From a virus, in IMG/VR virus record IMGVR_UViG_3300032241_003117, positions 1 to 42,667 of that record: 42,667 nt of DNA. One strand, 5' to 3'. Below the pieces are notes generated by a model. It worked only from the letters and a program-made list of their open reading frames with translations. It did not search any database and was not told the DNA's origin. Position numbers and translations under genes: made by a program. Each line of letters begins with the position of its first letter. The stretch's first letter is position 1. Positions 1 through 42,667 of this stretch are shown here, one piece after another.

Positions 1-381
1 CTGATACCACATGTTGCGTATCAAGTCGCTTTGATCATCATGAAAGGCCACGTTGACCGGATCGTAATTGATCTTGGTCTGGACCAGTCGCTTGCGATTG
101 TACTGATTCATCACGTCAACATCAACTGAGTACTTGGGCAGGTCAATGGTCTTGACCATGAGTCCTATACTGGAGATATCACCGTTGTTACCAAAGGCAT
201 TGCGAATTGCCGGAATGTCCATGTTGAGATTAAAGAAAACATGGAATAGATATTTGGTACGTGGACTGAGATTATAGTTATCAGTTCTAAAAGTCTTAGA
301 AGCGTGACTATAATCTTTTAGTCCAGTGCCGTTAAAAAAGCCTTGGAGTAGGTCCTCACCAAATGTTGGTAAGTTAGCCAT
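1..381 (-). CDS. Tail-tube-family protein (partial, N-terminal 127 residues)
   Basis: An open frame starts at an ATG (complement of 379-381) and runs off the left window edge without a stop, so only 127 residues are visible. The protein begins MANLPTFGEDLLQGFF and contains a stretch of the type found in gp19-like tube proteins (SPRTKYLFHVFFNLNMD, then a 'vkTIDLPKYSVDVDVMNQYNRKR' region read across several strands). In tube proteins this region forms the beta-barrel that stacks into hexameric rings. It starts 6 bases after the stop of the gp19 gene and has no late promoter box of its own, so it is probably co-transcribed with gp19. It may be a second tube subunit or a tube-initiator or terminator paralogue (T4 gp54 and gp19 are related in this way). 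Family assignment is by eye; the exact role is inference. Confidence 0.6.
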   Translation of the reverse strand, partial: MANLPTFGEDLLQGFFNGTGLKDYSHASKTFRTDNYNLSPRTKYLFHVFFNLNMDIPAIRNAFGNNGDISSIGLMVKTIDLPKYSVDVDVMNQYNRKRLVQTKINYDPVNVAFHDDQSDLIRNMWYQ

Positions 382-387
382 GGTGTA

Positions 388-1014
388 TTAGGTACCTAGG
401 CCGGTTGCAATATCGCCCAAGGTTCTACCAACTACTGCACCAACTCCGGCTCCAGCTGGAGTTTGTAAGGCATTATCAAAGCGGATGGTCAATGCAATCT
501 GCATTGGTTCGTTGGTGCCATAATTGGCATCGCCGTAGTTAACACCTTGTAAGTAGCAACCGTAAAGATACCAAGTTTCTAATGCTACTGGAACATTGGC
601 TCCATTACCGCCGTCAAGCACTTCAAATTGTGTAGTAAACTTGTAGTCAATACCAGAAGCAGCACTACTCATTTCTGCAAAGTCCAACTGTTTCTGCAAC
701 TGTTCGCCGACCAACTGGCTGATAGCACCGCTGGCATCATCACGTATGTTGCAGGTGATGTCTTGCCAGGCATACTTGCCAGCCAGCTTGATAGTGCTGT
801 TATAAACAGGAATATCAATGTTTTCAAATGTGACATTAGGACGTTGAAAATCTACAACCTGTTTGGTCAATTCTGTTACCGGATTACTTACACCAAAATT
901 TTGGAATGTGACTCTGAAGCGATACTTCAGTTTGGGCATTAACAAGCCCTGACTTGGGCTGCTTTGATCGCTGGCCAATGGCACGGTCATTTTTGTTAGC
1001 GATGATGTAGGCAT
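388..1014 (-). CDS. gp19: Tail tube protein, gp19-like
   Basis: A 208-residue protein with the gp19 pattern: an N-terminal strand 'LKYRFRVTFQNFG', then 'VVDFQRPNVTFENIDIPVYNSTIKLAGKYAWQDI' (the segment that in T4 gp19 reads roughly 'vPVGFMNRKINVAGDRTFDDW'), then a C-terminal 'ALTIRFDNAL' strand. T4 gp19 is 163 residues; the extra length is mainly at the ends, including a glycine-rich C-terminus. The protein forms the inner tube through which DNA passes. Upstream is an AGGAGA ribosome-binding site and a late box (CATAAATA) about 25 bases from the ATG. It lies directly downstream of the sheath gene, the usual gp18-gp19 order. Confidence 0.82.
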   Translation of the reverse strand: MPTSSLTKMTVPLASDQSSPSQGLLMPKLKYRFRVTFQNFGVSNPVTELTKQVVDFQRPNVTFENIDIPVYNSTIKLAGKYAWQDITCNIRDDASGAISQLVGEQLQKQLDFAEMSSAASGIDYKFTTQFEVLDGGNGANVPVALETWYLYGCYLQGVNYGDANYGTNEPMQIALTIRFDNALQTPAGAGVGAVVGRTLGDIATGLGT

Positions 1015-1039
1015 TTCGTTTATTCTCCTGGTATACTGT

Positions 1040-1047
1040 TATTTATG
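1040..1047 (-). promoter_or_regulatory. Late promoter box for gp19
   Basis: Reads CATAAATA on the minus strand, between the gp18 stop and the gp19 start, with AGGAGA about 8 bases before the ATG. This gives gp19 its own late transcript in addition to read-through from gp18. Confidence 0.68.
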
Positions 1048-1078
1048 GCAAGTCCATGGGGTTCAAAACCCCATGACT

Positions 1079-4000
1079 TTATGCCGTTGTTTGAGCCGCA
1101 ATAGTTCCTGTGTTCTGGATACGCAATGGTATATAGATGAACTCGACTGCCTTGACTGGTTCGATTGCAATATCAACCCACAGCTCATTGTTGTCAATTC
1201 TAGCTGGTGTGTTGTTGGTCAAATCGCAAACTACCAAGTAGTCGTAGATGCCACGTTTAGCAACCAAATCAACCATCAAACTGGTAATAGCATTGGTGAT
1301 TTGCTGACGTGTAATTTGATCATTAGGCTCAAACAGGTATTGTTTACCAATTGTGTTGAGTCTGTTGCGCAAGAATGCTACCAAACGTGCCACATTGATA
1401 CGATTCATAGCTGTGCTATCGTTCAACAAGGTATGGTTACCAAAGTTGGTAATACCTACACCTGGAATGAATGTGATAGGATTGATATCCTGCTGATATA
1501 ATACATCACGCAAGGCCTGATTTACACCCAAGGATACAAAAGCACCTGTAGAGGCATCAATGTAGCCAATTTGTGTGGCATTGTCAACTACACCACGGCG
1601 TGTACCAGCAGGTGCTAACCATGGATAAGCTACTTCGTCACTACGAATAATTGTACGAATCATCATGTGACTAGGTGGTTGTACTACCAAGTTACCAGAC
1701 AGGTCTGTTGTACTGCAACTAGGATAGAAAGCAGCTGCATACGGATCACCAATGTCAGAATTGCCATCACCTGTTGCTAGACCGTTGCCATTGTTATTGG
1801 TTGCCCAAGTTACAATGTCATTTGGATTTAAACGTAGCGGAGTATCTTCAATCACAAAGGCTGTTTGACCGCGATCCACGTTGAGTTGTGCCAGGTTATT
1901 GACCAACTCTGGATACTGTGGGCAAGCAATTAAGTTGAATTGATTTTGTTCTTCACGTATTGTTGTATTACTGTTGATACCGGCACGCAAGGCCTTAACA
2001 ATGATAGCACGCTGAGCTTGACGACCCATGTATGGACTACCATCGGCTCTGTTGCCTGATGCTGTTACCCAAGTATTGGTTACTAGGATTTCACTCCAGT
2101 ATGCAGAAGCTGTGCTAGGAGTTTGATTGATGTTGGATTCTTCGCAAACATAAACAATTCCTTGATAAGTGACACGATCGCCAATGGCATAGGTACTGTA
2201 TGCACTCCAGTCGTAAGCTGGGTATGCTCCTGTATTAAAATAGTTCAATTCAAACTGTTTGACATTGAAACCACTGCGACGTGTGTTCCACAATAAGATT
2301 CCATTTGGATACAGGTCTGGACTAGGCGCATCTGGATCCAGGTAGTTGCTGGTCAACAAGCTGGTGATACTAGGAATAGCATCACTAACAGGATCAGTAG
2401 TACCGTTAGCAGCCCAACGTGCATCTGCAAACAGGATACCATTTTCTGTAGTTTGATTTGTGTTGGACAATGTTACCCACTGCTCAATGCCATTTACACT
2501 TTCCCAGCGATTGATCACCGGATACAGTTCAAGATTTGAAGTGTCAATCCATAAATCACCTAACTGTAATGATGACTTGGCAGAATTGTTCTGTGTAGTT
2601 GGTGCTGTAGGACTGATCTGCGGACCTGAAGCATTGGTTTGACTTAAATTGTAACCACGTGCATCGTTGGTCACATTCTGATAGCCATACCATTGCCCGT
2701 CGTTCAATACCATGATGTCAACTTGATCAGTAGCACTGTAATACCAGTAAGTTCCAGAAACAGGATTCTGATCTGGTGCTGTGGTAGAGGCTGTGTAGGT
2801 AAATGTTGGAGTAGTTACCCAGTTACTGAGTACCAATGTATCACCTGTTACATTCTGAGCTGTTAGGCCAACAATATTTTGATCTGTAGCAAAGCCAGCA
2901 TCAGCAACTGGTGTGCCATTGACGTCTGTCAAGTAGATATCGCCACCCTGACTGTGTGTAAACACAACAGCGCCAGCACTGTTAACAGTGGCACTCACAT
3001 GAGGAACTCCGGCACTACTAACAGCACTTATAAAGTCAGCTGCTGTGCCAGCACCATAAATGATACCAGCTTGACTGATACTACCTGTAGTGGTACTTGT
3101 AAACTGTACTGTGGTGTCACTGCAAGCAGTTACCACGTATGCACCGTTGTAACCTGTGGGCACAACGCCAGAGACCACAATAGTGCTTCCAACTGCGAAT
3201 GGAGGACTACTCTGTGCTGGGAAAGTCAATGTAGCAACTGCTCCAGATCCACCTGTTGCTGTTGTTGACAAGCTGTTGGTAGGATAAATTGTAGCAGTAC
3301 CTGATACAACAGCACTGGTACCAGCTTGTGTAGCACCTACAGTAAATGTGTTTAATGCAACAAACGGCCCAGGTGATGTTGTTGCACCTGTGATCACTGT
3401 GGCACCTGTGGTATAACGTTCAAATAATTGGAAACCACCAGTGGCATTGTTGTAGGGGTCAACTTGTGCATAGGTCGCGCCTTGAGCAATATTGGTACCA
3501 CCACCACTTGGATCTAAGCCATAGATAGCATCAGCATCTGTGGCATATACTGGGCAGGCCTGTGGTACAAATGTACCCAAGGTTGAACTGTACTGACTTA
3601 CTGTCAGGTTGGTTCCAGCATTTACGTTGTTGGTTTTTTGCCAAACAGATCCGGTAGGTTGTGGAATCGTTGCACTGCTGTTCCATCTTGGATTTTGATA
3701 ACTTGGGCTGGACTGATATGCAGGAACTGCATATACACCTTGTGTGATACCCAATGCGGCCAATGATGTTCCATTGCCCTGGCCAATACTGACACTACCA
3801 GGCCAAGTAATAGTTGCGCCACTGACAGCACCAGTAGCTGTAGTATTAAAGCTGACTGATGTGTTGGTAGAAGCTGTTACGGTAAATGTGCCGTTGTATC
3901 CTGCTACGTTTGCGCCTGTAATGGTGATGCCAGATCCAACTGGATAAGGAGTTGGAATAGCAGCATTGCCGCTGTTGCTGAATGTCAAAGTAGCAACGCC

Positions 4001-4942
4001 TGTGCTTACGTTGGCATTACCTGTTGCGCCACTGAATGTAGGTCCTGCTGAATTGTTGTCAGCATAGATATACAAGGCACCGCCTTCAACTGAAGAATAA
4101 ACACCTGGAATAGATAGATTATTAATGCTGTTGCTTACTGCGGTAGGTGTAGAATTGGCAGGCACAGAAACTGTAGCAGTATTGTTAATTACAATGTTGC
4201 CAGTTAGTGTGCTTGGAGCCAGCGTACCTTCAATTGAAGGCCATGCTGTACACCATTCGTCGCTGCCAACCAATACCCAAGTATTGTAAAGGTCAGAAAG
4301 ATATGTACTGGATGTTTGAGCCACGGTAGGGCCGCCACGCTTGTAGTATTCTGGATTGTAGATATTGGTAGCTGTGACAGCATAGTTGCCGATACTGCCA
4401 ACACTTTGTAGTGGTACTGTAGAACCAGCTTCGAGTTCGCTGGTGTTGGTAATTACCGTTGGGATCTTGTTGGTGAATGCACCTGTGGTCAAGTTCCATT
4501 CAAAAATACCCCAGTTTGATGTGGTAGTATTCAACCAATATGTTCCTGCAGGAGGAGTTCCAACAGGTCTTGTTAAACTGGCAGTAAGAGCAGCCAAGTC
4601 AACATCAACACGTTGTACATAGCACTGGTTGGTTACACCCAACGCACTGTAAGCGGCCAACAAGCCGTATTCGTTGAGTTCGTAACCGTTGATCGGTGTG
4701 CCAGCTGTGGTGTTGTAGAAGAACGGCACGCCAAATGTGTTTAGCAAATCTCGCTGACTGGTTATCAGATAAGTTTTATTTGCGTTTGCTGCCAACGTTC
4801 CTGCGGCTACGCCAACGCCTGCTCCTGAAATCTTGTTAGAAGCTGTTGCCAACAAAACAAACGGAACCGAGTTAGTCGCGGCTGGAATGTAATTGCTCTG
4901 ATCATTTACTGTTACTTGTACACCAGGTGATAATAAGGCCAT
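1079..4942 (-). CDS. gp18: Contractile tail sheath protein gp18, enlarged (1287 aa)
   Basis: The N-terminus (MALLSPGVQVTVNDQSNYIP) and the C-terminal third (GRQAQRAIIVKALRAGINSN; QNQFNLIACPQYPELVNNLA; then IRTIIRSDEVAYPWLAPAG, GVGITNFGNHTLL, NRINVARLVAFLRNRLN and a final strand ending in the IAIEPVKAVEFIYIPLRIQN region) are those of a T4-type tail sheath. It polymerises around the tube and contracts on infection. T4 gp18 is 659 residues; here about 600 residues are inserted in the middle, probably displayed on the sheath surface. The insert holds two copies of a beta domain containing GYNG(T/A)(F/Y)xVTA (near residues 345 and 600), several 'GTYW/DLWIDT' strands, and at about 907-950 a small domain with YAIGDRVTYQGIVYVC and a final YW, resembling a type 5/12 carbohydrate-binding module. 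A late box (GATAAATA) and AAGGAT site precede the ATG. Confidence 0.93.
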   Translation of the reverse strand: MALLSPGVQVTVNDQSNYIPAATNSVPFVLLATASNKISGAGVGVAAGTLAANANKTYLITSQRDLLNTFGVPFFYNTTAGTPINGYELNEYGLLAAYSALGVTNQCYVQRVDVDLAALTASLTRPVGTPPAGTYWLNTTTSNWGIFEWNLTTGAFTNKIPTVITNTSELEAGSTVPLQSVGSIGNYAVTATNIYNPEYYKRGGPTVAQTSSTYLSDLYNTWVLVGSDEWCTAWPSIEGTLAPSTLTGNIVINNTATVSVPANSTPTAVSNSINNLSIPGVYSSVEGGALYIYADNNSAGPTFSGATGNANVSTGVATLTFSNSGNAAIPTPYPVGSGITITGANVAGYNGTFTVTASTNTSVSFNTTATGAVSGATITWPGSVSIGQGNGTSLAALGITQGVYAVPAYQSSPSYQNPRWNSSATIPQPTGSVWQKTNNVNAGTNLTVSQYSSTLGTFVPQACPVYATDADAIYGLDPSGGGTNIAQGATYAQVDPYNNATGGFQLFERYTTGATVITGATTSPGPFVALNTFTVGATQAGTSAVVSGTATIYPTNSLSTTATGGSGAVATLTFPAQSSPPFAVGSTIVVSGVVPTGYNGAYVVTACSDTTVQFTSTTTGSISQAGIIYGAGTAADFISAVSSAGVPHVSATVNSAGAVVFTHSQGGDIYLTDVNGTPVADAGFATDQNIVGLTAQNVTGDTLVLSNWVTTPTFTYTASTTAPDQNPVSGTYWYYSATDQVDIMVLNDGQWYGYQNVTNDARGYNLSQTNASGPQISPTAPTTQNNSAKSSLQLGDLWIDTSNLELYPVINRWESVNGIEQWVTLSNTNQTTENGILFADARWAANGTTDPVSDAIPSITSLLTSNYLDPDAPSPDLYPNGILLWNTRRSGFNVKQFELNYFNTGAYPAYDWSAYSTYAIGDRVTYQGIVYVCEESNINQTPSTASAYWSEILVTNTWVTASGNRADGSPYMGRQAQRAIIVKALRAGINSNTTIREEQNQFNLIACPQYPELVNNLAQLNVDRGQTAFVIEDTPLRLNPNDIVTWATNNNGNGLATGDGNSDIGDPYAAAFYPSCSTTDLSGNLVVQPPSHMMIRTIIRSDEVAYPWLAPAGTRRGVVDNATQIGYIDASTGAFVSLGVNQALRDVLYQQDINPITFIPGVGITNFGNHTLLNDSTAMNRINVARLVAFLRNRLNTIGKQYLFEPNDQITRQQITNAITSLMVDLVAKRGIYDYLVVCDLTNNTPARIDNNELWVDIAIEPVKAVEFIYIPLRIQNTGTIAAQTTA

Positions 4943-4969
4943 ATCAAAATCCTTTTTTATTAGTACAGA

Positions 4970-4977
4970 TATTTATC
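4970..4977 (-). promoter_or_regulatory. Late promoter box for gp18
   Basis: Reads GATAAATA on the minus strand, one base off the T4 late consensus TATAAATA, about 28 bases upstream of the gp18 ATG, with AAGGAT between them as ribosome-binding site. Confidence 0.65.
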
Positions 4978-5027
4978 GGTTATGTCAAAAAGAACGTGGT
5001 ATTAGCGACCTTTGGCAAAGGTTTTTG

Positions 5028-5035
5028 TGTAAATA
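5028..5035 (+). promoter_or_regulatory. Possible late promoter box abutting HNH gene
   Basis: TGTAAATA ends four bases before the ATG at 5040. It matches the late consensus less well than other boxes here (G at position 2). If used, the mRNA would be leaderless. Confidence 0.35.
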
Positions 5036-5039
5036 CACA

Positions 5040-5387
5040 ATGAATCGTCCTGTTTGTGCTGCTTGTAACCAAAGATTATGTGCTATCAACTATCACAAAG
5101 ATGGCATAGTACACTATCGCCGTCGTTGTAGTGTATGCGAAGCCAAACAACGACGCATCAAGCCACCTGAACCCAGATGGATGGGCAATGGATACAAGAA
5201 AAAACCCACATGTGAACGCTGTGGGTTTAGGGCTAGATATTCAGCACAGTTGCTGGTGTATCATGTGGATGCTAATTTAAACAACAGCAATCCTAGAAAT
5301 CTCAAAACTATATGTTTGAATTGTGTTGAAGACGTACGGCGTTCAGATCTTCCCTGGCGGGCTGGAGATCTTGAACCAGATTATTGA
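5040..5387 (+). CDS. HNH-type endonuclease-like zinc protein
   Basis: A 115-residue basic protein on the opposite strand to its neighbours. It has paired cysteines (CAAC and CSVC; CERC and CLNC) and the pattern YHVDANLNNSNPRNLKTIC, which fits the H-x-D-x-N-x-x-N-P-x-N-L-x-T-I-C core of small HNH nucleases with structural zinc. Small HNH proteins of this kind occur in T4-like phages as free-standing (possibly homing) endonucleases. An in-frame TTG at 5025 would add five residues, but the ATG at 5040 is preferred: a late-type box (TGTAAATA, 5028-5035) ends four bases before it, so a transcript would start about at the ATG. Its last 80 bases overlap the 3' end of the dNMP kinase gene on the other strand. 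The nuclease activity is inferred from the motif. Confidence 0.72.
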   Translation: MNRPVCAACNQRLCAINYHKDGIVHYRRRCSVCEAKQRRIKPPEPRWMGNGYKKKPTCERCGFRARYSAQLLVYHVDANLNNSNPRNLKTICLNCVEDVRRSDLPWRAGDLEPDY

Positions 5388-5982
5388 CCTGAGCATACAA
5401 ATGATCCATGCCAGCATTGTTGTCTAACACAGCATCAAAAGCCGTACCAATCCATGCAGTTTCACTGGCATGTATACCTACAGTTTTTAGCTCTTCCTGA
5501 AACAACGTTAATCCGCTATTGGCCATTTCGGCCACATAGTACCAGCTGGGATCCGGACCACGAGCAACTCTAACCACCATGCCACCGGCACGTTTGATGG
5601 CTGCAATTTCGTTGGGGAAACGGCAATCGCTAATGACCACATGATCTTGGCCGGTACGTAGCCTATTCTCCAAAGCAGCAATCCAAGTATCGTCGTGAAA
5701 TGCACGGCGTACAACTTCGGTGCCCCAGTGCTGTAGTACCCAGCGTGGAGTTAAATTGGGCATGTTCAAGCGTTCTGCCCACCATGGATCCACTTGTTCA
5801 CGCCAGGCCCTGCTGTGAGCAGTACGTCCTTCCAGCAGTTCACGATCCCAGCCAAACACACAGGCTACTGCATCTTTGAGTGTACCGGCAAAACTTTCAC
5901 GTTTAAAACCGTAAATGTTTACAAGATAATCAGCAATGGTGTCTTTGCCAGCACCAATTAGTCCACAAATTCCTATGATCAT
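5308..5982 (-). CDS. gp1: Deoxynucleoside monophosphate kinase, gp1-like
   Basis: A 224-residue protein with an N-terminal Walker A loop G-L-I-G-A-G-K-D-T (residues 7-15), a long central segment of the kind that follows the P-loop in phage dNMP kinases, and a Walker-B-like strand VVISDCRFPNEIAAIKRAGG (about 116-135). In T4, gp1 phosphorylates dNMPs to dNDPs for phage DNA synthesis and is 241 residues. The frame is open for 21 codons upstream, but the ATG at 5982 directly precedes the P-loop strand (MIIGICG) and overlaps the dexA stop as ATGA, so translation is probably coupled. The 3' end overlaps the HNH gene by 80 bases in antiparallel orientation. No separate promoter was seen; expression should come from the sigma70-type promoter in front of dexA. 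Confidence 0.82.
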   Translation of the reverse strand: MIIGICGLIGAGKDTIADYLVNIYGFKRESFAGTLKDAVACVFGWDRELLEGRTAHSRAWREQVDPWWAERLNMPNLTPRWVLQHWGTEVVRRAFHDDTWIAALENRLRTGQDHVVISDCRFPNEIAAIKRAGGMVVRVARGPDPSWYYVAEMANSGLTLFQEELKTVGIHASETAWIGTAFDAVLDNNAGMDHLYAQVNNLVQDLQPAREDLNAVRLQHNSNI

Positions 5983-6500
5983 GCCAGGGCCTTTACGTTG
6001 AGATGTTTGAGAGTCTGTTGCAACAGGCCAATCTGTCGCCGACAATCTTCCAGTGCATGGTGACTGGTTGGGGGTTTAGGAAGGTCAGGCCATAGACTGA
6101 ATACAGTTCTACTGTCACGCACCGCATAAAATTGCCAAGGAATGGGTTTGCCATAACTTTTGTAAGCGTGTTCTAGAATGTTCATGTCGTAGGTAGGACC
6201 TTGTGCCCAGACTCGCTTGGCATGCCAAATCAGTTTACCCAGTTCGTCCAAGGCTTGATCTAACGGAATACGACCTTCTTCGTTGAATGCTTCATCTCTA
6301 GCAGGCGCAGGTTGAGTTGCCCACCAGTCAATGGTGCCTTGCTGTATGCTACGGTCAGGTTGGCTTTCCAAGGTCACACGAGCATAGTACTGTTGCTCAA
6401 ACGTGATTTGTCCAAACGGGTCAAATGCCTGTGCGGCTATGGTCAGAATAGTAGTGTCAGGGCCAGTGCCCAAACCTTCAAGGTCAATCATTAGATCCAT
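5979..6500 (-). CDS. dexA: DexA-like 3'-5' exonuclease
   Basis: A 173-residue DEDDh-type exonuclease. Visible catalytic residues: D6 and E8 in MIDLEGLG (exo I), D105 in GPTYDMNIL (exo II), and H147 with D152 in HHALEDC (exo III). This arrangement matches the T4 DexA family (DexA is 227 residues), a 3'-5' exonuclease acting on single-stranded DNA; related enzymes trim RNA, so the substrate is not certain. A sigma70-type promoter (TAGACC-N17-TATACT) ends six bases from the ATG, which suggests early expression from a leaderless mRNA. The stop overlaps the start of the dNMP kinase (ATGA), forming a two-gene nucleotide-metabolism unit in the middle of a structural region. Confidence 0.78.
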   Translation of the reverse strand: MDLMIDLEGLGTGPDTTILTIAAQAFDPFGQITFEQQYYARVTLESQPDRSIQQGTIDWWATQPAPARDEAFNEEGRIPLDQALDELGKLIWHAKRVWAQGPTYDMNILEHAYKSYGKPIPWQFYAVRDSRTVFSLWPDLPKPPTSHHALEDCRRQIGLLQQTLKHLNVKALA

Positions 6501-6506
6501 ACTATG

Positions 6507-6535
6507 AGTATAGCAGGATTTTTGGTGCAGGTCTA
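6507..6535 (-). promoter_or_regulatory. Sigma70-type promoter of dexA-gp1
   Basis: Minus strand: TAGACC (6535-6530), 17-base spacer, TATACT (6512-6507), then six bases to the dexA ATG. It sits in the short gap after the gp13 stop. Four of six -35 bases and five of six -10 bases match the consensus. Confidence 0.55.
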
Positions 6536-6542
6536 CCGGTTG

Positions 6543-7313
6543 TTAGCCTGTTATCCAATACAAGGGCTGACTGCCGTCGATGAAATTGGTAAGATCTTTA
6601 AGACCTTGTTCCATGATAGCAAGTCCTTCGCTTTTCATCGCGGCACCGTTTAATGTTGATCCTGATTGTGGACCGGCAATGGTACTGAATTTTTCACGTG
6701 CTTCGCCGATTATGAGCTTGCAATTTCCAACCATGTAATTGCGAATCCACTGACTGATCTGCGGATCACTTAGGAGATTAAATTCTGGTTTGTAGTTGTA
6801 GGTCCATAGCAAGACACTTTCGCCTGTGCCTTTTGGATCACGAATCAGTTGTAACTTCTTGGTCACAGGATTGAATGTATAGTTCATAAAAGCACCAAAC
6901 ATACGTCCGGCCAATTTTACATACTGACTGTAGAAATCGTAGGTGGCGAGGCCGCCTGCCACATTGAAATTCATAAGATACACGTTTAGTGAAGCTTGGC
7001 TAAACGGATCAAAATTTGAAGCAAATGGTCCAGTTGAGTCGCCAAAGGTTCTGCGATACACCTGACGCACTGTTTGTACTTCTTGCGGCAAGGTGTAGAT
7101 ATTGACATTGGCCACCAGTTCCATAAAACTGTAGCTTTCTTCATAGGCATTTTCAGCCCGCTGACGATAGGTGCCAATGGTGTTGTGATAGGCTGAGTCA
7201 AAGTGTATAGGGTCAAGCTCTATGTCAATGATGCCGTCGCCCAGCTGAGCCCGCACATATTGGAATAGGTTTTGTTTGAGTGTTTCTAAGCTGTTTTCGG
7301 ATTCAATGCCCAT
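6543..7313 (-). CDS. gp13: Neck protein gp13-like (head completion)
   Basis: A 256-residue protein in the size range of T4 gp13 (309). It starts MGIESENSLETLKQNLFQYV, then has the 'LGDGIIDIELDPIHFDSAYHNTIGTYRQRAENAYEES' region that parallels the T4 gp13 '[31 protein letters not shown]' segment, followed by a beta-rich middle and a C-terminal helical part (WIRNYMVGNCKLIIGEAREK). gp13 and gp14 form the neck that closes the filled head and docks the tail. It has its own late box (CTAAATAA) and a palindrome that covers the ribosome-binding site. It is separated from gp14 by two genes with early-type promoters, which is unusual. Confidence 0.75.
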   Translation of the reverse strand: MGIESENSLETLKQNLFQYVRAQLGDGIIDIELDPIHFDSAYHNTIGTYRQRAENAYEESYSFMELVANVNIYTLPQEVQTVRQVYRRTFGDSTGPFASNFDPFSQASLNVYLMNFNVAGGLATYDFYSQYVKLAGRMFGAFMNYTFNPVTKKLQLIRDPKGTGESVLLWTYNYKPEFNLLSDPQISQWIRNYMVGNCKLIIGEAREKFSTIAGPQSGSTLNGAAMKSEGLAIMEQGLKDLTNFIDGSQPLYWITG

Positions 7314-7314
7314 T

Positions 7315-7330
7315 AGGAACTCCAGTTCCT
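7315..7330 (-). promoter_or_regulatory. Hairpin over the gp13 ribosome-binding site
   Basis: The minus strand reads AGGAACT-GG-AGTTCCT, a perfect 7-bp inverted repeat that ends one base before the gp13 ATG. The probable Shine-Dalgarno GGAG (7323-7320) lies in its loop and 3' arm. The late start predicted from the box at 7333-7339 falls within the 5' arm (about 7325-7327), so late mRNA should lack the hairpin while read-through mRNA from upstream contains it. Confidence 0.5.
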
Positions 7331-7332
7331 AT

Positions 7333-7339
7333 TATTTAG
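7333..7339 (-). promoter_or_regulatory. Late promoter box for gp13
   Basis: CTAAATA on the minus strand, about 20 bases before the gp13 ATG, between the stop of the upstream gene and the palindrome. Confidence 0.6.
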
Positions 7340-7343
7340 CAGT

Positions 7344-8489
7344 TTACCAAGCCCAGAGTATGATCAAGTTGTCGTTGCCACGTCCGTTCCATTTGGTTTC
7401 TGTGCTTTTGATAGCGCCAAATGCTTTACGGGCCGCGGGTTTGCCGCCACTGGTTACTTCTTTGAGTTGTTCAGCAGGTTTGCGCAGAGTTTTTTGTACT
7501 GTTTGTAGGGCATCAAATCCAACCACTGCTGACCCTTTGACTGTAAAAGTACCAATATGACTATCGGCCATGACATGGATCAGTTTGCGTTTGGCAGTAT
7601 CATACAACCAAGCTTCTGAAGCTCCTACCAATTTGGTCACTGGTTCTGATTTGAGTTTGAGTTCTGCAAATTCTCGCATGAACTTGAAGCCGCGAGTAAG
7701 TCGTTCTGGGCTGACAGCTTTTTTAGCACGTGGCTTACGTTCTACTTTTTTCAGCTGTACATAACTGTTGCAATCATTGATTACTGTTTCGCAGAATTTT
7801 GCACAGTTCTTGAGTTGTAGTTTTGTAAGATGACTGTAGCCCTCAACCAGGTCGGCATCTTCACCTTCAAGCACTTCGTTAAATTCGGCCAAGCGTAATT
7901 CCCATACCGCACTTACTGTGCCAATCATGTTGGGGCTTACATTCATACCACGCATGAGTGCAATAGGTTTGAAGTCTGCTGACATTTTGGCACCCGATAC
8001 TATGAAGTCATCAAACATGCCTTCTAGTTCGCCACAACACTCGCTGATCTTTTCACGCAGATGATCTTGGATCGTGAGTTTGGCTACAGCAGTGTCGGCA
8101 TCGATTTCACTCTGTGCTCGTTTGATTTCTTGTTTGGCTTTTAACATGGCACTGATTTGATCATCCACAATGCACTGTTCGTGTTCGGTCAGTTCTAACC
8201 CAATCAAGGTCATGCGGCAAGCCCAGGCCGGTGTCAATCTGATTTGACTGTCTGGAATGCCACGCATGAGTTTGGCATCCTTGGGTCTATGATTAATTTC
8301 CAAATATTGGCACAACATTTCCTTGGCATCTTTTTTACCATAGTGATAGTTGTACCACTGGAATGCCTTGGCCAAAAGACCCAAGCGATTTTCACTGGTA
8401 GGTTGTGTACGCCACTCGGGTTCTGGTCCTACATATTTGAACTCGGCACCCTTGGGGTTTAGTCTTTTGATTTCGTTTGATTTAGCCAT
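7344..8489 (-). CDS. Unknown protein, 381 aa, early-type promoter
   Basis: I do not recognise this protein. It is soluble, helix-rich, and rich in Lys and Glu. The N-terminal 120 residues contain a Trp/Tyr-rich segment (FQWYNYHYGKKDAKEMLCQYLEI read in two parts) and 'RLTPAWACRMTLIGLELTEHE'; the middle (about 115-150) looks like a charged coiled-coil helix; a basic linker (KKVERKPRAKK, about 245-255) precedes a compact C-terminal part with 'SEAWLYDTAKRKLIHV' and 'GTFTVKGSAVVGFDALQTV'. No signal peptide, membrane segment or catalytic motif was seen. A sigma70-type promoter (TTGACC-N17-TACAAT) ends seven bases before the ATG, pointing to early expression. It lies just upstream of late gene gp13. 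A regulatory or nucleic-acid-binding role is possible but unproven. Confidence 0.8.
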   Translation of the reverse strand: MAKSNEIKRLNPKGAEFKYVGPEPEWRTQPTSENRLGLLAKAFQWYNYHYGKKDAKEMLCQYLEINHRPKDAKLMRGIPDSQIRLTPAWACRMTLIGLELTEHEQCIVDDQISAMLKAKQEIKRAQSEIDADTAVAKLTIQDHLREKISECCGELEGMFDDFIVSGAKMSADFKPIALMRGMNVSPNMIGTVSAVWELRLAEFNEVLEGEDADLVEGYSHLTKLQLKNCAKFCETVINDCNSYVQLKKVERKPRAKKAVSPERLTRGFKFMREFAELKLKSEPVTKLVGASEAWLYDTAKRKLIHVMADSHIGTFTVKGSAVVGFDALQTVQKTLRKPAEQLKEVTSGGKPAARKAFGAIKSTETKWNGRGNDNLIILWAW

Positions 8490-8496
8490 AGTTTGT

Positions 8497-8525
8497 ATTG
8501 TATGTGAAAGTGGTTATAAGGTCAA
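8497..8525 (-). promoter_or_regulatory. Sigma70-type promoter of the 381-aa gene
   Basis: Minus strand: TTGACC (8525-8520), exactly 17 bases, TACAAT (8502-8497), then seven bases to the ATG. The -35 overlaps the stop codon of the preceding gene. Five of six bases match at each hexamer. Confidence 0.65.
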
Positions 8526-8773
8526 CCTAATAGGTTAGCAAAAGTAATATGCTGTTCTAAATTGGTTAGTAGGTCGGCTACCTTTTTTACTAATTCTCGA
8601 TAGCGTGATGTTTCTTTGCGCATCCTACGGCATTCTACTGATTCCTGATCTGTTGCGGTCATAACTGTATCAATGGCACGAATCATTTTGATAAGGTCGC
8701 GTTTGGCTACCTTGCTTTTGACAGCATTTACCTGTGCTACAGCACGATCCAAGCGTTGATATAATTCGTCCAT
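8522..8773 (-). CDS. Unknown small helical protein, 83 aa, early-type promoter
   Basis: A small charged protein, predicted all-helical from its composition (MDELYQRLDRAVAQVNAVKS at the start, RMRKETSRYRELVKKVADLL near the end), with spacing of hydrophobics that suits a coiled coil. No known family recognised. The frame is open to an upstream ATG at 8818, but 8773 is chosen because a near-consensus sigma70 promoter (TTGACT-N17-TATAAT) ends six bases before it, and the longer version would begin upstream of that promoter. The same promoter-to-ATG spacing is seen at dexA and at the next gene. It stands divergent to gp14. Early regulatory proteins of phages often look like this, but no function can be assigned. 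Confidence 0.7.
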   Translation of the reverse strand: MDELYQRLDRAVAQVNAVKSKVAKRDLIKMIRAIDTVMTATDQESVECRRMRKETSRYRELVKKVADLLTNLEQHITFANLLG

Positions 8774-8779
8774 TTTGTA

Positions 8780-8808
8780 ATTATACTGCGTTTTGATTTT
8801 CAAGTCAA
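8780..8808 (-). promoter_or_regulatory. Sigma70-type promoter of the 83-aa gene
   Basis: Minus strand: TTGACT (8808-8803), exactly 17 bases, TATAAT (8785-8780), then six bases to ATG at 8773. The -10 is perfect and the -35 matches five of six. Confidence 0.75.
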
Positions 8809-8815
8809 ATCCGCC

Positions 8816-8823
8816 CATAAATA
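8816..8823 (+). promoter_or_regulatory. Late promoter box for gp14-gp15-NUDIX
   Basis: CATAAATA on the plus strand ends seven bases before the gp14 ATG at 8831, so the transcript should start at or next to the ATG. It lies back to back with the divergent early promoter. Confidence 0.65.
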
Positions 8824-8830
8824 CACGACT

Positions 8831-10204
8831 ATGCCACGCCTAAGCCTTTACCGTCCAAACAGAACCAACGATTATCAATTTTTGGACCGCACTATTGCGG
8901 AAATGTACACTGTGGGTGGACTTGATGTTTATGTACACAAGTACCTGGGTCCTATTGTTGATCCTGAACAGGCCAACAAGCCTGGCGATGCTACTCTGCC
9001 AATCTATGACAGCACCAACCCGCTTTTTATTCAGGATCTGTTGTTGTTAGAAAATAGAGATCGTGCATACGACAATGACGTTTACATCATGCGTGGTGTT
9101 TATAGTCAACAGGATATTGATTTTGATCTTAGTCAGTTTGGATTGTTCTTAAACAACGATACCTTGTTTATTACATTCCACTACAACAACATGATTGACA
9201 CCTTTGGTCGCAAACTCATGTCAGGCGATGTGTTAGAATTGCCAAACTTAAAAGATTACTATCCGCTGGATCCTACCAAACCCTTGCCCTTGCCCAAGTA
9301 TTATGTTATTCAAGATGCTGCTTACGCATCCGAAGGGTTCAGTCAAACTTGGTTACCACATCTGTGGAGATGCAAGGCCACACCAATGGTCAACGCACAA
9401 GAGTTCCAACAAATTGTCAATCAACCGTTTATGCCAGAAAATATCTGGGACAATGGTAATTTTTATCCACAGGGTGATGTGGTCAATTCTGGTGGCACTT
9501 ATTACACAGCGCGACAACCAGTGCCGCCGGGTACTCCCATAACAGATACTGCTTACTGGACTCCTACTACTCCAACTACAGTAGGCGACCAAATGAGTAC
9601 TCGTCCTAAAGATCTTGAAATCAATGATGCCTTGCTGGTGCAGGCGCAAGCCGACGTGCCACTGAGTGGATACGATACTACTAAATTCTATATTTTACCT
9701 ACTAGGATAGATGGACAACCTGGTTCAGCCGGTCTTACAGCTGACAATACATTTGCCACAGCTGACAGTACAGCCAACGGCGATGGTGATACACCTCGTA
9801 GCTTTGGGTACACCATGGGTTACCTGACTGGTAGTCATGATCCTGAAACAGGATTCCTTATGCCACCCAATGGTTTACCAGTTACACCCGGTGTTAGTTT
9901 TCCGCCCGATCCTGCCATTGGTGCTTACAGTTTACGTTTAGATTATTTCCCCAATCGTTTATTCCGTTACAACGGAGCTGCCTGGATTGCCATTGAAGAC
10001 AATGTTCGTACTGATCTTGATCTTGCACCAGCGAGTCAAACACAACGTAACAGCTTTGTCAACAACACCTACACAGTGGCCACAACCGATCAAGGCAATA
10101 TCCCAAGTCGGCAAAGTCTTAGCCAGATCCTACAACCTTTGGCCGACAACGGCGACCAAGGTGGCAATATTACACCGCCCAATCCAAGACCTCCAGGAAA
10201 ATAA
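8831..10204 (+). CDS. gp14: Neck protein gp14-like with a chitin-binding-like insert
   Basis: A 457-residue homologue of the T4 neck protein gp14 (256 residues). The N-terminal half carries the pattern expected: a helix with 'FLDRTIAEMYTVGGLDVYVHKYLGP', then 'NDVYIMRGVY' and 'QFGLFLNNDTLFITFHYN' (compare T4 'FFSNFGMQVQDEVTLSIN'), and 'GDVLELPNL' followed by 'KYYVIQDAAY'. Residues about 203-248 form a small domain with FYPQGDVVNSGGTYYTARQP and a closing AYW, resembling a type 5/12 carbohydrate-binding module. The C-terminal part has a 'SLRLDYFPNRLFRYNGAAW' stretch and a 'RQSLSQILQPLADN' tail of a kind I associate with gp14 of marine T4-like phages. It functions with gp13 at the head-tail joint. 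Plus-strand, leaderless late promoter; three bases separate it from gp15. Confidence 0.85.
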   Translation: MPRLSLYRPNRTNDYQFLDRTIAEMYTVGGLDVYVHKYLGPIVDPEQANKPGDATLPIYDSTNPLFIQDLLLLENRDRAYDNDVYIMRGVYSQQDIDFDLSQFGLFLNNDTLFITFHYNNMIDTFGRKLMSGDVLELPNLKDYYPLDPTKPLPLPKYYVIQDAAYASEGFSQTWLPHLWRCKATPMVNAQEFQQIVNQPFMPENIWDNGNFYPQGDVVNSGGTYYTARQPVPPGTPITDTAYWTPTTPTTVGDQMSTRPKDLEINDALLVQAQADVPLSGYDTTKFYILPTRIDGQPGSAGLTADNTFATADSTANGDGDTPRSFGYTMGYLTGSHDPETGFLMPPNGLPVTPGVSFPPDPAIGAYSLRLDYFPNRLFRYNGAAWIAIEDNVRTDLDLAPASQTQRNSFVNNTYTVATTDQGNIPSRQSLSQILQPLADNGDQGGNITPPNPRPPGK

Positions 10205-10207
10205 TCA

Positions 10208-11602
10208 ATGGCCGTTACACAATTCTTTTACGACGAACAGATACGTCGCTTTTTGCTACAGTTTGCTAGAATTTTTAGTAACTTTCAAGTGGAGTATGGA
10301 CAAAATCAAGCAGGCAAAAACGATACCCTAGTTCGTGTGCCGGTTCGTTACGGTGATAGCAGTCGCCAGGCACAGACCATTATACAACAAAACAGTGCCA
10401 ACGAGTTACCAAGCACGCCCTTGATGACTTTTTATATTACAGATTTCAAGTATAATCGTTCTATGATTCAAGAACCCAACTTTGTCAGTACCATTGCTGT
10501 ACGTCAACGAACCTATGACAGTATGACTGATACCTACGAAACCACACAAGGCAATGCATTTACTATCGATCGACTCATGCCTGTGCCGTTTGAAATGACG
10601 TTGAATCTGGATATCTGGACTTCAAACACCAATGAAAAAATGCAACTGTTGGAACAGATCCTGGTCTTGTTTAATCCCAGCCTGGAAATACAAAGCACTG
10701 ACAACTATATAGACTGGACCAGTTTGAGTACTGTGTATCTAGACGACATTACCTGGAGCAGTCGTGCTATACCAATTGGAACTGAAAATCCTATTGATGT
10801 GGCCACTTTGAGATTTAAATTGCCCATGTGGATATCCAGTCCGGCCAAGGTCAAAAAATTAGGTGTGGTTGAACGCATTGTGGCCAATATCTTTGATGCC
10901 AACGGAGATGCTTCTTTGGCCATTACTGATAACGACTTGTTGTTGGGCACACGACAAGCATTTACTCCATTTGGCTATCAGGTACTCCTGGTCAATGGTA
11001 CCTTACAGGTACTGCCTCAGAATCAAACTACAGAACCCATATCAGATCTAGATCCACCAGCAAGTCCGCCCAGCAATCTATTGTGGCATTCAGTTGTGGG
11101 CATGTATGGTACTTTACGTCCCGGAATCAGTTACATAACCTTAGAACAACCAGATGGCACACAAGTACAAGGCACTGTGGCCTATGACCCAGGCGATGAT
11201 AGATTTTTATTGTTTACAGTTAACCCTGACAGTGTACCTGCCAATACTTTACCACCGGTAGATGCTGTGATCAATCCGTTACTTAGTGGCCCCGGTGCTG
11301 GTCTTCCTGCAGCACAGGCCAATACCAGATACCTGCTCACTGAAGCAACCGGAACATATGAAGGAACGGTACCTACTGCTTGGCAAGGCCTACAAGGTCA
11401 ACCATTGGTGGCCAATGCCAATGATATTGTTGAATATGATGGGACTAGATGGGTAGTTAGTTTTGACAGTACATCTAGTCCCAACAACAATCAGTATGTA
11501 ACCAATATTACTACCAGCATACAGTATAGATGGACTGGAAGTGCTTGGGTTAAAAGTTATCAAGGTCTTTACACAGGAGGCTTATGGACTCTAGTGCTGT
11601 AA
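10208..11602 (+). CDS. gp15: Tail completion and sheath stabiliser protein gp15-like
   Basis: A 464-residue protein whose first 240 residues match T4 gp15 (272 residues): FFYDEQIRRFLLQFARIFSN parallels T4 'YFYNSSFRRYATLMGDLFSN', followed by the 'TLVRVPVRYGDSSRQAQTI', 'LMTFYITDFKYNRSM', 'MPVPFEMTLNLDIWTSN' and 'QLLEQILVLFNPSLEIQST' blocks. gp15 hexamers cap the tail tube and sheath and connect to the neck. The additional 220 residues are beta-rich and end in two related Trp-rich strands (EYDGTRWVVSFDS and YRWTGSAWVKSYQG). The last codons contain the AGGAGG site of the NUDIX gene, whose start overlaps the gp15 end by 19 bases. Confidence 0.88.
   Translation: MAVTQFFYDEQIRRFLLQFARIFSNFQVEYGQNQAGKNDTLVRVPVRYGDSSRQAQTIIQQNSANELPSTPLMTFYITDFKYNRSMIQEPNFVSTIAVRQRTYDSMTDTYETTQGNAFTIDRLMPVPFEMTLNLDIWTSNTNEKMQLLEQILVLFNPSLEIQSTDNYIDWTSLSTVYLDDITWSSRAIPIGTENPIDVATLRFKLPMWISSPAKVKKLGVVERIVANIFDANGDASLAITDNDLLLGTRQAFTPFGYQVLLVNGTLQVLPQNQTTEPISDLDPPASPPSNLLWHSVVGMYGTLRPGISYITLEQPDGTQVQGTVAYDPGDDRFLLFTVNPDSVPANTLPPVDAVINPLLSGPGAGLPAAQANTRYLLTEATGTYEGTVPTAWQGLQGQPLVANANDIVEYDGTRWVVSFDSTSSPNNNQYVTNITTSIQYRWTGSAWVKSYQGLYTGGLWTLVL
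11575..11580 (+). promoter_or_regulatory. Strong Shine-Dalgarno inside gp15 for the NUDIX gene
   Basis: AGGAGG lies three bases before the ATG at 11584, within the final codons of gp15. It supports this start and suggests re-initiation after gp15. Confidence 0.6.
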
Positions 11603-12024
11603 GCGCAGTTGGAGTTTGGTTTTACAGTGTAGATACTCATAGATACTTGTATCTCATGCGTAATGACCCTAAACACCCTGATACTTGGGGACTTCCTGGT
11701 GGACGCATTGAATCGGGTGAAACTATCTTGCAGGCCATTGAACGCGAGTGTCAAGAAGAGCTGGGAGCTATGCCAGAATATCTACGTTTGGTTCCTTTAG
11801 AAAAATTTACCACAGCAGATGCTGGTTTTGCATATCACACATTTTTTTGCAGTGTAGCTACGGAATTTCGTCCGGTGCTTAACCACGAACACACAGGTTG
11901 GGCTTGGATTGATTCTGGTACTTGGCCTAAACCTTTGCATCCTGGGCTTTGGTCAACTGTGAATTTTGAAGCTGTGCGTGAAAAAATTTCCACTATTGAA
12001 CACTTGGTTCAAACGTCGCAGTAA
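11584..12024 (+). CDS. NUDIX hydrolase
   Basis: A 146-residue protein with a complete NUDIX box at residues 40-62: G-x5-E-x7-R-E-C-Q-E-E-L-G-A. The N-terminal strands (GVWFYSVDTHRYLYLMRNDP) and 'WGLPGGRIE' are typical. The metal-binding glutamates are intact, so it should hydrolyse a nucleoside diphosphate linked to another moiety; the substrate cannot be read from the sequence. T4 NudE cleaves ADP-ribose and Ap3A, which is one possible parallel. It shares the late gp14-gp15 transcript by overlap, unusual company for a metabolic enzyme. The 3' end overlaps the convergent gene by 16 bases. Confidence 0.9.
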   Translation: MDSSAVSAVGVWFYSVDTHRYLYLMRNDPKHPDTWGLPGGRIESGETILQAIERECQEELGAMPEYLRLVPLEKFTTADAGFAYHTFFCSVATEFRPVLNHEHTGWAWIDSGTWPKPLHPGLWSTVNFEAVREKISTIEHLVQTSQ

Positions 12025-12671
12025 CTGATCCATTCTTGATATTTCATTGCGCGAGCATTGGGTGTTGCGAACCATTCTTCGGGCATGTTGGTAGGTTCTC
12101 CTACCATGATAAATTGTGTAGTACTGTAGGCCTGTATAACCGAAGCGACCTGGGCAATCCAATTTGGATTGTCAACCGGAGTTTCTTTGTTGTAGCCCAA
12201 CATGAACACTTCATCGTGGCCATCAAATGCGGCCAAATACAAAATGGTTACTAGATCCAACAACTTGGGATTGTTGGGTATAAGATAAAATTCACCGGGG
12301 TTGTTTAGACAATTACGAGCACCAGTATACACAGTGTTGCTGGCAGAATATCCAGATTCCTTGAGCGTGTTTAAAGCCTCGGCCCGCGTTTCAACTACAA
12401 AATCTAATCGCATGTCAGCGGCGGCAAAACTTAGGCCATAAGTTTGTAATTTTTTTGACCCTAACAGGCCGCCACGATGGCGTTGTAGTCTAGCGTAGTC
12501 AAATCGTGCTCGATCATAGTCACTACCGATACAGGCCGCACGGCCAGAAATATGATGATTTTCAATGGGATTAGCAATCCACTCGCGATCTTGTTGCTTG
12601 CGACCTTTTGCCCAGGTACTGTTAACTATTACAAATTCGCCAGCATAGTCGCGACGATACTGTGGCGTCAT
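12009..12671 (-). CDS. Unknown protein, 220 aa
   Basis: I do not recognise a named family. The protein starts MTPQYRRDYAGEFVIVNSTW, has an 'NHHISGRAACIGSDYDRARF' block, and a C-terminal half with alternating hydrophobic strands and helices ('LLDLVTILYLAAFDGHDEVFMLGYN', 'TTQFIMVGE') that looks like a Rossmann-type alpha/beta fold. No signal peptide or membrane segment. The start codon overlaps the stop of the upstream fibre-tip gene as TAATG, so the two are translationally coupled. A glycan-related or fibre-assembly role would suit the position at the end of the fibre cluster, but this is inference from context alone. Confidence 0.75.
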   Translation of the reverse strand: MTPQYRRDYAGEFVIVNSTWAKGRKQQDREWIANPIENHHISGRAACIGSDYDRARFDYARLQRHRGGLLGSKKLQTYGLSFAAADMRLDFVVETRAEALNTLKESGYSASNTVYTGARNCLNNPGEFYLIPNNPKLLDLVTILYLAAFDGHDEVFMLGYNKETPVDNPNWIAQVASVIQAYSTTQFIMVGEPTNMPEEWFATPNARAMKYQEWISYCDV

Positions 12672-13456
12672 TAGAGAGACCCAACAGCTACTTCAATTAG
12701 GCCAGGTGTGTCAGAGTTGTATTCGTCGATGGCCTTGCCAATTACACAACCAAGTTGATATTGTGCAGGATCTAATCTAGTAGCCACACCTGCAATTGAA
12801 CTGTTGACCAGGCAATCGCCCTTGCGTATGGTACCTACCACACGAACCGGAACGCGACCTACCAAGGCTACCTGTGTTGCACGATCACTTTGTAAACTGC
12901 TATTCATTAGATAACTAGGATTGGTACTGACCACACCAAGTACAGCAGTATCATGACTTTGATCGCTGACTGTGACTTCATGTGAACCACCGTGTACCAA
13001 CACCGTTCCAGATTCATAATCAGCATCGGCTGCATACATTTCAGCCAAGTCAGCATAAACAGCCGATGTGGCCTTGGCAAATATGGTATTCCAATAAACA
13101 CCCGATGTTCCGATATTGCCTGTACCGTAGGCACCGTTGTTTACAACGTTACCAATAACAAGTGTTCCTGCTCCAACCGTGGCATTACCAGCATAGATAT
13201 TGCCGCCAGAGCCGGTGGCATTGACCAAGACTCGACCGTCACCGCCGGTTGCAATGAAAATGTTGGCTACGTTGGCTAAGCCAGTAATACTTAGGATTGT
13301 AGGAACTGGATAAGGTTGAGCAATAATATTACCAGCATACACGTTGCCTGTAGCTGTAGTAGGCGGTATTGCTGTTGGTTGTGATGCCATAAAGCCACCA
13401 GCCAGGAGATTTCCTGTGGCCGATACGCCTGTTGTTCCGTCTAGTGTTAGTGCCAT
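12671..13456 (-). CDS. Short fibre protein with phage fibre C-terminal domain
   Basis: A 261-residue protein. The first 130 residues carry a short stalk of GN repeats (GNVYAGNII, GGNIYAGNATV, IGNVVNNGAYGTGNIGTSG). The remainder is a compact domain beginning 'YADLAEMYAADADYESGTVLV', then 'DTAVLGVVSTNPSYLMNS', 'VALVGRVPVRVVGTIRKGDCLV' and 'GCVIGKAIDE'. This domain ends many fibres of marine T4-like phages and resembles the C-terminal, sometimes self-cleaving, fibre domains; no catalytic residues could be assigned. It may be a separate fibre tip or a trimerisation module for the giant fibre upstream. A late box (CTAAATA) overlapping the upstream stop codon and an AAAGGACAAG site precede the ATG. 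Confidence 0.78.
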   Translation of the reverse strand: MALTLDGTTGVSATGNLLAGGFMASQPTAIPPTTATGNVYAGNIIAQPYPVPTILSITGLANVANIFIATGGDGRVLVNATGSGGNIYAGNATVGAGTLVIGNVVNNGAYGTGNIGTSGVYWNTIFAKATSAVYADLAEMYAADADYESGTVLVHGGSHEVTVSDQSHDTAVLGVVSTNPSYLMNSSLQSDRATQVALVGRVPVRVVGTIRKGDCLVNSSIAGVATRLDPAQYQLGCVIGKAIDEYNSDTPGLIEVAVGSL

Positions 13457-13481
13457 ATAATCTTGTCCTTTTTACGCTGTA

Positions 13482-13488
13482 TATTTAG
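13482..13488 (-). promoter_or_regulatory. Late promoter box for the fibre-tip gene
   Basis: CTAAATA on the minus strand overlaps the TAA of the 1545-aa fibre gene, about 26 bases before the next ATG. Confidence 0.6.
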
Positions 13489-16400
13489 CTCAATAATTTG
13501 CCATACACATAAGCTGTACTATCTGTGGTTACACTGATGGTGAATCCTGCTGCCAGGGTAATTGGACCTACTAGGATGGCATTTACGTTGCCACCGATTG
13601 ACACGTTACCAAAGGCTGAAGTACCAATGTTTTTGGGTGTTGCCCAACCACCGTAAGACAGGAACTGCCCTGGGCTCAGAACTGCGGTGTTGCTGTAGCC
13701 ACCAATGTTGAATGTGATATTGCCCGAAGCTACCGGAACTGCTGCATTGGTAGCACCGTTGGCTAGGCCACCACCACCACCACCACCTGTGATACCTGTA
13801 ATAAACGCACCGTTACCCAGCAGGTAACCGTTGGTTGTAGCAATATTACCATAGACCTGTAAGGTATTTCCAATAGCTGTACTGGTCAAGTTTACTGTAC
13901 CGCTTGCTGTGATGTTTGAAACAGCAATGTTACCGGTCACATTCAGCTGTGATGTTACGTTGCCGCCAATACTGACATTACCACCTATACTGACGTTGCC
14001 ACCAGTGATTAGGTTACCAGCAGTAATATTGCCCGAAGCACTGTAGCTAGGTGCTTGGCTGGTACCTGCCAAGGAAAGATTACCAGCAATCACGTTGCCA
14101 GTGACACTTAATAAGCCTGTTATGTATTGACCAGTAGAGGCCAAAACCATTACGTTTGCTGTGCCACCAATGTTGGCTGTAGCATTACCACCCGACGTTG
14201 GAATACTAATATTGCTGGTGCCGTTGAAAATATAGTTGTCATCGTACCCAGTGGCATACCAAATATTACCCAACAAGTAATTGGCACTTACGTTGCCCAC
14301 AGTGGTCACGTTGCCGGCTATGACATTTCCTACTACACTGACTGTGGTACCAAAATAGCTGGCTGCATAGACATTTGACCAATACAGGCTTGTAGTACCT
14401 AGGTTTAAGGTTGAGTTGGCGGTAGGTCCAATGCCCACATTTGATTGCCATTGTGTGTTGCCGTTATTGAATAGCCATGTTACCACCGGTGTACCGGCAT
14501 TGTTACCTAGATATAGACCAGCGCCGTTGATGCCGCCTTGTGTTGACTGATTGTTGGCCAGTTCTAAGTTTAAATCGTTCGTGGTAATGACCGTAGCATT
14601 ACTATAAGTTACTGTTCCTACCACACACAAGTTGCCTTGGATGGCCACGTTGCTCAACATGTTTACTGTGCCAGTCAAGGTGGTATTGCCAACTACGCTT
14701 AGGTTGGTTGGGTAGGTGTTGCCGTAGACTCCATTGAGACCAATAATATTACCAGCTGTGATGTTGGCTGTGGCACTCATGGAAGCTGACGAGTATACCG
14801 CAGTAGCAGCAATCAAGTAACTACCAGCAACGTTGCCGACTATGCTGGCAGCATTGCCGTAGATGTTGTTGGCTCCGCTTATGTCGCCACCGCCGCCATT
14901 GACCTGTAGGTTGCCAGTAACACTAACACCAACTGGTGTAAACACTGCAATGTTGCCCACACCACTCACATTCAAAGTAATATTGGCATTGGCTGTAGGA
15001 ATTACTAAGTTGGATAAACCGTTCTGTAAGGTTGTGGCTGTAATGCCGGTTAAAGTACTACCATTACCAAAGAAATAACTACCAGCAATATTGCCTGTGG
15101 TTGAGATGTTGCCTGCTGTTGCATTACCAGCAACAATTAATGTAGGAGTCTGGATATTTCCAGCAGCCGATATGTTGCCAAAGAAAAGGTTGTTGCCGTA
15201 GATGTTTCCGGTGATACTGATAATATTGCCAATAACAGTCCCCGACACACTAACCGTCGGGGCTAAAACGTTGCCCGATGCTGATAAGGTAGGTGCAAAC
15301 ACATTTTGAGTGGTGTAAACGTTACCAACCACACTGAGTCCAGTTGGAATAAATGTGCTGACAATACCAGCAGCACTAACACTGACAGTGATGTTGGCAT
15401 TGGCCTGTTGTATGTTGATGCTGGAAAGACCGTTGCCAATGTTGCTTGGCTGACCAGTCAGAACTCCTTGTAGGAAGAACCCGTTACCAAACAGGTATGC
15501 ACTGCCAGATCCACCAGCAGCAATATTACCAGTGGTGGCAATACCACCATTGATACTCATGCCGGTTGTGAGTATGTTGATCACATTGGCCACACCGCTC
15601 ACACTCATTAAGATGTTGGCTGCAGCTGACGGAATTGAGATGTTACTGCTACCGTTGGTAATGCTGTTTGAACCTGTAACAGTAATACCAGTCAATAAAG
15701 CACCGTTACCGTACAGATAACCAGCAGCAATATTGCCAGCTGTACTGATCACATTACCGGCCGAACTGGCCACTTGAACTGTACCGCTTATGCTGGCATT
15801 GCCACTGTAGGTATTGCCAGTGACGCTGAGGTTGCCACTGTAGGTATTACCACTTGCGCTGATTGTAGTACCAAGATGGTAAGTTCCGCTTACAGTTCCA
15901 CTGGTTAATAAATTACCAGCGGTAATGTTGCCAGTGGCCGTAAGTGTTGGTGACTGAATAGTGCCTGTTAAAGATACGGTACTGCCAGTCAAGTTACCGG
16001 TTGCAATGTTACCAACAACACTGAGATTTCCTGTAATGGTATTGCCCGACACGCTTAGAGTAGACAGTACACCTAGTGTGGTCAATACAGAATATAATAC
16101 GTTTCCAGATAAACTACTGCCTTGCAAGGCATTGGCATAAAATGCCGAAGATGATACGATGCCAGTTAATTGGCTACCGTTACCTAGTATGTAACTACCA
16201 GTGACGTTGCCGCTGGCGCTGACTACGTTACTGAACGTGTTGGCTACGTAGGCATTTGACCAGTATAGGTTTGTGGTACCCAAGTTGTAAGCGGCATTGG
16301 CAGTGGGTCCAATGCCCACGTTGCTTTGCCATTGCGCCGAAGCACTATTGAATGTCCAAGTAACCACTGGCGTGCCGCCAGATGCATTGCCCAGTAAAAT

Positions 16401-18122
16401 TCCGCCGCCGTTGACTCCGCCCTGAGTTGATTGATTGTTGGCCAGCTCAAGATTTAAATCGTTGGTTGTGATTACAGTACTGTTAGAATAGGTTACGGTG
16501 CCTACCACGCACAAGTTGCCTTGTACTGTTAGATTGTTGGCCATGCTTACGTTGCCAGTAAGGCTAACTGCTCCAAATACGCTAAGGCCACCACCAGTTA
16601 AAATATTGCCGGCAACCACGTTGCCCGTGGTTGTAATGGTTCCTGTGGAACTGATACTGGTAACTGTTCCAAAGTTTTGTAGATTTGAATTGATTACAGT
16701 GCCAGCCAGCGTGGTTCCGACCAAACTGTTGGCATTGACTACTGCAACCACTCCTGTTAGCTGACTACCGTTGCCGTAAAAATAACCTGCGGCCACGTTG
16801 CCGGCAGTTGAAATGCTGTTACCGGCGGTACTGGCCACAGTGACTGCACCAGTACTACTGAGTGTTGTGGCCACTATGTTGCCAGCAGTTACATTACCGG
16901 TTAAGGTTGTGGTTCCAAATACACTTAAATTGCCACCTGTAGACAAGTTGCCACCGGCTACCACATTGCCAATGGCTGAAACGTTGGCATTGGTATAGAT
17001 ATTGCCGTTGACCGACAAAGTGCCGTTGTTGAGTATGTTGATATTGCCGGCTGTGATGTTGCCTGATACCGATACTGTGGTACCCAGATGACTGACACCG
17101 TACAAATTACCAGCAGCACTAATAGTGGTACCTAAAATATTTGCGCCTGTTACGTTGGCTGCAACACTGATACCAGTAGGAGTAAACACTGCCACGTTGG
17201 CCACACCACTTACGGCCACTGTCACGTTGGCACTGGCGGCACTAATTGTTACATTTGAAGTTCCGTTGGCAATGTTACTTGGGTTGGTACTGATGCCAGT
17301 TAACTGTGATCCATTACCAAATATGTAACCACCAGCTATGTTACCCACAGTTGTAATTGAATTGCCCACAACACTGGCGGCTGTTATAGTTCCTGAAGTA
17401 CTGACTGTTGTACCATATAAGTTGGCGTTAACGTTGGCGGCTGTAAGGTTGCCAGTGAGACTAATCAAAGTGCCAGTTAGGCTGGCTGTGCTGATCACAC
17501 CGCTTACTAATACATTACCACCTACAGTGAGATTTCCTTGAGCACTGATATTACCAGCAGTAAGAATATTGCCACCAGTTATATTTCCAGCTGCTTGAAT
17601 ATTGCCTGTAAGAGTTTCGTTGACCGTAACTACATAAGATTGTGCGTAGATGTTTCCACTGACACTCAAACCCAGTGGAGTAAACACTGCCACATTGCCA
17701 ACACCACTGACACTGACGGTCACGTTGGCATTGGCCGCACTGATTGTTACATTTGATTGTCCATTGGCAATGTTGCTTGGATTGGTACTGATACCAGTCA
17801 GCTGACTACCATTACCAAATAGATATCCTGCAGCTATGTTACCTGCAGTCGAAATTGAGTTACCAGAGACACTGGCTACTGTAACTATGCCACCGGCACT
17901 GACTGTACCACTGGTTAGTAAATTGCCACCAATAATGTTGCCTGCACCAGATAATGTGCCGCCTGTGCCTGGCGCTACAAAATAACTTCCGTAAACATTG
18001 CCAGCAGCTGTGACCAAACCTGTGGTGGTGACGTTGCCACCGATAACATTACCGATTACAGTTATATTTGCATTAATTGTCGCATTACCGTAGACTGTGG
18101 TATTGCTTAGTAGTTTGGCCAT
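13485..18122 (-). CDS. Giant GN-repeat tail fibre, 1545 aa
   Basis: Built almost wholly of short glycine-asparagine repeats of the type (S/T)xxGN(I/V)xxGN, expected to form a long fibrous beta-structure in a trimer. It starts MAKLLSNTTVYGNATINANI, close to the start of the 1092-aa fibre (MAKLLSGTSVYGNINVQ). At least eight 'turn' motifs like FGNGSQLTGIS recur, most followed by a block with NVTISAANANVTVSVSGVGN. Two copies of a roughly 80-residue module with DLNLELANNQSTQGG and SNVGIGPTAN interrupt the stalk. The C-terminus ends VYGKLLS after a glycine run. Located at the virion surface and probably receptor-directed, by analogy with other GN-repeat fibres. A late box (CATAAATA) precedes the ATG. 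Confidence 0.88.
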   Translation of the reverse strand: MAKLLSNTTVYGNATINANITVIGNVIGGNVTTTGLVTAAGNVYGSYFVAPGTGGTLSGAGNIIGGNLLTSGTVSAGGIVTVASVSGNSISTAGNIAAGYLFGNGSQLTGISTNPSNIANGQSNVTISAANANVTVSVSGVGNVAVFTPLGLSVSGNIYAQSYVVTVNETLTGNIQAAGNITGGNILTAGNISAQGNLTVGGNVLVSGVISTASLTGTLISLTGNLTAANVNANLYGTTVSTSGTITAASVVGNSITTVGNIAGGYIFGNGSQLTGISTNPSNIANGTSNVTISAASANVTVAVSGVANVAVFTPTGISVAANVTGANILGTTISAAGNLYGVSHLGTTVSVSGNITAGNINILNNGTLSVNGNIYTNANVSAIGNVVAGGNLSTGGNLSVFGTTTLTGNVTAGNIVATTLSSTGAVTVASTAGNSISTAGNVAAGYFYGNGSQLTGVVAVVNANSLVGTTLAGTVINSNLQNFGTVTSISSTGTITTTGNVVAGNILTGGGLSVFGAVSLTGNVSMANNLTVQGNLCVVGTVTYSNSTVITTNDLNLELANNQSTQGGVNGGGILLGNASGGTPVVTWTFNSASAQWQSNVGIGPTANAAYNLGTTNLYWSNAYVANTFSNVVSASGNVTGSYILGNGSQLTGIVSSSAFYANALQGSSLSGNVLYSVLTTLGVLSTLSVSGNTITGNLSVVGNIATGNLTGSTVSLTGTIQSPTLTATGNITAGNLLTSGTVSGTYHLGTTISASGNTYSGNLSVTGNTYSGNASISGTVQVASSAGNVISTAGNIAAGYLYGNGALLTGITVTGSNSITNGSSNISIPSAAANILMSVSGVANVINILTTGMSINGGIATTGNIAAGGSGSAYLFGNGFFLQGVLTGQPSNIGNGLSSINIQQANANITVSVSAAGIVSTFIPTGLSVVGNVYTTQNVFAPTLSASGNVLAPTVSVSGTVIGNIISITGNIYGNNLFFGNISAAGNIQTPTLIVAGNATAGNISTTGNIAGSYFFGNGSTLTGITATTLQNGLSNLVIPTANANITLNVSGVGNIAVFTPVGVSVTGNLQVNGGGGDISGANNIYGNAASIVGNVAGSYLIAATAVYSSASMSATANITAGNIIGLNGVYGNTYPTNLSVVGNTTLTGTVNMLSNVAIQGNLCVVGTVTYSNATVITTNDLNLELANNQSTQGGINGAGLYLGNNAGTPVVTWLFNNGNTQWQSNVGIGPTANSTLNLGTTSLYWSNVYAASYFGTTVSVVGNVIAGNVTTVGNVSANYLLGNIWYATGYDDNYIFNGTSNISIPTSGGNATANIGGTANVMVLASTGQYITGLLSVTGNVIAGNLSLAGTSQAPSYSASGNITAGNLITGGNVSIGGNVSIGGNVTSQLNVTGNIAVSNITASGTVNLTSTAIGNTLQVYGNIATTNGYLLGNGAFITGITGGGGGGGLANGATNAAVPVASGNITFNIGGYSNTAVLSPGQFLSYGGWATPKNIGTSAFGNVSIGGNVNAILVGPITLAAGFTISVTTDSTAYVYGKLLS
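14355..14602 (-). repeat. LANNQ fibre module, copy 4
   Basis: Encodes the protein module TNDLNLELANNQST...SNVGIGPTAN...LGTT.LYWSN. It is the second copy within the 1545-aa fibre and closest to the copy at 16234-16485. Confidence 0.7.
16234..16485 (-). repeat. LANNQ fibre module, copy 3
   Basis: First copy in the 1545-aa fibre. The DNA shares long near-identical stretches with copy 4 (for example over the LELANNQST codons), consistent with duplication or gene conversion. Confidence 0.7.
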
Positions 18123-18142
18123 ATTCTATTTTCCCAATGTTG

Positions 18143-18150
18143 TATTTATG
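18143..18150 (-). promoter_or_regulatory. Late promoter box for the 1545-aa fibre
   Basis: CATAAATA on the minus strand, about 20 bases before the ATG at 18122, near the 3' end of the 73-aa gene. Confidence 0.65.
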
Positions 18151-18153
18151 GGA

Positions 18154-18375
18154 TTATGATATGCCTGTATATTCGTCGAATATCCCTGAGACTTGCATGG
18201 TGCCGTTGGCGCAGATACGCATTGGAGTCCCGCCTGTGCCGCTAACTTCATCAAAAAGTCCACTATAAACGGCCGAGTTGGCTATTTTTGAATTACTGTA
18301 AGTAACTTCATCCAGCTGATTTGCGTTGTTTATCAACAAATTACCGGTATTGTAAAGTCGAGCTGCCAAGGCCAT
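18154..18375 (-). CDS. Small fibre-associated protein (73 aa), minimal form
   Basis: The protein has the motifs AVYSGLFDEV (about residues 36-45) and a C-terminal MQVSGIFDEYTGIS. The same two motifs occur at the N- and C-terminal sides of the 289-aa LamG protein (AVYAGQFDEV and LQVSGYFDEETGIS), so this looks like the same protein without the lectin-like domain. It sits between two giant fibre genes, after a TGA and with AAGGAAAC as ribosome-binding site. Role unknown; an adapter or fibre-cap piece is possible. Confidence 0.72.
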   Translation of the reverse strand: MALAARLYNTGNLLINNANQLDEVTYSNSKIANSAVYSGLFDEVSGTGGTPMRICANGTMQVSGIFDEYTGIS

Positions 18376-18390
18376 GCGTCAGTTTCCTTA

Positions 18391-21300
18391 TCAATTGAAT
18401 GTAAAGTCAATACTCTGTAAGCTGGTATTGTAGGTCATGTGTGCTCCTGTACCAGCAGCACCAACACCGTTAGCCAGGTTCAAATAGGAGTTAGCTGTGA
18501 TATTGCCCGTGGCACTGATATTACCTGTTACGTTTTGACCAGTTGGCGTAAACACAGCCACATTACCTACGCCACTTACTGCCACAGTCACGTTGGCGTT
18601 AGCAGCACTAATAGTTACATTTGACTGTCCGTTGTTGATGTTGCTGACTGATGTAATAATACCAGTCAACAAACTACCATTGCCGTAGAAGTAACCAGCA
18701 CTTACGTTGCCCGTTGTAGTGATACTGTTACCTGTTACACTGGCTACTGTGACTAGGCCACCGGCACTAAGCTGTCCACCTGTGGCAATGTTACCGCCTG
18801 TAATATTACCCGAAGCACTGATAGTAGTACCTAAAATACTTACACCATACAAGTTACCACTGGCGCTGACTGTTGTACCTAAGATAGTAGCACCTGTTAC
18901 ACTGCCACTGGCACTTACTGTTGTGCCTAAAATACTTACACCATACAAGTTGCCACTTGCACTAACTGTAGTGGCCAATACCGTGGTTCCAATGATATTA
19001 GAGCCGTTAATATTGCCAGCAGTACTGATATTGCCGGCAATATGTAAGCCAGTTATAGTAAGATTTCCACCAAAAATGTTACCAGTACCAGTTACAATTC
19101 CAGAGCCAAATAATATGTTACCGCCAGTGACATTACCAGAAGCCGATACTGTTGTTCCGTATACGTTTGAATTTACATTGCCGGCTGTTACGTTGCCAGA
19201 CATACTGACCGCAGTACCAATAATACTAACGCCATATACGTTGCCACTAGAACTGATTACTGAAGTTAATATGTTACCGCCAGTGATGTTGCCTACTACA
19301 CTGACTGTGGTACCGAAAACACTGGCCACATAAATGTTGCTCCAGTATAAGTTTGTAGTACCCAATGTGTTGGCTGCGTTGGCACTAGGTGCAATGCCTA
19401 CGTTGGTAGACCAGGCAGCTGCTGTGTTGCTGTAGATCCAGGTCACTAATGGAGCTGAACCTGTGTTACCAATCCATAAACCAGCATTGGCAATGCCATT
19501 GACTGTGCTTTGATTATTGGCAAGTTCTAAGTTTTTCTCGTTGGTTGTAAGTACTGTTGCGTTACTGAATGTAATGTTGCCTGCTACGCTTAAATTACCT
19601 TGTACATTCAAGTCACTGCCCATGGTAACAGCACCAGTCAACGATGTTGTGCCAAATACACTCAATGATCCGCCGCTGATTACATTACCACCAGTTACAT
19701 TGCCTGTGGCGCTGAATACACTACCAATATGGCTGGCAGCACTGGCAATACCGGCTGTTAAAATATTACCACCAGTTACATTGCCTGTGGCGCTGACTAA
19801 TCCACCTGTTAGTAGGTTGCCGCCTGTGATATTGGCTGTGGCTGATATTTGTCCTGTGGCACTGATGTAGCCACCTGTTAAGATGTTGCCACCGGTTACG
19901 TTGCCAGATGCACTGACAGTTGCACCAAATGTGTTTGAGTTTACATTGCCGGCAGTGATGTTACCTGCGGCACTGATCAAGCCACCGGTTAATACGTTAC
20001 CACCAACTACGTTGCCTGTTAGGCTGAGTACGTTAGTGGATGAATTGTATGTGAATGCCGAAGTAGCACCTAAGTTACCACTGTTGTTATATTGTACCTG
20101 GGTATTTGAACCAGCGGCTGTTACATTACCAGTAATATTACCAGCAAAGTTACCTACAAAATATCCACTGGTAACAATATTACCACTGGCGCTGAGCGCA
20201 TTAGTTTGAATGTTGCCGGCTACGCTTAAAGCAGTTCCACTGGTGTTGGCAATGTTGACTGTGGTGTTGGCTGTGAATGTTACTGTGGCGTTGCCTGTGG
20301 CAGCACCAACTGTGATTGTGGTATTGCTATTGGCCAGACCTGCTGTGCCAATATTAATAACCTTGCCAACTCCACTGGTGCTGGCACCAGATCCAATGTT
20401 GTATGTGGCATTGGCTGTGCTGGATCCAATAGTAGCATTAGTTCCAGAAGTTGTGATGTTGGCAGCAAACAAGTCACCGGTGGCAGATACTATACCAGCT
20501 GAAATTAAATTGCCACCGTTTACGTTGGCACTGGCCGAAACTGTAGTGCCATATACGTTGGCATTTACGTTAGGAGCTACAATATTGCCTGTGGTTGTTA
20601 CTGTGCCTGTGACGCTGACACCAGTTGGTGTAAACACCGCTATGTTGCCTACGGTACTAACACCCACGGTCACGTTGGCATTGGCTGAGTTGATACTTAC
20701 GTTGGTCTGACCATTAACTATGTTTGGCTGTGGGCCAACGTCAATACCGGTCAATAGGCTACCGTTACCATATAAGTAACCGCCAGCAATATTGCCTGCG
20801 GTTGAAATTGAGTTGCCGGTGACACTGGCTACGGTTACCAAGCCACCTGCACTAAGGGTTCCACCTGTGGCAATATTGCCACCTGCAATATTTCCTGAAG
20901 CACTAACTGTTGTAGCAAGAACACTGACGCCGTACAAGTTACCACTTGCGCTAACTGTTGTAGCAAGAACGGTAGTACCAACAATGTTGGCACCATTGAT
21001 ATTGCCGACGGCTGTAACATTGCCAGCAACTACGTTGCCCGTGACTGAAACAGTATTATCAAAATTGACATTACCATAGATATTGCCTGAAACACTAAGA
21101 TTTCCACCGCTGATATTGCCAGCGGTACTGATGTTGCCAGCAATATGTAGGCCAGTTACTGTAAGGTTACCGGCAAAAATGTTTCCAGTGCCTGACACAA
21201 TGCCTGCACCAAATACCACGTTGCCACCGGTAACATTACCAGAAGCACTTACGGTTGTTCCAAGTATGCTCACACCATATAGGTTGCCACTTGCACTAAC

Positions 21301-21669
21301 TGTTGTGGCATTAACTGTGGCGCCGGTAATTGTGCCACTTGCGCTGACTGTTGTACCAAGGATACTTACACCGTACAGGTTTCCACTGGCGCTGACTGTT
21401 GTACCGAGTACTGCGGTGCCAATGATGTTGGCACCATTGATGTTACCAGCAGTACTGATATTGCCAGCGATGTGTAAGCCAGTTACAGTAAGATTTCCAC
21501 CGTAAATGTTGCCAGTGCCCGAAACTACGCCAGAACCAAAAAGTGCATTACCTGCTACCACGTTACCAGCGGTACTGACATTGCCTGCCAGCACATTACC
21601 GGCCACACTGGCGAATGTTTGAACGTTTATATTACCGTATACCGATGTTCCTGATAGCAGCTTTGCCAT
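18391..21669 (-). CDS. Giant GN-repeat tail fibre, 1092 aa
   Basis: Same repeat type as the 1545-aa fibre. Especially regular is LGTTVSASGNLYGVSILGTT, repeated many times with small changes, and the longer unit GNIFGGNLTITGLHIAGNIS, which recurs three times. One LANNQ module is present (TNEKNLELANNQST). Two YGNGSLLTGI turn motifs mark domain edges. The C-terminal part reads TPTGQNVTGNISATGNITAN and ends QSIDFTFN. AAGGAC serves as ribosome-binding site 12 bases after the stop of the LamG gene. A virion-surface receptor fibre is the likely role. Confidence 0.88.
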   Translation of the reverse strand: MAKLLSGTSVYGNINVQTFASVAGNVLAGNVSTAGNVVAGNALFGSGVVSGTGNIYGGNLTVTGLHIAGNISTAGNINGANIIGTAVLGTTVSASGNLYGVSILGTTVSASGTITGATVNATTVSASGNLYGVSILGTTVSASGNVTGGNVVFGAGIVSGTGNIFAGNLTVTGLHIAGNISTAGNISGGNLSVSGNIYGNVNFDNTVSVTGNVVAGNVTAVGNINGANIVGTTVLATTVSASGNLYGVSVLATTVSASGNIAGGNIATGGTLSAGGLVTVASVTGNSISTAGNIAGGYLYGNGSLLTGIDVGPQPNIVNGQTNVSINSANANVTVGVSTVGNIAVFTPTGVSVTGTVTTTGNIVAPNVNANVYGTTVSASANVNGGNLISAGIVSATGDLFAANITTSGTNATIGSSTANATYNIGSGASTSGVGKVINIGTAGLANSNTTITVGAATGNATVTFTANTTVNIANTSGTALSVAGNIQTNALSASGNIVTSGYFVGNFAGNITGNVTAAGSNTQVQYNNSGNLGATSAFTYNSSTNVLSLTGNVVGGNVLTGGLISAAGNITAGNVNSNTFGATVSASGNVTGGNILTGGYISATGQISATANITGGNLLTGGLVSATGNVTGGNILTAGIASAASHIGSVFSATGNVTGGNVISGGSLSVFGTTSLTGAVTMGSDLNVQGNLSVAGNITFSNATVLTTNEKNLELANNQSTVNGIANAGLWIGNTGSAPLVTWIYSNTAAAWSTNVGIAPSANAANTLGTTNLYWSNIYVASVFGTTVSVVGNITGGNILTSVISSSGNVYGVSIIGTAVSMSGNVTAGNVNSNVYGTTVSASGNVTGGNILFGSGIVTGTGNIFGGNLTITGLHIAGNISTAGNINGSNIIGTTVLATTVSASGNLYGVSILGTTVSASGSVTGATILGTTVSASGNLYGVSILGTTISASGNITGGNIATGGQLSAGGLVTVASVTGNSITTTGNVSAGYFYGNGSLLTGIITSVSNINNGQSNVTISAANANVTVAVSGVGNVAVFTPTGQNVTGNISATGNITANSYLNLANGVGAAGTGAHMTYNTSLQSIDFTFN
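19318..19562 (-). repeat. LANNQ fibre module, copy 2
   Basis: Single copy in the 1092-aa fibre; includes STNVGIAPSAN and LGTTNLYWSNIYVASVFGTT. More diverged than copies 3 and 4. Confidence 0.65.
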
Positions 21670-21681
21670 TTTTTATTGTCC

Positions 21682-22551
21682 TTAGCTAATGCCTGTTTCT
21701 TCATCAAAATACCCAGAAACCTGTAAAGTTCCTGAGTTGATTTGTCTTTGCACTGTATTTAGCGTAAACGGTTTAGAACTGCTTGCACCCAGGTTTCCTT
21801 GGCTTTGTGCTCGGAATCCATTGGGGCTGGTGTCAGTAAAAAGTCCGCCGTTGTTGGGCATACACAGTAAGAGTTGTGTGTTTGTGATTGAGACCAAGGG
21901 TGCATAGGGTGGAGTAAAATTCTGTGTGTACAGGTTGGATCCTATGACTACACGCAGGTTGCTCATAAAACTGCTGCCACCATTATTACCTGGGCCATTG
22001 TTGTCGTAAAATCCGTTTACAGTCCATTGAGTTGCTGTACTAATTGCCGAAGTATAAGTGGCTGTACCGTCTAGCACACCGTTGACATAGACTTGTCTAA
22101 CTCCAGCAGTGCTACAGCTCACGGCCACATGATACCAGGCGTTGGCTGGGTATGTTCCTGTAGTTGTAATGGATACCGGGTAAGCAGTGCCGTTGCCTTG
22201 ACGGAATCTAAACTGATTGGCAGTGCCAAGGCCCCAGTCCAGGGCAAAACTTTGTCCATACTGTGTGCCATCACCTATGCTGAATACCGCCCCGGTGGTT
22301 TCAGGATAGATCCAGGTTTCAAATGTCCAGGTCTGGCCCACAGTGCCAATGTTGAACACTGGACTGATGCCAAACATGTAGTTGCCAGAACCTGGAAAAC
22401 TGATGCTGCCGGCGGCTAGAAACACTTCGTCAAATTGTCCAGCATACACAGCAGTAGGAGTTATACTGACCCAGGTCTTGGTGATTTCATCGTAGTAACC
22501 GTTGGTGTAAAGTATGCCGTCGGGTGTGAGTCTAGTGGCTAATGTAGTCAT
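21682..22551 (-). CDS. LamG/concanavalin-like lectin-domain protein, 289 aa
   Basis: N-terminal residues (MTTLATRLTPDGILYTNGYYDE, AVYAGQFDEV) and the C-terminus (LQVSGYFDEETGIS) match the 73-aa protein downstream. Between them, about residues 45-260, lies a concanavalin A-like jelly roll of the LamG type: 'FNIGTVGQTWTFETWIYPE', 'NAWYHVAVSCSTAGVRQVYV', NGVLDGTATYTS, and 'NLRVVIGSNLYTQNFTPPYA'. Such domains bind sugars and are common at the tips of phage fibres. It starts three bases after the stop of the 1026-aa fibre gene and ends 12 bases before the next fibre gene. Probably a receptor-binding or capsule-binding piece; the ligand is unknown. Confidence 0.82.
   Translation of the reverse strand: MTTLATRLTPDGILYTNGYYDEITKTWVSITPTAVYAGQFDEVFLAAGSISFPGSGNYMFGISPVFNIGTVGQTWTFETWIYPETTGAVFSIGDGTQYGQSFALDWGLGTANQFRFRQGNGTAYPVSITTTGTYPANAWYHVAVSCSTAGVRQVYVNGVLDGTATYTSAISTATQWTVNGFYDNNGPGNNGGSSFMSNLRVVIGSNLYTQNFTPPYAPLVSITNTQLLLCMPNNGGLFTDTSPNGFRAQSQGNLGASSSKPFTLNTVQRQINSGTLQVSGYFDEETGIS
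21756..21762 (-). promoter_or_regulatory. Possible internal late box upstream of the 1092-aa fibre
   Basis: CTAAATA on the minus strand inside the end of the LamG gene, 87 bases before the fibre ATG. It may give the fibre its own transcript but could be chance. Confidence 0.35.
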
Positions 22552-22554
22552 TGA

Positions 22555-25500
22555 TTACCCAAATATAGTGTCTAAACTTCCAGTACTGGAATTGTATATT
22601 TGGTATACCGCACTGGTACCACCGCTGACCCAGTCTACTTGCCCGCCGACCACTACATTGTTACTGATCACATTGCCGCCAACCGAAACAGTATTGGCCA
22701 CTGCCACAGTGTTTGATACAGTAACCGTGTTTGATATGTCATTAAATGTAAGTCCGGCACTGGCACCTGCGTGCCCTTGGTTGTTGTAGATAACCTGTGT
22801 ATTTAGACCAGGTACTGTAACGTTGCCTGAAATATTACCAATGAAGGTACCAAGGAAGTATCCATCAGTGGTAACGTTGCCGTGAGCTGATATAATGCCG
22901 TCAGTTAAAATATTGCCAGCAACGACATTGCCTACAGCACTGACGTTTACATTGCTGTAGATGTTGCCTGAAGTTGAAACAGTTGCAGAAGTAATAGCAC
23001 CGGTGATTGAAAGGTTGGCTCCTTGCTGTACTGGTATGGTATTGCCATTGAACAACAAGTTGCCATTGCTGACACTCAAATTGCCACCACCAATCATTAC
23101 TGAATTGCCGGATACCCATAGTTCTTTCCAGGTGTTGGTAGCATTGCCTAGGCTGTAGGTTGCGTCAAGAGCCGGAACAATATTGCCAGCCCAGCCGGCT
23201 TCGGCGTAGGCCACCACTGTGGCATTGGCATAGTTGCTTACACCGGTCAACTGACTACCGTTACCTAGGAAGTATGTGGCTTTGACATTGCCTGTGACGC
23301 TGACATTGCCGGCTGAAATATTGCCAGTATAGGAAGCTAGATAAGCGGCCACATTGGCATTGGCATAGTTTGATACGCCAGTCAACTGACTGCCGTTACC
23401 AATAAAATAATTGCCTGTTATATTGCCTGTGGCGCTGACATTGCCTGCTGTGAATATGTTACCAGCAATGACATTTCCAGAACCAGAAATATTACCACCA
23501 GTTACATCGCCTGCGGCACTGATTTGACCTGCTGTTAAAATATTGCCGCCAACAATGTTGGCTGTGGCACTGATGCCCACATTGGTGGTCCACGCATTAG
23601 CAGCTGTGTTGTAGGTCCACGTGGTTAGAGGACCGGTTCCGGAATTTCCTGCATTTAGGCCCGCACCGTTGATGTTGGCATAGGTTGATTGATTGTTGGC
23701 TAGATCAATGTAAAGATCGTTTGTAACAATAACATTTGAGTCAATAAAAGTAATGTTGCCTTGAACATTCAAATTGCCCAGTATGTTACCGCTGCCATAC
23801 ATGAAGAAGTTATTACCGGTAACGTCGCCTGTGGCACTGATTTGACCGGTTGTTAATACGTTTCCAGCAGTGGCATTGCCAGAAACACTGACATTGCCTG
23901 CTGTTAGGTTGCCAGAGTATGTGGGCAAGTAAGCGGCCACGTTGGCATTGCTGTAGGCTCCAACAAGATTGCTGTAATTGATACCAGTTAATTGACTGCC
24001 ATTACCAATAAAATAGTTGCCGGTGATATTGCCTGTGGCACTGAACAGGCCGCCGGCATAGATGTCGCCTGCTACACCCACACCACCGCCAACTACCAGG
24101 GCACCAGTTGTAGTGGATGTGGCAACAACTGTGGACATGACATTGACCACATTGGCGCTGGTAATGCGCATGACCTGATTTACAGTGTCAAGTCCGCCGG
24201 TGGCAAACACAATGTCGTTGCTTAGATAGGTACCTAGGACTAGATTGCCGCCGCCTGTGTTGGCATTTCCAGCCACGTACAGATAAGCGTCATTGGGTTT
24301 GAGCAGGGCATAACCGGCATAGTTGTAGGTGCTACTGGCAATACCCAGATCCAAGAAACCGTCGTTGTAAGTGCCGTTGTCGGGACTCAGGAATATGTCG
24401 GTGGAGGCATTTTGACCTGGATTGATGTTTTGTCCGTTGAGTATGCCGGCATAGCCGTTAAAGTCAGCTGTGCTTTGTACTGTGCTTTGTGGTTCTGTCA
24501 GATAACCGTTAAGGATACCTGCGTATAGGGCACCAAAGCCAGTGGTGGTATTACCAAAGAACTGAGCACTGTTGCCGGTTACACTGGAGATGTTGCCCAG
24601 GATAGAAACATTACCACTGATGGTCAAGTTGCCGCCAATGGTGGCATTGTTGGCTATGGATATGGCATTGGCCACCACTGTACCCGATGTGGTCAGGCCT
24701 GTGAGTGTACCAACCGATGTGATATTGGGCTGTGCTGGTGTAAGCAGGGTACCAGTGATGTAGCTGACCGACAAGTTACCGGCCTGGATATTGCCGGTGA
24801 TGCTGATGTTGCCGGCTAGAATATTTCCAGTTACACTTACTGTGGCACCGTATAGGTTTGCATTGACACTATTGGCAATGATGTTGCCAGTTACACTAAT
24901 GCTTTGATCAAAACTAACGTTGCCAATGATGTTGCCCGATACACTGATGTTGCCAGCTAAGATATTGGCTGTGGTACTAATGTTGCCAGTGGTGCTGATG
25001 GAAACACTATTGCCACTTTGTAAAAATTGATACACATTGGCATTGCCATATGCGCCAGAAATATTGCCGGCATTGATATTGCTTAAATGACTACCATCAC
25101 CGTAGTAAAAGTTGGCTGTGACATTGCCCAGTATGCTGACACCGTTGGGTGATACTGTCAACACATTGGCTACACCCGAACTGCTGATGGTCACATTGGC
25201 ATTGGCCGATACCACCACATTTGAACTGCCAGAACTGATCGAATTGGCCTGGTAATTTTGTGTAAACGTTAACCCAGTGGTATCAATGACAATAGGATTG
25301 TCAGTGATCAACTTCCACTGAGTATCGGCAAACACAACGCCCTCGGTGACCATGATGATCATGCCGGCTTCTATTTCGCCTGTTGAGTTGGCATCCGAAG
25401 TGCGTACCCAGGTACCGTTTGATCCTGTACCTAGAGTGTATACATCATAGATACCGTTTTGACTGGCAGTGGCCTGGGCTGTGACCAAAACGCGATCGCC

Positions 25501-25635
25501 AAGAGTGAGATTTACGCCATCTACATTGTTGGGTGCGCCACCTGCAAGGGTGATGTCAACAATAGTAACAACTCTAGTGGCCTGTTTATAGTCTAGATTG
25601 TATATCTGTTCGGCGCGGGGTCTAGTAAGTGCCAT
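22555..25635 (-). CDS. GN-repeat tail fibre with conserved N-terminal domain, 1026 aa
   Basis: The first 135 residues form a domain frequent at the base of phage fibres: 'ATRVVTIVDITLAGGAPNNV', DGVNLTLGDRVLVTAQATAS, QNGIYDVYTLG, and 'TQWKLITDN'. The rest is GN-repeat stalk with four turn motifs (three of the IGNGSQLTGV kind), one LANNQ module (about 23565-23760) and, near 24050-24540, a non-repetitive stretch (LSPDNGTYNDGFLDLGIASS and LKPNDAYLYVAGNANTGGG) that resembles fibre domains in other aquatic phages. The C-terminus reads VDWVSGGTSAVYQIYNSSTG. First gene of the unit 25635-18154, with a late box directly upstream. Confidence 0.86.
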   Translation of the reverse strand: MALTRPRAEQIYNLDYKQATRVVTIVDITLAGGAPNNVDGVNLTLGDRVLVTAQATASQNGIYDVYTLGTGSNGTWVRTSDANSTGEIEAGMIIMVTEGVVFADTQWKLITDNPIVIDTTGLTFTQNYQANSISSGSSNVVVSANANVTISSSGVANVLTVSPNGVSILGNVTANFYYGDGSHLSNINAGNISGAYGNANVYQFLQSGNSVSISTTGNISTTANILAGNISVSGNIIGNVSFDQSISVTGNIIANSVNANLYGATVSVTGNILAGNISITGNIQAGNLSVSYITGTLLTPAQPNITSVGTLTGLTTSGTVVANAISIANNATIGGNLTISGNVSILGNISSVTGNSAQFFGNTTTGFGALYAGILNGYLTEPQSTVQSTADFNGYAGILNGQNINPGQNASTDIFLSPDNGTYNDGFLDLGIASSTYNYAGYALLKPNDAYLYVAGNANTGGGNLVLGTYLSNDIVFATGGLDTVNQVMRITSANVVNVMSTVVATSTTTGALVVGGGVGVAGDIYAGGLFSATGNITGNYFIGNGSQLTGINYSNLVGAYSNANVAAYLPTYSGNLTAGNVSVSGNATAGNVLTTGQISATGDVTGNNFFMYGSGNILGNLNVQGNITFIDSNVIVTNDLYIDLANNQSTYANINGAGLNAGNSGTGPLTTWTYNTAANAWTTNVGISATANIVGGNILTAGQISAAGDVTGGNISGSGNVIAGNIFTAGNVSATGNITGNYFIGNGSQLTGVSNYANANVAAYLASYTGNISAGNVSVTGNVKATYFLGNGSQLTGVSNYANATVVAYAEAGWAGNIVPALDATYSLGNATNTWKELWVSGNSVMIGGGNLSVSNGNLLFNGNTIPVQQGANLSITGAITSATVSTSGNIYSNVNVSAVGNVVAGNILTDGIISAHGNVTTDGYFLGTFIGNISGNVTVPGLNTQVIYNNQGHAGASAGLTFNDISNTVTVSNTVAVANTVSVGGNVISNNVVVGGQVDWVSGGTSAVYQIYNSSTGSLDTIFG
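23565..23760 (-). repeat. LANNQ fibre module, copy 1
   Basis: TNDLYIDLANNQSTYANING and TNVGISATAN within the 1026-aa fibre; the most diverged of the four copies, and it lacks the LGTT.LYWSN tail. Confidence 0.6.
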
Positions 25636-25655
25636 AATTTATCCGGTTATGCAAG

Positions 25656-25662
25656 TATTTAG
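25656..25662 (-). promoter_or_regulatory. Late promoter box for the 1026-aa fibre unit
   Basis: CTAAATA on the minus strand, about 20 bases before the ATG at 25635 and just after the terminator. Confidence 0.62.
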
Positions 25663-25666
25663 CCAA

Positions 25667-25696
25667 AAAAATAGAACTCCCAGGAGTCCTATTTTT
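25667..25696 (-). terminator. Intrinsic terminator after the 1424-aa fibre
   Basis: A hairpin with 14-base arms and one mismatch (arms 25667-25680 and 25683-25696), GC-rich top and a run of T on the 3' side on the minus strand. It lies just after the stop at 25714 and before the next late box, separating two transcription units. The A/T flanks make it potentially bidirectional. Confidence 0.75.
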
Positions 25697-25713
25697 CTTC
25701 AGCTTAACTGACG

Positions 25714-28700
25714 TTATGACAAGGTCACAGTGGCTGTTCTTGTTACACCGTCTGTGCCACGCACAACAAATGCTAGAGTGGTGTTGTTGACCAACTGGAA
25801 GCTGAGCTTGCTGTTGGCAGTTAAACTAGGTGCACTAGAACTTAAAGAAGCTACCAAGTTACCAACAACGTCAACTTCAGCAGCCGCATAGTTAGCTGTT
25901 ACCGTAGCATTACCGCTTTGGTTACTGATGTAAGTTACAGTTGTTGTTGTGGTCAATTGGCGTACATCAATCACGTCACCGACCGCAGGAGCTTCTGTAA
26001 AGGTCAGTGTTGTGCCTGACACAGCGTATGCCAGAGTTGGAATCTGTACCACACCGTTGATAGACACAATACAACTGGAGGTTGTTTGACTAGAACTCAA
26101 AGTAAATGTTACTGTTGAGCCATCGCCATTGAACTGCTCGTCGGTGATAACTGTGTAACTGGTTCCGCCTACTGAGGTCCATTCACTGTTGTTGTACACT
26201 TCCATTTGGTTTGTGCTGGTGTTGAAACGCATCATACCTGTGTACGGTGTAACTGGACGTTGACCTGTTGTTCCAACTGGAACCACAAACGAGTTGGTTG
26301 CATTCAGTGTAAGCACCGAGTCTTGTACCAGATTGGTCACATTGCCCATCAATACAGTATTGTCTGTGGTGTCAACCAAGAATGTACCAGCACCTTGGAT
26401 ATTTCCAGTAGCAGATACCAAATTGGTAGCATTTATGTTGTTACCGTTGACATTGCCACCGGCACTTACAGTGTTTGTGGCGTTGACGTTGTTACCGTTG
26501 ACGTTGCCGCCTGCACTGATATTTGTAGTTGCAAATACATTGCCACCCGCACTTATGTCTGTAGTAGCGTTGACGTTGCCGCCCGAAACATTGCCTGTGG
26601 CTGTGACTACTGGAGCAATAAATGTACCGCCACCAATTGAACCGCCGAGTGTCAAGTTACCTGCTTGATCCAACTGCAAGGTATAAGAAGCAACACCACT
26701 TGGACTAGAATTAGTTTCAAGTCCAACAAATGTAGAGCTTACACGCAAACGATTTTCGTCATCGTTAGAAATAACTACACCGTTGGCACTGCCGGCATCA
26801 ATCAGTATACCTGTTCCTGTGTCAACAATATTGGTTGAGAAGTACACATTTGGACCATCACTGCTGCCAAATATCTGTGCATGAGTGCCTACCAATACAT
26901 TGGATGTGGTACTGATATTGCCTTGAAGATTTAATCCTGTGTCGTAGAATGTAGCCACAAGATTGCCATCAACTGTGACCAGCACATTGCCACTGGCTGT
27001 AGGAATATTAACATTTGATGTACCATTGGCAATCTTGGTAGTGCTTACATTTGCACCATTGATGTTGCTGATAAAGTAACCGTCACCAAACAAGTAACTA
27101 CCAGCACCAATGTTGCCTGTAGCCGTGACGTTGGCAAATGAGCCTACATTACCTATGACGTTGCCACCGGCACTTATGTTAATATTTACAAGTACATTAC
27201 CACCTGCACTTATATTGGTAGTTGCATATATGTTGCCACCTGCCGACAAGTCGTTTGTAGAATTTATGTTGTTGCCGTTGACATTGCCACCTGCTGTGAC
27301 ATTTGTAGTAGCAACAACGTTGCCACCTATGACGTTGCCACCGGCACTGACATTAGTACCGGCCAACACATCTGAAGTAGCCGATACATAACCAGAGAGA
27401 ACCCAACCAGAACCAGAAATGTTGCCACCGGATCCTGTGGTAAACAAATTGCCACCGGTGATGTTGCCACCTGCTGTGACATTTGTAGTGGCATACAAGT
27501 TACCACCAGTGATGTTGCCACCAGTGATGTTGCCACCTGCTGACACATCGTTAGTGGTGCCAACGTTGTTGCTGTTGACATCGCCTGTTACACTGATTTG
27601 TACACCAGTTGCTGATCCAATGTTAGGAGTTGTAAACTGGGCCGAGCTAGAAACTTGTAGGTTACCACTGCCGTCATACTCTAAGTTGCCTGTGTTGACT
27701 CTGGTACTGATTACAGTACCAGTGATTTGAATACCGTTACCACCAGTATACTGAGCAGCACCTGTAAACTGTGTCCAGGTAATGGCTGAAAGTCCCATGG
27801 TGATTGGTGTAAATTCTGCTGTGTTGGTACAGACCCAACCTGTATCTTTCCAGATTGTTCCGCCAGCCACAAATGTGAATGCACCGTACATCAACGATGC
27901 TGTGTCGTTGTCGGTGCTGCGTGTCAACACTGTGTTTGTGGTATTGGCTGATGTTACGGTATAGATACCGTTCCAAGCAGCATCAGTATCGTTGGCACCG
28001 GATCCTGTTTCCTTGTCGATCAACACACGAGCATTGGCTTGTAGTGTGCTGAGATCAACACCGTCCAATAACACTGCACTTGTACTGGTTATGGTCAGGG
28101 TGGCACCAATACCGTTGCCGGCACCGTTGGGCTGATTATAGACCACATTGGTTACACCGGCCACGTTGGCCAAATAGGTATCTTCGCTGGTTTCTACAGA
28201 ATTTTTAACACTGAGGCCTTGCGCCACTGCATCAACATAGTGTTTGGTAGCTGCATCCTGTGGCTGTACAGGATCAACAACATTGTTGATCCAGTTGTTG
28301 CCGGCACCAATGTTACCGCCATTGGTAAACAGGCTGATGCCAGCATTTGTTCCAGATGCGCTGATCTGTAAGTCGCTGCCGTTGCTGTTGAGGAAATTGG
28401 TAACAACATTGCCACCAATTACATTGCCACCTGCACTGGCATCGTTGGTTATGTAGGCATAACTGCCATACACATTGCTGTAGGCCGAAATGTTATAGCC
28501 AAACACATTGCCTTGTAAACTGGCTCCATACGCAAGCAAATTGCCAGCGGTGATATTGCCACTGATACTGGCGTTGCCGTTGGCATTAATATTGTTTTCA
28601 ACTCTGATGTTACCGCTGATACTTATACTGTTACCTAGCAGTCGACCGTTGACCGAAGCAACACCTGTAACAAATAAATTGCCACCCACGTTGGTGTTGC

Positions 28701-29988
28701 CAAAAGAACTTAAAGTGCCTCCGCGAACAGCAAAGTCAGTATAAACATTGCCACCGGCTGTGACATCACCGTTGGTAAAAATATTACCACCAATGACATT
28801 GCCGTTGGCACTGACATCGTTTGTGGCATTTACATAGTTGCCCAACACATTGGCACCAGCGATAACGTCGCTGGTTGCAGATACATATCCAGCCAGGACC
28901 CAGCCTGAACCAACAATATTGCCGCCTGATCCAGAAGTAATCAAATTACCACCTGTAACATTGCCACCTGCACTGACATCTGTTGTGGCCAGTACATTGC
29001 CACCTATAACATTGCCGCCTGCGGTAACATCGCCAACTGTACTGATACCAGCACCTGTGTAAACATTGCCGCCAACTGATACATCAATGTTGAAATTTAC
29101 ACCCTGATCGTAGAATGTGGCTACTACGTCAGACCCAGATCCAATGGCAATTTCTAAGTTACCATTGGTTGCAGCAATGTTGGCATAACTTCCGCCGTTG
29201 AAAATCTTAGTTGAGTTTACGTTACCAGCATTGATGTTACTGATGTAGTAACCGTCACCAAATAGATAGCTACCAGCACCAATGTTGCCTGTGGCTGTGA
29301 TGTTGCCGCCAATGATCCAACCTGTGCCTGAAATATTACCAGGTGCGCCGTTGGTCAGCAAGCTGGCACCTGTGATGTTGCCACCTGCCGAAACATTGTT
29401 TGTAGAATTTATGTTGTTGCCGTTGACATTGCCACCAGCTGAAACATCAGTTGTGGCCAGTACATTGCCACCAACTACATTGCCACCAGCTGAAACATCA
29501 GTTGTGGCCAGTACATTGCCACCAACTACATTGCCACCAGCTGAAACATCAGTTACTGTAAAAACATTTTTAGATTTAAAATCTGCATAGCTGGAGATAG
29601 CTAAAGTTGTGTCGTCGCCCATGCCACTGGTGGTAAAGGCCGTGGCGAATTCTGCGTTGGCTTCGTTCCAGGCAAAGGCAATGTTGCTTTGATTGCCGCG
29701 AAGACCTATAAATCCAATGTCAACTGCTGGAGTACCTGAAGTTTGTCCGTCAGCTAAAACAATTAAGGGATCTTGAATGTTGGTGTAGGTGGTATCTACC
29801 GCAGTAGTTGTGCCTGTTACGCTAAGATTACCATCAATGGTAAAATCTGAGCCATATGTGAAATTGTTGGCCAGCAAGTTACTGGTAATACTGTAGGGCT
29901 GAACCTTGGTATTGGCATTGATACCAACGATTGTGTTACCGGTGACGGCATCACTGATTTGATTATTATTAATTCTTGTAACGGCCAT
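25714..29988 (-). CDS. Largest-but-one fibre: GN-repeat protein of 1424 aa with mixed modules
   Basis: N-terminal residues include a divergent form of the LANNQ type fold ('TNIQDPLIVLADGQTSG', 'NIAFAWNEANAEFATAF'). The stalk uses a different repeat from its neighbours, DVSAGGNVVGGNVLATT, 17 residues long. In the middle is a fibre domain starting DAATKHYVDAVAQGLSVKNS and ending 'TWTQFTGAAQYTGGNGI'. The C-terminus has three modules common in marine phage fibres: TTGQRPVTPYTGMMRFNTST, GDGSTVTFTLSSSQTTSSCI with 'INGVVQIPTLAYAVSGTTL', and a final strand-rich cap. Transcribed from its own late box with a 65-base leader that contains a small hairpin, then GGAGA. Ends at a terminator, so it is probably monocistronic. 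Confidence 0.86.
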   Translation of the reverse strand: MAVTRINNNQISDAVTGNTIVGINANTKVQPYSITSNLLANNFTYGSDFTIDGNLSVTGTTTAVDTTYTNIQDPLIVLADGQTSGTPAVDIGFIGLRGNQSNIAFAWNEANAEFATAFTTSGMGDDTTLAISSYADFKSKNVFTVTDVSAGGNVVGGNVLATTDVSAGGNVVGGNVLATTDVSAGGNVNGNNINSTNNVSAGGNITGASLLTNGAPGNISGTGWIIGGNITATGNIGAGSYLFGDGYYISNINAGNVNSTKIFNGGSYANIAATNGNLEIAIGSGSDVVATFYDQGVNFNIDVSVGGNVYTGAGISTVGDVTAGGNVIGGNVLATTDVSAGGNVTGGNLITSGSGGNIVGSGWVLAGYVSATSDVIAGANVLGNYVNATNDVSANGNVIGGNIFTNGDVTAGGNVYTDFAVRGGTLSSFGNTNVGGNLFVTGVASVNGRLLGNSISISGNIRVENNINANGNASISGNITAGNLLAYGASLQGNVFGYNISAYSNVYGSYAYITNDASAGGNVIGGNVVTNFLNSNGSDLQISASGTNAGISLFTNGGNIGAGNNWINNVVDPVQPQDAATKHYVDAVAQGLSVKNSVETSEDTYLANVAGVTNVVYNQPNGAGNGIGATLTITSTSAVLLDGVDLSTLQANARVLIDKETGSGANDTDAAWNGIYTVTSANTTNTVLTRSTDNDTASLMYGAFTFVAGGTIWKDTGWVCTNTAEFTPITMGLSAITWTQFTGAAQYTGGNGIQITGTVISTRVNTGNLEYDGSGNLQVSSSAQFTTPNIGSATGVQISVTGDVNSNNVGTTNDVSAGGNITGGNITGGNLYATTNVTAGGNITGGNLFTTGSGGNISGSGWVLSGYVSATSDVLAGTNVSAGGNVIGGNVVATTNVTAGGNVNGNNINSTNDLSAGGNIYATTNISAGGNVLVNINISAGGNVIGNVGSFANVTATGNIGAGSYLFGDGYFISNINGANVSTTKIANGTSNVNIPTASGNVLVTVDGNLVATFYDTGLNLQGNISTTSNVLVGTHAQIFGSSDGPNVYFSTNIVDTGTGILIDAGSANGVVISNDDENRLRVSSTFVGLETNSSPSGVASYTLQLDQAGNLTLGGSIGGGTFIAPVVTATGNVSGGNVNATTDISAGGNVFATTNISAGGNVNGNNVNATNTVSAGGNVNGNNINATNLVSATGNIQGAGTFLVDTTDNTVLMGNVTNLVQDSVLTLNATNSFVVPVGTTGQRPVTPYTGMMRFNTSTNQMEVYNNSEWTSVGGTSYTVITDEQFNGDGSTVTFTLSSSQTTSSCIVSINGVVQIPTLAYAVSGTTLTFTEAPAVGDVIDVRQLTTTTTVTYISNQSGNATVTANYAAAEVDVVGNLVASLSSSAPSLTANSKLSFQLVNNTTLAFVVRGTDGVTRTATVTLS
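29427..29554 (-). repeat. 51-bp perfect tandem repeat in the 1424-aa fibre
   Basis: About 2.5 identical copies of a 51-base unit starting at 29427, 29478 and 29529, encoding the 17-residue unit ATTDVSAGGNVVGGNVL. Identity at all positions, including third codon positions, shows recent expansion. Confidence 0.9.
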
Positions 29989-30012
29989 TTTATATTCTCC
30001 AGGTAGGCTCTT

Positions 30013-30026
30013 GGCTCACACGAGCC
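30013..30026 (-). promoter_or_regulatory. Leader hairpin of the 1424-aa fibre
   Basis: GGCTC-GTGT-GAGCC on the minus strand, in the 5' leader between the late box and GGAGA. A 5-bp stem; function unknown. Confidence 0.35.
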
Positions 30027-30059
30027 ATAAAATTACACACATTTCTGTGGCGTACCTGT

Positions 30060-30066
30060 TATTTAG
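30060..30066 (-). promoter_or_regulatory. Late promoter box for the 1424-aa fibre
   Basis: CTAAATA on the minus strand, 72 bases before the ATG at 29988, in the gap after the 48-aa frame. Confidence 0.6.
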
Positions 30067-30109
30067 CCGTATTGACTGTTTTTGGATTGTGTGCCAGAAT
30101 TACGGCTTG

Positions 30110-30256
30110 TTAATTTTGAGTGATCAAGGCGTTGTCGGTCTCGGTAGTGAGCCAGGCGCCTGATTCTGTGGTGATGTTGCTGTAGGTAATAGTATAGGTT
30201 GGGCCTATCAGTACACCTAGACCTAGTCGTGTTCCGGCACCCACTGTGACTGTCAT
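30110..30256 (-). CDS. Possible small protein, 48 aa
   Basis: Minus-strand frame ATG (30256) to TAA (30110): starts MTVTVGAGTRLGLGVLIGPT and ends ALITQN. Its composition (T, G, V, N) is like the surrounding virion proteins, it fills the space between the stop at 30285 and the late box at 30060, and it shows the strand pattern of small phage structural proteins. A longer frame on the same strand (30063-30263) is rich in His/Arg/Ser and looks like its shadow. No strong ribosome-binding site was seen, so the call is tentative. Function unknown. Confidence 0.45.
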   Translation of the reverse strand: MTVTVGAGTRLGLGVLIGPTYTITYSNITTESGAWLTTETDNALITQN

Positions 30257-30284
30257 GATTCAATCTTGGAATTAACGGAGTACA

Positions 30285-31055
30285 TTATCCCACCCGCCAG
30301 TTGGTACCATCGGAAAATACCGGCACTGTGTTGCTACCGCCAGTGCCCGCTATGCTGTAAAAGGCCGTAGTGTTGGCCGTGCTGACAAAGGCTCTAGCAC
30401 CTGCACCAACGGATGCCGGATCAGGAAGATCAATCACCGATGTGTAAACACCACTTTGCATTAAACCGCCGGCTTTGACATCTCCGGTGGTGGATATGTT
30501 GCCAGTGGTAATGATGTCAACACTATTTCCGCTTTGTAAAAACAAAGACACATTGGCGTTGCCGTAATTGTTGTTTATGGTGACAAGATTGTTAGACAGA
30601 TATCTAATCTGCATTATGTCACCCTGTGCAGGTGCTGTGGTAAAGGTTATGGTATTACCTGCGACTGTGTAGTCTACATCGGGAGCCTGTGTTAGACCGT
30701 TTGTGCTTACTAAAATAGAGTCAGCTGTGCTGGTTGACGTCAAGGTATAAACTGTGGTAGTACCGTCGCCTGAAATGGTTTGATTGGTTACCGGACTGCC
30801 ACTGGTTTGAACACCAGTCAAAAAGGCACCGTTACCGTACACATAGTTGCCGCCAATGTTGCCGGTTACTGAAAAACTGTTGGACCAAACACGGGTATTG
30901 TTGGTAGTGATGGTTAAAATTGTGCTGTCAGCGCCCGGACCTAGGTTGGGCTCGGCTTGATTTACACTCAAAAACTGATAACGGTCAGCGGTAAGATTAG
31001 CATAGTCTGTTACCGGAACGCGGCCACTCAGCAGTTTACTTTGATTAAAAGTCAT
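30285..31055 (-). CDS. Virion/fibre-associated protein, 256 aa
   Basis: Starts MTFNQSKLLSGRVPVTDYAN, has one turn motif (YGNGAFLTGVQ), then the module GDGTTTVYTLTSTSTADSIL with 'TNGLTQAPDVDYTVAGNTITF' that also occurs at the C-terminus of the 1424-aa fibre, and a short GN stalk. The last 60 residues (MQSGVYTSVIDLPDPASVGA, then 'SIAGTGGSNTVPVFSDGTNWRVG') resemble a common phage cap with a Trp near the end. Four bases downstream of the 109-aa gene stop; same transcript. Likely an adhesin or baseplate fibre component. Confidence 0.75.
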   Translation of the reverse strand: MTFNQSKLLSGRVPVTDYANLTADRYQFLSVNQAEPNLGPGADSTILTITTNNTRVWSNSFSVTGNIGGNYVYGNGAFLTGVQTSGSPVTNQTISGDGTTTVYTLTSTSTADSILVSTNGLTQAPDVDYTVAGNTITFTTAPAQGDIMQIRYLSNNLVTINNNYGNANVSLFLQSGNSVDIITTGNISTTGDVKAGGLMQSGVYTSVIDLPDPASVGAGARAFVSTANTTAFYSIAGTGGSNTVPVFSDGTNWRVG

Positions 31056-31058
31056 AGA

Positions 31059-31388
31059 TTATACCAGGGTTTCTAATAGACTCAAGGTTAGTTGCGACAC
31101 TCCGTTGGCACTGGCACTGACCTGAAAACTGGAGCCATACGGCAGTATCAAACGTCCACCAATCAGTGCCAATGCATCGTTTGCAGGCAGGCTGGTGTTG
31201 GATACCAAAGATGTGTATACCCCGCTGTTGGCTGTGCCAGCTGAAATCTGTACAGTCCCGTTGCCAGTATTGCTGACCTGGCTCAACAAGACCACAGTGC
31301 TGTAACCCAAAGGAGTAGTATACACTGTAGTAGGTGTAGTAGTCACGTCTGCTGTGATGTTTTTGAATACGTTTAATTGGCCAGCCAT
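31059..31388 (-). CDS. Small virion protein, beta-sandwich type, 109 aa
   Basis: All-beta pattern: MAGQLNVFKNITADVTTTPT, 'TTPLGYSTVVLLSQVSNTGN', 'LPANDALALIGGRLILPYGS' and 'QLTLSLLETLV'. The layout resembles the 104-aa protein at 35736-36050, so the two may be paralogues. Similar small proteins occur among structural genes of T4-like aquatic phages. AAGGAAAA precedes the ATG. The role in the virion is unknown. Confidence 0.72.
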   Translation of the reverse strand: MAGQLNVFKNITADVTTTPTTVYTTPLGYSTVVLLSQVSNTGNGTVQISAGTANSGVYTSLVSNTSLPANDALALIGGRLILPYGSSFQVSASANGVSQLTLSLLETLV

Positions 31389-31410
31389 GTTGATTTTCCT
31401 TGTCTATTAC

Positions 31411-33474
31411 TTATCCTGGACTTAGAGCCAGGATATATGGTGTCATCTGAGCATACAAGCTCTTGTAAAAGTCATCCCCGGTGATAGTTCCGGTGGCTTG
31501 ATTAATTACGAATCCTAAACCCACTTTGAAATTACCCTTTTGATCAGTACTGGTAAATGTTACCACACCGCCACCGGTAGCAATAACCTCGTTAGCTTCA
31601 ATAGGTATACCGCCATACTGTGGCAAGGCTGTTGCTGGGTTGATTCCTGCACCCACATATTCAAATGTGTGTGCCGAAGCAATAATACTGCTGCGGGTAT
31701 AGAATCTAACTGTAGTGCTGGGAGCTAGATTAGCAGTATAGATTTGTTGAATAACTACGGTGCTGGTAGTGGGGCCTGTAGGTACAATAGTATCAATGGT
31801 ATAGTACTCTGGATCTCCATCAATTTGCATCACGGTGTTGACATGTGGTTGGCCGTTGGTTTCGTTTATGAGATTAAACACTCCGTTGACGCTGTAGCCT
31901 GTGGTTACTGCGCTGGTTTGTAAGGGTCCCACACCATCGGCCACTAGACCATAGTTACCAATCGAGCAGTCACTGCCGTTAAGTGTACAGAATCCGCCCG
32001 ATTCAACCGTGATGCCTACATCACAAGCAATGGTGTAGATATTGACCAGCTGGCTGTAACCCGAGTTTTTGATGTGTATGCCTATGCCACCTTCGTTGAT
32101 GATGGTGTAGAAGCCTACGATCATGGCTTTGGTACTGTATTCGCTGACCAGATTGCCGTCGATCAACACCGCTGTGCCTGTAGTGGTATAGGACGTGATA
32201 TTTTGTATGTAGGGGCTGACAAATACATCTTGTGTGGGTGTGGCAGGATCATAGGCAAAGCCTGCACCGGTATAGTTTTCCAGCGTGACTCCCCACACAT
32301 AGGTGCCTTCGGTCATGTAGAACATGTCAGCAGATGGTGTCTGTGGCTGTATGTGTACGCTACGTAGATTGTCGCCCATCATGGATACATTGGGTGGAAT
32401 GGTCACTGGATTGTTTTCCACATAGGTTCCGGGTGCTATGTGTACTGATATTGGGTAGGTTCCGCTGTAAGACTGTGTGGTTGCGGCGGCCATGGCCGCT
32501 TTGATGGTCAGGAACGGATCGTTGATACTGCCGGTGTTACTGTCGCTACCATTGGTGGCCACATATAAAGTAAGAGCTGATGCTGGCACAGGACCCATGA
32601 TGTTGCCATACACACTCATGCCCATAGGACTAAAGGTAGCTATGTTTCCTACACCGCTGACGCCTACTGTGACGTTGCCGTTGGCTGTGGCAATGTTCAC
32701 ATTAGATGTGCCGTTGCTGATATTTTGGGCACTTCCTACAAATACTCCGGTCAATTGACTACCGTTACCAATAAAGTAGTTTCCTGAAACATTACCCACA
32801 GCACTAACACTGGTGGTTATGTTGATGTTTCCAGTGCCGTTAGCTGCTAACGTAATGTTTCCGTTAGTAGTGTTGGTAGAAATTGTGTTGTTTGCTATGG
32901 CAATGGTGCCAATGTTGGTTCCGCTTGGCAGGTTGGTTACACCTGTTAGGCCAGCATATCTATATCCAGTGATGTAAACCACATTTCCTGAAGTAAGTGC
33001 AGGCGGAATTGTTTCATCTATAAAGTTTAATAAACCTGCTTGATAATCAAAATAGTAGGCTCCCACGTTGGCTTGACCAGCTTCACTGATTAAAGTGCCC
33101 GTGGTAGTAATATTGGCTGCATAACCCGGAGGCCCCACATAGGCCTGTACAGAATAACTGCCGCCAAATTCAGGAGGAATCCATTCGGGCAAATTGGTTA
33201 ACCAGGTAGGATATATACCGCCAATTGGTACTGTGGTGTTGTCTGCTGTACACTGTACAGCTGCGTTGCCCACATAGGCTGTAACTAAATTACCTACCGC
33301 AGATGCAACAGATGGAATAATACCCGACTGTGTCCACTGAGTATCGCCGCGATTCAACATCGGGCTTGGAATGCTTTCGTTGCTGACACTCTTGTTGTTG
33401 GCCGTGTCGGTCTTGGCCACACCGGCTAACTTTTTAAATAAAAGGTCAACTTCTTGATCTAATGGAATGGTCAT
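31411..33474 (-). CDS. Fibre/tailspike-like protein with parallel beta-helix, 687 aa
   Basis: Residues about 1-190 are non-repetitive with 'FGGSYSVQAYVGPPGYAANI'; then a short GN stalk with one IGNGSQLTGVF motif; from about 305 a pectate-lyase-like beta-helix begins at NGSDSNTGSINDPFLTIKAA, continues 'PGTYVENNPVTIPPNVSMMG', DNLRSVHIQPQTPSADMFYM, and ends near 560. The C-terminal segment (HTFEYVGAGINPATALPQYG, then 'GNFKVGLGFVINQATGTITGDDF') is typical of large structural proteins in marine T4-like phages. Beta-helices of this kind often cleave or bind polysaccharide; no catalytic residues could be fixed. The ATG directly follows the TAA of the upstream gene. Confidence 0.84.
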   Translation of the reverse strand: MTIPLDQEVDLLFKKLAGVAKTDTANNKSVSNESIPSPMLNRGDTQWTQSGIIPSVASAVGNLVTAYVGNAAVQCTADNTTVPIGGIYPTWLTNLPEWIPPEFGGSYSVQAYVGPPGYAANITTTGTLISEAGQANVGAYYFDYQAGLLNFIDETIPPALTSGNVVYITGYRYAGLTGVTNLPSGTNIGTIAIANNTISTNTTNGNITLAANGTGNINITTSVSAVGNVSGNYFIGNGSQLTGVFVGSAQNISNGTSNVNIATANGNVTVGVSGVGNIATFSPMGMSVYGNIMGPVPASALTLYVATNGSDSNTGSINDPFLTIKAAMAAATTQSYSGTYPISVHIAPGTYVENNPVTIPPNVSMMGDNLRSVHIQPQTPSADMFYMTEGTYVWGVTLENYTGAGFAYDPATPTQDVFVSPYIQNITSYTTTGTAVLIDGNLVSEYSTKAMIVGFYTIINEGGIGIHIKNSGYSQLVNIYTIACDVGITVESGGFCTLNGSDCSIGNYGLVADGVGPLQTSAVTTGYSVNGVFNLINETNGQPHVNTVMQIDGDPEYYTIDTIVPTGPTTSTVVIQQIYTANLAPSTTVRFYTRSSIIASAHTFEYVGAGINPATALPQYGGIPIEANEVIATGGGVVTFTSTDQKGNFKVGLGFVINQATGTITGDDFYKSLYAQMTPYILALSPG

Positions 33475-35736
33475 TTAGTTGGTCGCCTGTGATATTGATA
33501 ATGCGGTCACGCTCTGCCCAGTAGTTAGATAGATGCGTACATATATTTCATTTGTAGCAGTGGTACTGCTGTTTAATGTGCCAAAGGTACAGGTATAACT
33601 GCCACTGATAGCTGTGTTGATTGGAACAACTCCGCCAAGACTGCAACCGTTGCTGCCGTTACCGCCTGCGGCTGTGTTGGAGCCCGGTATGCCTGCGCCG
33701 CCGTAGGGCAGGTGCATGTTGAGCCAACCGTTTAAGCCCGAGGTAGGACCTTTGCCGCCGGCCACGCTGTCGAGCGCACTACCCGGAAGAGCTACCCACA
33801 CACCACCCACTGTGCCGGTAATGTTGATGTTGAACTTGCTGACCGAGGTACGTACAAACTTAAAGGTAAACCACTGGCCAGCACCTTGTGTAGAAAGATT
33901 TGGGCCTGTTGGCAAATAGCCTGTACTAAAATTGTTTTGACTGAAGGTCAACACACCTTGCGATCCAGATCCCACTACTATAGCGTCATAAGTGTACAAG
34001 GGTCCTGTTACACTGTTGAATGCGGCTTCTGTTCCGGTATAGACCGGAGTGTTGCCTGTGCCAGGATTTGCAATACGGAATCCGGTTCCGGCGCCACTGC
34101 CCACCGAGTTGGCCACTGAAATATTGCCTTCGTCCACGGCTGTGCTGTTACCGGTCTTGTACAAAATTATTTTTCCAGGATTAAATGTAGCAGTAGTCGA
34201 TGCATAGCCGTTGACTACTGTTAAACTAGGGCCAGCATTACTAGATCCAAATCCATTGTTTATTGCTGTTGTGGTTGAAAAAATCAGGTTGCCCGAGTTG
34301 GCATAAAGATTTTGCTGTACCGGTGTGGGTATGTTAGCTGAAGCATAGGTCAATGCAATCGGTGTTCCAAATGCACCAGCACCGGAGCCAGTTAAGAATG
34401 TGTCGCCTGTTGGATACATATTGCCACTGAGTCGATTTACATTACCAGTTAGGCTAAATGTGGTTCCACCAATGTAGTGCGGAATAGTACTGCTGTAGAT
34501 GTAACTAGGTGCGGCCTGCTGAGTGATGGTGGTGTTACTAAATTGTGGAGCTCCAGGATTGCTGTTGTCGTAGTACCAGACCGGAGTTGCAGTGTTACCT
34601 GTTATGGTATCTGCAAGATAAATTTCGTTCCAGCCTTGTGGCACTGAGCCTGTGGCATAGGTGCTAAACACATCATAGAATCCAGCAATAATGTTGGCAT
34701 TTGATGCATGATAATCCTGATTGTTGAACACTATCAGATTTCCGTGTACGCCATTGGCTGTAGGAGTGGTATTGGCAAAGAATGTAACATTGCCAACATC
34801 GGCACTGTTTAAGTATGCTGTTAACACGCCGCTGTTGCCCGGTCCTACTGTTAAAATCTGTGATGTGGCATAGGTACTGTTGCGTAAAGAACTGACTGTG
34901 GTTCCACCTGCTACTGACTTGTTGCCGGTTTGAGTGTTGTCGTTTTGTGCTACACCATTGGCCATGCGATAACTGGCCACATTGGCAATGGTCAAGGTAG
35001 TATTGCCTGGAAAGTTAGGTGGTGCTACTGGTACTAAAAGACCTAAAATTTGATTCAGTTCTGCAATACTGTTGGTCACAGATGACTGTGGGGTAAGATT
35101 TACTGCACCAACTAGATTGCCCAGTTGTGGGGTTCCAATTTGCAAACCAACTGTTCCACCGTTGTTGCCAACAGCACTGATCACCACTACACCAACTCCG
35201 TTGCCGGTAAGAACCACATTGCCATTGGCAATATCGGTGCTGATAACATTAGTGTTGAATGTGATGTTGCCGGTGTTGGCCTTGCCTAGACCGGTTAACT
35301 GACTACCGTTACCAAAATAGTAATTGGCAGTGATGTTGCCTTGTGTGCTGATATTGACATTGCCTAGATTGCCCAGGAAGTTGGCCACATTGGCATTGCC
35401 ATAGGTTCCCAACACATTGGTCAACAAGCCGCCATCACCAATAAAATAATTGGCTTTAACGTTGCCGGTTGTACTGATATTACCAGTGATGTTTATGTAA
35501 AGACTGTTGCCGCTTTCTAAAAAAGATACCACATTGGCATTGCTGTACCCGCCCTGCTGAGTGATATTGATCCACCCACTGGCTTCATTGTAGTACTCAA
35601 CATATCCACCGCCGTCGGTGTTGAATCGAATTATACCATTGACCGGTTCTGTAGGACGAATTTGGCTGTTGCCTACAGGTAATCCTACTCCGGTACTACC
35701 AGTAGGTACTTGCCGATTTTTTAGAAAGTATCCCAT
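33475..35736 (-). CDS. Fibre/virion protein with C-terminal lectin-like region, 753 aa
   Basis: Starts MGYFLKNRQVPTGSTGVGLP followed by 'IRPTEPVNGIIRFNTDGGGY', a module found at the start of many aquatic T4-like virion proteins. Then a short stalk with GYSNANVVSFLESGNSLYIN and turn motifs. Residues about 240-420 hold a non-repetitive domain ('TVGPGNSGVLTAYLNSADVG', 'AGFYDVFSTYATGSVPQGWN'), and the rest is beta-rich with 'QGAGQWFTFKFVRTSVSKFN', compatible with a jelly-roll receptor-binding tip. The start overlaps the stop of the 104-aa gene as TAATG. Likely a fibre or baseplate-associated adhesin. Confidence 0.8.
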   Translation of the reverse strand: MGYFLKNRQVPTGSTGVGLPVGNSQIRPTEPVNGIIRFNTDGGGYVEYYNEASGWINITQQGGYSNANVVSFLESGNSLYINITGNISTTGNVKANYFIGDGGLLTNVLGTYGNANVANFLGNLGNVNISTQGNITANYYFGNGSQLTGLGKANTGNITFNTNVISTDIANGNVVLTGNGVGVVVISAVGNNGGTVGLQIGTPQLGNLVGAVNLTPQSSVTNSIAELNQILGLLVPVAPPNFPGNTTLTIANVASYRMANGVAQNDNTQTGNKSVAGGTTVSSLRNSTYATSQILTVGPGNSGVLTAYLNSADVGNVTFFANTTPTANGVHGNLIVFNNQDYHASNANIIAGFYDVFSTYATGSVPQGWNEIYLADTITGNTATPVWYYDNSNPGAPQFSNTTITQQAAPSYIYSSTIPHYIGGTTFSLTGNVNRLSGNMYPTGDTFLTGSGAGAFGTPIALTYASANIPTPVQQNLYANSGNLIFSTTTAINNGFGSSNAGPSLTVVNGYASTTATFNPGKIILYKTGNSTAVDEGNISVANSVGSGAGTGFRIANPGTGNTPVYTGTEAAFNSVTGPLYTYDAIVVGSGSQGVLTFSQNNFSTGYLPTGPNLSTQGAGQWFTFKFVRTSVSKFNINITGTVGGVWVALPGSALDSVAGGKGPTSGLNGWLNMHLPYGGAGIPGSNTAAGGNGSNGCSLGGVVPINTAISGSYTCTFGTLNSSTTATNEIYVRIYLTTGQSVTALSISQATN

Positions 35737-36050
35737 TATATTGTAGTGTAGCTCGTAATTACAGTAATTGCTCCGTTGGTTGAAGCATCAGCTTGAATAG
35801 TGTCGCCGTTGTCTAGGACTAATTTTTCTGCTGCCGCGTACAGTTGATAGGTATCACCCGAAGTTAATTGTAGTGAACTCAATGCTATTGTGCCTGTGCC
35901 TGCAGAAGCACCGCTGGGTACTACATAAACATTGGCAATGACATTGCCTGGGCTGTAGTTGCACAAGGTCAAACTGGTAACGGCAGTACTGCCAGTGCTG
36001 GCAAATACGTTAGCAGCTGATGTAGTGAGTGTGGCGGTTGTTATGGTCAT
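35736..36050 (-). CDS. Small virion protein, 104 aa
   Basis: All-beta sequence: 'FASTGSTAVTSLTLCNYSPG', NVIANVYVVPSGASAGTGTI, 'LTSGDTYQLYAAAEKLVLDNGDTI' and a final 'ASTNGAITVITSYTTI'. Probably paralogous to the 109-aa protein at 31059-31388 by layout. AAGGAT is placed six bases before the ATG, just after the stop of the 204-aa gene. Function unknown beyond probable virion association. Confidence 0.72.
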   Translation of the reverse strand: MTITTATLTTSAANVFASTGSTAVTSLTLCNYSPGNVIANVYVVPSGASAGTGTIALSSLQLTSGDTYQLYAAAEKLVLDNGDTIQADASTNGAITVITSYTTI

Positions 36051-36058
36051 GGTGATCC

Positions 36059-36673
36059 TTAAAATATTAAACTGTAAACAATGGCTTTGTTTTTGCTAAT
36101 CAATTCGCCGAGTGTTGCAGTTGAAGTAAAGTATAAGCCTGTTCCGCCAACTCCTACAGTGTTACTGTAAAGTATTACGGTGTTGGCAATGTTGGCTGGG
36201 CGTGATATGTTGTTTAAGACTTGTGATCCGGCCAGGCGAATCTGTCCTGTGACTCCTAGTATGCTATTACCAAAGTCAAATGTCAAACTAGGGCTGGCAC
36301 CAAATGTGCTGTTGTTGTTAAACTGTATCTGTGTGTTGGAGCCAGCAGCCGAATTAGTAGTTAAAATGTTGGCGTAATTGGAAACAGGATATCCGTTGGC
36401 CAAAACGCTACTGCTGATTTGCCAGGTGTTGGCAGTACTGTCAAATCTAAAACCTGCAAATGTGTTGGCGGTTTTTTGGGCAACCATGCCCATGTCGGTT
36501 ATTGTACCAATGTTGTTGGCAGCTACTGTAATAAACGGGTCACTAACAACGTTAGCACCGGTTGTAGTTTGACTGCCAGTTATTACCACATTGGCGTTGA
36601 TCGTGAACGTGCCCTGGCCGTCAGGACGTACAGTGTAGGTTAGGTCGCCGCTGGTATTTTTATATGTCGTCAT
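36059..36673 (-). CDS. Fibre-like virion protein, 204 aa
   Basis: Starts MTTYKNTSGDLTYTVRPDGQ, then 'TFTINANVVITGSQTTTGAN' and a module ('SDPFITVAANNIGTITDMGM', FRFDSTANTWQISSSVLANG) that looks like a shortened relative of the LANNQ module in the giant fibres. A second block NTQIQFNNNSTFGASPSLTF also occurs in the 1092- and 1026-aa fibres in similar form. First gene of the unit 36673-30110, with a late box (CATAAATA) and GAGGAT in front. Confidence 0.75.
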   Translation of the reverse strand: MTTYKNTSGDLTYTVRPDGQGTFTINANVVITGSQTTTGANVVSDPFITVAANNIGTITDMGMVAQKTANTFAGFRFDSTANTWQISSSVLANGYPVSNYANILTTNSAAGSNTQIQFNNNSTFGASPSLTFDFGNSILGVTGQIRLAGSQVLNNISRPANIANTVILYSNTVGVGGTGLYFTSTATLGELISKNKAIVYSLIF

Positions 36674-36690
36674 TCACAGATCCTCTAGGG

Positions 36691-36698
36691 TATTTATG
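36691..36698 (-). promoter_or_regulatory. Late promoter box for the 204-aa gene unit
   Basis: CATAAATA on the minus strand, about 18 bases before the ATG at 36673 and directly after the terminator. Confidence 0.66.
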
Positions 36699-36722
36699 CG
36701 ATTTGTTTGACTACGAATCCAT

Positions 36723-36749
36723 AAAAAATCCCACCTGAGTGGGATTTTT
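36723..36749 (-). terminator. Intrinsic terminator after the 318-aa gene
   Basis: A perfect 11-bp stem (36724-36734 with 36739-36749), loop of four bases, and T-run on the 3' side, just after the stop at 36772. Symmetric A/T flanks mean it could also act on plus-strand transcripts. Confidence 0.85.
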
Positions 36750-36771
36750 CACACAAATAATAATGCTATCA

Positions 36772-37728
36772 TTAGTTGTAATTTTGAACTTGTGCCAGGG
36801 TAAGATTGCCTGTACCATTGGCCCAGGTAACAGGATCTGCACCAGATTTAACTGTGGTTGAAGCAGCTTCACTGAATGTGAGTCCTGTTGTTGTACCAGC
36901 CGCAGTAACAATGTTAGCGGCTCCTTCGGCAGCAGCCAACTGGAACGTTGTTGTGCCGTCGGTGTCAACTACATAGTAATTTGTTGGGTTGACATATCCA
37001 GTAATTGTAGCATTGCCTGTTAATGCTCCGCTGACTGAAATTACCGCACCTGTTGTAATATTGGTAGCGTCGGCAGTAAACCAGCCGTTGGCATTGGCCA
37101 CAGCCACGTCGCTGAAGGTAACTGGATTTGTTTCACCTGCAACAAAGAAGTTGACAGCATAGCGAACAGGCGGTGTATTGTTGTCCCAAATGTACTTGTT
37201 GGTCAAACGAGTCGCATAAACTGTACCACCGTTGGCATTGAATGTTATGTTCATTTGTCCACTGCTTAGTGTACCACTTGGTGTCAAAACACACTGTCCG
37301 CAATCGCTTGCTGTGCCTGTGCCAGCACCTGCACCGGTGGCTGTAAACACTTGTCCAACCTGTGGGTTGATGCCTGCACCAATCGCTGTAAAGTTGGTAT
37401 TGCCTAGGCTGAGGATTTGATAGCTAAAACCCGGAGTGAAACTTCCTGCTGTAACGGAATTTTCGCCAGAAACCAAATACTTGGTTTGACCTTTTTGTGT
37501 GATAATCCAAGCAGAACCTTGTTGTCCGTTTACGTTAGCTGTGATAGCAACAGTTGGAAACGTTGTTGATGCTACAGCCGAATTGCCACCAACTACACCC
37601 AAGAACTCAGCAGTGGTCATGCCAACTGGAATTACCTGTGTCTTTGGATCCAAGTTGGCAAACTGTGGATAACCGGCATCTGTTTGAACACCAGCATTTA
37701 ATTTTTGTATTTTAAGTGGACGACCCAT
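36772..37728 (-). CDS. Virion structural protein, 318 aa
   Basis: Starts MGRPLKIQKLNAGVQTDAGY and has 'AEFLGVVGGNSAVASTTFPT', an opening I associate with a virion protein family in T4-like aquatic phages. Residues about 95-140 contain a widespread phage repeat domain: 'SFTPGFSYQILSLGNTNFTA' then IGAGINPQVGQVFTATGAGA. The C-terminal third has 'GYVNPTNYYVVDTDGTTTFQ'. Expressed from a late box with a 90-base leader containing a hairpin and an AAGGAGA site; ends at a terminator, so probably a single-gene transcript. Strong translation signals suggest an abundant protein, an inference. Confidence 0.78.
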   Translation of the reverse strand: MGRPLKIQKLNAGVQTDAGYPQFANLDPKTQVIPVGMTTAEFLGVVGGNSAVASTTFPTVAITANVNGQQGSAWIITQKGQTKYLVSGENSVTAGSFTPGFSYQILSLGNTNFTAIGAGINPQVGQVFTATGAGAGTGTASDCGQCVLTPSGTLSSGQMNITFNANGGTVYATRLTNKYIWDNNTPPVRYAVNFFVAGETNPVTFSDVAVANANGWFTADATNITTGAVISVSGALTGNATITGYVNPTNYYVVDTDGTTTFQLAAAEGAANIVTAAGTTTGLTFSEAASTTVKSGADPVTWANGTGNLTLAQVQNYN

Positions 37729-37755
37729 TTTGTTTTCTCCTTAAAGAAGTCCGAT

Positions 37756-37771
37756 GTGGGTTCTAGCCCAC
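37756..37771 (-). promoter_or_regulatory. Leader hairpin of the 318-aa gene
   Basis: GTGGG-CTAGAA-CCCAC on the minus strand, about 10 bases before AAGGAGA. The ribosome-binding site itself is free. Confidence 0.4.
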
Positions 37772-37823
37772 TACGCTGTTGGGTATTAATCATCAGCATA
37801 AAACGCCCGATTGCGTTGACAAG

Positions 37824-37831
37824 TATTTATG
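37824..37831 (-). promoter_or_regulatory. Late promoter box for the 318-aa gene
   Basis: CATAAATA on the minus strand, 95 bases before the ATG at 37728, giving the longest leader in the window. Confidence 0.62.
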
Positions 37832-37866
37832 GATTTTTAGATATTTTGCCTGGATCTCAGGGTTTA

Positions 37867-37873
37867 TTAAATA
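37867..37873 (+). promoter_or_regulatory. Late promoter box abutting the TPR-glycosyltransferase gene
   Basis: TTAAATA on the plus strand ends five bases before the ATG at 37879. It is divergent from the box at 37824-37831, 35 bases away. Confidence 0.5.
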
Positions 37874-37878
37874 CATCC

Positions 37879-39024
37879 ATGGACATCAATGAACTTATAA
37901 ACCTTGGCAACGACTACAGAGACAAAAACAATCCTGAAGCTGCCTTATCCTGTTACGTGCAGGTAATTGCGGCCAATCGTCAGGTACCGGCGGCCTGGAA
38001 CAACTATGGCAACGTGTTGAGAGAATGTGGCGAGCCTGAATCGGCTATTCCTTTCTTAAAACATGCTATCCGACTGGATCCCACCAACGAAACTGCTCGC
38101 TTTAATTTAGCTGTGGCCTACCTGTTGGCCGGTGATTATGTCAACGGATGGCCACAATACGAAGAACGCTGGCAGTATGAACATCTCAAAGGTCTCTTAC
38201 CTAACTTGCCGCAACCGCGCTGGACTGGTCAAGATCTACAGGGCAAGACTATCTTGATCACCGGCGAGCAAGGACACGGTGATAACTTGCAGTTTATACG
38301 TTTTGCCAAGAATCTAGCCGACCGCGGTGCCACAGTTAAGGTCGCTGTCAACGGCAGTTTGATTCCATTATTTCGTAGCATGGCGTGTATTTCAGAATTT
38401 GTAGGTGATTTAAGTACAGCTGAGTTTGATTACTGGACTCCTATAATGAGTATCCCGGGATTCTTGGGCACAACTTTAGAAACGTTAGATCATGTACAGC
38501 AATACCTGTATGCAGACCCAGCCAAAGTCAAAGCGTGGAGTGACCGGCTGGGTCCTAAAAAACGCTTGCGTGTGGGCTTTTGCTGGTCGGGTCGCAGAGA
38601 CACCTGGATCAATCGTCACAAGGCCATGCCGTTTGCAGACATGCTGGCCTTGATACAGCGTAATCCTAGCTACGAGTGGGTCAATCTACAGTGTGATTGT
38701 ACGCCCGAGGAAGAAGCCGCATTGGTAACAGCAGGAGTACAGGCATACCCAGGAAGTATACAAGATTTTTCTGATTCTGCGGCACTGATACATCACATGG
38801 ATGTGGTCCTGGCTGTGGATACCGCCGTGGCACACTTGTCGGGTGCCTTGGGTCGTCCGGTCTGGGTCATGCTGAATCAGTTTGCCCTGGATTGGCGTTG
38901 GTTGTTGAATAGAGATTCAAGTCCTTGGTACACCACTGCACGCCTGTTCCGTCAACCTACCATGGGTGATTGGTCTACAGTCACTGAAAAAATCCACAAA
39001 TTTCTTACTTGGTATAAGATTTAA
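37879..39024 (+). CDS. TPR-glycosyltransferase protein
   Basis: A 381-residue protein. Residues about 1-105 are TPR repeats (NYGNVLRECGEPESAIPFLK, HAIRLDPTNETARFNLAVAY). The rest is a GT-B type glycosyltransferase of the family 9/41-like kind often fused to TPRs: GEQGHGDNLQFIRFAKNLAD at 129-148 and VDTAVAHLSGALGRPVWVML near 313-332, the donor-side loop. The frame is open upstream to 37705, but the ATG at 37879 begins the TPR and is preceded by a late-type box, so it is chosen. Likely adds a sugar to a phage structural protein or host surface glycan; substrate unknown. The end overlaps the convergent gene by 20 bases. Confidence 0.8.
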   Translation: MDINELINLGNDYRDKNNPEAALSCYVQVIAANRQVPAAWNNYGNVLRECGEPESAIPFLKHAIRLDPTNETARFNLAVAYLLAGDYVNGWPQYEERWQYEHLKGLLPNLPQPRWTGQDLQGKTILITGEQGHGDNLQFIRFAKNLADRGATVKVAVNGSLIPLFRSMACISEFVGDLSTAEFDYWTPIMSIPGFLGTTLETLDHVQQYLYADPAKVKAWSDRLGPKKRLRVGFCWSGRRDTWINRHKAMPFADMLALIQRNPSYEWVNLQCDCTPEEEAALVTAGVQAYPGSIQDFSDSAALIHHMDVVLAVDTAVAHLSGALGRPVWVMLNQFALDWRWLLNRDSSPWYTTARLFRQPTMGDWSTVTEKIHKFLTWYKI

Positions 39025-40117
39025 TCTGCTGTAACAGAATCTGTTCAAATTCTGGACTGTGAAAATATTCTTTATTTTTTAACAGTCTAGATTTAAAACT
39101 TTGATGTGTAGCCAAAATATCTTGTGGATCTGCCAACAGTTGATCTAAAAATTCCACTGTCATATTGATTCTGGTTTTGTGGTCGGTGATGTGGTCCCAG
39201 GTCTTCCACGGAATATAATCATCAAACATGTCAAGACCAACATCTTCAAGAAACTGGGCAGATCCTGTGGGTCCAATCAAAATGGGTATCTGATAGGCAG
39301 CGAATACCTTGCAGATTTTTTCCGTCAGCATTACACCTTCAGTTAAGCTGGTTTCTGTTATGAGATTTACTGCATACTCTTGATAAATCCAGCTGTGTAC
39401 TCCACTTTTTTTGCTGTCTACGCTGTCGCCGGCGATCTGTACCGGCAACAGGTGTGCATACGATTCTGCCAGGTCTCGTTCAGCCTGCGACATAAATTTT
39501 GTAACAGCAAACTCGGTTAAGCGTTGTTGAAAGGTTAAATTTGGTTGGTGTCCGGTTTTGGCAGAAAAGCTGTAGCCAATTTCATCAAACCACGGCCGGC
39601 TGGCTATCAAGGAAAATAGATAAATTCTGTGCCAGGGTGTGTTGCTGTTTAGGCACATGAGTGTTTTTGTTTTTTCCTTAAACTCAATGTCATACACAGT
39701 GTCAATTCTATCTTTAAAATACCGGCCCATGAGCCGCGCACTGTTTAACCATAAAAACGTGGGGAAAAACACAACGCCGGGTCGAGGATCATAATAGTAA
39801 GAAAAATCACTGGTTAGGATCACTGTGGGGGCTGATACAGATAATGTCTGTTGTATCTCCAGGTACGACGGCATACGTCCATTTTGTGAGTGATCCAGCT
39901 GTACCGGATTGATGGCTGTGTTTAACACTATCAATTCGATAGCATTGTCTACAACAAATTGTTTGATACGGTCTAATTGCGCTTGCCATTGGTCTGGCTC
40001 AAAACCTTCTGTGTCGTCGTCTAACAACAACAGGGTATTGCTGGTAAAAAATTGATCTAGATACAGCACAGGTCCTTGAGTATAGCGAGGGTTGTCTGTG
40101 GGCAGGGTGAATATCAT
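39005..40117 (-). CDS. Glycosyltransferase, GT10/fucosyltransferase-like
   Basis: A 370-residue soluble protein. The C-terminal half has the donor-binding pattern of alpha-1,3-fucosyltransferase-type enzymes: 'AVNLITETSLTEGVMLTEKI' then CKVFAAYQIPILIGPTGSAQ (about residues 243-285) and 'DMFDDYIPWKTWDHITDHKT'. A middle segment 'KTLMCLNSNTPWHRIYLFSL' is also like such enzymes. The N-terminal half is an alpha/beta domain with 'ELIVLNTAINPV' and 'TVILTSDFSYYYDPRPG'. A late box ends six bases before the ATG. With the TPR-GT and the methyltransferase it forms a small glycan-modification cluster. Family is recognised by motif only; the sugar is unknown. Confidence 0.68.
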   Translation of the reverse strand: MIFTLPTDNPRYTQGPVLYLDQFFTSNTLLLLDDDTEGFEPDQWQAQLDRIKQFVVDNAIELIVLNTAINPVQLDHSQNGRMPSYLEIQQTLSVSAPTVILTSDFSYYYDPRPGVVFFPTFLWLNSARLMGRYFKDRIDTVYDIEFKEKTKTLMCLNSNTPWHRIYLFSLIASRPWFDEIGYSFSAKTGHQPNLTFQQRLTEFAVTKFMSQAERDLAESYAHLLPVQIAGDSVDSKKSGVHSWIYQEYAVNLITETSLTEGVMLTEKICKVFAAYQIPILIGPTGSAQFLEDVGLDMFDDYIPWKTWDHITDHKTRINMTVEFLDQLLADPQDILATHQSFKSRLLKNKEYFHSPEFEQILLQQIKSYTK

Positions 40118-40123
40118 TGAAGA

Positions 40124-40130
40124 TATTTAG
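40124..40130 (-). promoter_or_regulatory. Late promoter box abutting the GT10-like gene
   Basis: CTAAATA on the minus strand, six bases before the ATG at 40117, located after the methyltransferase stop. Confidence 0.55.
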
Positions 40131-40145
40131 TGGGTACTGCGTTGA

Positions 40146-40751
40146 CTAGAATAGTCTGGCGGCCACCCATTGGTCTTGTGGGCCATCTGTAAACGCAGTG
40201 TGATTATGGTGTTTTAATATTCGATAACCGGGCTTTAATCGTTCCCAGATCGCTTCTTCGGTGACATCAGTCCAGTCGTACAGATATGCGGGCCACATTT
40301 CAGTTTCAGCACCACCATTGACACAACCATGTCCGCCCAGGAGTCGAGTATCGTCTATGATGATGATGTCATCGTAGGGACGTTGCTGTAAGATCTCCAA
40401 TTCTGTCAGTAGAGGTGTGTTGGAGCGGCCGTAGCGTTCTTCGTCGCCAAAGGCTGTGGTTCCGGCGCTGTAGTGTGCGTCTAAAAAAATGGTCACTGGC
40501 TCTGGCATGGTAGCCAGGAGTTCTGGAAGAATAGTTTTTGAATTGCCAAAATGTAAGTGTACGTTGGGATTGTTTTTAAAACGCTCACAGCAGTGATCAT
40601 ACCAAGGTTTGCTCAGTTCAACGGAGTGTACCTGTTCGTACTGATCAGCCACATGACCAATGCCATCGCCACGATAGGCACCTGTTTCTATGTAGTAGCG
40701 TGTGGGTTGCCGTTGACTGGCATGATAAAAGTGTTCAGTAAGTCGCGGCAA
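40146..40751 (-). CDS. SAM-dependent methyltransferase-like protein, TTG start
   Basis: A 201-residue class I methyltransferase-like fold. Motif I is ETGAYRGDG (22-30), followed by 'VHSVELSKPWYDHCCERFKN' with an acidic residue at the end of strand 2, 'NVHLHFGNSKTILPELLA', and 'TIFLDAHYSAGTTAFGDEER' then 'DIIIIDDTRLLGGHG'. This resembles small methyltransferases acting on sugars or small molecules near glycosyltransferases. An in-frame stop lies three codons upstream, so TTG at 40751 is the only plausible start; it follows the stop of the polyglycine gene by six bases and may be coupled to it. Substrate unknown. Confidence 0.72.
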   Translation of the reverse strand: MPRLTEHFYHASQRQPTRYYIETGAYRGDGIGHVADQYEQVHSVELSKPWYDHCCERFKNNPNVHLHFGNSKTILPELLATMPEPVTIFLDAHYSAGTTAFGDEERYGRSNTPLLTELEILQQRPYDDIIIIDDTRLLGGHGCVNGGAETEMWPAYLYDWTDVTEEAIWERLKPGYRILKHHNHTAFTDGPQDQWVAARLF

Positions 40752-40757
40752 TTGATT

Positions 40758-41525
40758 TTATGCTGTGTAACTTCCGGTAGAGCCGGTAAACGCTATAAAA
40801 GTGTTGGCGCCCGATGTGGTCACGGTTGGGCTACCTGTAACTGTGCCGGTGTAGAATGCGGTTGGCACTGCTATAATGATTACACCGTGTTGTCCGTTAG
40901 ATCCGTTTGCATTAGTAAGACCACCGCCACCACCGGATCCTAAGGCAGAATACTCGGTTCCTTGGGTTCCTCCGCCATAGGCATAGGTATTTCCGTCGAT
41001 CCATGTTGAACCTGCTCCAGCAGCAGCAATACCAGCACTTACTCCGCCAGCGCCACCGGCGCCGCCACCACCGCCACTATAACCGGGCGCTTGTGCTGTG
41101 GCTCCATTGTTACCTTGGCCTGAAGTTCCTGTTCCACCAGCATTTGTTCCGGGGCCACCGCCTCCGCCGCCTGATCCGCCATTGGTACCAGCTTGATTGG
41201 GTCCTCCACCACCACCGCCACCCAACGCAGTCAACCCAAACGCAGTTGAGTTCGCCCCAACGTTGCCAGGACCCGGATACGATGTTCCGCCGGTTCCGAA
41301 TGTTCCTATAGTAAATGAATAAGTTGTACCAGCGGTTAGATTTGTAGTTCCACTTAGATAGCCGCCAGCGCCACCACCACCTCCAAATTGATTGGAGCCG
41401 CCAGATCCAGAATAGCCACCACCACCACCACCAGCCACAATCAAATAGGATGCTGGGTAGGTCACAGCCGAGGTCATGGTAAATCCTGGCCCCATTGTAA
41501 ACCCCGGTCCTAATGTAATTGACAT
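40758..41525 (-). CDS. Polyglycine adhesin-like protein, 255 aa
   Basis: Starts MSITLGPGFTMGPGFTMTSA, then a strand 'YPASYLIVAGGGGGGYSGSG', and contains many runs of three to seven glycines separated by N, T, A and S across residues about 30-215. The glycine-run architecture recalls the receptor-binding tips of gp38 in T2/S16-like phages, where parallel polyglycine type II helices carry variable loops. The C-terminus (GQHGVIIIAVPTAFYTGTVT) is typical of the glycine-rich domain that ends in a hydrophobic strand. It lies beside gp23 rather than with the main fibres. A late box (CTAAATA) and AAAGGAT are upstream. Adhesin function is inferred from composition and layout. Confidence 0.75.
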   Translation of the reverse strand: MSITLGPGFTMGPGFTMTSAVTYPASYLIVAGGGGGGYSGSGGSNQFGGGGGAGGYLSGTTNLTAGTTYSFTIGTFGTGGTSYPGPGNVGANSTAFGLTALGGGGGGGPNQAGTNGGSGGGGGGPGTNAGGTGTSGQGNNGATAQAPGYSGGGGGAGGAGGVSAGIAAAGAGSTWIDGNTYAYGGGTQGTEYSALGSGGGGGLTNANGSNGQHGVIIIAVPTAFYTGTVTGSPTVTTSGANTFIAFTGSTGSYTA

Positions 41526-41547
41526 ACGCTATCCTTTGATGATTGTA

Positions 41548-41554
41548 TATTTAG
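41548..41554 (-). promoter_or_regulatory. Late promoter box for the polyglycine protein
   Basis: CTAAATA on the minus strand, about 22 bases before the ATG at 41525, just after the gp23 terminator. Confidence 0.6.
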
Positions 41555-41582
41555 TGACAGCTCTGAATGTGATGCCAACAAA

Positions 41583-41602
41583 AAAGCACCTTGCGGTGCT
41601 TT
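41583..41602 (-). terminator. Intrinsic terminator after gp23
   Basis: An 8-bp stem (AAAGCACC with GGTGCTTT, loop of four) followed on the minus strand by a T-rich tract, about 50 bases past the gp23 stop. Confidence 0.8.
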
Positions 41603-41651
41603 CTTGCTCGTCCCATCCCAAAGGATAAGATGATTGGGTGTAATTCTCGGA

Positions 41652-42667
41652 TTAGGAGAAAGACAAGTTTTGTACAGCGATTTCACCAACATAGTCAGCA
41701 GCGTTACCGAAGGAACTTGCTGTGTTTGTCAATTCAACGAAGCCATAACGTGTCATGAATGATACGACTGGTTCGAATGTTGATGGATCCAAAACAACAC
41801 CACTGCTCATTAAAGGAATATATGGGCAATAGAACGCGGCAGCATCTGCCTCGCTTGTGCCCTTATAGCCTACCAACACAGAAGCTGTGTCTTGAGCATA
41901 GCTGTTTACAAACACACGCATTGCACCGTTCAATGTACCAACAAACTTGGTGTTTGTAGGTGCTTCAAATGTGCCTTCTGTTGTGCGAGCAAAAGCTGAA
42001 GTTGTTGCAGATTGCAATACTGTCAATGCAGCTGGAGATACAACAGCCCAGTTACCGGCGCCACGACGTGTGCGCTGAGCGATCAAGTTAGCAACGCGGT
42101 TGATCAACACTGCCAAAGCGGCATGCTCATCACCAACGAATGTTGCTGTACCAGATACAGTAGCTTGGTTGTATGTGTACTCTGTTGCTGCCAATGTGGA
42201 CAAGCTCAAGAGGATCTCTTGGTCAATCTCAGCTGTGATCTCTTGTGCAAGAGCAGCCATGATTTCTGCTTCAACGTCAATGCCATGAATGGCTTGTGCG
42301 TCTTGTGCAGATTCAAATGTCCAACGAGCCTGGAGTTTGCGTGTCTTAGCTTCAACAGCTTGCTTCAAGATCTGTACGGAAATTTGCTTACCGCCTGTAC
42401 CTTCCATTGTTGCTGTGTTGTTACCAGTGTAACCAGAGGCTGTTGTTTGGCCTTGTGGTACAGTGGAGTATGCAGTAGCGATTGTGAAAGGACTCAATGC
42501 TTCTTGACCTGCTGTTACAGAAGTAGCAGCTTGTGAGCTGTCTTGCAATGACTGTGCATAACGTACACGCAATGTGTGGATTTGACCAACAGGACCTGTC
42601 ATTGGCTGAACGCCTACCAACTCGTTAGCAATAACAGTTGGCATAACACGTCGAATCACTGGCAGAA
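41652..42667 (-). CDS. gp23: Major capsid protein gp23 (partial, C-terminal 337 residues)
   Basis: The frame runs off the right window edge; the apparent start at 42659 is a GTG inside the gene. Near the N-terminal end of the visible part is 'RRVMPTVIANELVGVQPMTG', then PVGQIHTLRVRYA, which parallels the T4 gp23 'ICGVQPMNSPTGQVFALR' region. Further on are 'TRKLQARWTFESAQDAQAIH', GIDVEAEIMAALAQEITAEI and the C-terminal 'FMTRYGFVELTNTASSFGNA' with GEIAVQNLSFS, all as in T4-type capsid proteins. It forms the hexameric capsomers after proteolytic maturation. Codon use is cleaner and more regular than in the fibre genes, as expected for the most abundant virion protein. A strong terminator follows. 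Confidence 0.95.
   Translation of the reverse strand, partial: LPVIRRVMPTVIANELVGVQPMTGPVGQIHTLRVRYAQSLQDSSQAATSVTAGQEALSPFTIATAYSTVPQGQTTASGYTGNNTATMEGTGGKQISVQILKQAVEAKTRKLQARWTFESAQDAQAIHGIDVEAEIMAALAQEITAEIDQEILLSLSTLAATEYTYNQATVSGTATFVGDEHAALAVLINRVANLIAQRTRRGAGNWAVVSPAALTVLQSATTSAFARTTEGTFEAPTNTKFVGTLNGAMRVFVNSYAQDTASVLVGYKGTSEADAAAFYCPYIPLMSSGVVLDPSTFEPVVSFMTRYGFVELTNTASSFGNAADYVGEIAVQNLSFS

Follow-up and report, generated by a model that had tools for sequence, protein, structure and literature searches.

The window, a 42,667-bp virus record, derives from a large T4-like myovirus that shares 68-71% identity in its major capsid protein with Sinorhizobium phage Phosso, Vibrio phage 2.275.O, and the Pseudomonas phage PA5oct group. 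Further adaptor copies may lie elsewhere in this phage. Two genes on the minus strand, at the coordinates given in the first-pass annotation, encode proteins of 73 aa and 289 aa, referred to here as the short and long FDE adaptors (P0001 and P0002). Both lie directly between fibre ORFs, the short one between boundaries at 18122 and 18391, and the long one between boundaries at 21669 and 22555. The features of the region are listed in Table 1.

Table 1. FDE adaptors, their repeats, and neighbouring fibre genes in the window.
Feature	Position	Strand	Remarks
Fibre B, 1026 aa	22555..25635	-	C-motif AVYQIYNSSTGSLDTIFG at end (about 22558-22611); without N-motif
Long FDE adaptor, 289 aa	21682..22551	-	R1, R2, LamG insert, R3
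R1, long adaptor (residues 5-24)	22480..22539	-	sequence; close homologues score 31-34
R2, long adaptor (residues 28-44)	22420..22470	-	sequence; close homologues score 28-31
Domain inserted between R2 and R3, long adaptor	21757..22419	-	LamG match residues 72-178 (22018-22338)
R3, long adaptor (residues 267-286)	21694..21753	-	sequence; close homologues score 41-42
Fibre C, 1092 aa	18391..21669	-	flanked by both adaptors; N-motif MAKLLSGTSVYG (score 43.6) and C-motif MTYNTSLQSIDFTFN
Short FDE adaptor, 73 aa	18154..18375	-	three contiguous repeats, without extra domain
R1, short adaptor (residues 4-25)	18301..18366	-	profile score 34.7; alignment
R2, short adaptor (residues 29-45)	18241..18291	-	profile score 27.0
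R3, short adaptor (residues 51-70)	18166..18225	-	profile score 42.9
Fibre D, 1545 aa	13485..18122	-	after short adaptor; N-motif MAKLLSNTTVYG (score 45.4); without C-motif

The two motifs reported in the annotation as shared by the adaptors were recovered, AVYSGLFDEV and QVSGIFDEYTGIS in the short protein and AVYAGQFDEV and QVSGYFDEETGIS in the long one. This sharing far exceeds chance, with the two best distinct 14-residue matches scoring 57 and 44, whereas 60 shuffles reached at most 39 and 28. Rather than two end motifs, each adaptor contains three copies of one repeat of about 20 residues ("FDE"), the additional copy near the N-terminus (ARLYNTGNLLINNANQLDEVT in the 73-aa protein and ATRLTPDGILYTNGYYDEIT in the 289-aa protein) having been overlooked at first reading. 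The repeats end in LDEVT/YDEIT (R1), FDEVS/FDEVF (R2), and FDEYT/FDEET (R3), and 216 instances gave the consensus ASRLTSTGTLQVSGxFDEVT. The relative L167 has R2 and R3 as an almost identical tandem pair, with R1 similar to both. The AlphaFold2 model of the short form (42 sequences) was weak (pLDDT 63, pTM 0.33), with hairpin-like strand pairs readable only in R1 and R3, and searching the PDB for similar folds with it yielded no significant match (best E=2); the model of the LamG form (6 sequences) was unusable (pLDDT 32).

The LamG domain placed between the shared motifs of the longer protein was confirmed by a match to Pfam PF13385 (Laminin_G_3, E=7.7e-16, 59 bits versus a curated cut-off of 27.6) within about 216 extra residues. 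The long adaptor gene is under purifying selection: in every comparison that allowed dS to be computed, dN was far lower (e.g., 0.07 versus 0.80). It is the content of LamG and glycine-rich domains, the latter found in relatives, that suggests the "receptor-binding" and "host range" roles put forward in the annotation.

Both adaptor genes were present at the same two sites in all ten IMG/VR contigs spanning both, in the order fibre, 289 aa (288 aa in two contigs, forming one pair), fibre, 73-80 aa, fibre. Because all ten clade relatives have both genes, the 289-aa and 73-aa genes are fixed paralogues, and the gain or loss of a cassette at the two sites of the window, as the annotation had supposed, is rejected. 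The position between fibres stands, whereas the description of these fibres as "giant" fails in relatives, where the fibres beside the adaptors vary in length between 125 and about 1,600 aa while adaptor sizes stay constant. Fibre B, for instance, has 1026 aa in the window versus 222-427 aa in relatives and retains its C-terminal motif; fibre length shifts quickly.

The wider family was collected by a profile search and by scanning DNA with a pattern built only on the C-terminal fibre motif, and comprised at least 113 distinct FDE ORFs, counted in partial contigs and in some cases closely related. Among the matches listed, 49 of the 59 complete distinct ORFs that immediately follow the C-motif contained exactly three repeats according to the profile; the others had two (five ORFs), four (one), one (one), or none (three). 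On inspection, several two-repeat ORFs contain a degenerate third copy, and in two of the three zero-repeat cases an unrelated small ORF intervenes (L096 and L162). The repeat count holds at three whether the spacing is 20 or several hundred residues. Four domain slots were defined, namely before R1, between R1 and R2, between R2 and R3, and after R3, and 12 of the 16 combinations of occupied slots occur among the matches listed. Within the same matches, no slot was filled in 22, only the last in 13, only the first in 10, only R2-R3 in 8, and both middle slots in 7, the range extending to all four filled. The inserts are mostly 185-260 aa or multiples thereof and are LamG, glycine-rich, or unrecognised; Pfam assigned LamG to several and Gly_rich_2 (PF21722) to others, the rest being without a match. 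More than one FDE adaptor per phage was noted at L131 (record G003) and L152, with apparently three in G003, in ORFs of 677, 825, and 749 aa.

In the wider family, extra domains have been gained, lost, and replaced at the slots around the repeats, and here the cassette idea, which failed for the two genes of the window, is supported: the R2-R3 slot and the three others are found both filled and empty. Loci L145 and L155 differ by 615 bp versus 60 bp in the interval from just after LDEVT of R2 to just before FDEVT of R3. Their left arms have no mismatches over the first ~600 bp (98.5% identity over 736 bp in all), and their right arms have two in the first 1,500 bp (98.8% over 4,833 bp in all). 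The left-arm mismatches are clustered in the last ~140 bp before the junction, which is expected if the segment was replaced through the conserved repeats, as was probably the case here. In the cyanophage branch, a domain has been cleanly lost: the metagenomic contig L053 is without the ~607 bp encoding the C-terminal domain of gp332 of Synechococcus phage S-SRM01; the aligned DNA is about 80% identical on both sides, with a clean stop after FDELTGVSDVTPPNP. In the wider-family search, the end motifs were not confined to unrelated contexts, and the insert was not always present.

The fibre preceding an FDE gene carries YNxxTxSLDTIFG or a similar sequence at its C-terminal end (C-motif), with residues N, S, D, and F invariant in 26 aligned fibre ends. 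Among the matches listed, the C-motif was directly upstream of 106 of the 110 non-edge FDE ORFs; in two of the four exceptions one small ORF lies between, and in the other two the gap is longer. A small ORF ending in IEAMKQQR... was seen between the C-motif and the FDE gene at L180, L184, L096, and L162. The association is not built in by the search, because loci found through FDE queries had the C-motif immediately upstream in 33 cases and lacked it in one. The next fibre starts with MAKLLSGTRIYG (N-motif), the strict form of which followed 69 of the 91 FDE ORFs with room for it, with relaxed forms after most others; conversely, 70 of the 76 distinct N-motif ORFs directly followed an FDE ORF (both counts among the matches listed). 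For at least one FDE gene (L209), the gene that follows is not a fibre gene. In the window, the N-motif occurs only in fibres C and D (99.9th percentile of control scores, -9.2) and the C-motif only in fibres B and C, and the motifs are accordingly read as the chain B, adaptor with LamG, C, bare adaptor, D. The pairing with fibres proposed in the annotation is supported by these two terminal motifs.

The C-motif was never seen internal to a protein, and adaptor-fibre fusions, sought as proof of contact, were not found. Covariation between adaptors and fibre tails was modest and confounded by linkage (rho 0.29 overall); in 54 pairs with a relatedness control, rho was 0.24 and the partial value 0.19. 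In bacterial genome contigs, searched with the exact C-motif pattern, three matches were obtained, each at the end of a short, unrelated reading frame and together fewer than the ~7 expected by chance according to our own estimate with uniform base frequencies.

Comparison of 42 repeat modules with Pfam and PHROGs returned no consistent family, and a sequence search of the PDB gave no credible match, the best (myelin P2, E=0.016) being taken as chance. No description of the FDE adaptor family was found in the open PubMed Central literature, the body of papers covered. Within the phage collection, a single cultured relative was found, S-SRM01 gp332 (YP_010670307.1), annotated as hypothetical, whose N-terminal 76 residues correspond to the FDE module with 33-38% identity; a tblastn search of phages with two other modules gave nothing significant. 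As in the window, a fibre follows gp332, and the preceding gene ends in NSLDFIFI. Unlike the long adaptor, gp332 has a degenerate R2 and a different domain of ~210 aa after R3, with no LamG between R2 and R3. In gene position, a known parallel is T4 gp35 (NC_000866, "long tail fiber protein proximal connector"), encoded between gp34 and gp36 as the FDE gene is between fibres, and the likeness may extend to the job of joining two fibre segments. No relation between the FDE module and gp35 was detectable (hhalign probability 0.14%, E 0.42); T4 gp35 is without FDE repeats, T4 gp34 is without the C-motif, and the N-terminus of T4 gp36 scores -18.3 on the N-motif profile versus at least 33.7 for N-motif members. 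Domain shuffling is known for phage receptor-binding proteins in general, and the FDE family resembles them in that binding domains have recently been swapped while the part used for attachment is conserved (PMC10684548). The layout is different, since the usual receptor-binding protein has one conserved N-terminal and one variable C-terminal part, whereas in FDE proteins three repeats frame four slots, some of them internal.

The FDE proteins combine a three-repeat scaffold, four slots, domain exchange, and a two-sided association with fibre termini. The best reading, which we consider fairly probable, is that they are an undescribed family of fibre-joint adaptors carrying exchangeable binding domains. 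An adaptor would dock on the C-terminal end of the preceding fibre, assumed to be a homotrimer, with one repeat per chain, and would hold the N-terminus of the fibre that follows. The parts of a segmented fibre would then be joined physically in the order of their genes, B, adaptor, C, adaptor, D, much as in T4 gp34-gp35-gp36-gp37, the first joint of the window carrying a lectin-like domain and the second being bare. The extra domains may protrude at the joint and recognise surface glycans. A more specific model is offered tentatively, a single-chain pseudo-threefold connector seated on a homotrimeric fibre end with one repeat per fibre chain, which would let one symmetric fibre carry up to four different binding domains, and in which the repeats act as recombination arms for domain exchange. 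Against a joint, conserved operon order alone could hold the three genes together; the failure to find adaptor-fibre fusions, the weak model of the short form, the missing sequence relation to T4 gp35, the modest covariation with fibre tails, and the non-fibre gene after the FDE gene of L209 also count against it.

The main rival, which we judge rather unlikely, is a tip adhesin like T2/S16 gp38: the FDE protein would cap the preceding trimeric fibre at its free distal end, the neighbouring fibres would be separate fibres on the same baseplate, the inserts would form the receptor-binding head, and the 73-aa form would be a simple cap. The FDE gene does come immediately after a fibre gene whose product has a conserved C-terminus, just as the T2/S16-type gp38 adhesin, with its variable receptor-binding part, is encoded directly after a trimeric fibre. 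Lectin-type domains fit a tip, and the glycine-rich domains (PF21722) of some members recall T2-type gp38, a protein rich in glycine that forms the tip of the gp37 trimer (PMC12892980). However, none of the 42 FDE modules matched the Pfam gp38 model, and FDE proteins differ from T2/S16 gp38 in their four slots around three repeats and in the motif-bearing fibre that follows. A tip adhesin leaves unexplained both the near-constant and exclusive N-motif of this next fibre and the two motifs of fibre C between two FDE genes. The joint is preferred because it explains both fibre motifs, and the tip adhesin the first only.

The two other alternatives seem to us improbable to a similar degree, the latter perhaps marginally more so. 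An assembly chaperone would aid the folding or trimerisation of the preceding fibre without being a stable adhesin, its extra domains being passengers. T4 gp38, an assembly factor encoded after gp37 (T4 record note; PMC12892980), is a precedent, and the bare 73-aa form without a binding domain suits this role, but the exchange of up to four large, varied lectin-type domains at fixed slots would be unusual for a chaperone. No sequence relation to T4 gp38 was detected (hhalign probability 0.6%). Alternatively, FDE proteins may be virion proteins attached elsewhere, the three genes travelling together by shared descent. The covariation with the fibre tail, weak after allowing for relatedness, agrees with such mere neighbourhood, whereas the near-exclusive occurrence of both motifs in genes adjoining an FDE gene argues against it, as do the possible presence of two or three FDE genes per phage and the recurrence of the motifs at each copy in the clade of the window.

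Phage host range is often altered by swapping the fibre end; how several different binding domains might be added to one symmetric fibre is, to our knowledge, poorly understood. The family combines a constant scaffold with defined slots and two fibre motifs of diagnostic value, and it includes a natural pair, one with and one without a domain, whose flanks are near-identical. The C- and N-motifs allow fibres and adaptors to be found and paired in unannotated phages, and the cultured phage S-SRM01 makes the adaptor family testable. If the joint reading is true, the family shows how repeated units make up segmented fibres and how the joints between them evolve.

Several other genes of the window were recorded. 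A free-standing glycine-rich protein without FDE repeats (40758-41525, minus strand) resembles, by eye, the FDE-attached glycine-rich domains of relatives. The 261-aa protein encoded after fibre D (12671-13456, minus strand) matches the Peptidase_G2 IMC autoproteolytic cleavage domain, though short of the threshold (E=1.1e-4), and may be a chaperone end of a fibre that cleaves itself. In a 1424-aa fibre (25714-29988, minus strand), the FapA beta-solenoid model matched in five stretches (E=7e-11), which hints at a solenoid rod. The structural genes are interrupted at 37705-40751 (both strands), where a TPR/glycosyltransferase-like protein on the plus strand and two minus-strand genes, one of them methyltransferase-like, were recognised by eye.
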